This document shows, in pieces, positions 1 to 64,000 of a DNA stretch of 64,000 nt. Position 1 is the stretch's first letter. Each line of letters opens with the position of its first letter. The stretch is from Tilletiopsis washingtonensis (taxonomy: Eukaryota > Basidiomycota > Exobasidiomycetes > Entylomatales): contig NW_020312015.1 in the NCBI RefSeq assembly GCF_003144115.1, positions 432,718 through 496,717 on the forward strand, written 5' to 3'. The notes beneath the pieces are model-generated. The model did not search any database. It worked only from the letters and a program-made list of their open reading frames with translations, and was not told the origin of the DNA. The position numbers and the translations under genes are program-made.

Positions 1-353
1 AGGCGGTGGCGCCGGCTGTGACGAGCGTGAGCAGCGCGATTGCCCCTACCTCTTCCAGATGACAAGATGCGGGGATCGGAGGCGAGCGGAGCGGCAAGTC
101 GAAGATTGTCGGAACAAGAACGGTCGGTGAGACGAGGCGGCGGTGAGGAGACAAGTGGCGGCAATGCGAGGCTTCGCAGGAAAGGGCGCAGTGTCGGCGA
201 CGATGAGGCGTCTGCGCGTGCGTCCCGCAGCGGCGTTGGCACGGACCGCGAGATTGCTCTATAGGGGCTGCGCGACAGGGGCCGGCGAGCAACGGCGACA
301 AAGCCGTGGCGTCGCACGGACTCTGCGATGTGAGGCGCGCGCAGCCCTGATCG
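1..353 (-). repeat. left (3') LTR, partial
   Basis: These bases repeat at 7835-8187 in direct orientation with a constant offset of 7834. Fourteen differences were counted over about 354 aligned bases, and eleven of them are transitions. The LTR starts (in element orientation) near position 353, just after a purine-rich stretch that could be the polypurine tract, and continues beyond base 1. The bases from 354 to 670 are the short internal segment between pol and this LTR. Confidence 0.9.
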
Positions 354-670
354 CAATTCTCCCACTCGATCGAGTGGTCGGGGTGTCGAGGCCAATGTCG
401 AAGATGAAGATCGAGGTTGGCGACAACGGCGACGAGGGAGAGAAGCCCCAGATGGAGACGGCTCAAGGAGGCGAAGCGAAGCGACGATGGTGACAAGGAG
501 GAGCGGCAGAGGACGGAGAGGCCGTTCCAGACGGCGAGGAGAGTGCGGCGAGAGGCATGCGGCGTCAAAGATCACTTGCTGCAGCGGCGAAGAAGCGAAA
601 GGAGTGGGATGTCGCGAGGAGTGATGTTCGGCGATGCCGGGGCGGACAGTGAGGAGAGAGGAGAGGAGTG

Positions 671-3600
671 CTACGCCTCGGGCGCGCTGGCACGGCAATT
701 GACGATAAGGAGCTGGCGAACGCTCTCGGCGAATCGCTTCTGGTCCGACTGCTTTGTCAGGACGTCAGCAGCGTTGTCAGCAGTCGCGACTTGGTGGAGC
801 ACTATCTCCTTGCGCGCAACAAGCTCGCGGACGAAGTGGACCTTGACGTCAAAGTGCTTGGTCCGACTGTGGAACGCGGGGTCGTTGGCGATTTTGTGCG
901 CCGCCTTGTTGTCGCCCAGGATGATCGGGGCGCCAAACGAGTGCGAGAGACCGAGGAACTGGACGACGTCGGCAAGAAACTTGACTTCTCTTGCGGCCTC
1001 GCACAGGGCGACATACTCGGCCTTGGCCGTCGACAGCGCCGTGAGCGACTGGAGCTTAGAGCGCCAGGAGACAGCGCCGCCGTTGATGAAGACGACGTAG
1101 CCCGAGATGGACTTGGCGCTCGGGTTGCTCGCGGCGGCAAAGTCGCTGTCGGAATGCGCGAGGATCTTCTTGACGCCGTGGCCGGGCTGCTTGCCGCCGT
1201 ACTCAATGCCGTAGCCAATCGTGCCAAGCATGTAGCGCAGCACGCCCTTGAGCAGTCGGATGTGCGACTGAGTGGGCTGTTGCGTGAATCGAGCGAGCTT
1301 CGACAAAGCGTAGCACACGTTGGGTCGCGTGCACTGCCCGAGCCAGTTTAGGGCTCCGAGCAGTGACGCGAACTCGTGCCGTTCGGCCGGCGTGGCTTCG
1401 CCTTCCTTGGCGACATCGCAAGGGACGAGGCGGTCTTGAGCAGCGACGATGGGCGTCGTCTTGCGCTTGCCCTTGTCCCGAGCAAAGCCAAACCGCTTCT
1501 GGAGCGCTTCAACGTAGGCGCGCTGCGAGATGCGGATGTGCGGCGAGCCGTTGACGACGGACTGCTCGATGCGGAGCCCCAGCATCCAATTCAGCGCACC
1601 GCCTCGAGTGGCCTTGAAGCGGGCGCAGAGATCGGTGATGGCGGACTCTTGATCCTCCTTGCGCCGTGCTCCGATGGCGAGATCGTCGACGTAGACGACG
1701 AGGATAGTGAGATCGGCATCGGACGACGAGGGAGTGGGTCGGCGTGCGTACACGCACGGCTCCTTGGGGCACTGGCGGAAGCCGGCGTCAGTTGCAACTC
1801 TGTGAAACACCTTGTTCCATTTGCGGCCGGCCTGTTTGAGGCCGTACAGCGAGCGGCGAAGGCGAAGAACGCAGCCGTTGGCGACCGGGAATCCGGGGAT
1901 CGGAGCCATGAAGACCTCGTGCTCGAGGTCGCCGTTGAGGTATGCGGAGTCGTAATCGAGCTGCTGCCAGGTGAAGCCGTAAAGCGCTCCGATAGCGAGC
2001 GCAAACCGAAGCGAGTCGAGACGCGCCACTGGGGCGAAAGTTGCCTCGTAGTTGAGGCCCTCCGTCTGCGTGAACCCCTTGGCCACGAGTTGGGCCTTGT
2101 ACTTGAGCACTCGGCCCGCCAAGTCGAGCTTAAGCTTATAGACCCAACGGCTGCCGACAATCTTTGTGCCCGGTGGACGGGGCACAACCTCAAAGGTGCC
2201 GTGGGCCACAAGCGACTCGTACTCGCGCGCCATCGCCTTCTCCCACTTGGACCAGTCGGGCCGCTGCCGAGCCTCGGCGAGGTGCTGGGGCTCGAGCTGC
2301 ACGCCGTCGGCGCTGGTGATGCGGGTGCCGGGGGCGCGAGCAACCAAGGAGTACTCCGGGAGAGGGGAGTGCTCCTCGGCGTCGATGGCAGAGAGATGGC
2401 GATCAAGCGCGTCAATGTCGAGGCCGGCGAGCTCTTCTCGAGAGAGCTCGGGCACGCAGAGAGAGATCGCGGGCACCTCGCTGGTGTCACCGGCTCCCGT
2501 GTCATCTCCCACTAAGGCAGGCGACCCGGGAGGCGTGTTGAGGAACTCATTGGGCGCAGGTTCGGCGTCGTCGGCGTGCTCGGGCGCGTCGTAGTCCGTG
2601 AAGTGCTCGATGTTGAGCTTGAGCGGCAGACGGAGCTTGCGGTTGAGCAAGTACAGCACCGGGTTGACGTGCTCGAACGCGCGGATGGATCGTGCCGTGA
2701 TGAAGGCCTCGGAGTCGATGGCAAAGATCGTGTAGCCCTTGCGAGTGGCCGGCGGGTAGCCGACGAGGAGACCAGGCACGCCGCGCTGAGCTTGCTGCTT
2801 GCCGAGAGTGATCGGCTCGCCGTGGCTGTCCGGCGCTTGCTGCTTGGCTGCTTGAGCGGCCGTTGTCCGGAAGAAGACGAGACAGCTAAAAGTTGGGAGA
2901 TGCTTAATCTCGACCGACTTGCCCGAGAAGACCTCTTCCGGGATCTGGTTCTCAATCGCCGAGTGAGGAAGACGGTTGCCAATGAACGTCGCAGCAAGGT
3001 AGGCGTAGCGCACAAAGCGCACAGGCACGGACTTCGCCGCCATCATCGCGCGGACGCGAGTTTGCACGGAGCGATTGAAGCGCTCGGCAAGCCCGTTCTG
3101 CTTGCTGCTGTCGGCAATCGTGCGCTGGTGCAGAACGCCGTTGCTTTGGCACCACTGCTTGACAATCTTGCTACAGAACTCGCCGCCATTGTCAGTGCGG
3201 ATGGCTGCAAGCTTGTGCAAGACCGTGGCGTTCTCGACGACGAAGAGCTTGAGCGTCTCGAGAATGAGCTCGGAGGTCTTGTTCGCAATGACAAACGACC
3301 ACGCCTTGCGCGAGAAGTCGTCGACCATCGTGAGGACGAAGAACTGCTGGTTGACCTCAGGGCCTTTGATGGGCCCAATGAGGTCAGCCGCGACAAGCTG
3401 AAGCGGAGCCGTGGACGTAGAAGTGCTGGTCGGGTAAGGGGCAACGATTATGTTCGCCTCCTGACACGCCGCGCACTCGAGGGCGTTTGCACGCAGTATG
3501 GCCTTGAGGTCGACGACGCTCAGTGGGATGAGCTTGCGCTCGGCGAGTACAACCATCTTGGCGAGACTCGCGTGGCCGAGCTTCTTGTGCCACGTCATGG

Positions 3601-4252
3601 CGAGTTGGTACGAGAGGTCGAAGGACGACTCGTCTTGGACGGCGCAGATGTCGGGCGCCGTGCCCTTGCGGATGGTGAAGCCTTTGATCATGGCAGCAGA
3701 GAGCTGTGGCCGACTGGCCGGCAGGTCGACGAGCTTGCCGTTGCGGACCTTGCTCATGAGTTGCACGCGCAGCATTGACGACCGGCCGTCGAAGTCGAGA
3801 CTGTTGATGACCGGCCGGCGATCGTCGGGCACGAGCGAACGCAGAGTGGCCGTATGCGTAATGGTTGTCTGCAGCCCGGCGTCCTTGTACAGCCGATGCA
3901 GGCTAATCAGGTTAAGCCCGACCTGCGGGCTGACCTGCACGTCGCGCAGTTGCAGGCGGATGCCGTGGTCGTCGTCATCGCCGTAGATCGTGACGTTGGC
4001 GAAGCCAATATGCGTGATTGCCATGCGACCGCCGTTGGCAACGGTCGAGTAGGCGCCCTCGATCTTGCGGACTGCAGTGAGCAGCTTTGGGTCGCTGCAG
4101 CAGTGGCTGGTGGCGCCCAAATCGAGGAGCCAGAGCGACGGCTGGGACTTGTTGTCGATGGCGAGCTGGCGCTGTAGGAGCATGATGCGCTCGCGCACAT
4201 CATCCTGCATCGCCGAGTTGATGCTCTCGTCGAAGCGGGTGAGACTCTCCAC
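671..4252 (-). CDS. copia-type pol polyprotein (protease, integrase, RT, RNase H)
   Basis: An open frame of about 1193 residues carries the copia pol domains in order. A protease-like stretch lies near the N-terminus. It is followed by the integrase zinc region (H-x-L-G-H...C-x2-C) and an integrase core with DDFSRKAW. A reverse transcriptase follows, with GSRWVYKLK and the YVDD catalytic box. The RNase H has the TALSTAKAEYVALCEA and TKHFDVKVHFVRE motifs. The element copies itself through RNA and inserts by integrase. Pol follows gag on the same strand; how it is expressed relative to gag (families use frameshifting, read-through or splicing) was not determined. Family assignment is secure. 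Activity cannot be inferred. Confidence 0.93.
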   Translation of the reverse strand: MESLTRFDESINSAMQDDVRERIMLLQRQLAIDNKSQPSLWLLDLGATSHCCSDPKLLTAVRKIEGAYSTVANGGRMAITHIGFANVTIYGDDDDHGIRLQLRDVQVSPQVGLNLISLHRLYKDAGLQTTITHTATLRSLVPDDRRPVINSLDFDGRSSMLRVQLMSKVRNGKLVDLPASRPQLSAAMIKGFTIRKGTAPDICAVQDESSFDLSYQLAMTWHKKLGHASLAKMVVLAERKLIPLSVVDLKAILRANALECAACQEANIIVAPYPTSTSTSTAPLQLVAADLIGPIKGPEVNQQFFVLTMVDDFSRKAWSFVIANKTSELILETLKLFVVENATVLHKLAAIRTDNGGEFCSKIVKQWCQSNGVLHQRTIADSSKQNGLAERFNRSVQTRVRAMMAAKSVPVRFVRYAYLAATFIGNRLPHSAIENQIPEEVFSGKSVEIKHLPTFSCLVFFRTTAAQAAKQQAPDSHGEPITLGKQQAQRGVPGLLVGYPPATRKGYTIFAIDSEAFITARSIRAFEHVNPVLYLLNRKLRLPLKLNIEHFTDYDAPEHADDAEPAPNEFLNTPPGSPALVGDDTGAGDTSEVPAISLCVPELSREELAGLDIDALDRHLSAIDAEEHSPLPEYSLVARAPGTRITSADGVQLEPQHLAEARQRPDWSKWEKAMAREYESLVAHGTFEVVPRPPGTKIVGSRWVYKLKLDLAGRVLKYKAQLVAKGFTQTEGLNYEATFAPVARLDSLRFALAIGALYGFTWQQLDYDSAYLNGDLEHEVFMAPIPGFPVANGCVLRLRRSLYGLKQAGRKWNKVFHRVATDAGFRQCPKEPCVYARRPTPSSSDADLTILVVYVDDLAIGARRKEDQESAITDLCARFKATRGGALNWMLGLRIEQSVVNGSPHIRISQRAYVEALQKRFGFARDKGKRKTTPIVAAQDRLVPCDVAKEGEATPAERHEFASLLGALNWLGQCTRPNVCYALSKLARFTQQPTQSHIRLLKGVLRYMLGTIGYGIEYGGKQPGHGVKKILAHSDSDFAAASNPSAKSISGYVVFINGGAVSWRSKLQSLTALSTAKAEYVALCEAAREVKFLADVVQFLGLSHSFGAPIILGDNKAAHKIANDPAFHSRTKHFDVKVHFVRELVARKEIVLHQVATADNAADVLTKQSDQKRFAESVRQLLIVNCRASAPEA

Positions 4253-4396
4253 CTCGTTGGAGGAGTCGTTGCCGTCGTCGGCATCGTTGTTGCCCGAGGA
4301 GACGGCGGCGATGAGCGCTTGAGGCTCGGCAAAATAATCCGCCTCCTCGAGATCGGCGGCGTACGCGTAGTGGCCGGCGTTGAGCCGGCCGCTCTC

Positions 4397-6775
4397 TCAA
4401 TCGCTGGCTGCCTTCGGGCACTTGCGTGCCCAATGGCCCTTCCGCCCGCAATAATTGCACTCATCGTTGGGGTTGCGAGCCGCACGACGACGAGTGAAAG
4501 CGGGACGAGAGCCAGGCGAGCCTTGCTGGCGAAGAGGAGACGGGCCGCCCATGTGGGGCGGGGAGTCGCGCGTCTTCTCGCCGGGAGAAGAGTGGGCGTC
4601 GCGCTGCTTGCCGGCATTGCGACGGCGAGTGTCGCGGACGGCGGCGAGGACGTTCTCCTCGGACCAGCTGGCCATGTCGTCGAGAGTGACAGGCGCAGCC
4701 GGGAGGACGGCCATCGCTCGATCGTCGCTGCAAACGACAAGGGACGTCGCGCCGGTTTCGACGGTCTTCTGCGTCTTGCGCAGGGCAAAGTTGTCCTGCT
4801 CGTACTGCAGAAGGGCCGTGTAGCACTCATCCAGCGTCATGCCGGGCCACTCTTGGACTACGTACTGAGGGTTGTTCCTCTTGTCACGCATCTTGAGAGC
4901 GTTGTGCTGATCGCGTTGCGTTGTCATCGTGCAAGATAGGACGAGGCCGAAGGCGGGGTTGAGGCCAACGCGGAAGGTGTTGACGAGCGTCTTGTTGTCG
5001 ATTGTGCCGCCACGCGAGAGGAGGGCGCCGTGTAGCGTGCGGAAGTTGAGGATGTAGTCCTCGACCTTGTCGCGCGCGTCCTGCTTAAGGTGCATTAGCT
5101 GGGTCATCGCCAGCGACCGCTCCTGCTCAGTGTTTGGGCGGATGCCATCCTTGAGCAGGCGAAACAGAACGGAGCCCAGGTTGCGTGCGTTCGTGAGCCC
5201 CATGCCCGTCGCTCCGGGCCCGATGTAGTGTGCGCGGGTGGTGTCCGACACTGTGCCGAGCAGAACGGCGCCGAGCTGCACGTCGAGAGTGGCGCTGTAG
5301 TCAATGTTGGCCGTGTTGCCGATCATCGGCTCGACAGAGCCGTCGAGGATGCCCCAGACGGGGTACCCGCCGTCAGGCATCTCGCTCTCGAGTGCGGCGC
5401 AAAGCTGCTGCGTGAAGCTCTCCCATTTAGCTCTCGTGAGCTTGGAGATATTGCCCATGAAGGAGCAAGACGCCAAGCTCTTCTTGGGCATCCTCGGATC
5501 GACCGGAGGAGCCTGCGGGAGCGTCGTGGCAGCGCGGCCGCCGGCAGGGGCAGCGCCGAGTCCCAGCTGAGCCATCTGCTGAGAGATCTGCTGCGCCACT
5601 TGCTGGGCAACTTGCGACTGTGTCGAGCCCGCTGCCATCTGAGGGACAGTGCCCGTCGGGTCACCGTTTGGGTAGGTGATCATGCCCCAAATGTCGCGCA
5701 CGAGGCCTTGGCGAAAGGTGGTGATCTCCTTGGCCGCAACGGCGGGATCGCCGTGCGTCTGCATGATGGCCTCGACTTTGTTGTGGAAGTACGAGCTGGT
5801 TGCGCTGCTGGTCGCGAGCTTGACGAGGACGTCGCGGACGCGAGTCTTGTTGACGGCGGGTGGAGCGACAGAGTGGATGTCAATCCATGCCTGGTTGACC
5901 CAGTCGGCGATCGCGATGCGGTCGTCGTCGAGGATGGCCGAGGCATCGAACTTGGTCATCGCGGACAGGTACTCGAGAGGGCAGTTGCCGATCGTGACGC
6001 GGAGGTCGAAGGGAGCATCACTGGCGATGATGCGCGTGCCTTGTCCGTTGAAGTTCCACTTCATCAAGCCGCCCGATGGCAGTGCTGTGGGAGCTGCGGC
6101 CATCCTGCTTCCAGTTGGCGCAGCCGTGGGCTTGGAAGAGGCAGAGGGCGTGAATGCGGGAGCCGAGGAGGAGAGAGCGACGACAGGGGCGACGGCCAAG
6201 GTAGAGGCTTCCGGCGCGGAAGGGAGTTCCTTCTCAGGAGACTCAGGGGCCTTGCCTTGACTCTTAAAGAAGGTATTGGCTAGAGGCGGCCGAGAGCTGT
6301 CCTTGGGCGAGGAGAAGGAAAGCAAACGGAAGAGAGAGGCGGGCAAGCGTCTGGTCGACTTGGTCGGGGAACGTCTTGTGGACTCGGTCGGTGACAGTTG
6401 GGAGTCGCTGCTGCTACCGACTCGATGGAGGAGGGCCCTAGTGTTGCCAATGAACGAGCCAATGGTCTGGCCAGTGCGTGAGCTGGAGGGGCTGGCACTT
6501 GGCGAGACGGCGGGCTCGGAAGGTTCTGAGAGCGGCTCGAACTCCTCGATCCACAAGGGGTAGTTGGCCAAGAGCTTGCTTGCCCTAGCTTGATCGGTGG
6601 CTCGGCTGAAGTGCCGGTTGATCTCTTGGCGTTGTGCCTCGCTGTACGACGAGAGGTTCAGGAGAGAGACCCTCTCGCTGTAGAGGTCGCTGACGGCCTT
6701 GAGACGCTCTGAGCGTTTGGGCTTGAGAGAGGCTGCGTAGAGAGCGTCGTAGAGCTGTCGAGCGCTGTAGACCAT
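4397..6775 (-). CDS. copia-type gag polyprotein
   Basis: An open frame of about 792 residues lies immediately upstream of pol on the same strand. The C-terminal part contains a CCHC zinc knuckle of the form C-x2-C-x4-H-x4-C (CNYCGRKGHWARKC), the nucleocapsid signature. The middle matches the general copia gag layout, including a UBN2-like region with a conserved Trp and a Lys/Arg-rich tail before the knuckle. The N-terminal 250 residues are Ser/Pro/Ala-rich and probably disordered. It would form the virus-like particle that packages element RNA. It is longer than many copia gags because of this extension. Confidence 0.88.
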   Translation of the reverse strand: MVYSARQLYDALYAASLKPKRSERLKAVSDLYSERVSLLNLSSYSEAQRQEINRHFSRATDQARASKLLANYPLWIEEFEPLSEPSEPAVSPSASPSSSRTGQTIGSFIGNTRALLHRVGSSSDSQLSPTESTRRSPTKSTRRLPASLFRLLSFSSPKDSSRPPLANTFFKSQGKAPESPEKELPSAPEASTLAVAPVVALSSSAPAFTPSASSKPTAAPTGSRMAAAPTALPSGGLMKWNFNGQGTRIIASDAPFDLRVTIGNCPLEYLSAMTKFDASAILDDDRIAIADWVNQAWIDIHSVAPPAVNKTRVRDVLVKLATSSATSSYFHNKVEAIMQTHGDPAVAAKEITTFRQGLVRDIWGMITYPNGDPTGTVPQMAAGSTQSQVAQQVAQQISQQMAQLGLGAAPAGGRAATTLPQAPPVDPRMPKKSLASCSFMGNISKLTRAKWESFTQQLCAALESEMPDGGYPVWGILDGSVEPMIGNTANIDYSATLDVQLGAVLLGTVSDTTRAHYIGPGATGMGLTNARNLGSVLFRLLKDGIRPNTEQERSLAMTQLMHLKQDARDKVEDYILNFRTLHGALLSRGGTIDNKTLVNTFRVGLNPAFGLVLSCTMTTQRDQHNALKMRDKRNNPQYVVQEWPGMTLDECYTALLQYEQDNFALRKTQKTVETGATSLVVCSDDRAMAVLPAAPVTLDDMASWSEENVLAAVRDTRRRNAGKQRDAHSSPGEKTRDSPPHMGGPSPLRQQGSPGSRPAFTRRRAARNPNDECNYCGRKGHWARKCPKAASD

Positions 6776-6850
6776 GCCCTAAGGCTAGTGGTTGCTTGCC
6801 GCGGGTAGTCGCTTTGCTGTTGAAGGCGACAGCGAGAGGTACCAGACCTT

Positions 6851-6859
6851 GTGCTACCA
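6851..6859 (-). other. putative primer-binding site
   Basis: On the minus strand TGGTAGCAC follows a CTCA-type end and lies about 75 bases upstream of gag. TGGTAGC begins the primer-binding site of Ty1-like elements that use the initiator tRNA-Met. The match is short, so both the primer identity and the LTR border drawn from it are inferences. Confidence 0.4.
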
Positions 6860-6861
6860 AC

Positions 6862-8192
6862 TTGAGTTTGGGGGCTACCTCGGTCGGCGAGGAGCGCCAA
6901 GCTCTAAGCCGCGGAGTAGCGCTACCGGCCGGGAAAGGCGTGGGAGCGCACTCAGAGCGGTGGTCGGAGACCAAGAGCGGAAGCTCGGTGCTACGGTAAC
7001 AAATCCGCAGACAAAGACAATACACTGGCACGGGTGAGAGTGCCGGTGTCGATCGAGGTAACGCTGTTGTGCAGCGCTACACCTTCGCAGCCGTGTGACG
7101 GGCAGCGGAAGCCGAGCGTGACGTCTACAAGTAGACGCAACGCGCCGAGAGGCCCAGTCGATGAAGACTGCGGCGGCTCGGGTCCAAGGAGCTACGCCGG
7201 TGCTGGCAAAGCGACTCGATCGAGATGCAACGTCGGTGCTGGCGACGCGGCTTGATAGGCGAGAGGCCTCACCGGGGCTGGTGACGGCGGCTTGCGAAGG
7301 GGGCGGAGAGGCCTCACCGGGGCTGGTGACGGCGGCTCGGCGAACAAGGGCTGACTCTGGAGAGAGCGCGCACGAGTCAATTGCTGTGAGAGGCAATGTA
7401 AAGACAGAGGGGAGTAATTGGGTGACGTGTGCGCTCGGGGGCTGGCTCGCGTGAGTATAAGAGGGGATCGCGCCTGTCGAGGAGCAAGACAGGCGCGGTG
7501 CGTCGCGCATGGCGCGAGGAGAGACACTAGGCGCAGCCTGAGTGTCAAGAGAGGAGCCGTCGAAATCGGACGGCGAGGAGGGGCGGCCGCCGGCTCAGGA
7601 GGTGATGAGCCGGCGGCGTCGAGGGGCGCACGCGAGCGCTAGGTGTGAGCGATGCCTACGTCCTGCCTGTGCTCGCAGCATCAGGGTAGGTTCGGCAATC
7701 ATCGCTGCGACACCCGCCGTGATGGAGGGGGTGATGTGAAAGGAAGAGGTTGAGGAGCCGACGCGGGATGAACCATGCGCGGCGGCGACGAAGGCGGTGA
7801 TCGGTTGCTGGGCGTCGCGCAGCGGCGTGTGCAAAGGCGGTGGCGCCGGCTGTGACGAGCGTGAGCAGCGCGATTGCCCCTACCTCTTCCAGATGACAAG
7901 ATGCGGGGATCGGAGGCGAGCGGAGCGGCGAGTCGAAGATTGTCGGAACAAGAACGGTCGGTGAGACGAGGCGGCGGTGAGGAGACGAGTGGCGGCGATG
8001 CAAGGCGTCGCAGGAAAGGGCGCAGTGTCGGCGACGATGAGGCGTGGGCGCGTGCGTCCCGCAGCGGCGTCGGCACGGACCGCGAGATCGCTCTATAGGG
8101 GCTGCGCAACAGGGGCCGGCGAGCGACAGCGACAAAGCCGTGGCGTTGCACGGACTCTGCAATGTGAGGCGCGCGCAGCCCTGATCGCAATT
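6862..8192 (-). repeat. right (5') LTR, inner border inferred
   Basis: The outer part (7835-8187) is proven by the match to the left LTR. The inner border at about 6862 is inferred only from the primer-binding-like site, giving an LTR of about 1.3 kb, long for a copia element. If the border is wrong, the stretch 6862-7834 is 5' leader instead. No gene is supported in it. Confidence 0.6.
7261..7337. repeat. 45-bp-period direct repeat in the LTR/leader
   Basis: A 32-bp sequence starting GAGAGGCCTCACCGG occurs at 7261-7292 and again at 7306-7337. Partial versions of its GGTGCTGGC core lie just upstream. It is a small minisatellite inside the retrotransposon LTR or leader. Confidence 0.85.
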
Positions 8193-9297
8193 GCCTGCGC
8201 CTCCGCTGCTGCGAGAAGCACTCACCCGGTCGTGGTCTGCGGCTTGGGCGATGCTGCACTCGCTTCGCTCGGTGCACACCTCTGCGGTGGCGTCGCATGC
8301 GCGGCTGTTCATGCATCGGTGCATGTGGATTGCCCAGGTGCACCGTTGTCGCCCAGGCAAACGCGCCCCCGACCCCGACTCAGACATCGAAGCCGACGCT
8401 GCTGACGACAACGGTGCGTCGGATACGTTGGAGCGCGACGTCCAAGAGGCCCTTGCAGCCGGCCTTGAACTCGACACGGAGCTCGCTGCCGCAGACGACG
8501 CCGCAGGCCTCGAGCAGCATCTCGAGCCGCTGCCCGACGAGCAGCGCGACACCCCGGCGCCAGGGCCACTCGCGCACGCACGCGCCGTTGGTGACGATGA
8601 CGATGACGCAGGCCTGCGCCGAGACTACGTCCTCGGCCGGTGCCCGTCGTGCCCCTCGCCTGACAGCGTCGCGCACGGGTATCTCGAGTGCCCCGTCGTC
8701 TGGGAGCGCGTCTGGCAGCCGTGCCTCAAGCTGCTCCCCCTGCTCCATGGTCGTCTGTGCGGCAAACTTGCAACGCGCGTCCTCGATGGATTCAGCGCGC
8801 CGTTCGACATGGTCTGCTACTGGCCGGCGCGGCATTTTGCAACGCCGGACGCCGAGGCACTCCGCTCCCGCCTTGCCCTCTGGCGCGACGTCGTCATCGC
8901 ACACATTGCCGACGCACGACACGCCGCAATAGCTGCCTCGGCGCACGGGTTGCAGCGCGTGCTCGCTAGCTACGGCGATTCAGCCGCAGCCGTGACCCGC
9001 GAGCTCACAGCTTGCCTCTCTGCAGCGCGGGCGCGAGCGAGCGTGTCTGCTGCTGCAACTGCAGCCTTTGACAGGCGATGGATCGACGACGGCTCGCTGC
9101 TGGAGCCATGATGCCGTCGTCCTCTCTCATGCACCACCTCTCCCGCCTCGCGCGCCGCCGTGCCGCACCGCTCGCCGCCACCGCAGCAGGACCGGCTCCC
9201 CTGTGACCCGCGCTCCTTGCTTGCTGCCGCGCGTTGTACTTGACACACCTCGCTCGCTGACTCTCAATGAACTTCTCATAAAAAAAGAAAAAAAAAA
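8193..9297 (+). mobile_element. LINE (non-LTR retrotransposon) 3' end, copy 1
   Basis: An open stretch to a stop at 9111 contains C-P-S-C-x7-H-x4-C, the CCHC knuckle typical of the C-terminus of LINE ORF2 proteins, followed by Trp-containing sequence and an Ala/Arg-rich end. About 170 bp of 3' UTR and an A-rich tract (9280-9297) follow, as expected for target-primed reverse transcription. No reverse transcriptase or endonuclease domain is present, so the copy is heavily 5'-truncated or its front was separated by the adjoining copia element. Copy 2 repeats its last coding part. Confidence 0.75.
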
Positions 9298-9682
9298 TGT
9301 CCCAAGCGCGTGGCGCTGTGGCGAGCCGTCGTCATCCACGTCATCAGTCGGCGTCGGCACGCCGCAATTGCTGCCTCCGCGCAAGCGTTGCAGCGGAAGG
9401 TCATCGATCTCTCCGACCGCGACGACGGCCTCAACCGCGAGATCCAACACGAGCTCATCAGCGGCCTTCTGCGCCAGCTTGATGCAGCGGTGCCCGGCAG
9501 TCGTCGACAGCGCAAAACACGCAAAACGTTTGTCGACGGCAGCCGTCTCGGCATCTGACCCCTCGCCCTGTGCGACGAGAGCCGGCTGCTTCGGCCCCGC
9601 GTCCCTCGCTGTATGGCTGCGTTGATGTATGACCCTCTGACTTGTTGCTCTCGAAATGAACAGCTATAAGAAAAAAAAAAAA
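9298..9682 (+). mobile_element. LINE 3' end, copy 2 (5'-truncated)
   Basis: The start encodes LWRAVVIHV...RRHAAIAASA, closely matching LWRDVVIAHI...RHAAIAASA in copy 1, so it is another 3' terminus of the same LINE family. It begins directly after the poly(A) of copy 1 and ends with CTCTCGAAATGAACAGCTAT and its own poly(A) (about 9670-9682). The matching bases before the A tract of copy 1 (CTCTCAATGAACTTCTCAT) confirm the relationship. It is truncated and non-coding in practice. Confidence 0.75.
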
Positions 9683-9744
9683 ATGGCTGCGTTGATGTAT
9701 GACCCTCTGACTCGTTGCTCTCAAAAAAAAAAAAAAAAAAAAAA
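9683..9744 (+). mobile_element. LINE 3' end, copy 3 (40 bp plus poly(A))
   Basis: Forty bases starting ATGGCTGCGTTGATG repeat positions 9613-9652 of copy 2 with one mismatch (TCG against TTG). They are followed by 22 A residues. It is the shortest of three successive head-to-tail LINE ends. Confidence 0.8.
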
Positions 9745-10190
9745 CTGCTTGTCATCATCCAGGGGCAGGATGCATCTTTTGGCCTGGGGGCAGCTGCTGT
9801 GCTGCGGCATGTGCTGCTGCGCCCCTGCCTGTGCCTGCGCCTCTGCAGCAGCACTCTGGCATGTCCTGGGGTGTGCTGCGCTGCTCCTGGGCCAGTGTCT
9901 GCGCTGCCAGCACTGTGCAGGGGCAGCAGGCGCATGCCAGGCTGCACCCAACTCAGGTGCTGCCCAGGTGTGGCCCGGCGGCTGCCTGCTGCTGCCTGCT
10001 GCTGGTCTGGGCCTTGCAGGGCACTGCTGAGCGCTGCTGGGTGCTGCAAGGCTCCACCTGTCTGCCGCTTCAGGGGTGCCAGACAGGATCTTGGTGACAA
10101 GACTGTCTTGTCTGGCTGTTGCAGTTGGCGGCCAGATTTCTTTGGCTGGGCCCCGGGCGCGCGCCCCGCAAGTGCCGCCAGAGCGAGGCG
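9745..10190. other. TCG-free, CTG/CAG-rich decayed block
   Basis: No TCG and no CGA trinucleotide was found over about 445 bp, although the surroundings are full of them, while GCG and CCG are retained. The stretch is rich in CTG, CAG, TTG and CCAGG words. No credible gene is present. Most likely it is old repeat DNA whose TCG sites have been mutated to TTG. Host coding sequence resumes with MCR1. Confidence 0.6.
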
Positions 10191-10456
10191 CGTGGGAACA
10201 CGCCGGTCGCGGCGCGACCGGGCTGCTCCCACGCTCTCTAGCAAGGGTCGCGGCGCTGCCAGCTTACGTCAGCATCCGTCGCCGATCCGCGTATAGTATG
10301 GCGGAGGTGGAGCAGCGGCGCGCGGCAGTAAGAGTGCGACGTCAGCGGCTCGCACGCCGCAAGTCGGCACGCCATCTCGCTGGGCACGGGCTGGCCACGT
10401 CCGTGCAGCAGCGCTCGCATCCTTGCCATCTCCCCACACCATTCCCCATCTGCACC

Positions 10457-12018
10457 ATGTTCCGCCTGCCTCTCTCCGCACGCGCCGCCCTGCCCAACGC
10501 CAGCAGCAGCCTGCGCGCCGGCAGCCGCCGCGCCTACGCCTCGGCGCCGCCGCCGGCCGCGGGCGCCAAGTGGGCCATGCCGCTGTCGCTCGCCGGCCTC
10601 GCCGGCCTCGGCGCCTGGTACTCGCTCGGCGGCTTCGGCGACGTCAAGCCCATCGCCACCGAGGGCAAGAGCGCGCTGAACAAGGACGAGTGGCGCGAGT
10701 TCACGCTCAAGGAGTGAGTGCGCGGCGGAGTGTGCGGGGGATGTAGGCACGGCAGGGTCGAGCAGCGGTGCAGGCACACCAGAGTCGAGCAGCGGTGCAG
10801 GCTATGCAGGACTGTGAGCGGCGGTCTCAGCCGCAGGGGCAAGACGGCCGGCTCGCTTCAGTGCGATGCAGACGACAGCCTGAAAAGATCTGCAGCTCTC
10901 GCCAGCCGCTTGCATATACGCGGCTCCGTGCCTCTCCGCCATGACGACGCGGCGCTGACCCGCCGCCCAGGGTCAAGCCGTACAACCACGACTCGTCGTT
11001 CTTCATCTTTGAGCTGCCCAAGGGCGAGGACTCGGGCCTGAGCGTCGCGAGTGCCGTCGTGTTCAAGTCGGACGCCGTCAAGGACGACAAGGACAAGCCC
11101 GTGATCCGCCCCTACACGCCCACGTCGGCGCCCGACACGCCCGGCCACATCGACTTTCTGATCAAGAAGTACAAGGACGGCAAGATGACCGAGTTCGTGC
11201 ACGGCATGCAGCCCGGCGACAAGCTCTCGATCAAGGGCCCGATCCCCAAGTTCCCCTACAAGGCCAACGAGTTCGGTGCGTCAGCGAGAGCCGCGGGTGG
11301 AGCGCTGCGAGATGCGGCAGCTGGCTGCACGTGCCGTCGCCGCGGTCGCGGCTGTGCCCGCTGCTACTGCCTCTGACACTACGCTCCTCCCTGCAGAGGA
11401 GATTGCGCTCATCGCCGGCGGCAGCGGCATCACGCCGATGTGGCAGATCATGCAGCAGATCTCGGCCGACAAGAGCGACAAGACCAAGGTGACGCTCATC
11501 TACAGCAACAAGTCGCAGGCCGACATTCTGCTGCGCGAGGAGTTCGACGCGCTCTCCAAGAAGGACGAGCGCTTCAAGATCGTCTACGGCCTCGACAAGA
11601 AGGACAAGGGCCTGCCCGCCGACACGTTCGAGGGCTACGTGACGCCCGAGGTGCTGAGCAAGTACCTGCCGGTAAGTGCCGGAGTGTCACACGCGGCGGC
11701 GCTCGACGTAGCAAGCGTCACATGCTGATGCGCCTCGCAGGCACCTGCCAAGGCCGACAAGATCAAGATCTTCGTGTGCGGCCCGCCGCCGCAGGTCGCC
11801 GGTGAGTCTGGCGTGTGCGCGCACGGCCGCACACAGCCACTCACTCTCGCTGCCCCGCAGCGATCTCGGGCGGCAAGGGCGCCAAGGGCTCGCAGGGAGA
11901 GCTCAAGGGCCTGCTCGCCGATGCCGGCTACCAGCCCGTGAGTGGGAGCGGACTGATGGCGCTGCTGCGCGGCATGAGCTAATTCGTCTTCGCACAGGAC
12001 CAAGTGTACAAGTTCTGA
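10457..12018 (+). CDS. MCR1: NADH-cytochrome b5 reductase, mitochondrial Mcr1 type
   Basis: Six exons (10457-10713, 10971-11275, 11397-11671, 11741-11801, 11861-11937, 11998-12018) give 331 residues. It transfers electrons from NADH through FAD to cytochrome b5-type acceptors, feeding sterol and fatty-acid metabolism and antioxidant recycling. The N-terminus is an Arg/Ala/Ser-rich mitochondrial presequence followed by one hydrophobic segment (about residues 36-54), as in outer-membrane/intermembrane-space Mcr1. The flavin motif RPYTPTS, KGPIPKF, the NADH-binding LIAGGSGITPMWQI and the C-terminal FVCGPPPQV are all present. The length matches the family. Intron 1 (257 nt) is unusually long and holds a direct repeat. 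Cytosolic Cbr1 is the alternative, but the presequence argues for Mcr1. Confidence 0.95.
10757..10802. repeat. 19-bp direct repeat in MCR1 intron 1
   Basis: GTCGAGCAGCGGTGCAGGC occurs at 10757-10775 and 10784-10802, a 27-bp period. It lies inside the unusually long first intron of MCR1. Confidence 0.85.
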
Positions 12019-12462
12019 GCGAGACGCGGTGCTCCGTGTGCTACTAGACGCCCGAGCGGTGAATACATGCAGTAACTATCGCGATGTGTGTAGATGAGAC
12101 CGAGAGATGTGCTCGGTGTGCGTCGGCTGGACGCGCAGATGGCCGGCCGCGCGCGGCAGCAGCCGAGCGCCGTGCGCCGTGCGGTGCGGGCCGCCGCGCG
12201 CGGACCATGAGATGGCCGGCTTGCCTTCGCGCTTGCCGTCGGCGGCGCGGATCTTTCTTCCCTGCCCCATCACCCGCACCTCATCACCGCACACTCTCCT
12301 TGCCCTGCTCTCGACTCATTCCGCTTACGACCCAGCGTCCCTGTGCGCGCCTCACGACCCCCACGACCTGCGGCGTGCTCCGCCTCAGCCCCACGCTGCG
12401 CCCGTCGCCCTGCATCTCGAACGCCACGCCGCGCCGCCGCCGGGTGCCGCCGCGCCCGCGCC
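12019..12462. other. intergenic, MCR1 3' flank and RhoGEF promoter
   Basis: No gene is supported in these 444 bp. The half next to the RhoGEF start is pyrimidine-rich (CTTCCCTGCCCC, CTCTCCTTGCCC), as seen before most starts in this window. That suggests a core promoter or leader. Confidence 0.5.
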
Positions 12463-15400
12463 ATGAAGCGCTTCTTCGGCCGCTTCTCCACAGCCGGCGG
12501 CGGCACAGGCCCGTCGGAGAAGGGCCTCGACGGCTCCTCGGCGGCCTTCTCGCCGCGCGATCGCGTCGGCTCGGGCGACCGCGTCAAGGCGCTCGCGGCA
12601 AAGTGGGAGGGCCTCAACGAGGCCTCGCCGGCGCCGGTCAATGCAGTCTCTGCGCCGGCCACAGTACGTCGACCGCGCAAGACTGCGCCGGCAGAGACTT
12701 CTCGTGGCGAGGCGCCTCAGCCCGCGCAGGCCCATGCCGAGCTTGCTGCGTCGTCGCGCGTTGCGGCCGCCGGGCAGCCGAGTTCCAGCGCACCACCGGC
12801 AGCTACGCCCGAGAGCCAGAGCTCTGCCCGCTCGCCGCCCGAGGCGCCCAGAGAAGCCAGCGGCGGCAGAGACGCAGAGGCTGCTGCGGTGAAACGGCAG
12901 GGCGTGCTGGGCCTCGGCATTGGCCTGGGCCACCTCGAGGCGCCGCGAGACGATGCGGGAAGCAGGGACGCCAGCGGCTCGAGCACGGGCGGCAAGAGCG
13001 TGGCCTTTGCGCCCTCGCCGAAGAAGGCCGTGCGCTCCTCGTCGCCTCCGCGGCATGCTGCGTCCGACGAGCTGCCCGTGTCCAACTTCGCCAAGCCCAC
13101 GCTGGCAAGCGCCGCGCGAGCTCGCATCGTGTCGAAGCCAAGCTCCTCCGACGGCATCGGCGCCAGCAGCAGTGCAACGACACTGAGCACACCCGGCGCC
13201 AAGGGCCCGTCGACGGCTGGTCCGCAGCGGCCGCGCCGCACGAACTCGACGTCTGGCCGGCGGGGCACTCCGGGCGAGCCTGACGGCACGCCAGACATTT
13301 CGCGGCCCAGCATCGCACACGCTGCCGCCTCAAGCACACACAGTTTATCGCACGATGGCCTGCCCAACTCGATTCCGTTTGTCTCTGCGCACTCGGGCCT
13401 GGGCACCTACCGCACCGGCAGTCCGCTGAGCCTGTCAGGATCCGGCGCGCCAGCGTCGCGCAGGGGCAGCGGCTTCATGCGGCACGCTGCGGATGGCCCG
13501 AGCTGGACCAGCGCAGGGCACAGCGTTGCCGGGCCAAGCTGGGCGAGCGACGGCGCGGGCTCGGGCGCTCGGAGCTTCGGCGCGCCAAGCTGGAGCGAGA
13601 TGACCGAGGGCGACCTAGTGTCCAACCTTGGGCCGCGCGAGCGCACGCGGCAGGAGGTGTTGTGGGAGATTGTCGCCAGCGAGGAGCGGTGAGTGAGACG
13701 TGGCAAGCGAGTCGCGACGAGGCTGACGCGTCATCACAGCTACGTGGCGGAGCTGGAGAAGACAAAGGAGCTGTACCTCGATGCGCTGCTGCACCCCTTG
13801 CGTTTCTCGCCGTCGACATCGCCGCATCCACCGGCCGCGCCGTCGACCGCTCCGAACGAGACACCGAGCCGCGGTCGTCTGAGCGCAGCCGCGTCGGCAG
13901 CAGCAGGCAGCTCGTCAGACCTGCCCATTGCCTCGCGCTTCATGTCCACCGCCGGCAGCTCCGACGGCCACTCGACGCCAAATGCGGCCGCGCTGGCGCA
14001 GGCGCAGGCCCAGCTGGACGCCGGCCCGCATAGCCCGTACGCCGCCGGCATGGGCCACTCGTCTGCGCCGCACAGCCGCCGCGCCAGCGTCGTCCATGCG
14101 CGACCGAGCGCCAGCCGGACGAGTCTTGCCCAGGGTCTCGGCATCGGCAGCACCGCACGCAACCCTCCGCAGAAGCCTGCGCCGAGCGCTTCGACGCGGC
14201 CAAACGCCAAGCGCTGGTCATCTCGAGCCGCCTCGCAGGTCGGCTACGCTGACACTGGACTTTCCGTCCCGCTGCCGGCGTCGCTGCGCATCGTGCTCGA
14301 GTCGCTCTTCGACGGCCTGCTCGAGGGCCACGCGCTGCTCTCCGAGGCGCTCAAGGCGCGCTACGAGGAGCAGTACCCGCTCGTGCGGAGCCTCGCCGAT
14401 GTCTTTCTGAAGTACCAGTACATCCTCAAGCACTACGCGCTCTACGTGTGCCACCTCGAGCGTGCTCTCGACGAGCTCGAGGAGGCGTCGCTCATGGAGC
14501 GGGCGATGCGCGGCAAGCGCATCAAGCGCGAGCGCCTGACGCAGACGGTCGGCCTCGGGCGCGCCGTGGCAGTGAGTGTGCCGTAGAGCTGCCCGTGCCT
14601 GCCGCTGACGCCTCTCTGCCAGTCGCTCGAGGCTGCTGCCGCGGAGCGCGGCGAGTGCGGCCTCTCCATCTTTCTCTCGATGCCCTTTCAGCGCCTCCTC
14701 AAATACCCACTGCTCTTTCAGAACCTCCTCTTCCACACGGATCCATCCATGTACGAGTTCGAGAACACCGTCGGCATGGTCGTCGACGTCGAGCGCATCG
14801 TGCGCTCCATCGAGGACGAAAAGACGAACAGCGAGGAGCGCGACCGGCTGCGCGACGCCTTTGCGCGCATCGACGGCATCACCGACCGCCAGGTGCTGCG
14901 GCCGCGCGCCGACCGCCTGCTGATCGAGGAGTATGCGCTGTACGATGAGAGTCCGCGGCGGGCGCTCTCCGAGTCTGCTCCCATCGAAGGGCGCAATAGC
15001 TCGGACTCGGCCCCGAATGTGCGAGGCACTGGCGCCGCCGCTTCTGCCACGCCCGGCCTGCGCGCCGCAATCAAGAGCAAGCGCTCGTACCGCCGCCTCT
15101 CGGACTTTCTCACCAACGACACGGCCACCAAGACGCCGAACATGGGCAGCAAGCGCGACGTCTGGATCGTGCGCTTCTCCGACGTCGAGCTGCGCTGCCA
15201 GCGCGTCGGTGTCACCGCGCTGCCGATGGCGAGCTCCGCAGTACTGACTGCGCCGGACGCCGACAGCAAGGCCGGCGCGGCTCCGGCAGCTGGCGACAGC
15301 ACTGCTACCCCGGACGACTCCGAGAGCGCAGGCGACTTTGCCGCGCGCAGCAAGGAGAGCAAGGAGCGTCTCAAGGCGCTGCGCAACACGACGCTGCGCG

Positions 15401-16143
15401 CCAAGACGCGCAACCTGTACAAGTTCGTCGGCGTCGTCGCGTGGCGCAAGGCGCAGGCCGCCGACGGCGCCGACGACGTTGACCCGAACAGCCTGCTCGA
15501 GGCCGACGGCGACGAGTGCGAAGAGGACGACGATGCCAGCTCAAATGCCAGCGAGGAGACAGAGGCCGGCGTCCTGCTCGACACGGAGCGCTACGTGCGG
15601 CAGAGCACGCTGAGCTTCAGCTACACGGGCGACAGCGTGCTGCCGCGGCCGGTGCCTATCCGCGCGTCGACGAGCGTGTCGCAGCACGGCCACTCGCCCT
15701 CCGTCACGGCGTTCCGCGTCTCGCGCAGCGCCGCCAGCGTCAACCGCGGCATCGGCCGCAACGGCTCGCCCAAGCCTCGCCCGGCGCAGGAGTCCGAGGC
15801 GTCGGTCGTGTCGCAGTCGCATGCGCAGCCGCGGCGCGACAAGTTTGGCGCGCGCCTGCGCTCCGAGCAGCTGCAGCAGGCCGGCCCCGGCGGCGCCGCA
15901 TGGACGTCGTACGGCACGGCCTCGTCGGCCTCGTCGCACCAGGCTCAGCGGCGGCTCAGCTCGCGCATGCAGGCCCTGCCCGGCAGCGGCGCGCCCTCGT
16001 CCTCTTCGCACGACGCCGTGTCGGCGCACCGTGCCGCTGCGTCTTCGAGCGAGGACGCCGCTGCGGCACGCCCGCCGCTCACGCGCGACCTGTCCAGCGT
16101 CAACTCGGACATGCAGCTTGCGTCCCGGCTGATGGATCTGTAG
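12463..16143 (+). CDS. Dbl-family Rho guanine nucleotide exchange factor
   Basis: Three exons (12463-13688, 13740-14571, 14623-16143) encode about 1192 residues. The protein should activate a Rho/Cdc42-type GTPase at the cell cortex. Residues 1-395 are Ser/Ala/Pro-rich and probably disordered. The DH domain opens with RQEVLWEIVASEERYVAEL (about 395) and closes with the hallmark MPFQRLLKYPLLFQNLL (about 708). After it comes a PH-like region (about 840-1000, DVWIVRFSDVELRC and KTRNLYKFVGVVAW), then a Ser-rich tail. The DH domain is interrupted after its first helix by about 150 low-complexity residues. The ATG at 12463 is chosen because it opens the conserved-looking MKRFFGRF start. Which Rho GTPase is the substrate cannot be read from the sequence. 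Confidence 0.9.
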
Positions 16144-16266
16144 CGCCGCCGAACCTCCTGACCCCTCCCTCATTTACCCCTATTCACCGTATTCCCGGCC
16201 GCCTGCGGGCGCCCTGCACGCTCACTCCACAATGCTGCGCCTAATCGATGTCATCGTCGTGCTTCG

Positions 16267-17359
16267 TCATGCGGCGCCCATTGCCCGCAGCAGCGTCCGC
16301 GCCCGTTCGCGCCGCTTCTCCACGGCCACCGGATCGGCGGCCTGCTCTGCGGACGCGGTACCGGCACTCTCGGCAGCCAGCGCGATGGACCCGAACGACG
16401 TGCTTGCGCCTGCCGGCGCTGGCGCTGCGGCTGGCGGGGCTTCGGCAGTGCTTTGGGGCGGCTCGGGCACGGCTGGCGCATCGACGGCTGCTTGCAGCGT
16501 TGCGACGAAGCGCTAGCGCGGGCGGGGTCAGATGGTGCGTGTGCGCAGGGCAAGCAGCCGACTTACGTCCTTTGCAGCGCCCTGCATCGTGCCGAGGTAC
16601 CGCCCAACAAGGGGCAGGTACTGGTCAGGAAACCAGCTGGCCGTCGGCGCCTCCTCGTCCGCATCGTTGCCATCTGCGACCGGCGCTTGTGCCGGAACCT
16701 GCGTCTCCGCGTCGGCTGGTGGCAGCGACAGAGCGTTGCGCACGAGCCAGAGCTGGCGCGCCTTGGCAAACTTCCAGGCCTCTTTGTCATGCACGAATTG
16801 GTAGGCGTACGACAATGCTGGGGTCCGCGACGAGTCAGCGAAGCCCGCGGCAGCGCGGGCATGCCTCCTCGGTGCGGCGGCCTGACTCACAACTTCGCAC
16901 ATTCTCGGCCAGCGTCGTATCGTCAGCGGGATTGCGGTCTGCCGACGGGCCGGGCAGCGCCCTGTCCTTCTTGGCAGCCCGCGTGCGCTTGCGCTTGCGC
17001 TTCTTCTTGCCGCCCTCGCCGCCTGCGCCGGCCGCGCCGCCGTCGCTGTCTGAGTCTGAGTCCGAGTCGGCTGCCGACGCGGCCGCCTTGCCCTTGGAAG
17101 GCGCTGCTGTCTGCTGCGGAATGGCAGCCACTTGCGGCGCAGCCGGCTTGCTTGCTGCAGCAGCCTGCTGCGGTGCGGCTGCCTCGGCCGGCGCTGCGCT
17201 CGACTCGGCCACCGGCTCGGGCGGCGGTGGCCGGGCAGCCTCGCCGGCGGCCTTGGGTGCGGTGCGCGGACGACGCTTGCGCTTGCGCGCCGGGGCCTGC
17301 TGTGCGGCGGTGATGGCGGATGACACGTCCGCAGCCGATGAATGTGCTGCCTCGGACAT
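16267..17359 (-). CDS. WKF-domain protein (C7orf50-like, nucleolar)
   Basis: Three exons (17359-16891, 16817-16567, 16512-16267) give 321 residues. The N-terminal 150 residues are Ala/Pro-rich with basic clusters (KRKRRPR, KKKRKRKR) and an acidic SDSDSDSD run, typical of nucleolar proteins. The WKF domain follows (YAYQFVHDKEAWKFAKARQLWLVRN), then WFPDQYLPLVGRYLGTMQG. The last exon ends KRRERARTLLRAMGAA, matching the helical end of human C7orf50. To reach it, the 54-nt last intron must use a TAG acceptor; without splicing the frame ends earlier at 16528. Metazoan relatives sit in the nucleolus and are linked to ribosome biogenesis. It is divergent from UTP10, which fits that role. Confidence 0.82.
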
Positions 17360-17621
17360 GGTGGCGTGGAAAATGTGGATTGTGGATGCGGTGACGGTGG
17401 AGACAAGGAGCAGGTATAGGTGAGCTCGCGAAGGGGGACCGGACCGCCTCTGCGAAATCGCGGTGCAGCCTCGGGAGTCGGGCGAGCACGAAATTCTGGC
17501 TGGGAGCGCTTCCCGTGCGAGAGCGTGCGCGCGCAAAAAGATTCTCGCCGCGGCTCCTCCTCTCCCACTCACTCTCACGACCCCTCCTCGGCTCTCTCGC
17601 ACTTCCCGTGCAGCCGCCAGC
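17360..17621. promoter_or_regulatory. bidirectional promoter, WKF gene and UTP10
   Basis: Only 262 bp separate the two divergent start codons, so both transcripts must initiate here. A CTC/CCT-rich tract (about 17555-17610) precedes the UTP10 ATG. No TATA box and no yeast-type RRPE/PAC element was seen. Confidence 0.6.
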
Positions 17622-20600
17622 ATGACGTCCCTCGCGGCGCAGCTCTCGGCCGTGCGCTCGCTCAATGCGTCGCGCCTCGCCTCGTCGGCGGCGCTCACGA
17701 GCCAGGTCTCCTACCTCTTCCCCGCCGACACGGCCGCGACGCAGGACATTGCCACGGTGCATGCGCTCGGCGTCAACGGCTGGTCGGCCCTCTGCGCACA
17801 GGATGCGGCACTGGCGCGCTGGGAAGGCGGCGTGATGCTCTTTGGCGAGACGAGCAAGGAGCTCGACCGCGTGACGCGCGGCAAGGAGGAAAACGAGCAG
17901 ATCGACCGCCTCGTGGCCGCCTGGCTCGCCAAGGTCGGCGCCGTGCTGCTCGGCAAGCCGGCCGCCAAGTGTCTCGAGTGGCTCGTCCGCCGCTTCCGGT
18001 GGGTTGCCAGCGATGGACCAGCGTACACGTCTGTCTGACGCACGCCACCACAGCATTCAAGAATTCAGCGTGCCAGAGCTCGTCGGGGCGTTCCTGCCGT
18101 ACCACGAGACGCCGCAGTTTGCGCGCATGCTCCAGATCTGCAAGCTCGAGTGAGTGGCACCGGCAGACACTCTCACGCAGATGCTGACTGCGTAGCAGCA
18201 ATTCGCCGTCTCTGGCATTCCTCGTGCCGCTGCAGAAGAGCGGCACGCCGCTGCCCTCTTCTGTCCTCCTCAAGGCGCTCATGGGCCCGGCGCACTCGAC
18301 GCCCTCGCTCGAGACGCTCCGCTTCATCGTCGGCCTCGTCTCACCCACGCAGCGCCCGCACCGTGCGCTGCTCGGCTTCTGGACCAGCACGCTGGCGCAG
18401 CTGTGCCTGCGCTGGTCCGGCCAGGCCGCCGGCGCCTCTGCTGCGGCGACGCGCAAGCGCAGTGCGCCCGGCGCGGAGGACATGCTGCCGATCCTGCTCC
18501 CGGCTGCGGTCAGCATGGCCACTGCGCAAGGCACGGGCGCCCACGACTCGAACCTCGGCGGCCTGATGCTGCTCTGCGCAATCGGCTCGGCCTTTCCCCT
18601 GGCGCCGCTGGCTGTGCGCACCACGCTGGATGCGGTCTTTGCCGCACCCCTGCCGCCGAGCAGCGCGCGCGCCGCCGTCGCTGCTGCCTACACGCTCGTG
18701 TGCGGCGTCGACGAGCAGGACAGCCCGCTGGCTCTGCAGACGCCTGCGGACGCCCTCATCTCGCCCAGCACCCTCGAGGCGCTTCTCGCGCTGCCGAACC
18801 TGGAGCAGGATCTGGCGATCGCCGCTGCGTCGTACAGCATCCGGCCGTTCCTTGCACACATGGTGCAGGCTCTCATCAGCTCTGGAAGCCGCCCGGAGCT
18901 GCTCGCCTCGCTCCTGACGGCCGAGACGACGCCCGACGACGTTGTGCGCGCCGCAGTGGTGCTGCTGCTCGCCGGCGCCGCTGCCGATGGCCGCGCACTG
19001 CGCCTCCAGACGCTCGCGCAGCTGCGCCAGCGCCGGCCTGCTATCGTCGACGATGCCGTGCGCGAGCTCACGGGCGAGCTCGTCTCGGACGAGCAGCGCA
19101 CTGCCACGTGGGCGTCGATGCGTGGCGTCCTCCGCCTGCAGGCCGGCGGCTCGACCGATGCGAAGGACGGCGACGATGCGCTGTGGCTCGGCGTCAATGA
19201 TGCCGAGCCCGGCGCGCGCGCTCTGGCGCTGCGCTCTCTCGCAGATGCCGTGGCCAGCGGCGAGCTCTCGGCCAAGGACACGTTCGTGAGGGACGTGCTT
19301 CGCGCGCGGCTCGCCGACACCGACGTGGACGTGCTCGCGATGCTGCACGGCCCGTGTCTTGCCCTTGTCAACTCTGCGCTGGAGCCCAACGAGTCCATCG
19401 AAGCTGCCCTCGTCGCGCTGAAAGACACGCAGCTCGGTCACCAGGCAGCGGCGTCGCACGTGCGATTTGTGCTCAGCCTTCTCGAGCAGCAGCCGGCGCT
19501 CGCTGCGCGCTTCTGGTGGGAGGCCATCTGGCCGCGCGTGCTCGCGACCAAGATCTCGCGCAAGACGTCCGACGATGTTCTTGAGGCCATCCGCAAGGCT
19601 GACCTGACGAAGGCCACCGACACGCGCACTCGCGACTTTGCCCTCCTGCAAGCCGTCGCCGCTGCGCCCACAGACGGCGAGGCGTCTGCTCTCAACGAGG
19701 CGCGCGCGCGGGCGATCAGCAAGGAGCTCGCCGCGACGAACAGAAAGGGCTTTGGCCTGCATCTCAATTTCCTGCTCGAGCAGCTGGCCGCCAACAACGG
19801 CGCCGGCACACTGCTTGCCCTTCTCACGCTCGAGGCCCTCGTGCCGCTGCTTGACGAGGCCCGCTTCGTCACCGCCGCGTCGCGCGCGCTGTCGGCCGTT
19901 CGCCTGGCCGTCGACGACGGCGAGGACGAGGCGTCGCAGGCGGTGTACGCCAAGCCCGGCTCGGCACGCACGGCCCGCAAGCTGCACGCTGCTCTGCTCG
20001 TGAGCATCGCGCGCTCGCTGCCCGTCGACAATGCCACACCGCTGGCGCTCGGCAGTGCCTCGGGCGTGCGCGCGATTGCTGAGCGCATCTATACGATCGC
20101 CAATGCCCGCTCGACGCCGCCGGCGCTCAGCCGTCAGGTACTCGCGGTGCTGTTCGGCCGCATGCGCGAGTATACGCTGCCCTTCCTGGCCGGCATCTGG
20201 ACCGGCGAAGATGGCCCCCCGGCGGGTCTGCGCTTCATTGCGCTGCGCCATGCGCGGGCCTTCGTCAGCGCCTGTGGCCAGCGCGACTTTCAGACTCTTC
20301 TGCCGGCGTTCCTGCTTGCTCTCCGCTCGGAGGACGCCTCGCTGCGCCTCGAGGCTCTCGAATGCCTTGAAGCCGTCGCCAAGCTTGCCACGGACGGCGC
20401 CGACGTGTTCTGTCTCGATGCCGTGTACGGCGTCGAGGCCAGCAAGTCGCTCCTGTACCTCGAGACGCGCGACGTGGCCCGCTTCGCTACGGACGTCGTC
20501 GCCGCGAGAGAGGCTTTCCGGCACAACAGCCAGCACGTCACTGCGTGGCTCGCCGAGCACCTCAGCGTCACGCGCAGCGACGGCAAGCGCGACGGGAACT

Positions 20601-23600
20601 ACAAGCGCGCCCTGCTCAGCTGCCTCGCGTCGCATGTCGTCTCGTGGCCGTCGCCCGCGGCCCGCCTGGCGCTGCTCGACTTGCTGCGCTCGGTGTCGAC
20701 CACGTCCAAGGTCAAGGATTTGCAGCCGCTCATCGCTGCGCTGGTGCGTCAAAACGCTGGCATGCCGGACGAGGCGTATGCCGCGCTGCTCTTTGCCGCG
20801 TACGACCGCAACTCGCGCACGGCCATCGAAGACGCCAGCTCTGGCGCATGGGCACTCATGCTCGAGGCTCTCGCCAGCCCCGCGGCACTGGTCCAGCGGT
20901 CCGCTGCCAATGCGCTCAAGGATGGCCTCGCGCCGGTGCTGCGCGGCGCCCAGCTGCGGGAGGCGTTCGAGCTGCTCGCCGGCATTGCATCGGACCCGTC
21001 CGCCACGCCCGTGCCCGAGGTCGGCCAAGCGCTCGCCAGCCTGCCACTCGACGCTGCGCTCCTGGTGCCGCTTCTGTCCGATCTGCGCCTCGCGATCTCG
21101 CACGGCGCACTGAGCTCACCGCAGGCCAAGCGCAGCAAGACCAGCCAGGACGGCGACGTGGCCGTCACGCGCAGCGCCGCTGTGCTCACCCGGATGCTGG
21201 AGTCGGCCGTGGGCCGCCCGCTAGAGACATCGGCGGCGCTGCTGGCCGAGCTGTTCGAGGTTCTGCGCATCGCCGTCGAGATGCACACCAGCCGGCTGAT
21301 CGATGCCGAGCTGCTGGTGCAGTCGTCCATGGCCTGCATCGCGCAGGCGTTGGAGCGCGTCGCCAAGCCGGGTCTGGATACCGAGTCCTTCGCGGCGTCC
21401 AGCCCAGAGATCGTGCAGGCGCTGCGCTCCGACACGGTCATCAACGTCGTCAAGACGAGCAGCAACCCGCAGACATTCCACCAGGCGCTGCTGCTGCTCG
21501 CGCTCATCGCCACGCTCGACCCCGAGCCGGTGCTGCACAACGCGATGCCGATCTTTACATTCGTCGGCTCGTCGGTGCTGCAGCGCGACGATGCACTCAG
21601 CTTTGCCGTCGTCGAGCGCACGCTGCGCGCCATCGTGCCGCCGCTTGTCAAGTCGCTCCGCCGCGCCACGGCAGACGCCTCGTACCTGCAGCTGCTGCAG
21701 GCCAGCCGGGCGTTCCTGTGCATCTTCACCGACGCCGCAACGCATGTGCCGCGCCACCGTCGCACATTCTTCTTCCGCCTGCTCGTCGAGGTGCTCGGCG
21801 CCGCCGACTTTCTCGCGCCCACTGCGATGCTGCTGGTCGACCGCTCGGCGCACAAGATCGTCAAGCAGGCGCCGGACGAAGTCGCTGCGACGCTGGCCCT
21901 GCCGCTCTCGCTGCTGCAGCCGCACAGCGCCGCGCTGCGCCTGGCCAGCCTGAACCAGGTGTGGGACGAGGCGCTGCGGCTGTGGGCGCAGCGCGCACGC
22001 GACCCGACGGCCGCGCAGGAGCACCTCTTTCTCGACCCGCTCACGCGCATGGACCTCGAGCACACGGGCAAGCATCCCGAGCCCGCGCGGCGGATCCGTG
22101 CGCTGCTGGCGTACATTGTTGCGGCGATCGACGAGCGCGACCTTCGCGAGGCGCTCGAGGAGGAGAGCGTTCCGGCCGCGATGGAGGCGTTCGTCCAGCG
22201 CGCGCTCTCGCTCGCCAACGTGCCGGACGCTGCGATTGCCGCATCCGCCCGCCAGGCGCTCGGCAGCATGATGGCGCTGGTGCCTGCCGACGTGTTCCTC
22301 GCCGTCGTGTTGGAGCTGCTCGGTGACAAGAGCACGGAGCGGCAGCGCAGCGGCCTCGAGCTGCTTGCTGTGCGCCTTGCCGGCCTGCCTGCCGAAGACC
22401 GCGCCGCTGCAGCTGCGCAGACGCCGCGTGTCATCGACGCTGCGCTCGCAGCACTGCATGGGCCACTGGAAAAGCCTGCGTTGTCCGCGCTGGCGGCGAT
22501 TGCCTCGTCGTGCGTCGCAGCGGAGCAGGCGCCGCTCGCAGCGAGCATCCCCGAGCTGCTCAAGACGGGCGAGCAGGCCCAGCTCGTGCTCAGCCCGCTC
22601 TCGCGGCGCCTCGGCTCGCGGCTCATCCCGCACCTCGCCGCGCTCGTGTCCTTTTGCGTCGAGGCCCCGTCGGTCGGCGCGTTTGGCACGCTGGCCGGCC
22701 TGGTCAGCTCGGTGCCGACGTTTATGGCGACGCACCTCGGCGCCATCGTCTGGCTGTCCGCCACGCCCGCGCTGCAGGCTGCCGATGCGCAGACGAGCGA
22801 GGCCAAGGCGGCGCTCGTCGAGCTGCTCAACGCCTGTGTGCGGCGCATTCCCGCGCTGCAGGTCTTCGAGGCGCTCGCCGCCGTGTGGGATCCGCAGGGC
22901 TCCAAGCACCTGCATCTTGCCGTGCTCGAGCTGCTGCACCGCGTGCTGCGCGCCGGCGACCGCACCGCGATCGCGAGCATCTACAAGCCGGTGTTCCGCT
23001 TCATGCTGCGCGTGCTCGACCTGCGGCGCGACTGCACGCTGTCCGCAGCAGACCTGGCCGCCGTCGAGGACCGCTGCGTGGGCGCCTTTGTGCGCATGGT
23101 GCTCAAGCTCAACGAGACGACGTTCCGCCCGCTCTTTCTGCGCATCTACGACTGGGCTGCGCTGGACCTTGCCGAGGAGGACACGCCGGTCGACGACGCG
23201 GCGCTGTGTGCGCGCCGCCTGGTGCTGTACAAGGTCATCAATGGGCTGCTCGACGCGCTCAAGGGGCTCGTCGCCAATTACTATGCCACGGTGCTCGACC
23301 TCAGCGTGGAGCTGCTCGAGGACGGGCGAGTGCCTGCGCCGCTGCATGCCGCCGTCGTGCAGAGCATCCTCAAGAGCGCGCGCTACGACGAGGGCACTTT
23401 CTGGTCGCCTGTGCGCGTCGCCAAGCTCGTGCCGGTGCTGCTCGCCCGGCTGGCGGGCACCGCGCGCGCCGCCCACGGCGACGCGGTGTCCACCACGTCG
23501 GCGCTCTCGCAGACGCTCGCCGCACTGGCGCTCGCCGTGCCCGACGAGCGCAGCATCAAGCTCATCAACGGCGGCCTGCTCACCAAGGCGCGCCACGAGG

Positions 23601-23815
23601 ACGCGCGCGTCAAGCTCGCCGCGCTCGCGGCCGTGCGCCAGCTGTGGGCGCAGGAGGACCTCGCGCCGACGCTCCTCGGCCTCGTGCCCGAGACGGTGCC
23701 GCACATCAGCGAGCTGCTCGATGCCGACGAGCATGCGGTGCTGGACGCGACGAACGGCGTCGTGACGGCGATTGAGGGCGTGCTGGGCGAGCCGCTCTCG
23801 GCATACCTGCAGTAG
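17622..23815 (+). CDS. UTP10: U3 snoRNP / SSU processome protein Utp10 (HEATR1)
   Basis: Three exons (17622-17998, 18054-18149, 18199-23815) give 2029 residues, the expected size for Utp10/HEATR1. It is a scaffold of the t-UTP part of the small-subunit processome, needed for pre-18S rRNA processing and linked to rDNA transcription. The N-terminus MTSLAAQLSAVRS...ASLF/YLFP-type and the following LALGVNGW-like region match the U3snoRNP10 domain. The middle is a continuous helical HEAT-repeat array. The BP28CT domain lies near residues 1790-1960 (TTFRPLFLRIYDWA). The third exon has a TAGCAG (NAGNAG) acceptor, so the junction may add one Ser. The 5.6-kb last exon is the longest in the window. Confidence 0.95.
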
Positions 23816-23816
23816 T

Positions 23817-23880
23817 GAGGGGGCCAAGTGCTGAGAGGGCCAAGTGGTGAGAGGGCCAAGTGGTGAGAGGGCCAGCACGG
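23817..23880. repeat. 16-bp tandem repeat after UTP10
   Basis: Four units of a 16-bp sequence (GAGAGGGCCAAGTGGT and variants) run from just after the UTP10 stop. They lie in the 140-bp space between the convergent UTP10 and Elongin A-like genes, probably in the 3' UTRs. Confidence 0.85.
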
Positions 23881-23955
23881 GCAGGCTGCAGTGATCCAGC
23901 CGATCACACCTCGGCGGCTCAGCAATGCTATGAATAAAGACAGTGCTTTGCCAAT

Positions 23956-25269
23956 CTAGGGCCGCTTGACGGGGCGGCGCGGCAGAAAGATGCTGGCGGG
24001 GCGAGCAGCCTGCGTCCGTGGCGGCGGCGCTGCCGGCGGCGGCGACGTGCGTGAGCGCTTGACGTCTGGCCCGGGCAGGTCTGGCGCAGGCCGCTTGAGC
24101 ACGGGGCGAGGCGGCGCAGCGCTGGCGCCGCCAAACGTCATGCGCACGCCGCTGGCGCCGAGCGCATCCGACGCGCGCGGCGGCACGATCTGTATCCTCG
24201 CCGCAGCCGCGGCGGCCGGCGAGGGTGCCGAGCCGAAGCGCCGTGCCGACGCTGCCTCGGCGGCCGTGATGCGGTGGTGCGTGCCGGCGCGCGGCTCGGC
24301 CGTCGGGGCGGTCAGGCGCGCAGTCATGACGCTGGCCCTCTTGGCGCGGTTCAGCATGCTCTGCCCGCGGCTCGCCGTGCTGCTACTGCTGCTGCTCGAG
24401 CTCGATGAGCCCCAGCCGCTGCCTCGTCGCGCCCGTGCCTGCGTGGCCGCCATGCGGTCGGCAACGACGATCTGCTTGGCCGCGCGGTCGGCCTTGTGCA
24501 GCTCGAGCTTGGCCTTGAGCCGCGCGCCCATGGCGTCCTTGGCCTCTTGCTCGCGGCCTTTGGTTTTCTGCGGCACGGCGTCAGGCGAGCCCATGCCCCA
24601 TCGCTGCCGCCACGGCAGATGCACCGCCGCTGCCCTCGCAAAAGCGCCTGCTCTGCCCGGCCACTCACAAGATAGTGCTTGCGCCAGCTCCGCGGCGGCT
24701 TGCGCTCATACACGCCCGCCGCCTCTTCTCTCCGCACCGTCGCAAAGTCGGCCAGCGCCAGCTTGCGCCAGAGCTCTTGTGCGTCGCGTCAGCGGAGACC
24801 ACCACGCAGCCACGCCGGACGCACCCTCGGTCGACTCGAGCAGGTGCGGCGACGCCTCCTCGAGCACGACGAGCTGCTCGGCGCGGCAGCTCTCGAGCAC
24901 GGGCTTGGCGATGCGGTACGGCATGTCGCCGATGTCGTCGATGTCTGGTCTGGTCAGCGCAAGCCTGGCGGCGGCCGTGCGGCGTGCTGCTCACATTGCA
25001 GGTTGCGCAGGATGACTGGCCGAGCAGCGTCAGCCTCGGCCTGAGGGCACCTGCTGCACGCACTCACCCCGCAGCGCCATCGACGCCAGGCTCTGGTCCG
25101 TCAGGCGCGGCCGTCTGCGCTCCGGCTCGGGGCTCTCCTCGCGCGAGCCGCTCGCCTGTGGCGCGCGAAAGGCGCCCGGGATCAGCACCGGTGTGTCCGC
25201 GGCCACGGCGCCAGGCGCATGCGTGCCCATCATGCCCGGCGGCTCGGGCGAGCGCTTCCAGTCCTTCAT
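23956..25269 (-). CDS. ELA1: Elongin A-like transcription factor (SIII subunit A)
   Basis: Five exons (25269-25068, 25015-24995, 24944-24825, 24775-24669, 24567-23956) give 353 residues. Joined, residues about 55-160 read LTDQSLASMALR, VILRNLQYIDDIGDMPY, KPVLESCRAEQL and ELWRKLALADF, then SWRKHY. This is the Elongin A pattern: an F-box/BC-box-like first helix, then the D-x-G-x-x-P-Y motif and W-x-x-Y. Elongin A binds Elongin C, stimulates Pol II elongation and helps ubiquitinate stalled Pol II. The C-terminal half is basic, Ser/Ala-rich and poorly conserved, with KRP and KRSR clusters. Exon 2 is a 21-nt microexon; without it the conserved block is lost. The intron before exon 4 appears to use an AAG acceptor, the least certain junction. 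Confidence 0.82.
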
Positions 25270-25835
25270 CACGAGGGCTGGCGGCTGCGCGTAGCAGAGA
25301 TAGGTGGGAGGGATAGGCAAAGAGGGAGGTAGGTGTGGAGGCGTGCAGCAGGAAGCGCCCCTGAGGCGGCAGCGGCAGACAGGCGCGCCGCGGCGCAGCA
25401 GGCAGCCTCCGGCACCCGCGGGGAGGGCGTGGGAACCGCCAGACACAGGCCGGCACAGCATGAGGAAGATGGAAGATGGGGTCAGGATGCTACTGCCTCC
25501 TTGCCATTGCCCCTCTCTGCCTTCCCTTTGCCTTAGACAGTTCCTGTGTTGCCGAGGCATACATGACCCCTGGGCATCTTTGAGCTGGCACCTGAGGCAG
25601 CAACAGCAGATGCAGGCAGTGCAGCATGAGAAAGATGTGCTACTTGGACAGGGGAGCCACTGCAGGCCTGACCTGGGACAGAGCTGCCTTTGGCTGGTGC
25701 AGGAGAGCAGGCTGGACCTGCAGAGGCCGCCCAGAAGTGCCCAGGAGGGCTGCACGGCAGCACGTGCGTAATCTGGCAAGCTCTGAGCCGCAGTCAGTCT
25801 GTATACCATTCCAGAGTCCCTGCCAACATCAAAAG
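25270..25835. other. gene-free stretch with a CpG-poor block (25441-25770)
   Basis: No gene is supported. From about 25454 to 25720 only about two CpG dinucleotides were seen, and only one CGA/TCG, although flanking genes have them every few bases. Two imperfect copies of CAGCATGAGGAAGATG lie at about 25458 and 25622. It reads as decayed repeat DNA of the same kind as 9745-10190. The Elongin A-like promoter must lie in the first 150 bp. Confidence 0.55.
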
Positions 25836-25927
25836 GTCTCACTGGCACAGTTGGCTAGCGCGTGGAGCTGTTATCGACTCGATTCGCAATCACTCCGAGG
25901 TCGTTGGTTCGAACCCAACGTGGGACG
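25836..25927 (+). tRNA. tRNA-Asn (GTT) with an 18-nt intron
   Basis: The acceptor stem GTCTCAC pairs with GTGGGAC, and the discriminator base is G. The D-loop has AGTTGGCTA. The anticodon stem TGGAG pairs with CTCCG once an intron of about 18 nt following position 37 is removed, leaving a loop with C-T-GTT-A. The T-arm is GTTGG-TTCGAAC-CCAAC and carries the B box GGTTCGAACCC. The mature length is 74 nt. Anticodon GTT reads AAC/AAU. The D stem has one A-C mismatch. Confidence 0.88.
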
Positions 25928-25931
25928 ATTC

Positions 25932-25936
25932 TTTTT
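25932..25936 (+). terminator. Pol III terminator of the tRNA gene
   Basis: A run of five T residues lies four bases after the tRNA 3' end, the usual RNA polymerase III stop signal. Confidence 0.75.
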
Positions 25937-26957
25937 GCCCTCCTTTTTGCACCGCGGAAGGCGCGCCTCGATTGCGAATCGGCTGGGCTCTCTTTTGGCT
26001 CCGCGGCGTGACAGACGGCTGAGATCACGTTCTCAAGCCTCTATTGCTCCTTGCGTACCATCTCCGAGCTTGTTAGGCTCTTGCTGTCGAACTCGTTGCC
26101 CTTCCGGGGCGTCTGTGGTCTGCATACTCTGTTCTGCTTACAACGCGTCCCCGGCGCTGCGTGCGTGACGCAAGCGCGGCGGGCAGTCTCCTGGGCGAGG
26201 AAATGATGTCGCCAGCTTCAAAAGTCTTTGATTCTTCCCACGTATCAAGTCATTTTGGTGCCAACTCCATCCCTGCTGGCATCTTGTGGGCCCTGCCGTC
26301 GCTGAAGTCGAGCAGTCGCTGCTTTCGCAGCCAGAAGGGCGCCCAGGCGCGCGACGCCCGCGCGCCGCTCCGTCACCCAGGCGTGGGAACAGCGCGCTTC
26401 GCACCGCGCCCGCCTCAACAGCTCTACGCTCCAGGCCTCGCTGCGGCAAACAGCTCTGCGCTCGGTTACTCCCGTAGCAGCTCTAAGCTGCTGCTGCGGT
26501 TGCAGACGGTCCTGTGCTCCTGCTGTGGCGAAAAGGAGCCCTACTTCTGGTGCCACACACAGCTCTGCGCTTTCTCAGGGGCCGCGGCGATGCGGAACAG
26601 CTCCTCGCTCTCGCTGCGGCGGCATCCGCGCTGAGCTGGGCTAGCTGCTGCGCTTGTGTGTCTCGACAGCCTCTATCTGCGCTTGTGCTGTCGTGTCTGC
26701 TGGCCGCAAGTCGAGCAAGTGCTGCACCATCTGCCTCTTCACGCGGCGAGCAACGCGACGCGCTGCCGCGCGAAGGCGCGCGGCGCGGCGCAGACTGAAC
26801 GGCGTCGTGCGCCCGTGCGCGTTGCTTCTCCGCCGACCACCACCCCCCTGCCGTGCCCCGTCATCGACGTGCCCTGCGCGCGCGGCTCGGCCGCTTCCTG
26901 GCGTCTCGTCCTGGCCAGGCCCAGCGTTTCCATCCGCTACATGCACCGCGCAGCACC
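25937..26957. other. 1-kb gene-free stretch before ARV1
   Basis: No coding or RNA gene could be supported on either strand; codon-like G/C periodicity is absent. The word CAGCTCTGCGCT and close variants recur at about 26418, 26449, 26480 and 26560, and AACAGCTCCTCGCT at 26596, suggesting a degenerate dispersed repeat. GATTGCGAATCG at 25973-25984 is the reverse complement of part of the tRNA intron. The last 150 bp should hold the ARV1 promoter. Confidence 0.45.
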
Positions 26958-28116
26958 ATGACGCCGCGTGCCGCCGAGGCGCTGCCGCAGGCGCCGCTCT
27001 GCATCCACTGCGGCGCACGCGTCGCGAGCCTGTGGCGCAGCTATGGCGCGCCCGCAGCGACGAGCGGTGCCGCAGCCTCGGCGGCGTCCGGCAGTGGCGC
27101 AGGCGCAGAGCGGCGGGCGCGAGCTGCCGAGACGCCCCTGGGCCCCGTCGCGCTGCCGCCGCAAGGCGCACACGTCGTGCTGACGCCGTGCGCGGCGTGC
27201 GAGAAGGGCCACGCGGGCGCAGATGCGTACGTCGAGGGCGAGTGGGGCGGCGTCGGCCTAGACCTTGTGAGTGCGACGGCGGCAAGGCCAGGCTGGCCAT
27301 TTGGCCTCGTGGAGAATGCACGTCTGCCTCGCTGTCGGTCTGTCCATCGAACGGGGCGAGCGGCGCCTCCGCTCACCCCTCTCGCAGCTGCTCGTGCGTC
27401 CGTCGGCATACCGGCATCTGCTCTTCAACCGCCCGTGGCTGGCCGGCGCCGGCGTCTCGCATGCGACGCTGCTGCGGCACGGCCTCGCGCTGGGGCTCGT
27501 CGATGCGTGTGCGTTGGCCGCGCGTCCCTCTCTCGCTCGCTGCGACTGCACTGACGCCTGCGTGCAGTCCTGCAGTGGCGCGCACAGCCTGCGCCGCTGC
27601 CCGCACTGCTGGCCTCGTTCGGCGAGCACGCCGCCGCGCGGCTGCTGGCGCTGGCGCTGCGGCACGGCGCGCTGCATGTGCTCGTCGGCCTGCTGCTGCG
27701 GCGCATCTGCAAGAGTGCCTCGTGCGTGATGCGGCAGGGCAAACGCACGCGCCACCGCTGATGCCCCCTGCCAGACACCGCAGGCAGGCGCTGCGCCAGG
27801 CACATGCAGCGCTGCAGCTCGCGTCGCTGGCGCCGCTGAGCCTGCTCGTGCTGCTGTACCTCTGGCGGCCGCGCGACGCGGCGCCCGGCACGCCGCCGAG
27901 TCTCGGCGAGCTGAGCACGCGCACGCTGCTCGGCGGTCTCAGCGCGGGTGTGGGACTGGGCGGTGAGTGGCAGTGCGAGGAAGGCAGTTGCGTTGGCTGA
28001 CCTCCCTGCCAGTCGTGATCCCGCGGCGCGCGCCGTACACGAGTGTGATCCTCTGCGCCGTGTACCTGCTCGAGGCGTACAGCCTGGCGCACCTGACGAG
28101 GAATGCATGGCATTGA
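26958..28116 (+). CDS. ARV1: Arv1 sterol/GPI-anchor homeostasis protein
   Basis: Five exons (26958-27266, 27388-27508, 27568-27721, 27775-27962, 28013-28116) give 291 residues. The N-terminal Arv1 homology domain has a zinc-finger-like C-I-H-C-G...L-T-P-C-x2-C pattern. The second cysteine pair is separated from the first by about 40 Ala/Arg-rich residues, more than usual. YVEGEWGGVGLDLLLV, PSAYRHLLFNRPW and several hydrophobic segments (about 150-291) follow, matching the multi-spanning ER protein. Arv1 is an ER membrane protein affecting sterol distribution, sphingolipid levels and GPI synthesis. Its stop codon is 18 bp from that of the convergent NECAP-type gene, so their 3' UTRs must overlap. 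Confidence 0.87.
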
Positions 28117-28134
28117 CACTGTGCTCTGCGGCCC

Positions 28135-29551
28135 TCACGCCCGGCGGCCCGGCGGCGGCGGCGGCAGCAGGCCTCCGCCGGCGCCAAAGGCAGGCGCGCC
28201 GGCGGTGGCCGCCGGCTTGTCCTTCCGCCGCGCCGCGGCGCCCGGCAGCTTGACGGCAAACGTCTGGCCGGCCTTGAGGCTGTAGTCGGTGCCCTGCGGC
28301 GGCGCGTGCGGCGACGGCCCGGCCTCCTCGGCGGCGGCGGGCGAGGCAGCGGCGCGCGCGCGCCTGGGAGGCCGATCATCAGCGGGAGACAGAGACGCAT
28401 GCGAGGAGCACACGCACTTCGTCCAGTCCTGCAGCGCGACGTTGAAGTCGAAGGCGTCGGAGCGGTCGAGGAACTGCGCGTGGGTGGTCAGTAGGGAGCC
28501 GTGGCGAGCCCGGCGAAGAAGCGAGATGCGCGAAGCCGCCAGGGCTTTGCGAAGTGCCTGCATCGCGTATGCTGGCCCTCGCTTCCTCCCTTCGACGCCT
28601 CTGGTGCCCCAGCCGTCTCGTGTCGCGCTGCCGCCGCGCCGCACCCCTCACCCTCCCCCCCCNNNNNNNNNNNNNNNNNNNNNNNNNNNNNNNNNNNNNN
28701 NNNNNNNNNNNNNNNNNNNNNNNNNNNNNNNNNNNNNNNNNNNNNNNNNNNNNNNNNNCGGCGGGGGCGCTCCAGGGCTCCTCGCTACTCACGCCCATGC
28801 CGACAAACGCGCGCCGTCCATCCTCGCCCTGCACACGCAGCACAAAGTAGCGGCTCGAGTCGAGCACGGGCTCGACGGCCGTGCCGTCTGCGTCGTACGG
28901 CGCGCGCGCAAAGAGCTCGCCTGCGCGCGCGTGCCGCATGCGTCAGCCGCGGTCGAGTGCGCAGGGCGGAGGGGGGGCGAGGCGCACCGCTGTCGCCGTC
29001 CTCGAGCCGGATGCTGCACGCGGCGCCGTGCTCGACGATGCGCAGACGGCCCTTCCACAGAAATGCCTGGATGCGGCATGTGAGCGTGTGCTGCAGTACG
29101 GGGCAAAAGGTGGCGCGCACCTCCATGTCGCCCCACTCGGCCGCCTTGTAGCCGGCCAGCGAGGCGCGTGGCGGCCTGGTGAGGCGTGTCAGCGTGGGGC
29201 TGGCTAGCACGAAGAGACGCTCCGTGCTCTGCAGAGAAGCGCGTGCTGTCCCGCGACCATTGTGCAGTCCACACGAAGAGCAGTGATGCCGCAGAGCTGC
29301 GTCGCCTGCTCTGCATCGTCGGCCGGCGTGCGTGGGCCTGGCGCCTCAGCTGGCGCCGCGAGGCTGTCCGCCAGTCCGGCAGCTGCTGTCGGCGCCGATC
29401 CGCGTGGCGCGCCGCGTGGCGCTCTGCTCTCGCGGCGCACGCACACCTTGTACACAAAGCACTCGCGCGCAACGAAGAGGAGCGCATCGATGGGCGCGTC
29501 GGCGGGCGGCGGTGCTGCTGCTGCAGTGGCAGGGGCGGAGGAGGAGGCCAT
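28135..29551 (-). CDS. NECAP-type adaptin-ear-binding coat protein (DUF1681)
   Basis: Five exons (29551-29445, 29175-28988, 28920-28793, 28473-28418, 28363-28135) give 235 residues. The PHear-type fold is recognisable: [68 protein letters not shown] and the hallmark [12 protein letters not shown]. The C-terminal tail is Ala/Pro-rich. NECAPs bind the AP-2 ear and help clathrin-mediated endocytosis. The joined exon 3/4 junction reads [14 protein letters not shown], so the assembly gap lies wholly in intron 3 and no coding sequence is missing. The last intron (54 nt) is in frame, so its retention would also be readable. Exon 1's donor choice is the weakest point. Confidence 0.85.
28663..28758. 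other. assembly gap (96 N)
   Basis: A run of 96 undetermined bases begins after an eight-base C run, a likely cause of the break. It falls in the third intron of the NECAP-type gene. Confidence 0.99.
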
Positions 29552-29811
29552 GATGAGCGGCGGCGGTGATGGTGGAGAAGAAGCTGCGTGGCGGCGCTTG
29601 GGCCACCTGCGCCATGCGCGCCGTGTGCTTGGCTAGCGCGCGCGTCTTGGCCGCCCCTGCGCCCTTCGCGCCTTGCTTCTCTCCTCCACACCCGCCGCTG
29701 CATCCGCCTCTCCTCAACAGGCGCCCGTCACCTGCGTCTAACGTCTGGCCCGTGGAGCACCCCATGCGTGCAGTGTGCGTCGCTCGTACGCACGCACTGG
29801 CAGCACGCAGC
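29552..29811. promoter_or_regulatory. bidirectional promoter, NECAP-type gene and APP1
   Basis: The divergent starts are 260 bp apart. A CT-rich stretch (about 29660-29715) lies on the APP1 side. An in-frame ATG at 29764 could extend App1 by 16 residues. Confidence 0.5.
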
Positions 29812-32581
29812 ATGGCGTCGGCATCGGGAGCACCGGCGGCGGACCAGCGCCGGGCAGCGCCCCTGCTGCCGCCGCGGCCCTCGGCAGGCGCGGCGGCATT
29901 GTCGACAGCGGCGGCAGGCGCTGCGGACGTGTCGACTGCGCCATCCGCGTCCACCGCCGGCGCCACCGCCACCGTCACCTCGGGCGGGCCGTCGTTTGCA
30001 CGCACCGCACGCCCCGCCCTCTCGCGCCCGCTCTCGCTGCTCGGCACGCGCAGCGCCTCCTTTCTCGGCTCTGCGCCCGCGTCGCCCAGCAGCGAGGGCG
30101 TGCCGCCGCGCGAGGCGCGCGACTCGCGCTCCGGGCTGCACCTCCGCGCGCGCGCCGGCGCCGTGCGCACCGCCACGACGGCGGCGGCCTCCAGTGCGGC
30201 GTCGGCGGCGTCCAGCGCCGCCACCAGCGCACGCGGCGCCATGCGGCGGCAGTCCACGCTCGTGCCTGCCGCGGGCGAGCAGACGCGCGCAGAGGCGCAG
30301 GAGAGCGGCCGCCGCGCTGGCCTGGCATGGCGCCCCGACTCGCCGCCGCCGCCGCCGGGCCACGAGCGCGCCGTGCTGCTGCCGACGTACGCTCGCCTGC
30401 GGCGCGCGCCGCCCGAGGCGGGCAGGGAGCAGGAGCCGCACCTCTACATGCCCGTCCGCGGCTTCGTCGAGCGCTGGCCGAGCCGCCGCTCGACGGCGCA
30501 GCGCGTGTGGGAGCGCATGGGCCGGCAGGTGAGTGGAGATGTGCCGTGCCCTAGAGCACTGGCTGACTCTTGCGCCTCCAGCTGGCGGGCCTGCCGCGGC
30601 TGCCCTCGCGCGCCGACTCGGGCGCCAGTATCTCGAGCGCAAGTACAGGCGGTACCAGCTCCAGCTCGGCGTCCACATACTCGCTGCCGCATCTGCTCGC
30701 ATCAAACTCCTCCCTAGACGATGCCAACTTCTTCCCCTCGGTGCCCGACGGCATCGCCTCGTCGACGCACGGCGGACGGACCGAGCTGACGCTGCAGCAG
30801 CAGCAGGAGCAGCAGCATGGGAAGCACGACGGCGATGCACAGCACGGCGACCCCTCGCACGCCGGCCTGCCCGAGGTGCTGGCCGAGTCGATGATCGAGG
30901 GCAGCGGCGACGTGGCCCTCGAAAAGATCCTCGGCGCCGTCGGCGTGCTGCCGACCGAGGGCCACGGCGCGGGCCTGCAGGCGCCCAACGCCGCCGACGC
31001 GGCACCGCTGCCGGGCGGCATGGGCAGTCTGGGCGGCAGCGTGGCGTGGTACGGCCGGCCGCTGGCGGAGCTGCATGCGCTGGCGGAGAACCTCGAGCGC
31101 CGGCTCAAGGCCTTCTGGACGTACCGCGAGCCGGACCGCCGCGTGCAGATCGAGGTGGTGGCCGTCTTTGGCGCAGACCAGCAGCAGGAGCGCTGGGCGC
31201 GCGAGGGCGAGCAGGATGCCTGGGCCGACGCCCAGCGCCTCCTGGCGCGCTCCGAGGTGCTGAGCGACCAGCACGGCATGCTCGACACGTTCCTCGGCAT
31301 CTCGACGGCGCAGCTGCGGCGCTTCTGCGCCACCCAGCCGGCGGCGCTGCGAGAGGGGCGCACGAGCATCGACGAGCTGAGAGGCGTCAAGATCCGGGCC
31401 GTGCTCATGCCGCTGCTCGAGGGCCAGCAGCCGGAGCAGGGCACGTGGCACTACCTGCACATCGACCGCAGTGCCCCTGCGCCAAGGAGCGTGCGCCTCA
31501 TCTCGGATGTGGACGACACGGTGAGGCGTGATGCGCGGCGAGGGGCGTCGTGCGGCTGACACTCTCGCAGGTGCGCCACACGCACGTCCTCGGCGGCGCG
31601 CGGCAGGTCTTCAAGAATGTATTCGTGCGGCCAAGTGCGTGCCGATGCTTGCTGTGATTTGGCCCTCCGCTGACACCTTCGCCAGCGCACGAGGTGCAGA
31701 TCCCACACGCACGCGAGTGGTACGCCGCGCTCGCCGACGCCGGCGTCGCCGTGCACTACTGCTCCAACGCGCCGATGGAGCTGCACCTCGTCGTGCGCGG
31801 CTATCTGCACGATGCCGGGCTGCCGTGAGTTGTGGCGTCGCGCGATGGTCGTCGTCCAAAAGGCTGAGGCATTCTGCAACAGACACGGACACCTGGTGCT
31901 GAAGCACTACCCCGCCGCGTCGGCCTCGTCGCTCCTCTCCTCCTGGCTGCAGCCGGCTGCTGCTCGCAAGCGCACTGCGCTGCTCGGCATCCTGGACGAC
32001 TGGCCTGAAAGCACCTTCTTGCTCGTGTGAGTAGGGGGGGCGAGAGACGAGAAGGCAGCCAGGCTGAGACCTCCTCCACAGCGGCGACAGCGGAGAGATG
32101 GACCTCGAGGTGTACACTGAGATCGCCACGCTGCGGCCGAAGCAAGGTGCGCGCTGCCGTGCTGCCGCACTCCACGCCCTGCTGACACGCTGCAGTGGCG
32201 GCGCTCTACATCCGCGACGTCTCGTCGACGTCCGCCGAGTGGGACGCCCAGCGGGCGCTGGTGGCCTCGCGTGTCGCGTCGCAGGCGGCGCTCAGGATCG
32301 GCGACGGGCTGGCGCCGCCGCCGCGTGCCTTCAGCGCCGCCACGAGTGCCCGCGACTCGTACCCGCCGGCGCTGGGCCCGCGTCCGCCGCCGTCTGCCTC
32401 CTCCGCCGCCGCGCCGGCGGCGCCAACCGAGGAGGCGCAAAACACACCCGGCGTCCTCTGGCGCGCCCGCATGGCCGCTGCGCGCCAGAAGCTGCCGCGC
32501 GGCGTCGTGCTGCGCACGTGGCGCGAGGGCTCCGACCTGAAGCAGGAGAGCCTCGAGCTCGTGCAGCGCCTGCAGGGGTGA
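29812..32581 (+). CDS. APP1: App1-type phosphatidate phosphatase (DUF2183)
   Basis: Seven exons (29812-30528, 30582-31520, 31571-31634, 31686-31824, 31883-32026, 32082-32146, 32196-32581) give 817 residues. App1 dephosphorylates phosphatidate to diacylglycerol at cortical actin patches and supports endocytosis. The catalytic DxDxT motif is LISDVDDTV (about residue 545). It is followed by HYCSNAPMELH, HLVLKHYPA, ARKRTALLGILDDWP and the VGDSGEMDLEVY block of the HAD-like LNS2 fold. The N-terminal 230 residues and the C-terminal tail are Ser/Ala/Pro-rich and probably disordered, where actin-patch partners bind in yeast. It is divergent from an endocytic NECAP-type gene, a suggestive pairing. Confidence 0.93.
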
Positions 32582-32701
32582 TGGCGATGCATTGATTTAT
32601 GCGTGCCGCGGTGTTCATGGTGACGGTGACGCCTCGTGTCCATCCTGCGCCTACTCGCTCTCGTCGCCGCCCGGCGCGGCCTGCGCGCCGGTGGAGGGAC
32701 C

Positions 32702-35700
32702 TCAGTTCTCGCGTGCTGCTCCCTTCTTGCGGCAGTCGCAAAGCGCATCGAGCGCCGCAAAGTCTAGGGCGAGTCAGTGGGCCGCAGGGCAACAAACACT
32801 CGGCAGGCACTCACTTTCGGCCTCCAGAAGCTGTGCGGACGCCATCATCGCGGCCTTGCGGCCTGTGCGCGGCTGTCAGCGCGGAACGCACAGCTGCTGC
32901 AGCGAAGTCACTCTTGCCCGTTGCGTCGGCCAGCACCTTGCCATGGCAGACGAGGCGACAGCGCACCACGCTGGTGCCGCCTTGCGGTGCGCTGCCGAAC
33001 AGACCCACCAGCGGCGTCTCGGCGGGCGCACTCGGCCCGTCGACAAAATCGACGAGCCAGTCGGTGCAGCCGCGCGAGTGCAGCATGCTCGCCAGTGTCT
33101 TCGACGAGGCAATGACGGTCGTCGCCGGCGACACGTAGCGCTTGACGAACGGCAGGAAGAAGCGGTCGAAGACGCCCTGCGCCGCGGCGAGGCTGAAGCC
33201 CGCATCGACAAAGACGGCGCCGAGCAGCGACTCGGCGATGTCCGCAATGGCCTTGGGCGGCGCCAGACCGTGCCTGCAAGGATGTGAGCAAAGCGCAGGC
33301 GGGTGCCAGCGAGCGGCTCACCAGTACTGCGTGCGTGCCTCGTGAGCCTGGCGCTCCTCAGCTTCGCGGCGCAGCCGGCACTCCGAGGTGAACTCGACGA
33401 TCGCCTGCGTCAGATCTGGCTGCGCATGTTGAAGGAACTGCGCCGGGCGTCAGCGGGAGAGCATGATGGCGTGCTCTCGGTGGCACGCACCTTGTACAGG
33501 CCAGTCGACTCGGCCAGTGCGCCAAGTGCCGCATTCGAGACGGCATTGGACTGCAGCACGACGGTCAGCACCTCGCGCCGACGACCCTTCGTCCTACTCA
33601 CCTTGAGCACCGTCAGGCCGCCCTCGTCGAGCTCCGGATACGTGATGCGAAAGTGCTCGACGACGAAAAAGTCAAGGATCGCGTCGCCGAGGAACTCGAG
33701 GCGCTCGAAGCTCGGCAGCGCACTCGCCAGCAGGCTCGGGTGGGTAAGCGCCTCAAGCGCCAGGTGCGGCGAGCGGAAGATGTACTGCAGCCATGCCTCG
33801 AGCTTGCGCAGCGCGCCGAGGCTCACGCGCTCGCCCTCGAGGCCGTCGCTGGAGAGCTGCGCGCTGTGCACGGCTTGCAGTTTAGCCCAGCTTTCAATGC
33901 GCTCGGGGAGCACGCCGAGGTCGCTCGCCGTTTGGAGACAGCTGTCGATGCCGCCCGTCTCGAGCGACGCGCCCAGCAGCGCCTCGACCAGGTCCGCCAG
34001 CGTCTTTTCGCTCGTGACCTTCTCGCGGCCGACTGAACCCGCCGTGTCCATCGCGTCGAGCTGAGGAGGGCCCGTGGCTGTCTCCGAGACCTGCTCGGAG
34101 GCTGCTTCTGGGGCTTGCTCGCTGTCTGCGCCGGGGGCTGCCTCGGCTGCTGCGTCTTGCAGAACATTAGGAACGAGCACAAAGTTGGAGGGCCGGTAGA
34201 TCTTGCGCGACAGGTCCTGCACGTGCTGTTGTGCTGCGTCAGCTGCAGCACATACCCAATGCCACGCTGTACTCACCACGTAGCGCCAGAGCTCGTGGCG
34301 CTCGGCAATGCGCATCAGCACGGCATTCGCCACGATCTCCTTGCGCGCGAGATCGAGCGCGCCCTCGGCATCGTCGGGCCGCTTCGCAAAGACATAGCAC
34401 GTCGCAATCAGCTGATAGGGTGGTCAGCCCTGGTGCAGATCAGTCGTCAAGCATCACGCACCTTCAGCGCCGTGTCGCCGAGGAACTCCTTGCGCTCGTA
34501 TGTGAAGCTCTGCTTTGCCGACGGCGCCGTGAGCGCCACGAGCAGATACGTGTCGTCGAGGCGTGAGCGAAGGAGCAGGCGGTTTGCCTCACGGGCAAGA
34601 ACCTAAGAGGTGGCTGGCGTCAGTGTTGCCGCGATTGTCCGGTCTTCTGTGCGCCTCACAAACTGCTCCATGCGCGTCAGGATCGATGGCAGCACCAGCG
34701 AGGAGCGCATCGCAGCGGCACCCAGGCGGTGCAGCCAGCTGCGCGACGGGATCAAGAGGCTGGCGCTCGACCGCTGCAGATTGCACAGGTTAGCCATGGG
34801 CCACTGCGTTGGGCCTCTGGACGCACCTTGGACTGGCCATGTCGCTTCACGCTCGACGACAGAAAGTTCTCCACGCGGCCGAGCTTCTCCACGCTGATGA
34901 GCGGCTCGGTCGCGCTGGGCTCGCCCGGCGGCGTGCGCGTGCTCCAGAACGTCTTGGTGTTGTACTCTGCGTACGAGCCGGCCTGGGCCTCGCGCATGTG
35001 CGCGTCGCGCTCTGGGTCGAGCGTCGAGTGTGGGTTGAGGTCGGAGCGCAGGCCAGTCGCCTCATACAGCGGCGTCGAGTTGACATTGGGCGACTCGGCT
35101 AGCACACGATCGGCGAGCGAATCGAGCTGCGAGCCACGCTTTGGTAGCAGATCGGTATCGGCGAGCAGCTGCACGTCGTCGCCGGGGGAGCCGCCGCGGG
35201 CGACCTCCTCCCAGTCCACATCCGTCGCAGCGCTTCCGCCGCCGACCAACGGCACGAGATAGAAGGGGAATGCTTCGCACGTCCAGTTCCGGCGCGTCAT
35301 GTAGCGCACCAGGCGCATCGTATACTCGCGCGCGTTGGCGGCAGCCTCGCGGGAGAGACTCATGACTGTCGAGCCATCGACGCCGGCGAACGGCAGCGGT
35401 CCCTCGTGGAAGAGCAGGTTGAACGAGGGAATGGCGGGCACCGGCGCGCTGGTGAGCATGCAAAAGTCGCGAAACGACTTGCCCGCCTGGTGGCGCGGCA
35501 CACGCAGCAGCGTGGCATGCATCTGCAGGTCACCCTCAGCGAGAATGCCGAACGGCGCGGCGTCTTTGAGAAAGTGAGCGACCTGGCGCGAGCGCGTGCC
35601 GAGCAGTTCGCCCTGCTCGTTGCGCTCGAACGGCAGCTCCTTGCCCGGCTTGGGCGGCAGGCGCGGCACGAGGTGATCGTCGAGCACGCCGATCTTGCGC

Positions 35701-38087
35701 AGCGCACAGCACGCCTCAAACGCCGCGAGCCGCTTGGCGCTCTTCTTGCGCGGCGCCAGCGGCCCGACCACGCTGCGCACCTTGGCGTTGGCGGGCAGCT
35801 TGAGTGTCGCCATGAAGCCCTCGTCGAGAGCCAGAACGGTAAAGTCAGGTGTCATCGGCGAGTACTCGTCTTGACGCAGCATGGCGACGTAGCGGCAGAC
35901 GAGCGGGATGGCGTCGGCGCTGCGAACAGGAGTCAGCGGCGCTGCGAGCATCTCGGCTAGTCCACTCACGGGTACAGGCGCGCGCCGGTGGCCTCCGAGT
36001 CGAGCCACACGTGCTCTTCGGGCGGCGTGTCCTGTCCATCCTCGTCGACGGCCAGCTCGGCCAGGCGGTCGGCCGGCAGATTGCGCAACCACTCCTTCGT
36101 CTCGCCGTCGGCGCGTGCCACGGCGCGCAGCGTCTTCAGTGACGCCTCGTGCTCGCGCTGCAGCATCATCTGTGCGCAAGCGTCAGCACGGCGCACGCGC
36201 ATTCACTTCCCTCCACGCACGATGATCCGGCTGTCCGGGTGGCGCGCACGCCCGCGGCTCTGCACAAAGCCAATGTGCGTGTCGAACATGTCGAAGCGGA
36301 TAACGAGATTGCACGAGCTGCGCAAGTGTCAGTGACCCGCACTCGCCACGTTGAACGCCCGGCTCACCGGATGTCGAGGCCCTCCTCGGCCACCGTCGTC
36401 GCGACAAGCAGATTCGTGCGCTTGCTGCGGAAGCGCTCCAGCACGTGCATCTGCGTCTGCCAGCTCATGCCGATGTCGGCCGCAGGGTTGTGGCCCACGA
36501 GCCACTCTGCCGAGATGAAGCTCAGCTGCGGCAGGCGCCGGATGAGCTCCACGAGGGCCACGGCCGTTGTGCGCCGCGCAACAAAGATGATGCCGCAGAG
36601 CGAGCTGGCGACGTGCGTGTTGACGCCGAAGCACGCCAGCACCTCGAGCAGCCGATGAACCTTGGGACACGAGTTAGCCTCCGTCACGGTGAGCTGCTCG
36701 GGCAGAGGCACGCGTGCCAGCACGTCGGAGATGGCCCGGTTCAGCGCCGCCTTGCTCTGCAGCTTCTGTCTGCGCTCAGGGTCTGCCGGTGCTGCTGCCT
36801 CCGCGGCGCCAGGCGCTGCCAGCGGGGCACTGCCGCCGCGCCAGCGCCGGTTGATGAGCTCGAGCTCGAGCTGCTCCGTAGGCATGCGCGCCAGACGCTC
36901 GTTGCGCTCGGCACTGGCGCGCAAGTCCGCACGCGAGGCCACCCACGCCAGGTCGGCCATCAGCGGGCCGAGCTCGGCGTTGGTGTACTCGATGCGGTCG
37001 AGCACCTTCTCGATGCCATCGAGATGGCCGCACGACTCCTCGATGAGCTTCGTGAGCTGACTCGGCGGCATCGCCGGCGGCGCGTCGTACTCCACCACCA
37101 GCTCGCGCGGCTTCTGCACCGCCTCGGCGAGCTCGAGGCGCGCCGAGAGCGGCGCCGTGAAGATGCGCGCGTCGAGCATCGCCTCGAGGTCCGACGCCGC
37201 CTCCTCGAAGCTGGAGCTGCTCTTCAGCGGCGATGCCGTCATGCCGAAGATCTTCGGCAGGTGTGCGCCATCGGCGGCGCGATAGCAGGACTGCGTGCGA
37301 GCGTGAGCAAGGCATCACTGTGATGCCCTCTGCGGCTCACCATGATCCGCGCGTACGGGTGCGTGGCAGCAGCGTGGTGCGCCTCGTCGAAGATGACGAG
37401 CGCCAGGTCGGCCATGCGCACAAAGCCATGGATGACTGCGCACGTGTCAGCACTGCCTGATGATGGAACACCGCTGCACTCACGCCCCGTCAGCACGCAC
37501 TGCGCCGTCGCGACCAGCACGTCGTAGCGGCCGCCCATCATCTCGGCCCACTGCGGTGCGGACCACGTGTCGACGCCGAGCTCGCCGAAGAGCTTGCCGA
37601 CGCTGAGCGTCGAGTTGTCGCTGATGACCTGCGCCTGCTGGTGGACGAGCGGCACCTGGTTCACTGCGGCCTGTGTGAGCGGCTGGTGCGAAAGGCCTTC
37701 TCTGCCAGACTGACCGAGGAAGACGGATGTGCGGCGGCGCAGCGGCGGTGCGCCATCCGCCACGGCAGCGAGGCTCTCGACGCGCGCCGTCTCCTCGTCG
37801 AGCACATGCTGCAGCAGCAGCACGGACACGAGCGTCTTGCCGGCGCCCGTGTCGAGCACGGCGACGACGTTGCCCTCGCGCGCCCTCTCGAACAGCTGCC
37901 ACTGGTACTGGCGCGGCGTCAGGGCCGTGGCCGAGAGGCGCGCTGCCGCTGTCGCCGGTGCGGTGGAGTCTCCGTTCAGAGGCAGGCCACTGGCAGCGAC
38001 GGCTGCGGCGTCCTGAGCGCTCGCATCAAGAGCGTCGAGCAGCGCATCGTCACGCAGCACGGCGCGAGGCGCCGGGGACGCGGACAT
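32702..38087 (-). CDS. DCL: Dicer-like ribonuclease III
   Basis: Fifteen exons (38087-37715, 37663-37484, 37435-37341, 37290-36368, 36317-36221, 36169-35970, 35919-34827, 34773-34660, 34602-34462, 34411-34277, 34225-33491, 33437-33322, 33273-32912, 32862-32815, 32763-32702) give 1557 residues. It cuts double-stranded RNA into small interfering RNA. The helicase has DTGAGKT, DEAHH, GMTASP, AEEGLDIR and QSRGRARH. The Dicer-dimer region has PLVCRYVAMLRQDEYSP. RNase IIIa carries ERKEFLGDTALK plus DLVEALLGA, and RNase IIIb carries ERLEFLGDAILD plus DIAESLLGA, so both catalytic E/D sets are present. A dsRBD-like end (TGKSRKAAMMAS) closes it. I see no clear PAZ domain. The 3' end is 120 bp from the convergent APP1 stop. 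Confidence 0.93.
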
Positions 38088-38799
38088 GGCGAGGGGTGGT
38101 GGAGGCAGTCATGGATGGGCGCCGCGGCGCGCGACACTCCGGCGCCGTGAGCGCAGCAGCAGCCTCGGCCGAACGCCCTGCCGCGGCCTTGCCTCGGCCT
38201 TGCAAAGGGCGCCCCAATTTCCGCGATACGGCCTTGACGAGGGCGCGATGCGTCGAGGATGAGGACAAGGCCGACGGCGGCGCGGCGCGCGCCGCGCGGT
38301 GCGGGTTGCCTTTGTCTGCGCAGCCGGTGCGCACAGACCACGCCCGATGCCGCTCGCGACTCCGTGCTGCGAGGAATTGCCGCCTTGCTCGCTGCCGACC
38401 TCGATGCAGCTTGGGCCTCGGCAGGCCCCAGCATGCCTCTCTGTGAGCGCTGGAAGCCGCCCTTGTGCTCGTCAGCGTGGCCGGCACGGCCCCTTGAGAG
38501 GATCCGGTGCGGCCTTGCGTGCCGGAGGCATGAGCTAGCGCCGAGCCTTGGATCAGGCTTGCTCTCGCGCCGTGCCGAGCCGACGTCGCGAGCTGCAAGC
38601 CACGCGCGGCGTGCCGTCATGCCGCTTCGCCTCATCTGCGCTTTGAGGCTGTGCGCCGGCGTGCGTGCTCTCGCTCTCTGCTGCGCCGCGGCCGAGCTCT
38701 ATTCGCGGCGCAGGGCGTAACCGCGGCGTGCCTCTCGCGCCTCCACCCGCCTGATGGGCGCAGCCCTCCTCTCCGCACCTTGCTTCTCACCACCACACC
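38088..38799. other. divergent intergenic region, Dicer and Mug190-like gene
   Basis: No gene is supported in 712 bp between two divergent starts. Both promoters must lie here. Short open frames exist on both strands but lack coding character or family resemblance. Confidence 0.5.
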
Positions 38800-41700
38800 A
38801 TGTCGACACCAACGCCCACACCCGCGCCGCCCGACGTGGCGCTCGACAGCCCCGCCCGCGCCGCGTCCTTCCGCACGACGGCCAGCGGGACAGGCAGCAC
38901 GCGCACGCTCTCCGGCCTGCGCAGCCGCCTCTCGTCTAAGCTCAAGGGCCACCGGCACACGGAGAGCGCGCCGGCGGGCTGGGCGCCGAGCAGCGACGAC
39001 AGCACGGCCTTTGACCCCGCCAGCGAGCCGGCGCAGGGCGGCGCGGCAGACATCCAGGACTCGGCGGCGCGAGGCCGGCCGGGCCACGCGCGCAACTTCA
39101 GCAGCGCCAGCGCCGCGAGCGTGGGCCAGGCGCCGCCCGTCGTGGCGCGGGCTGCACACGCTGTCGCGCAGTTGGCGGGCATGAACCCGATCACAGCGCA
39201 GCGGCAGCTCATCGTCGGCACGCTTGTGGCGACGGCGCTGGCGGCACAGCTGCTCAGCCGCCTGCTGCACTGGAGCGTCGGCCTGATGGCCATCGGCGTG
39301 GGTGCGCATCTGCTGCTCTCCAAGCTCGACATTGCGGCGCGCGACAGCGCGTGGGAGCGCGAGACGGCCACTCGCGAGGTGAGTCGCCAGACGTGTCAGG
39401 TCCTGCACACGCTGAGCCTCTGCAGTCGCAACCTCACAACGCCGAGAGCGCCGAGTGGATCAACCACGTGCTGGGCGTTGTGTGGCCGCTCATCTCGACG
39501 GACTACTTTGTGCCGTTCGTCGACCTGCTGGAGGATGCCCTGATGCAGCAGGTGCCCGGCATCGTGCATGGCTGCCGCGTCGACGGCCTGGACCAGGGCA
39601 CGATTCCGCTGCGCATCGTGGGCTTTACGCGGCTGCCTTCGCACGAGGAGGCCTTCCTGCACGGCGCGGATGCCAAGCACAACGTCAGCGAGGCGGAAGA
39701 GACGCTGTCGGACGTGGGCGACTTTGTCGTGAGTAGCGTGAAGATGCGCCCAATGCGGCAGGGCTGACGCTGCGCAGAACCTCGAGGTCAGCTTCGCGTA
39801 CCGCGCGCCGAGAGCGCGTCGCAAGATGGCGAGCTCGAACAAGGCCGAGGGGCTCGGCAGCGAGGCGGCGGGCATCGAGGATGAGGAGATCGACAGCAGC
39901 GCGGCGGAGCAGATCCAGTGAGCCTGCCACTGTTGGCGCTCACGCTGCACCTGCTGACCTTTTCCAGCCTGCTCATCTACATGGCCATCGGCCTGCAGAA
40001 GCTCGCAGCCGTCGAAGTGCCCGTGTGGATTGAGATGCTGGGCATCGAGGGGAAAATGCGTCTGCGCCTGCAGCTCACGCCCGCCGCGCCGTTTGTCAAG
40101 CACGTGGCGTTCTGCTTCGTCGGCGCGCCGCGCATCGAGATCTCGGCCAAGCCGCTCGGCCGGCGCATGGTCATTGACGCCATGAACCTGCCGCTCATCT
40201 CGTCGTACGTGCTGCGGTCCATCGAGGCGGTGATCCGGGACTTTATCGCGCCGCAGTCGTGTGAGTCAGGGAGCAGAGGAGGCCCATCGCGGTGGAGACT
40301 GACCCATTCGCAGATTCGATCGATGCTGGCGCGCTGCTCAGCGCCGCCGACGGCCCGCAGAATGTCTACGCGCTCGGCGTGCTCGTGGTCGTCCTGCACC
40401 GCGCGACAGACCTCCCAGCTGCCGACGTCGGCGGCACGAGCGATCCGTTCATCAAGATTTCATTTGCGCGCGCCGGCAAGCCGCTCTACATGAGCCGCGT
40501 GCTCGTCAAGACGGTCAACCCGGTGTGGGGCGAGACGGCCTTCCTGCTCGTCGGGCCGGACGAGGTGCGCGACCACGAGCGCATGCGGCTGGGCGTCTTC
40601 GATGCGGATCGCTTCAGCAGCGATGACGAGCTGGGCCACGTCGATGTGTCGATCGCGCGGCTCATCCGCCGCAGCCTGCACAAGGAGAGCGATGCCGACG
40701 CGCCATCGCTCATCGAGGACCGCGACGACCCGCTCGTGCCGCCTCGCCGCGGTGCCGTCACATCAGGCCGCCTGCGGTACTCAGTCGCCTTCTGCCGGCT
40801 TGCGCAGCCGACCAGTGGCGGCCGCTCGGCACACCGGCAGGACCTGCTGCGCCAGGCGGCGCGCAACGCCCCATCCTCTGCAGGCGCCGAGAAGACCCCT
40901 CTCTCGCTGCCGGACTCGGCGAGCTACGACGACAAGAAGGATGACGCGCCGATCCCAGAGCACCTGCTTACGGCCTTCGACCGCTTCGTCGTGCGCATGG
41001 GCTTCCCACTCGACGACGCCGTGATGCGCTCCCGCGCCGAGCGTGCCGAGCGTGTCGCCCGCCTCAAGGCCCTCATCGAGGGCGAGAACGACGCGACGAC
41101 GTCGGCGCCGCAGCCCGAGTGGCCGGCCGGCATCCTCGCGTTCCACATCCACTCGATCGACGGGCTCGAGGTGCCGACCACGCAGCGCAACTTCAACAAC
41201 AGCAAGCGCCTCGAGAAGAAGCCGCGCTACACGACTTCCGACGAAGCGGCGGGCAACAAGGCGACGCCCAAGTTCCCCAGCTCGTACGTGCAGGTCTTCC
41301 TCAACGACGAGGCCATCTTCCGCACGCGCACCAAGGCGCTTGATCCGCGCCCCTTCATCAACGCCGGCGCGGAACGCTGGGTGACCAACTGGCAGACGGC
41401 GCGCCTCGACTTTGTCGTGCGCGACCAGCGCATGCGCGAGGCGGACCCCATCTTGGGCCTCGTGGGCCTGCGCATCGCCGACGTGCTCAAGGAGAGCAGC
41501 CGCAGCACGGGCTACTACACGCTGACCGGCGGCCTCGGCTTCGGCAAGATCCGCCTGAGCCTCGTGTGGCGCTCCGTCGAGCTGCGGGTCCCGCGTGCGC
41601 TGTCCGGCTGGAATGTCGGCGTGCTGGAGATCAGCGCTGCACGCGTGTCGGGCCTGCAGCTCGCCGACGTCGACGATGGCCGTCCTGCCCAGCTGTACTT

Positions 41701-42955
41701 TGAGACCGTCGGCGGCACCGCGGAGACAGAGACCAAGGAGCCGCACGCCGAAGGCACTGCTGGCGCCACGATTGGCTACGACTATCCGCTGCAGCAGTCG
41801 TTGCGCCTACCCGTGCGGCAGGTGAGTTGCGAGCTCAGCTCTTTTCTGCGCACCCGCTGACGTTCTTGACAGCGCTACCCGTCCTACCTCTACATCCACC
41901 TCCGCAGCGACTCGCGCGTGCCCGGCCGCCGGCACAAGCACGCGCACGGCGCCATCCCGCTCAACCGCATCGCCGACGGCGAGGGCGTCTTCAAGCGCGT
42001 GCAGCTCTTTGCCTCTGCCGAGTGGCAGGAGATCGAGCAGCATGCACTGGGTCGCTACCCGCCGCCGCAGAGCGTAGAGAAGGGCGCCGAACGCGCCGTG
42101 CTCGACGAGATGATCGCTGCCACGGACTCAAACGAGCATCCGGAGAGCGAGACGCTGCGCCACGTCGGCTTCGTCGATCTCACGTTTGTCTACCACGCCG
42201 GCATCGCGCAGGAGCACCGCAGTCTCGTCGCCGGGGGTGCGTGTAGATGAGCCTGCCCCTGCTGCGCACGCTGACACCTCTTAACGCCAGACAACGAGCT
42301 GCGCTACGCCTTCGAGACGTTTCTCGCCGGTATCGACGGCGGCGAGCGTGCCAAGCCGGCCAAGCTCAGTCCGGCGCTGCGGCGCAGTCTCTCGCTGGCG
42401 CATGTGAAAGACGAGCCGCGCCTGTCGGAAGAGGACCCGGATCGGAGCTACGGCAGCGAGGCGAGCACGTCGGGCAACGCGCTGCGCGTCGACACGGGCG
42501 CGGCGGAGGCCAGCTCGAAGCACAGGGCTGCCGCGGCTGTCAACCCCGATCTGATGAGCCCGGAGGAGCGCGAGGAGCAGGAGGGCGAGGAGTCGGACCG
42601 CGAGTGGGAGGAGGGCAACAACGAGGTCAACGAGGATGAGGACGACACGACGCCCGAGGGCCGACGGGCCCGGCAGCGGTGAGCGCAGGGCAAGCTGCTG
42701 TCGTCACTCGGCCGGTGCTGACCCTCCTTGCAGCGCCCTGCACCGCCAGCACAAGGGCGCTGCGCAGATCAAGGGCTACCGCTCGCTGCAGTGGGTCGCG
42801 CAGAATGCGCAAGATGGCCTCGGACGCGTGAAGGTGAGCTCCGGAGGGCAGCGCATGCGGTGCTGCGTGCTGACGCGCGACTGGCGCAGCGCATCGCGGG
42901 CCAGCAGAGCAAGAAGATGGGCAAGATGGAGAGCGAGGGCGTCAGTCACTTCTGA
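38800..42955 (+). CDS. SMP- and C2-domain lipid-transfer protein (Mug190/tricalbin-like)
   Basis: Nine exons (38800-39378, 39426-39728, 39778-39917, 39968-40260, 40314-41821, 41873-42236, 42291-42678, 42734-42833, 42890-42955) give 1246 residues. A disordered N-terminus leads to a hydrophobic hairpin (about 130-175, LIVGTLVATALAAQLL). An SMP domain follows, opening with AEWINHVLGVVWPLIST and ending YVLRSIEAVIRDFIAP. A canonical C2 domain comes next (GVLVVVLHRATDLPAADVGGTSDPFIKI...KTVNPVWGE), then a second C2-like region (FHIHSIDGLEVP). The C-terminus is acidic then basic. SMP proteins move glycerolipids between the ER and another membrane. S. pombe Mug190 has this layout; tricalbin is the alternative. 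Confidence 0.85.
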
Positions 42956-43599
42956 GGGCCGAGCGGGTGGTGTGGGGAGCGAGTCACGCAATTGAACAAG
43001 TCACGGCCTGTGCTGCGAGCGAAGGCGGCATCAGCCGAGGAATGCGGCGCTGCGGCGCGGGCGCGGCGTGGCGCAGCAAGCGGCGGCGGCGGCGCGACGT
43101 GCTACTGCGCGCCTCACCGCCTCCCTCCTCGAGCTTGTCGCCGCCGCGAGGCGTGACGTGCCGCTATCGCGATGCTCCGGCTCTCCTCTGGACTCGCACA
43201 CCTCGGCAACTCTTGCTGCGCACAGCCAGCTGCACAACACCGGGCCGTGTTCATGGTTGTGCAGCCGCCGAGCAGAAGCTGCCGCTCGCCTCGATCGCTT
43301 CCTTCCTTCCGCGCCCCACCCCCTGAAGCTGCTGCCACTTTGACTCACTCCCGATCCTCTCGCACGAGTGGAGTGCCACAGAGGAGGAGCACCGCCGCCG
43401 AACGGAGAGCTCACGGCAGGCCGGCAGTGTAGGGCGAAGGGTGAGAGGGGGCACCTCGGCAAGACAGCTCGGCCATTGACAGCGGGCCGGCAAGAGGGGC
43501 CACTAGACTGCCACCGCACGTGCCTCTCACCGCCATCTCCTCTCTCTCCCCTTCTTTGCTTCCCTCTCGCACACCCCATCCTCACGCGTCCGGTCCAAC
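42956..43599. other. intergenic, promoter of the hydrolase gene
   Basis: No gene is supported in 644 bp. The final 90 bp are pyrimidine-rich (CTCTCTCCCCTTC, CTTCCCTCTCGCAC), the usual pattern just before start codons in this window. Confidence 0.45.
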
Positions 43600-45165
43600 A
43601 TGCCGCTTCTGCACTACCCGCCGATGCCGCGCTCCGCCGAAGAGATGCTCAATCCCGTCTTCAGCGGGCACATGGCGGCGTACATCCCCGGAGACGGGCC
43701 AGCACCAACGCCCGAGTCATACGTGCCGCCGGACAAGCCGACGCTGCTGTTCCTCCCGTGCGTTGTGCGCATCGCAGCAGTCTCGCAGCCGACGCTCACG
43801 CACACCACAGCTCCGAGATGCTGCAGACGGCCGTCGTGTACGACTCTCTCGCCTCGTCGCCGGCGTTCGCCGCCTTCAACGTCCTCCTCTACGAGTTCGG
43901 CGTGCAGGTGCCGGAGCACGCACTGTCGCTCGCTGCCGCACCTACCGCACTGCCGCCCGATGCCGTCTCGTTTGTAGCGCAGGACATTCTCGCTGCGTTG
44001 CGCACGCTCGCGTACCTGCCAAACGACGAGGAGCTGGCGCAGGGAGTCAAGAGCGAGAAGCTGCATCTCGTCGGGTGCAGCATGTCGGCCATGTCGACGC
44101 TTGTCATGGCAGCGCTGCTTGGCGACGTCGTCGAGACAGTCATGCTCATTTCGCCGCTCGCACTCGGACTCACCGTGAGTCGCGTCCCTGACCTTCCTGC
44201 CTTGCCTCCCCTCAACAGCGAACCCATCTAGGCTCATACGTCGTCTCCCGCGCAGGACGAGCAGCTGGCACGCGACGTCGACGAGGTCTTCGACGAGTGG
44301 TGGCACTACCGTCGCGAGGCACGGGCGTTCTGGAAGGCCGACGATGCAAGCGGAGCGGGGCAACTGGAGCTCGAGAAGAATGCTCATCGCCTGGTGCTGC
44401 CGAGAGGCGCATCGGACGGCCTTAGACATCACTTCATGAGTGAGTGGCCGCGAAGCAGCAGGCAAGCCCACAGGCATCGGTAGAGCACGATTGCTGATAG
44501 CTTCCTCGTCGCAGACGAGCATCCTTGGCCCCGTCATCTCGAGTCCCTCATTCTCTCGCATTGGTGTTCTCGCTGGGTCGTCAAGGCGCACGAGTGGAAC
44601 GAGATGCGCGCACTCGTGCAGCTTCTTGAGGCGGAACGGAGCCGTGGAGGGCCGGCGTGCCCTGCTAGTCTGGCGGACGTGAAGGCGAGGGTGCTCGTCG
44701 TTGCAGGCAGCGAAGTGGAGCGGGCGTGGAAAGAGAGCATTCCGGTGAGGCGCTCCGCAAGACGCTCCTCGATCGATTGGCTAACCACCGCGCTCGCAGG
44801 CACTGCAAGCGGCACTCTCGAACGCAGAGTTCCGTCTCGAGACGCTCGAGGGCGCGCCGATGCTCGTGTGCGTCGCTGAGCGCTTCTCTGGGCGCGTGCG
44901 CGAGCTGCTCGCACAGCACCTCTCGCCTGATGACGTCCAAACGCAAGTCGCCGCAAGGAGGAGCTCGTCATTGCAGCTCGACATGCAGCAGCAGCTGCAG
45001 AAGACGCTTGAGGCGGCCGAGACAAGCGTCTGCGCGGACGAGAAGGAGGACGACGAGTTCTTCCTCGTCGCCGCCGAGCGCCCGCAGATGACACGTCCGC
45101 TGTCGGTCGACTTCAACATCGTCGAGCACGTCACCACCGAGCACGCCGACGAGCGCGGCTTGTGA
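43600..45165 (+). CDS. alpha/beta-hydrolase-fold protein
   Basis: Five exons (43600-43757, 43811-44174, 44256-44439, 44515-44744, 44800-45165) give 433 residues. After a short N-terminus (PPDKPTLLFLP, first core strand) the nucleophile elbow LHLVGCSMSAMST (G-x-S-x-S) lies near residue 165, followed by the hydrophobic strand VETVMLISPLAL. A later strand, KARVLVVAGSEVE, would position the acid residue, and a distal HLSPDDV could supply the catalytic His region. An acidic tail follows (EKEDDEFF). The substrate cannot be told. It could be an esterase, a lipase or a non-catalytic family member. No signal peptide or transmembrane segment is visible, so a cytosolic location is likely. Confidence 0.72.
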
Positions 45166-45665
45166 CGAGCTGCCCGGATGTTTCGTGCGGCGCGAGTCTT
45201 TTCTTCCTCTTCAGCGCGGCGGCTTAGTTCGTATACTCATGCTCCTTCTAGTAATGCATTGCGTGCGAGCCTTGCCGCCGAGCGTGCAACGCAGAGCCGT
45301 GCCCTTGAGCGCGTCTTTGTCGCCGTTGCAAGCGCTGCTGCACTCTTGCCATGCTGCTGCCTGCCTGTCTAGTGGGCCAGCCAGTCTCGGGAGTGCCAAG
45401 GGTAAGTCCTGCTGCCGCTGCCACACACATTCTCGTACCACGCAGCAGGCCTTGCCGCTTGAATCCCTCACTTGGCCACGAGGAGATGCGGCGCCACATC
45501 GCCCACGCGCTATTTGCGGCGCGCCCGCTCGCGCGCACACATCACATCACATTGCTCTGCCGGCGCCTCTCGCCTGCGTGCTGCGCTCCGGCATCTCGTG
45601 CGAGACGGAGCTGCGGAGTTGCCGGCTGCAGTGCAATATACTGCGAGCGCAGCTCATCACAACGA

Positions 45666-46066
45666 ATGAGCGACCGGCTCCCTTCTTCTGCCGGGCCGTC
45701 ACGCAGCGTCAGGGCGCTGGACGAGCTGCCAGACGACGCGCAGGCACGCCGCGAGCGCGCGCAGCGACGCACGCGCAGCACGAGCCGAGCGCAGCCGGCG
45801 GCGGCGCAGCGAAAGGGTTTGCCGCGTCTTGGCGTCCGCGTGGTGCGCCGTGCTCAGGGGGCCGGCGGCCCATGACGCGCGCCTGCCAGCCCTTCGGCTT
45901 GGCCGCGGTCGTCCTCGTCCTCGCCGTCGCTGCATGCTGCTTCTCCCGAGCGCCGTGCAGAGCTCATGTTGTGTGCCGCTACGACTTGAGAGCCGCGTCG
46001 ACGCGAGAATGCGAGAGGGTGCGGGTGTGCCCTGGCAGGACTCGCTGCGCAGCTCAGCGCCCCTGA
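45666..46066 (+). CDS. possible small single-pass membrane protein
   Basis: A tentative two-exon model (45666-45842 and 45890-46066) encodes a basic, Arg-rich N-terminal half (about 59 residues). A strongly hydrophobic segment (FGLAAVVLVLAVAACCF) follows, with a short tail that could alternatively be spliced again at a GTGCGG donor near 46019. The intron has GTGCGC, a CATGAC branch-like site and CAG, and joins in phase. The layout resembles small tail-anchored ER proteins, but no family match is recognised and codon G/C bias is weaker than in neighbours. It may be spurious. The stretch 45166-45665 before it holds no supported gene. Confidence 0.28.
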
Positions 46067-46743
46067 TGCACGTTTTCTCGGCTCCGCAGCCGAGCGTGTG
46101 AGCCGCAAGCCGGTAAGTGTGCCCAAAGCGGCGTTGAGTGAAGCTTGGGTGCACCTCATATAGAGCCCTGCATCTGCGTCACGGTGACGTGCGTGACGAG
46201 CGGCGTGCCCGATCGCCCACGCACGCCCACGAGGTCATCACGGCACGCTGCGGCGCAGCATCCTAGAGCGCTGAGATTTGCCCGGCTGCGGAGGCGTCAT
46301 TAAGGTCAGATTGCGAGCGAGCGAGGCAAGCGAGAGAGAGGGAGAGAGCAAGCGTAGTGAGAGCAGCAAGAGTGGTCAGAGAGGCCGGAGAGCAGCACGG
46401 GTGAATCTGTGACGCTGCGCAAGGCTGCTCTTCAGATGCGATGAGGCGCAACAGTCGTGGCCGGCCTGGCGCGGTTGAGAGGCCTCGAGGGAGCAGCGCA
46501 GCAGGAGCAGGCAGCGAGAGGACGCAGTGCCGGCGGGGCTCGGGAGCAGCACTGCACTCTGACGAGCGTGCGCGCCAGCCCTCGCCCTCGCCCCGGCTGG
46601 CCCCATAAGGCCTCTCTCGCCGCATCTTCCCTCCTCACCCCCACATCTCTACCAATCTTGCCCGTCTGCCCGCCTGTCTACTCTGGACCTCTTCCTCTCT
46701 CCCTCTCGCTCCGCACCCTCTCGGACCTGCACAGACGCCAGCA
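46067..46743. other. gene-free stretch before the Ste12-like gene
   Basis: No gene is supported. A GAGA-rich run (about 46318-46348) and a strongly CT-rich run (about 46620-46740) are visible. The latter is probably the promoter and leader of the downstream gene. Confidence 0.45.
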
Positions 46744-48897
46744 ATGTCGCTCAGCCCCGGTCAGTCGAGCCACACGTCGCCTGCCACTCGCGCCCCTGCT
46801 GACGCCGCACACCAGAGCTGCAGCGCGGCGACGCATCTCTTGCACCCCACCCCAGCGCCGCCTGCTCGCCGCCGTCGCGCCTCGGCGCAGAGCGACACCT
46901 CGACCTCAACCTCCTCTGCGCGCTGCCGTCGCCGCAGGCCCATCTCTCCGGCGCGCCGTCGGCGCTCGGCCTGAGCAACCTCTCGCCCGACCGCTCGAGC
47001 TTCTCCTGCGGCTCGCTCGACTACATCCACTGGCAGCGCGCCGGCGCCAGCGACGTCAGCTACGGCGGCAGCTCGGCGTCGAGCTACGTGCCCTCTCCCG
47101 CCTCTCGCGCCCGTGAAGACGCCTACTCGGCATTTGCGCTCAACACGTTCGACTTCTCGGCCCGGCGCAGCCGAGTGAGCATGCCTCGTCCGCTCTCGTC
47201 ACGTCCTGTCGCTCACCCTCTGCCCGCCAGGCAACATCGGTCTCCTCGCTGCGCTCCACGTACGAGCCATCGCCACCTCCCTCGCCGACAAGCGAGGGCG
47301 ACCTCTTCTTCGCCGACTGGACGCTCGCCTCGCCGATCCGCACGACGCGGCGTGTGTCGGACATGGAGCTCGACGCCGCTCGTAGCATGTCTGAGCTCCG
47401 GCCGTTCGACACCAAGCGCATTTACTCTACGTCCATCAACGAATTCGCCTTCACGAACTCAAGCATGTCGCCGCCCTCGCCTGCAGAGTCACTCAGCGAG
47501 CTGAGCGACGTCTCGAACACGGCCGACTGCGGCGGCGTGGACACTCGTAGCAAGCCCATCGCTCGCCCTCGCCGTGCCGCTGCGTCGTCGCCTGCTGTGT
47601 CGAGCGACTTCGACCACGGCGCCCAGCGCTTCCCGTGGGCTGTGGCGCATCGGCAGCTCAAGCACTGGCTTGCCACCGCGCCCGACGTCCTGCGCGCCAC
47701 TCGCCTCTCCGACTACGGCGTGACGCTCGGCGCAGACGTGGGCAACACATCGCTTCGACGCGCAGCCGAGGAAGGTGACCTGCTCGTCTCGACGCCCTCT
47801 GCTGTCGCGGGACAGGCTGCAAGCCTTGTGCTCGAGCGCCAGCACTCGCGTCGCGCCACCAAGAGCACCTCTTCGCCGTCATCGGCGGCAGCGCTCTGCG
47901 ATGCGCTCACCGTGCACTCCTTCGCTCTCCCGCCTTCCTACATCACCGCCTCGCTGTGGCACGCCTCCTCGGCCGACTCGCGCATCAACTGTCTCCGCTG
48001 GAACGGCGACGTCTGGCTGACCGTGCACGACATCATCGCGGTGCTCGTGTTCCGTCTTGCCTGCCTCGGCTTCGACGTCAGCACGCCCGCTGCGCGCGCC
48101 AAGCTCAGCGAGGGCTGCTACTCGGACCTGCGCGCTTGCTTTGAAGTGCGAGACTTCCTCGCCATCGAGGCGGGAAGCAGTGTGCTCAAGGCCTTCGCCA
48201 GGTGTGTCGCGAGAAACGCACTGCGCCGTGACGCCTACTCATCGCCGCGGCTGGCAGCATCGGCGCAGTCAAGTCGACCAAGACGCAGCGCGTCTATCGC
48301 TGGGGCTCGGTGAGCTATTCAGAGCACCTTCGTGGCTCGCCTCAGCTCACATCGTCCTGGCTCCACAGATCTGCCACGACCGCCTCCTCGTCTCAGCGCT
48401 GCAGCGTGACGTCGAGCGCGTTTCCAAGGGCATCGAGGTCGTCTGCTCTCCCGTGCGCGAGCCGGCGCTGTCGCTCAAGCTTGCTACGAAGCCCGACGTG
48501 GTGCGTACCCCGCCCCTGGCTGACGTCCCCCTTCCTCCAGGCGAGCCAGCTCGGCATCGCCGACTCGCCCACCATCTCACCCGGCATCCTCACCGTCTTC
48601 GCATTCGGCGCTCCCTCCTCGTACGCCAGCGGCCGCGGGTACGGCGTGCTGCGCGCGGCAAGCGAGAACGTCACGGTGGCATGGGACCTCCCCGCAGGGC
48701 GCAACGGACGCACTCGTCGCTCAAGCAGCCCGTACAAGCTGAAGGCGCCGCCGGCGAGCAGCGGCGCAAAGCAGCCGAGCGGCTCGCACTCGGCGCCCAA
48801 GCTCAGCGCCGCACTCCCGCCGACTACACCATCCGCTGCCGGCTCTGCCATCGCCACTCGTAGCCGCCGCAAGATGCTGAGCGCTGCGCTCGTCTAG
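46744..48897 (+). CDS. divergent Ste12-like transcription factor
   Basis: Six exons (46744-46759, 46816-47174, 47231-48201, 48258-48309, 48369-48500, 48541-48897) give 628 residues. The STE12 DNA-binding domain is recognisable from about residue 258: HRQLKHWLATAPDVL matches the LKFFLATAP start. FALPPSYITASLWH matches the FLPNGESISCVLW segment, WLTVHDIIAVLVFRL matches GTDIVRSLVFRF, and LSEGCYSDLR matches FEEGIFSDLR. TKTQRVYRWGSVICHDRLL matches KKQKVFYWFSVPHDRLF, and ALQRDVERVSKG ends it. About 80 low-complexity residues interrupt the domain after its first helix. No C2H2 finger is visible. Ste12 factors act under MAP-kinase control of mating and filamentation. The first exon codes for only five residues and part of a sixth, so the start is less certain. 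Confidence 0.72.
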
Positions 48898-49123
48898 AGC
48901 GTCATGCCTTCCGGCCCCGCCGTCATCGAGCGCCACGCCGCTCCGGATCCATTCGCGTCGCGCCTCACCCCTCACGCCCTGCTCTGCGCTCCTCCCAGCT
49001 TGCTTCGTCTGCACCCACTCACCTCTCTCAGACACTCGTCACAACGCTCCGCTCATCTTGGCGTCTTCTTGCTTGTTCTGCACCACCCTCTTGCTTTTGC
49101 AATGTCACATTGTGCCTCGTCTC

Positions 49124-49625
49124 TCAGAACGGCAGCTCGCCCAGCCGCGACTCCTCCCACGATCCGTCCGCCTGGTGCACGGCGCGCGTCCAGAGGAAGT
49201 GCTGCGGCTCGATCGTCTGCTCGCATACATCAGCACTCTGCCACCCTGCCCTTGCAGCCAGCGAGAGACTCACGCCGTAGATGTGCCCGAACTCGTCGCC
49301 CACACTCGGCGCCAGCTCGAACTTGAGCTCGCCGGCATCGTGGCGCTCGAGCTTCTCGCGCGGGATGCAGACGAGCACGACCTCGGTGGTGTCTGCGAAG
49401 AAGCGCGACAGCGTGGCGCGCAGCTGGGTCGAGGTGGAGAGGTGGATGAAGCCGTCGTTTTGCTGCGTGCGCACCGTGTCAGGTAGGGCAGGCAGCAGCG
49501 CGGGGGCGAGCACGACGCACGTCGAACTCAGTGCCCTTCCACGCGCGCTGCGGCAGCGCGTTGTGCTCCTGCGGCGTGAGGATCTTGTAGAGATGCGTGC
49601 ATTCGCGCGACGGCGGCGAGGTCAT
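49124..49625 (-). CDS. DUF952-family protein
   Basis: Three exons (49625-49521, 49462-49274, 49216-49124) give 128 residues. The family pattern is clear: THLYKILTPQE, Trp-containing AWKGTEFD, the hallmark DGFIHLSTSTQL, a strand with VVLVCIPREKL, then FELAPSVGDEFGHIYG. DUF952 proteins are small and found in bacteria and fungi; their biochemical role is not firmly known to me. The 57-nt second intron is in frame, so an unspliced form would only lengthen the protein by 19 residues. It is tail-to-tail with the Ste12-like gene and head-to-head with the mitochondrial gene that follows. Confidence 0.82.
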
Positions 49626-49970
49626 GCTGGGCCAGAGTGAGGTGGTGGTGAGAGGCGCAGGAGGGCAGCGGGCCTCCACCCACACCCCGCACTCGAGGCC
49701 CAGGGTGCTGGGCGTGCTTATGTCAGCATCGCGCGCCGCCGTGCCAACACGTCATGCGGTGCGTCTCTGGCCCGCCGGCAACTCAGCTCAGGCCGCGGCG
49801 CAGTCAGGCCAGTCGTTCTTCGCGAGCCGCCGCCGCCAGCGTCCTTGTCCGCTCCACACCCCTCGCCCGTGCCCCTTCTCGCCTGCCTCACGCAGCTCAG
49901 CTCTTTGCCGCACCTCCCACTCTCGCCCCTACTCGCATCTCCCGTGGCGCTGCACCCTCCGCCGCCCAGC
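49626..49970. promoter_or_regulatory. bidirectional promoter, DUF952 and Mit_KHE1-type genes
   Basis: The divergent starts are 345 bp apart. The half next to 49971 is rich in CT and CGCC words. No specific operator could be recognised. Confidence 0.45.
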
Positions 49971-51348
49971 ATGAAGCTGCTCGCCGTGCCGCTGGCGCGT
50001 CTCACGCCCAAGGCGGCGCCCCTGCTCTCCTTCGTCGCCGTGCCGCCCGCCAAGGCGCCCGTGCAGGACGGGCCGCCGCCGCTCTCCACGCGCCTCCTCA
50101 CCCGCGCCTCGGACTTCTGGGCAGGGCTCGGCAAGCCGGGCCAGAAGAGCGTCGGCGACTGGAAGCGCCGCACATACGTCACCGGCGAGAGGCTGATGGA
50201 CCGCATCGAGTATGAGGAGTGGGCCCTCAAGGGCATTGACCCGAGCTTGGGCCCGAAGACGAAGGGCGAGAAGATCGACGTGGGCGAGAAGGTGAGTCGC
50301 ATCAGAGGCGTGCGGCGCCGGAAGCGCGGGTGGAAGGTGGAGGACGGTGGCAGTGCGTGATGAGTCAAGTGCGGTGGAGCACGGGATTCGTCACCTGACC
50401 TGCGACGATCGCACCGATTGAGCTCTGCTAAGCTCTCGAGCCCAAGAGCTTCACCCGGAATGGGCGTAGCAAGCGCACGCATCCTCAGCGTCCTGCTGAA
50501 GGTGTGGCATGCCACTGTGTGCCTTGTTTGCTGTGCTAGCAGCCGGAGGGCCTTCGTGCGCCTGGGCCGCCCTGCCGCCTCTTTCCGCATCAGTGCTGAC
50601 ATCGTCGCCTAGCTCTCCCTTCTCCATCCACCGGGTCTCGGTTCCGCGCAGGTGATGCACTCCCTCTCTGCGCTTGCGGCGCGAAGAACGCCGCACCACC
50701 GCAAGTACCTCATCTGGTGCATCGTCGGCATGCCCTTCACGGCGCCGTTCGCACTCATTCCCGTCGTGCCGAACCTGCCGTTCTTCTACCTCGTGTGGCG
50801 AGCTTACAGCCATTGGAGTGGTGAGTCGAGAGAGATGGCAGCGGCGGCAGTGGCGGCGGCACAGGCGACTAGCTGGCATTGGCAGCTCGCAACGCCCATG
50901 CTGCGGTGCTGATGCGACCTCGTCTGCAGCGTACAGATCTTCATCGTACCTATCCGAGCTGCTGGCGGCCAAGCGCATCGTGCCAGAGCCGTCGAAGGAG
51001 CTGGACGATGTGCTTCGGACACCTGCGCCGCCGCCATCTGCATCGGAGGCGAGCGCCAGCGAGTCGAGCGAGGCAGCAGCGCCACAAGAGGCAGAGACGC
51101 CGGCCGCCTCTTCCTCCGCCGAGCTGCTGCTGCTGGCACACCACGTGCCGGCGCTCGTCGGCACGTTCAAGCTGGACCACCAGCGCCACATCGACCTCGA
51201 CCGTGCGCGTGCGCAGCTGGCACTGGCACTGCGCAAGAACGAGCTGGCCACGCTCGAGCGCGCCGTCGAGGAGGGCGCGGCTGTGGCGCAGGAGAAGGAG
51301 CAGCAGCGCGAGGAGCAGAAGCAGCAGGAGAGCGCGAAGGACAAGTAG
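49971..51348 (+). CDS. mitochondrial K+/H+ exchange-related protein (Mit_KHE1 type)
   Basis: Three exons (49971-50291, 50652-50820, 50930-51348) give 302 residues. Members of this family, such as yeast YDL183C, are mitochondrial inner-membrane proteins linked to K+/H+ exchange and organelle volume. The conserved blocks are RTYVTGERLMDRIEYEEWALKG, RKYLIWCIVGMPFTAPFALIP with VVPNLPFFYLVWRAYSHW (one or two membrane segments, about residues 125-165) and SSYLSELL. A coiled-coil, Glu/Gln/Lys-rich C-terminus follows. Intron 1 is 360 nt, about six times the local norm, and contains a TGATGA word. The N-terminus is compatible with a mitochondrial presequence. Confidence 0.85.
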
Positions 51349-51570
51349 ATGCGCACGCCTCACCACACCACTCTTTTGGGATACACACTAGACACGGGCT
51401 CAAGGTTGCACGGCGCCGATCACTCTCACTCCTAGACGCGCAATGCACGCGTGACTGCCGCAGCAGCTCCACTGCGAACAAGCGCCGCGCTCTGGAGGAT
51501 GACGGATTGCCGAATGTGTAGTGTACATGTGAGATGGGAGCACGGTCCTCGACGCACGGCCGCCGCGGGG

Positions 51571-54474
51571 CTATGTCGTGACGACGAGCGCGGCCGACAC
51601 GACGTCGAGCACCTCCTCGGTGCGCCGGTTGGGATGCTTGGGGTCCTTGAGCGCCAGCTGCCACTGCTCGCCGTGGTGCGGCTCGGCGCGGATGCAGCGC
51701 TCGCGCACCGCTCGCCGGCTGTCGTCCGTGCCGTGCTGCGCCTCGAACTTGGCCCACCAGGCCCAGCCGTCTCCCCAGTCCGCGTTCGCCTTGGTGGCAC
51801 GCTCGAACCACTTGCGCGCCTGCTCCGTCTTGCGCTCGTTCCAGAACATGCGCGCCACGCTCGCAATGACGCGCGCGTCGTCGCCCGTCTTGTTGAGCGC
51901 ATCGGCACTGCGTGTGCGTCGTGCTGCTCGCGGCTCGAGCCAGATGGACGCAGCCCACAGCAGGCCGGACTTGGGGTGTTCTTGCAGGCCGCGCGCAATG
52001 AGCGCCTTCGCCTGCGGCGCGTTGCCCGAGCGCTCCTCGACGCACGCCGCCTCGTGCCAGAGCACGTCCTTGTCCTCCGACTCTTTGAGGCGCGCCTTCT
52101 CCAGCAGCGCACGTGCGCGGATCGCCAGGCCAGCGCGCTCCTCCAGCCGGCTTGCGTTGATCCAGAGCACCGCAGATGTAGGGCACGCCTTAAGGCCGGC
52201 AGTAAGCGCCTCGCGCGCGGCGCGGAAGTGCGCACCGTCCTCGCCCGGCGGCGTGACGGCCTCGAGCAGCTGCGCGTGCATGATGTGCAGCTTCCAGAAG
52301 GTAGGGAAGCGCTTCAGCGCCTCGCGCACCAGCTCGAGCGCCTCGGTCGTGCGCCTGTCGTTGCGCTCAAAGACAGCGCTCTTGAGCCAGACGCGCGGCG
52401 TGTTGACCTCCTGCCGTGCGCGCTGCAGGAGCAGGCCGGCCGCCTGCTTCTGCCCGTTCTCCGACTCGAGCTTGGCGGCGGCGAGCGAGATCTCCTCGGA
52501 GCCCATGTTCTTGTCAAACGCGCGGATGAGCACTTGCCGTGCCGCCGCCACGTCGCCGGCGCCCTGCCACTTCTCCTTGGCGTAGATGAGCCAGAGCACC
52601 TCGGCCTTGGGACACATGGTCACGGCGCGCTCCAGCAGGCCTTCGAGACTCTGCGGCGTGCCGTGCTTCTTCTCGATGTCGACGGCCAGGCGCCAGATGC
52701 TCTGCCGATCGGGGAACTCGCGCAGCGTATAGGCGAGAATGGCGCGCGCCGTCTCGATGCAGCCGCGCTCGACGCATGCTTGTGCGTCCTCGACCCAGAC
52801 TGTCCGCCGGTCCTCCTCCTCCACGTCGAGCGCGATCGTCGCCTTGACGATGGCCGCGCACGTCGCCGGACTGCCCTCGCGCTCGACGCGCTCCGCCTCC
52901 TTGAGCCACTGCTCGCGATTGAGCACAGCGCCGGCCTTCTGCAGGCGCTTGACAGCCGTAGCCATCGTGCGGTCGAGGTTCGCCTGCGTCTCGTCGGCCG
53001 CCTTGCCCTCGTCGTTGCTCGTCTGCTCGACGAGGCGCGCCGCGGCAATCCAGATCTCGTGGCTGCTTGGCAGCGTCTGGCGCGCCTTGTTCAGCACCGA
53101 CTGCGCCTCCTGCGGGCTCGACAAGCGCGCCAGCGCCAGCCAGAGGTCGACGGAACCCGGCACTGCTGCGACTGCGCCGCTGAGCAAGATCCGCGCGTCC
53201 TCGTGCGACTCCTCGAGGTTGACGAGCTCCTTCCACAGCTTGATCGAGTTGGGAATGTACTCGAGGCTCTTGCGGATGACGCGCTTCTTGCTGTTCGTGT
53301 CCGTCTCGAGCTCGGCAGCCTTGAGCCAGATCTTGACCGACGTCGTGAGGCCCGCAGCGATGGCACGCGCCAGCACAACCTTGGCGTTGTCGCGCGTGTT
53401 CAGCCGGGCACTCTCCAGCCACACGTCCTCGCTCATCTTGCAGTTCTCGCAGCCCTGCGCAATGACCTTGCGCGCAATGGCCATCTTGCCCGCCACCTCT
53501 TCGAGGCGCGCTGCGGCGATCCAGCCGGGCGCGTGCTTCGGGTTCGTCTTGATGACGCTGTCGAGCAGGCTGCGCGCCTTTTTGATGTCGCCAATCTCGG
53601 TGCTGGACTTGACATTCACAGACGAGAGGTCAGTGAGGTAGCCCTTGGGGTCGATGGTCGACGACGTGCCGAGCGACGAGGCCGTGCCGTCGGCGCGGCT
53701 CGAGCTGCCGGCCTGGTCGAGCTTGTGGCTGAAGATCTTGTTGCGCGCCTCGCCGATCTCCGTCAGGCTCGTCGTCGTGCCCATGGCCGTCGCCGTGCCG
53801 TCCTCCATCTGCTCGGCGCTCAGCGAGCTCTCCGTCGCGGTGCGGTCGCGATTGCCGATGAGCACGCTGTCCGGCACGGCGTACGTACGGTCGTTGCCAG
53901 CTCGCGCAGCGGCAGCCTTTCGCCGCTTGCCCGTCAGGTTGCCCGCCTCGGGCAGCGTCGCCCACTCCTCGTCGCTCACGGCGCTGAGGCCGCGCTTGAG
54001 GTCTGCAAACTGCGCCTGGATCTTGGGCCGCTCTGCCCGGTACTTCTCCAGCTCGGCTTTCTCGCGCGCCTCGCGCTGCTTGCGCCGCCGCGCATCCATG
54101 TTGTCGTCGACGCTCTGCCAGATGCGGTCTGCCTCCTCGTCGTCGCGCTCGTATACGGTGCCGGCAAAGAGGCCCGTCTCGTTCTCCGGGTCCTGGTTGG
54201 CGTCGGCGTCCTCCTCCTGGCCCGGCCCGTCGCCGCTCTCGGGGCCCTCGCCGCGCTTAGCGCGTGCGGCATTGATCGTGTCCTGGCTCGGGCCCTCGCG
54301 CGCCGGACCGATGTCCGAGCGCGTGGTGAAGCCCGAGGCGCCACGTCCCAGACCCGCCACATAGTTGGCCGGCGGCGCCTGTGCGCAGGGCGGCTGTCAG
54401 TGGCGCCGCTGAGCAGCACGCAGCCCGGCACGCACCTGGTTCAGGAACGCAAGCTTGTTGTTGACGGACGCCAT
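51571..54474 (-). CDS. PRP6: pre-mRNA splicing factor Prp6 (U4/U6.U5 tri-snRNP)
   Basis: Two exons (54474-54436 and 54378-51571) give 948 residues. Prp6 bridges U5 and U4/U6 in the tri-snRNP. The N-terminus has the PRP1/Prp6 domain: AFLNQAPPANYVAGLGRGA and FTTRSDIGPAR. The motifs ETGLFAGTVYERDDEEADRI and RRRKQREAREKAELE follow, then FADLKRGLSAVSDEEW. From about residue 270 it is a long array of HAT/TPR helices (repeated W-x2-A-A-R-L-E). The length and order match yeast and human orthologues. The tiny first exon is typical for this gene. It is divergent from RPA49. Confidence 0.96.
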
Positions 54475-54702
54475 GGCGCGGGCGTGCGGACAGCAGAGGC
54501 TGCGCGGGGCGAGGTGTGGTGGAGCGGTGAGAAGGTGGCAGGAGCAGCTGCGCGCGGCGGCGGCGTGATGAGCCGCGGGTCTGGCGCCGGCGCGCTTCGG
54601 CCTTTTCGGCGCTGCCCGCCCGACGCGCCACATTTTTGGGTGAGCCGCGCGCCCCGAGGTGCTTCGCGCGGCTCTCTTCTCACCCACACCACCTCACTCA
54701 CC
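54475..54702. promoter_or_regulatory. bidirectional promoter, PRP6 and RPA49
   Basis: The divergent start codons are 228 bp apart, the shortest divergent spacing in the window. Both products serve core RNA synthesis or processing, so co-regulation is plausible. No named motif was identified. Confidence 0.55.
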
Positions 54703-56672
54703 ATGGACCAGTCGCCGCCAGACGTGAAGCGCCAGCTCGGCGAGGCATCCGCCGGATCGCCGCCGAAGAAGCGCAAGACCGACGAGAAGCAGCGGGCGCG
54801 CGACGAGAAGAAGGCCAAGAAGCAGGAGAAGCGCGAGCGCAAGGCCGTCAGCCTGCAACGCTCGCAGGAGCTGCGCAAGCTGAGCAAGAACACGGACAAG
54901 TACAACAACAAGTCCAAGGAGGAGAAGCGCACCAAGCCGGGCAAGGCGGACGAGGCCAGCGGTGCTGCAGCAGTGTCGCAGCCGCGGCCAGCGCCCAAGC
55001 CCCAGGCAGGGCAGGCAGCGCTGCGCCTGGAGGGAGACGAGAGTGCAGTTGGGCCGGTGCTTGGTGAGTGAAGGGAGGGCACAGAAGGACATTGGAGGCG
55101 TGCCAAGCGGGCATCTCGGCCGATCCTCTCGCCAGCCCTGCTGACTCTCTCGCCCAGCCGAGTTCGGCGACTTCGCGCCGCACAGCGGCACGCAGTACAC
55201 GCTGTACTCCAAGGCGCCGGGCAAGACGGCGTCGTTTGACGACTCGATGCTGCTCGTTGGCGAGACGGACACGATCACGTACGTCTCCAACAACTGGCTG
55301 AGCGGGCGGGCCGGGCCGAGCCAGGAGCCCGAGACGCGGCTGGCGGCGCGCGACTACAGCGGCGAGTGAGTGCGCAGAGTTGGGTACCGCCGGCAGTCCG
55401 CTGAGCCTGTGCTGTGACAGGTACCTTGTGGGCGTGCACGACCCAGCGACATCGACTGTGACGCTGCGTGCGGCGCCGCTCTTCCTCTTCAAGCGGCGTG
55501 TCAAGGCGCTGAGCGACATGACGTCGAGTCTGGCGGCCACGCGCGACAATGCGGCCATCGACTGGGAGACGCGGCAGAATCAGCGGCGCGACCTGGGCGA
55601 TGCATTTGGCAACCGAAAGACGAAGCTCAAGGCCAAGGCGCAGGACCGCATGAAGGTGGACACGGGCAACATGGGCGCGGTGATGGACTCGATGCGCCAG
55701 CAGATCGAGGACAGCTCGCGCGGCATGGCCGATGCGGGTGAGTAGGCTGCGTGCACCCACTCGCTTCTCTTCGCTGACAATTCTCGCAGACGCCGTCAAG
55801 GCCGAAGCGGACGCCCAGCGCGCCATCCCGCCACCCAATTTCGATGCGACGGAGCCGAGCGAGGCGTACCCCATCGCCTCGATCGTGCCGAATGCCATCT
55901 TCTACGCGCTCAACATCGCACCGCTGCTCAAGGCCGAGGACCAGGGTCACCTGCGCAAGCTACTGCCGGGACCCGGGCCATCGCATTCCGACTGGCTCGT
56001 ATCGCGCACCTGGGATGCCGTGCAGCGTGCGCTGTACGGCACGAAGGGCGAAGGCGGCGCCGAGAGCATCCTCAAGACGAGCGGCAGCAAGGACGAGGGC
56101 AAGCTGCGTCTGCGCATGTGTCTCTTCATGGCGCTGCTGTGGGCGTTCAGACGCAGTTCGGCGCTGGTGGCCCGCGATCGCGAGGCATTGAGTGAGAAGC
56201 TGCGGCTGCAGGGCACAAATAGCGGAGAGGTGATCATGGAGGATCTGCTCTCGCGCTTTGCGGAGCGGCAGCGCGGCGGCAAGAAGTGAGTCTCGCGCGG
56301 ACAGGTGCAGGGGTGCGGCGTGCTGACGGGGTCTGCTCAGGTACGCCGTGACGACGTACCAGGACACGAAGCTGCTCTCGCACATCTTCGCCCTCTCGCT
56401 GCATCTCGACGGCTTCTCCGTGGACTACGGGGCTCTGGCGTCTGATCTCGGTCTCGGCCCTCCCAAGTGAGTGATCCTGCAGCATCGCCCGCTGGACGCG
56501 CTGCTGATCCGCTGCTTGCGCCAGGGTGGCGGAGATCTACAAGTCGCTCGGCTGCAAGAGCGACATTGCGACAGGCCAGCACGCCGATGGCTCGGCGCGC
56601 AAGGAGCGGCGCATGGTGCTGCGTGTGCCGTTTGAGCTGCCCAAGCCCAAGCGTGGCCCCGCGAAGCGCTGA
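54703..56672 (+). CDS. RPA49: RNA polymerase I subunit A49
   Basis: Six exons (54703-55063, 55158-55365, 55421-55737, 55790-56285, 56341-56466, 56525-56672) give 551 residues. A49 with A34.5 forms the TFIIF-like heterodimer of Pol I and supports initiation and elongation on rDNA. The first 110 residues are a strongly basic Lys/Arg extension not typical of yeast A49, with several potential nuclear signals (PPKKRKT, KKAKKQEKRERK). The dimerisation region follows (TQYTLYSKAPGK, LLVGETDTITYVSNNW, DYSGEYLVGVHD, APLFLFKRRVKAL). The C-terminal tandem winged helix includes YPIASIVPNAIFYAL and YQDTKLLSHIFALSLHLDGF, then VAEIYKSLGCK. Family assignment is firm. Confidence 0.92.
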
Positions 56673-57348
56673 GTGAGGGCTGGGCAATGCACATCAGTCA
56701 CCTGTGCTGAGACGGAGGCTGTGTGGGAGTCACTGATCGGCGTCGGTGTGTTTGGCCGGCCGTTGCAGGGTGCATGCGAGGGCGGCCGCCGCTTGCTCGC
56801 GCTGCAACTGCGCCCAGCTGCATGCGCCGCTGCGCCTTGCCCGATGCGCCTGCGTCGCCTTGCAACGCGCCTCGCCGAGGCCGAGCTCTGCCTCATACGG
56901 CAGCTGCGGCCTCGCTTCGCTCATCGACATCCGATGCCGCTCCGGGACATCGGAGATGCAGCTGCTGACACCGCAGCATCGCAGCACCAGCGCCGCATGC
57001 CGCATCGCCTGAGCGCTGCGCCGGCAGTCGAGTAGCTTGCTCTTCGCCGCAGCCGCTCGGTGTGCTCTTGGAGGCCGATAGCGCTGAACTCAGCGCCGCG
57101 GCATGCGCCGAACCGCACGTGTCGCCATTCTCGAGCTCGCTCTCACCTTTCTTCCGCACCACACCTCTCCAACTCCAGTGCACCTCTCTCTGCCCGAGCT
57201 GCCCTTCGTCTCGGCAGCCGGACTGCTGCGCTCGCCCTAGCGGCTGTTCTGCTCCACCACACCAACGCGACGCCTCGCGCCACGCTCCTTCCTCCCAAGT
57301 TGCGTGCGAGAGCCTCTCGCGCATCTCGACGCAGCGCGTCTCCCAATC
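56673..57348. other. intergenic, promoter of the 7-helix membrane protein gene
   Basis: No gene is supported in 676 bp. The last 230 bp are rich in CTC/TCT tracts (CTCGCTCTCACC, CACCTCTCTCTG), the leader pattern seen before other starts. Confidence 0.45.
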
Positions 57349-60300
57349 ATGTTCCGCCTCTCCCTTCTCTTCCTTCCCTGTCTGCTCGTCGCGCTGCTGG
57401 CCACGCCGACGGTCGCTCTCTCGCACAGCTCGCAGCCCGCCGCTCAAGCAGCGAGCGAGGCGTCGGACGCACCATGCTACGCTGTCGCCGGCCGACAGTG
57501 CCACTCGCACGTGCGTCCCGGCGACGACGATAGCGATGGCGCACGTGTGCAACAGCAAGTCCTTCCCGACGAAGTCATCATGCCATGCTACATGCAGGAC
57601 GGCCGGCGCTGCCACTCGCATCACCGGCCGGCGAACGTGCAAGTGCTCGCGCGCGCCGGCGTCATTGCAGCGGATGGAGAACGCCTACCGTGCTATGACA
57701 TCGCTGGCCGCCACTGTCACTCGCATCCTCGTCCGGGCGATGGCTTCTCACTGCGCCGCAGACAGCTCATCACCGTCGACTTCTCCGGCCCATCGGTCGA
57801 GGAGAGCGCTTCTGCCGCGTCTGGCCTGACGACGCCCACTCCGGCGCCGGTGGCGAGCAGCACTTCCCGTGTGCAAGAGGTGACCACGTCCGTCGAAGAC
57901 ACACCAACAGCCGAGGCGAGCTCCACCTCGACGACACTTTCTGCGCCGCCCAGTAGCTCGCAAACGAGCTCTGCTGCCGTTCAGACCCCCGCCTCGACGT
58001 CGCTGGCGCCGTCGACCATCGCGCCATCGGTCACCTCGTCCGCTGCTTCTCTCGCGACAAGCACAACAGCCGTTGCAGTCACGTCCAGCAGCGCAGTCAC
58101 TCGTTCGGACGCTGTACCGAGTTCAACTGCGTCGCGCCCGGCTTCGAGCGCAGCCAGCCTGTACCCGCTGTACACTGCGCTGCCCTCCGTCAGTCGCTTC
58201 GACATTGCGCCGCAGTTGCTGCCAGGCGAGGCGTCCGAACTGCCGGTCATCGTCGCTGGATCGGTGAGCACACATGACTCGCATGCTGATGCGCATCGCT
58301 GACATCTCGCTTGCAGCTCGCCTTCCTGTTCGCTGTCGTCTTGCTGGCGACGAAGCGTCGCATGTCAAGGTCAGTGACGTCGCCCGGTCTGACCTCCATC
58401 CTCGGCTGCTCACGCTCTCTACAGGCCGGTGCTGCTCCTTCTCGTCGCGTTCAGTCTCTCCGCACTGTCCTCGCTTGTGCTTCTCTTCTCCCGCGCGCGC
58501 GTCCCGGGCATCTTTGCCGCCCTGCTCCATCCGATCTGGACTACGCTACTGCTGCTCTGGCTCGGCCTCGCCACACAGACACTGTCCAAGGAGCGTGTCG
58601 AGGAGCAGCAGGCGGTTACGCAGCGCCAGTCGTTCCGTCCGCAAGACTTCGGCTTCGCCATCTCCTCGCTGCCTGCTACGCCCGGCACGGTGCTGACGGC
58701 GGCGACGGCGATGCAGGAGAGCCGCCACCATGTGCTCGTGCGCCGCACTCTGCTCGTCGTCATTGCCGGCCTGGCGCCGCTCGACCTTGCTGCTGCGGTG
58801 CTCTTCGTCGTCGGACCGGCAACTGCTGCTGGAGCTCTGGACCGCATCGCAGCCGTCGTCGGCGCCGGCATTCTCAGCACCATGCTCGTCCGTCTGGCCA
58901 TGGTGGCGAAGCATCAAAGCAGCAAGGAACGACTCGGACAGCTCGCCGTACTCGCTTCCATCTTCGTGCTGCTGGGTGCGTTGCATCCCGCGTCTGCCGC
59001 TAAGCCCTCCGCTGATGACTCTGGCACGCAGCGCTCGCGTGCACATCGCTCGCCCTTCCTGGCTTCCGCAGATCCCCTCTCGGTGTGGTGTTCAGTTCCC
59101 TCATCAGTGTGAGTACATCTTGTTGGCACCTCTTGAGCAACGACTGATCAATTTCACAGCTCGTCCTGCTCGGCGCGTCTTTGTTGCTCTGGCCCGCAGA
59201 GCGCCACACCTCTCGTCGCGCCGGCAGCTCGTACTTCACCGAGCTGCCGACGCCGGAGCGTCGCGGTGGTCCGCCGCCGTACTCACGCTGCACCGGTTGG
59301 CGGATGGACTCGTGCACCAAGTCGCCCGTCTCGGTCTACATTCCCGAGGTGGATCGAGCGCGCACGCCGATCCAGGAGCGCGGCGTCTCGGGCATCTACT
59401 CTCAGTCGCCGCCCGAGATGTCGCAGATGCAGGCTGGCTTCGTCTTTCCGGTCGCCTTTCCCAATCCGCATGGCGGCGATCTCAACCGTGACTGGTCCGA
59501 GTCGCTGCCAGTGCCTCCGGCTCGGCGCCAGAGCGCCGCAGCGCCCACCTCCAGCAAGCAGGTGCGGCCCGACACGGCCAACTCGACTGCCACCTGCGAG
59601 ACGTTCAACAGCGACGAGCGTCATACTGCGCAGGCCGTCATCGTGGAAGTGGCCGAGGTGATGCCCGCCGTGGAGCGCACCACGCACGCTCGCATGGTCT
59701 CGCTCGGCAGCACGCCAAGTCTCTCGCGCAAGGGCACGGCTCGTACCCAGCGCTCTGGGACGCTCAACAGCTGCAAGAATCTGCCGCCGCTGCCTGGCAG
59801 CACTGAAGTCTGTCGTTCCGTCTCGGCGAACACGATGAACGGCTCCGACGCCCATGCTACGCACATCCATGGCGAGCTGCTGGACCGCTTCCCGACGCCG
59901 CCATCAAGCCCGGCGCGCGAGAAGGAGCGTGCGAGCCCGCGCAAGGCCGTGCCCCGCTGCTCGCCTCTGGCTGCCGCCGCCGACAAGTGGACTGCCGAGC
60001 CGGACTTTACGACTGCCTGGCCGCAGGACGCAGCTCACGATGGAGAGGTGGAAGCTGATGGTGCGAGCCGTGCCAACGTCAAGCGCTCCTCGAGTCACAC
60101 GCACCTGAGCGTCACAAGGTGAGCCTGCTCGGACTTACCCCAACAGGCCCTGTGCTGACTCCCTCGCAGCTTCATGTCCAGCCTGGCGCGCAACAAGGTC
60201 TACCCTCGCACCGCCTCGAGCGAGCAGAGTCGTCCCTCCGTAAGCGCCAACCGCGACGAGTTCGTGGCCGACGCCGGAGCGCCTGCCGTGCCCGAGCTGC

Positions 60301-60611
60301 CCCTCGGCGCCGCAGCCGAGGGCACACCCACCTTTGAAGTTACTCAGCGCTATTCCGATCTGCCCTTCCCTGCGCCCGCCTTCTTGTCGCAGGCCGGTCG
60401 CGGCAACTCGATCAGCAGCACGGCCTCGCAGCAGAGCCCCGCGTCGCCTCTTTCTCCTGCCTGCCTTCTCGCTCCGGGCACCTTCAGCTCGACCGGCAGC
60501 ACCGGCCGCGACAGCGGCTCCTCGCAGCCGCCGACGCCGTCGCAGTACGGCACGCCGCGCGGCAGCGCCATTCTCGAGCCCGACTCGCAGCTGCCTTACT
60601 ACGACGAGTGA
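57349..60611 (+). CDS. mucin-like seven-helix membrane protein with triplicated C-x7-CHSH motif
   Basis: Six exons (57349-58263, 58317-58369, 58425-58975, 59032-59108, 59160-60118, 60170-60611) give 998 residues. A signal peptide (1-24) leads to three copies of P-C-Y-x3-G-R-x-C-H-S-H-x-R-P at about residues 42, 79 and 114. A Ser/Thr/Ala-rich mucin-like stretch follows (about 145-285). Seven hydrophobic segments lie near 298-318, 324-345, 352-374, 431-455, 464-485, 494-515 and 522-545, then a tail of about 450 Ser/Pro-rich residues with many SP/TP sites. The 57-nt third intron is required to restore helix 6. An outside N-terminus with seven helices is receptor-like, but no GPCR or other family motif is recognised. 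Cys/His spacing suggests metal binding. Function unknown. Confidence 0.72.
57472..57738 (+). repeat. three coding copies of the PCY...GRxCHSHxRP motif
   Basis: Copies lie at 57472-57522, 57583-57633 and 57688-57738, spaced about 111 and 105 bp. Eleven of sixteen residues are identical in all three, while synonymous positions and linkers differ. This points to old duplication with selection on the Cys, His, Gly-Arg and Arg-Pro positions. Confidence 0.9.
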
Positions 60612-61047
60612 TTCCCACCTCGTCGAGCCCCTCGCGATCCCTTCTCAACGACACCTGTCCCACCTCTCCTCTCCGCCGCCACATCACTGCGCGCTCGCGG
60701 CTGCTGGCCAGCTTGCTCGAGACCAGCCGCTCTATCCTCGTGTCCGACTCTCTCTTCATGTCTCCCTCCCAGTGTCACCTCCTGCCGCGGCTGCGGCCTG
60801 CCGGCGTGGCAATCGAGCTCTCGTTGCGACTCAGACTGACACACCAGCGTCTTCACGGAGCAGCAGTACGATTGTGGTATGGTGCAAAGCGATAGGGTGG
60901 AAGGATACAGGGGGTTGGGCGTGCGTGCAGTGGCGGTGCAGTGCAGGCGGAGGTCGTCAGAGGAGGCGTGCTGATCAAAGAAGAGGCAGGCAGTCTATAT
61001 GCGGAGAGGAGAGTTGAGAAGCGATGCTCTGCTCGGCAGCTCGCAGC
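60612..61047. other. convergent 3' flanks
   Basis: No gene is supported in these 436 bp between two convergent stop codons. Both 3' UTRs lie here. Confidence 0.5.
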
Positions 61048-62991
61048 TCAGCGCATGCTGACGAAGCGCCGAGCCGCCGCCGCCGTCGTCTCGGTGGGGC
61101 TCGTCGAGCCAAAGACGTCCTTGCGAGCGCTGCGAGCCGAGCCTTGCTTGGCTGTGTTGCCCTGAGCCTTGCTGCCCGGCTCCGAAGAGCCAGCGGCGCG
61201 GCGCTGCTTGCCCGAGGGGCCGACGTTCTCCTTGCCCCTGGGCTCGTGCGAAGCACGGGCAGCAGGCGCCTTGGCGCTAGAGACCTCGCCCTTGACTGCA
61301 CCGCCGCAGGCGGTAGGTGGGCCGAGCGGCGTCCAGGCGCCGTCGTCGGTGCTTCCAAGGTCGAACACGCCCCACGGAGACATGTCGCCGTCGCGGTTGG
61401 AGGTGGCCTTGCGTTCCGAGAGGCCGCGACGCTTGGGTGGCGAGGCCGTGGCAGCCGACGCACTCGTCGGCGCCGAACCAGGACGGCCAGAAGAGGCGCC
61501 CTTGTTCTTCGACGCCGTCGGGCTGGAGACGTGGGCTGCCGAGCCGTCGGCGGGCAGCGAGGCCGCGGCGGCCATGGCGCGCTCGCGCAGCAGGTCGGAG
61601 CGAGCTTTGCTCTGTGTACGCAGGCTCGGACTCTCTGCACCGGCAGTAGCGCCAGCGGCGGTGGCAGCACTCGGCGGCGAGGCGTTGTTCTTGGAGCGCG
61701 ACGCCGAGCTGTACGGCGTCAGACGCGTCTTCTCGACGTGTGGCGTGAGGCCGGAGGAGCGCGTAGGACCGACGCCCGGCGAGCTGGAGCTGAGCGTGCG
61801 CACGAGGGCCGGCGTGCGGCGAATGGCAGCGGGTGCGTCCTCCTGCATGACGTCGCGCAGCGGCGGCTGAGCAACGACGCCACGACCAAGGCGCGAGGGG
61901 CCGGCGGCGGCGTTGGACGGCGCATACTCGAAGTCGATGCCAAGGCCGCGCACACCCTCCATGCGAGGCATGCCACCCTCGATGCAGACGGTGCGCTCAC
62001 GCTCCATCTCGGCAGCGCGGACGGCACGCGGCGTCCAGCTGCTCATGGGAGCGGCCGACTCGGCGGCAAAGGGCGTCGAGTCGAAGCGCAGCGGCGCCTG
62101 CCAGCGAGCGTCAAGGGCGGGCGAGATCGGGCTTGAGGGCACCGTGCTCTCGAAGCGGCCCGAGCTGAGGCGCGGTGCTCCGGGCATGACGGGAGCACCC
62201 CAGCTGTGCAGCGTCGGCGTGGCCAACGGCGAAGAGAGCGAGGGAAGACGCGGAGTCATGTCGCCGCCAACGAGCGCCAGACCGCTCATCTCGGCGGCCA
62301 TGGGCGAGTCGCCGCCGTGCAGCTGCAGGCCGAGACCCTCGACCTTCTCGTCGGAGGGCATCGAGCGCCAGCTGTTGCTGCCGGACGACGACGACGGGTG
62401 CCACGTACCGCGACGGATCATGGGCAGGGCACCGGTGCGCAGACGAGGAGCGGCGGGCGGCGCCATGGAGCCACTGCCCGTGGTCCACTCAGCCGGCTGG
62501 CCTGAGAAGACGCCGGTCGCCGAGGGGCGGAGCGCTGGCGGTGCCTGCATCTCGCCATCAGCGAGCACCTCCTGCTCGGAAGAGTAGAGCTCGGGCTGCG
62601 CAGACGGCGGCGGCGAGTCGACGTTGAGCATCACGCTGAGGCCTGGCAGGCGCATGCGCTGCTGCACGCCACCGTGGGACGAGCTGGACTGGCTGTCCGG
62701 CTTGCTGCCGTCGATGGGCGAGAGCTTCAGACCGGCGGTGACGGGCGTGGGCGGCAGACCATCGATGGAGATGGGGCTTCGCAGCGCGAACGCCTTGCTG
62801 GAAGGACGCAGCGGGTCGGCAGAGGTGCTGGATCCATCGGCGCTGGCCATGGCGCTGTCGAGCGAGAGCGACGAGTTGAAGGAGGGCGAAGGCCACGGCC
62901 GGGCCTCGCTCGCAGAGACGCGAGACGAGATGATGTCCGCCGGGCGCGGCTTGCCCGAACGGGTGCTGGAGAAGGAGCCGGAGGCCTGCAT
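61048..62991 (-). CDS. large disordered Ser/Pro/Ala-rich protein
   Basis: A single coding exon of 647 residues. No known domain is recognised. The sequence is rich in Ser, Pro, Ala and Gly with many SP and TP dipeptides, typical of a phosphoregulated disordered protein. Short segments look constrained: KVEGLGLQLHGGDSP, GLGIDFEYAP, SPWGVFDLGSTDDGAWTPLG, and a basic C-terminus ending ARRFVSMR. High codon G/C bias over the whole length supports it as real. The ATG at 62991 is chosen because a spliced leader intron ends six bases upstream. A nuclear or cortical regulatory role is possible but cannot be inferred. Confidence 0.75.
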   Translation of the reverse strand: MQASGSFSSTRSGKPRPADIISSRVSASEARPWPSPSFNSSLSLDSAMASADGSSTSADPLRPSSKAFALRSPISIDGLPPTPVTAGLKLSPIDGSKPDSQSSSSHGGVQQRMRLPGLSVMLNVDSPPPSAQPELYSSEQEVLADGEMQAPPALRPSATGVFSGQPAEWTTGSGSMAPPAAPRLRTGALPMIRRGTWHPSSSSGSNSWRSMPSDEKVEGLGLQLHGGDSPMAAEMSGLALVGGDMTPRLPSLSSPLATPTLHSWGAPVMPGAPRLSSGRFESTVPSSPISPALDARWQAPLRFDSTPFAAESAAPMSSWTPRAVRAAEMERERTVCIEGGMPRMEGVRGLGIDFEYAPSNAAAGPSRLGRGVVAQPPLRDVMQEDAPAAIRRTPALVRTLSSSSPGVGPTRSSGLTPHVEKTRLTPYSSASRSKNNASPPSAATAAGATAGAESPSLRTQSKARSDLLRERAMAAAASLPADGSAAHVSSPTASKNKGASSGRPGSAPTSASAATASPPKRRGLSERKATSNRDGDMSPWGVFDLGSTDDGAWTPLGPPTACGGAVKGEVSSAKAPAARASHEPRGKENVGPSGKQRRAAGSSEPGSKAQGNTAKQGSARSARKDVFGSTSPTETTAAAARRFVSMR

Positions 62992-62997
62992 TGTGAA

Positions 62998-63049
62998 CTG
63001 CAGAGGTGTGAGCCTCCGGAGGCACACAGCGCAGCACTAGCAGACTCAC
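62998..63049 (-). other. 5' UTR intron of the disordered-protein gene
   Basis: On the minus strand a GTGAGT donor at 63049, a GCTAGTG branch-like site and a CTGCAG acceptor at 62998 define a 52-nt intron ending six bases before the ATG. Confidence 0.6.
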
Positions 63050-64000
63050 GAGAGAAGATCTAGGAGAACGGAACTGGTGGGTGTGACTTTGTGCTGTCAC
63101 GAAGCGAGTGGATGCAGGAGATGCAGTAGAGGTGGGAAGTAAGAGGCCGGCCGTGCGAAATAGAGAGAGGCGAAAGCAGAAAGTCGTGCGACGAGAGGCG
63201 GCGGTGCGGATGCGGCGAGGACGAGGCGCAGACTTTGGCGGAGACGCAGAAAGAGATAGGCAGAGAAGCGTGGGCGAGAGAAGGAGAGATAGTAGGAGAG
63301 AGAGTGGTAGAGAGGAGACGAGACGAGACGAGGAACGGATGCGGAGCTGAAGGAAGGTGGTGTGCCGGTGTGTTGGCTGCGTGTCGGGGTGCGCGAGCGA
63401 GCGAGGCGCAAGAGGCGAAGGCGGATAGGCTAGTGGCGCACGGTCGGCGGTAGCTAGATTAGGCGAGACGGTACGGACTGACGGAACTGGAGGGAGAGAA
63501 GCGACGGAAGGATGATGGGCGCAGCGGTCAACGGCCAGCGGGCCGCTGCTTCTTATGGCGGCGGCGAGGGAGGGCAGCGTGGGCAGCGCGGGCAGGCGCG
63601 CCGGAGAGCAACACTTCGCGCCGCAGAGACCAACACCAGGCACGCCGCCCGTGTGTGCGCCGCCGGCCTGCACGCCGGCCGCTCAACGCTCGCGGTGGCG
63701 CTGGCTAGCGCGCCGCCTCTGCCGCCCGAGCGGTGAGATCGCGGCCGCTGCCCGGGCGCCGCCTGCTGCCGGCTGCGACGCTGCGTCTGCCTCGTGCTCT
63801 GCCTGCACCCTGCTCTGCCCTACCTGCCCGAAGGGGAAGTCGTCATGAGGTGCGATGCGCCGCCGCTCGCCCGCCCTCTCGTGCTCGTGTGCCTCTGTCA
63901 CGCCCGTGCCGCGTGCGCGTTTACCTTCAGCTTCGCGCCTGCCATGCGCATGCCGGGCGGCGTGTGGGCGTGTAGGAGCGGCGCAAGCACGGGGCGGCGT
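63050..64000. other. upstream region of the disordered-protein gene
   Basis: From 63240 to 63345 the plus strand is almost purely purine (GAGAGA/GACGAGACGAG words), so the minus strand has a pyrimidine-rich leader or promoter tract. From 63500 to 64000 no gene could be supported. Short open frames are present on both strands, and a gene continuing past the edge cannot be excluded. Confidence 0.45.

Follow-up and report, generated by a model that had tools for sequence, protein, structure and literature searches.

The window, the whole 64 kb stretch of DNA analysed here, carries a predicted gene on the + strand at 57349-60611. Six exons (57349-58263, 58317-58369, 58425-58975, 59032-59108, 59160-60118 and 60170-60611) form one open reading frame encoding 998 residues, and the start codon is the first ATG in its frame. 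The five introns are 53, 55, 56, 51 and 51 bases long, in order, and all of them are GT-AG. Each intron contains a branch-point-like element, CTGAY in introns 1, 3, 4 and 5 and CTCAC in intron 2, which starts 15-20 bases from the intron 3′ end. The GC content is 67.8%, and codon position 3 has the highest GC in 6 of 6 exons (0.68-0.83). All features of the gene described below lie on the same + strand.

Exons 3-5 were modelled by enumerating GT-AG pairs with introns of 45-120 bases. This gave 30 combinations with an open frame, which we ranked with a crude, self-written donor score. The top model places intron 3 at 58976-59031 (donor GTGCGT) and intron 4 at 59109-59159 (donor GTGAGT), with a score of 8.0 vs 7.0 for the next two. 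Under this model the protein has seven clear hydrophobic segments, and the six exons counted in the earlier note are right, with GT-AG introns of 51-56 bases. An earlier splice model, in which intron 3 was 58976-59071 and the donor of intron 4 was GTGTGA, kept the frame open but gave poor helices 6 and 7, and was rejected. The exon 3-5 junction is the weak point of the predicted gene; yet intron size, the branch-like element and hydropathy agree there. As a prediction, the six-exon gene with its unusual ectodomain is well supported.

Upstream, also on the + strand, an RNA polymerase I A49-like gene (Pfam, E 4.4e-30) is represented by its 3′ part. The downstream neighbour, on the opposite strand, is a 662-codon frame for which the Pfam scan gave no match. 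Among the four other window proteins scanned with Pfam, no zinc transporter was seen beside the gene. Neither neighbour points to a zinc locus.

The protein begins with a predicted signal peptide (residues 1-24, 57349..57420). It has a hydrophobic core, with a hydropathy peak of 2.36 at residues 6-24, and a cleavage-like end, TVA-L, where the cleavage point was placed by eye. Three copies of one motif come just after it: CYAVAGRQCHSHVRP at residues 43-57 (57475..57519), CYMQDGRRCHSHHRP at residues 80-94 (57586..57630) and CYDIAGRHCHSHPRP at residues 115-129 (57691..57735). The consensus of the three copies is P-C-Y-x3-G-R-x-C-H-S-H-x-R-P, and the C-x7-C-H-S-H-x-R-P pattern described before was recovered with starts at residues 43, 80 and 115. 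In six frames of the window C-x7-CH-x-H has 3 matches, all in this gene, and its chance expectation is 0.09 per window (100 mononucleotide shuffles in 1-kb blocks). When residues 25-150 were shuffled, at least one C-x7-CH-x-H appeared in 197 of 200,000 shuffles. Of the 16 motif columns, 11 show the same residue in every copy (P C Y G R C H S H R P), and at 7 of these 11 the codons differ silently; among the 26 flanking columns that were listed, without gaps, none is invariant. The copies therefore look like old repeats under constraint at the protein level.

Residues 25-297 contain 6 Cys, and all of them belong to the three C-x7-C pairs; H-S-H comes after each pair. Before residue 300, dibasic pairs occur only at residue 86, where RR lies inside motif 2, and at residues 136-138 (57754..57762), where RRR after motif 3 may be cleaved as a Kex2 site. 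Residues 151-297 (57799..58239; the boundaries are our own slice) form a Ser/Thr-rich stalk of 147 residues with 41% S+T and 15 Pro. The signal peptide and the stalk of the original description are thus both present.

In the stretch from residue 298 to residue 541, hydropathy of the spliced protein found the seven hydrophobic segments expected. Helix 1 (residues 298-316, 58240..58349; hydropathy 2.65) is interrupted by intron 1 (58264-58316), with 8 residues in exon 1 and 11 in exon 2. Because this intron splits a helix, exon 1 with the ectodomain and the exons of the membrane block are read as one protein. Helices 2 to 5 follow at residues 325-343 (58429..58485; 2.63), 351-369 (58507..58563; 1.77), 434-452 (58756..58812; 2.47) and 464-482 (58846..58902; 1.96). 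Under the top splice model helix 6, LAVLASIFVLLALACTSLA, covers residues 496-514 (58942..59054; 2.51) and spans intron 3, and helix 7, LGVVFSSLISLVLLGASLL, covers residues 523-541 (59079..59186; 2.33) and spans intron 4.

The loops after helices 1, 3, 5 and 7 contain 4, 7, 3 and 5 K+R, and those after helices 2, 4 and 6 contain 2, 1 and 2; the loop after helix 7 was counted as far as residue 569. The net charges are +4, +2, +2 and +2 for the first group and +2, 0 and +2 for the second, and the first group is the longer one. The sequence is consistent with a predicted N-out/C-in topology, which the K+R counts fit. Support from charge is weak, since the net charges are nearly equal and the loops after odd-numbered helices are longer. 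A DRY-like motif and NPxxY, the class A GPCR motifs, are absent from the 998-residue protein. Single-sequence AlphaFold models were too poor for use, both for residues 25-144 (pLDDT 40.3, pTM 0.27) and for 58426-58977, which covers helices 2-5, helix 6 in part (11 of its 19 residues) and two bases beyond exon 3 (pLDDT 59.8, pTM 0.30). With the latter model Foldseek returned 4 matches up to E 10, the best at E 2.8.

The tail, presumed cytoplasmic, covers residues 542-998 (59187..60608) and contains 63 Ser, 52 Pro and 15 S/T-P sites. It had been put at 450 residues and was counted here at 457. After 28 residues beyond helix 7 comes PPPY (residues 570-573, 59271..59282). PPxY is a classic ligand of WW domains, for example those of Rsp5, and ubiquitin-controlled turnover of the protein through a putative WW-binding PPPY is therefore plausible. 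A C-x7-C pair at residues 576-584 of the tail adjoins PPPY. The predicted gene structure, the motifs, the stalk, the seven hydrophobic segments and the tail motifs can all be read directly from the DNA.

To place the protein in a family, we scanned the whole 998-residue protein, the membrane block, the tail and residues 1-154 with Pfam-A. None gave a match above the curated cut-off, and residues 1-154 gave zero matches up to E 10. The models returned were DUF2417 and weaker, unrelated ones, all below cut-off. DUF2417 was the only one with E <0.1 (0.010-0.024 with pieces and with the first splice model, 0.066 with the whole top splice model). It scored 13.1-15.7 bits vs a cut-off of 25 and was rejected as hydrophobic-helix similarity. 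NCBIfam gave 0 families with the two protein pieces scanned. The lack of a curated family match therefore stands for Pfam-A with the whole protein and for NCBIfam with its pieces. By these scans the predicted receptor-like ectodomain is without a matching curated model.

Sequence search of the PDB with the membrane block, in both the earlier and the top splice model, gave no match. Matches of the ectodomain to a uridine kinase (E 0.5) and, with a three-repeat profile, to an actin-like protein (E 8.9) were judged spurious. Protein-based searches of viral_contigs gave 17 pattern stretches for the ectodomain and 26 stretches for the membrane block, of which 0 were confirmed in either case, and the motif DNA pattern had 0 matches there. 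A looser DNA pattern had 2 matches in genome_contigs, in frames of 77 and 23 codons with CHRH or CHCH instead of CHSH, which we attribute to chance. Absence from these two collections says little about fungi, because both hold viruses and prokaryotes. The motif strings had no match in the open-access library searched. Among the matches listed, no title on "CHSH" in fungi named such a motif, and none of the entries on fungal zinc or copper seven-helix sensors, as far as their excerpts go, concerned this protein.

In a 2025 classification of fungal GPCRs, 28,294 proteins fall into 17 classes, and 141,666 further seven-helix fungal proteins in 1,969 clusters lie outside them (PMC12842992). The Pfam domains of the 17 classes (e.g. 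Ste3, cAMP-receptor, Pth11/rhodopsin-like, Lung 7TM and DUF300), whose models we assumed to be in our Pfam copy, were not found in the protein, and neither residues 1-154 nor the whole protein matched the CFEM domain. The earlier note could name no class of fungal receptors that has such an ectodomain. This fits the 17 classes as excerpted, but the claim is less safe for the unclassed set, which may hold unnamed relatives of the protein. Because so many seven-helix proteins were left unclassed, such relatives are possibly already in databases without a name.

Each motif offers two Cys and two His, which would suffice for a finger-like site with one Zn(II). Work on fungal zinc binding reports that in the CHTH peptide of Aspf2 the zinc ligands are two Cys and two His, that the most probable zinc site of the Zrt1 transporter, KKCHFHAGVEHCVDDNNHDA, uses three imidazoles and one thiolate, and that the C-terminal zinc site of Pra1 has four His and no Cys (PMC9780748). 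In a second study basidiomycete Pra1 retains a CHTHxxGxxHC tail, and the cryo-EM work, which did not resolve the CHTH tail, takes the core zincophore site to be HRxxH together with a further His, a His triad (PMC12663325). GPR39, an animal seven-helix zinc receptor, is described as binding zinc with the N-terminal His17 and His19 together with Asp313 (PMC8346997). Fungi have no GPR39 orthologue according to a further study, which gives evidence for an extracellular zinc-sensing system in Candida albicans and cites yeast Zrt1 as a zinc-sensing transceptor (PMC5871664).

Given these precedents, from the Aspf2 peptide, Zrt1, the Pra1 tail and GPR39, and given the two Cys and two His of each motif, we favour the reading that the protein is a seven-helix plasma-membrane sensor of extracellular zinc, which would act through its three motifs. 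We hold this reading tentatively, at somewhat short of an even chance; another soft metal as the ligand is less likely. Metal binding by the Cys and His, with copper or zinc as candidates, had been proposed in the earlier note. For zinc the proposal gains backing from the published Aspf2 peptide, a Zn(II)-binding CHxH with a second Cys, but for copper there is no specific support. The mucin-like stalk would project the sites into the cell wall. Bound metal might alter the ectodomain or gather the repeats and then shift the helices, and the readout would pass through the Ser/Pro tail, whose S/T-P sites, as targets of proline-directed phosphorylation, and PPPY suggest regulation by kinases and by ubiquitination of the Rsp5 type. 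A surface position, the binding and sensing of zinc, and whatever signalling follows are what we infer from this layout.

Several points count against the zinc sensor. Disulphide formation, usual for Cys pairs of secreted proteins, would remove two thiolates and leave H-S-H. The Pra1 tail is reported to do without Cys, and the cryo-EM study takes the His triad as the Pra1 core. HRxxH is absent from the 998 residues, as is CHxHxxGxxHC, CHSH occurring three times in another order, and the two class A motifs are also absent. The failed zincophore tests bar membership of that family, but not similar chemistry. Zincophore-like sites on a predicted seven-helix surface protein would be a concrete candidate for fungal extracellular zinc sensing. 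A stronger claim would make it the first receptor of fungi devoted to extracellular zinc, unrelated to GPR39 and binding its ligand with an ectodomain in which a mucin stalk carries three zincophore-like Cys2His2 sites; this we regard as rather unlikely. If the motif ligand is not zinc, the finding still marks a receptor-like ectodomain without a curated model.

Cys pairs of secreted proteins commonly oxidise to disulphides, and this leads to the alternative that we take most seriously, which is possible though doubtful. Three disulphide-closed loops (C-Y-x3-G-R-x-C) would bind a peptide, a sugar or a wall polymer with the His residues in contact, and the protein would sense the cell wall or a ligand from a base of seven helices. 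The strict pairing of the Cys and the invariant Gly-Arg between them fit such loops, and a Cys-rich ectodomain with seven helices is the layout described for PTH11 (PMC1088943). However, this gives no reason for His-Ser-His being just as invariant as the Cys pair, and the ectodomain has no CFEM or other Pfam match. The motifs might instead collect wall zinc for delivery to a ZIP transporter, in the way that Pra1 serves Zrt101. Their ligand set is that reported for the Aspf2 C-terminal peptide (PMC9780748), but a tethered catcher would have no need of a long Ser/Pro tail (457 residues) carrying 15 S/T-P sites and PPPY, although the tail could serve turnover. The zincophore HRxxH core is missing and no zinc transporter lies beside the gene among the four other window proteins scanned, and we consider this alternative unlikely.

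An ambient-pH sensor of basidiomycetes, whose clustered His would titrate near neutral pH as in Rra1 or PalH/Rim21, seems to us decidedly unlikely. For Rra1 and its orthologues 7-8 helices are predicted, and the authors of that study suggest that Rra1 may sense pH by histidine (PMC4393102). The same study puts the membrane region of Rra1 within residues 1-290, so that there is little space for an ectodomain of ~297 residues, and PalH, whose model we assumed to be in the Pfam copy, was absent among the Pfam results. The motifs could also be released as a soluble three-motif peptide, either by Kex2 cutting at RRR 136-138 or by retention of intron 1. RRR does follow the last motif, and a retained intron 1 is open for 12 codons and then reaches a stop, which would give a soluble form. 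We judge this very unlikely. The published definition of KEX2-processed repeat proteins requires sites between the repeats (PMC6339444), and the reading fails this defining test because no dibasic site lies there, RR being found only inside motif 2. Since the gene structure was predicted from sequence alone, exon 1 and the membrane exons might even come from different genes, or the locus might be unexpressed. This is barely credible: helix 1 draws residues from both exons 1 and 2, the five introns are alike in size and each has its branch-point-like element, and GC peaks at codon position 3 in all six exons.

The protein, most readily taken as a candidate zinc sensor, resembles several known systems in part. 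Like PTH11-like receptors with CFEM it has a Cys-rich N-terminal ectodomain, seven predicted helices and a C-terminus that may lie inside. Unlike them it has no CFEM or other Pfam match, and the PTH11 class is reported only from Pezizomycotina. With Rra1 of Cryptococcus neoformans and PalH/Rim21 it shares a fungal origin and seven predicted helices (7-8 in the Rra1 orthologues), whereas Rra1, compared by its published layout, has little space for an ectodomain of ~297 residues such as the one here. A signal peptide and internal repeats, both found here, are also features of KEX2-processed repeat proteins, but there are no KEX2 sites between the repeats and a membrane block and a tail follow them.

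Closer in chemistry are the tails of Pra1 from Candida albicans and Aspf2 from Aspergillus fumigatus, with which the motifs share, in a predicted extracellular part of a fungal protein, Cys-His-x-His and a second Cys with Gly between. Pra1 and Aspf2 are soluble secreted proteins that carry the motif at their C-termini, and Pra1 also has an HRxxH core, whereas here three copies in the order C...CHSH lie at the N-terminus of a membrane protein without HRxxH. GPR39 is a rhodopsin-like (class A) receptor. Like GPR39, the present protein has seven helices, by prediction, and His-x-His in its N-terminus, which in GPR39 is the zinc ligand pair; unlike GPR39, it has no Pfam match of the class A kind and carries three copies, each with a Cys pair.

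The only tRNA gene found within the 64-kb window is a tRNA-Thr with anticodon TGT at 25836–25927 (+). Because it is 92 bases long, we suggest that it carries a small intron. Judged by eye, two long frames of 1241 and 793 codons at 671–6778 (-) look like segments of a retrotransposon of the copia type, pol-like and gag-like in character. At 40265–41860 (+) lies a protein containing C2 domains (Pfam C2, E 1.7e-23), in which Pfam also gave a weak match, below the cut-off, to the Mug190 third C2 domain. A Prp6-like splicing factor is encoded at 51571–54396 (-) (Pfam PRP1_N, E 3e-49). The 1211-codon open frame opposite this gene (51436–55071) is probably an effect of high GC content.

Converging on the seven-helix candidate gene is a 662-codon frame at 61048–63036 (-). 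By eye it is rich in Ser, Pro and Ala, and a Pfam scan of it returned no match.

In the seven-helix gene, retention of intron 1 (58264–58316) would lead to a stop after 12 codons. The soluble ectodomain made in this way, with its three C-x7-C-H-S-H-x-R-P motifs, is a possible second product. The tail of the same protein holds a fourth C-x7-C pair, CTGWRMDSC (residues 576–584; 59289–59315), near the PPPY motif. Compared with the three ectodomain motifs, this pair keeps the Cys spacing but lacks the CHSH part.
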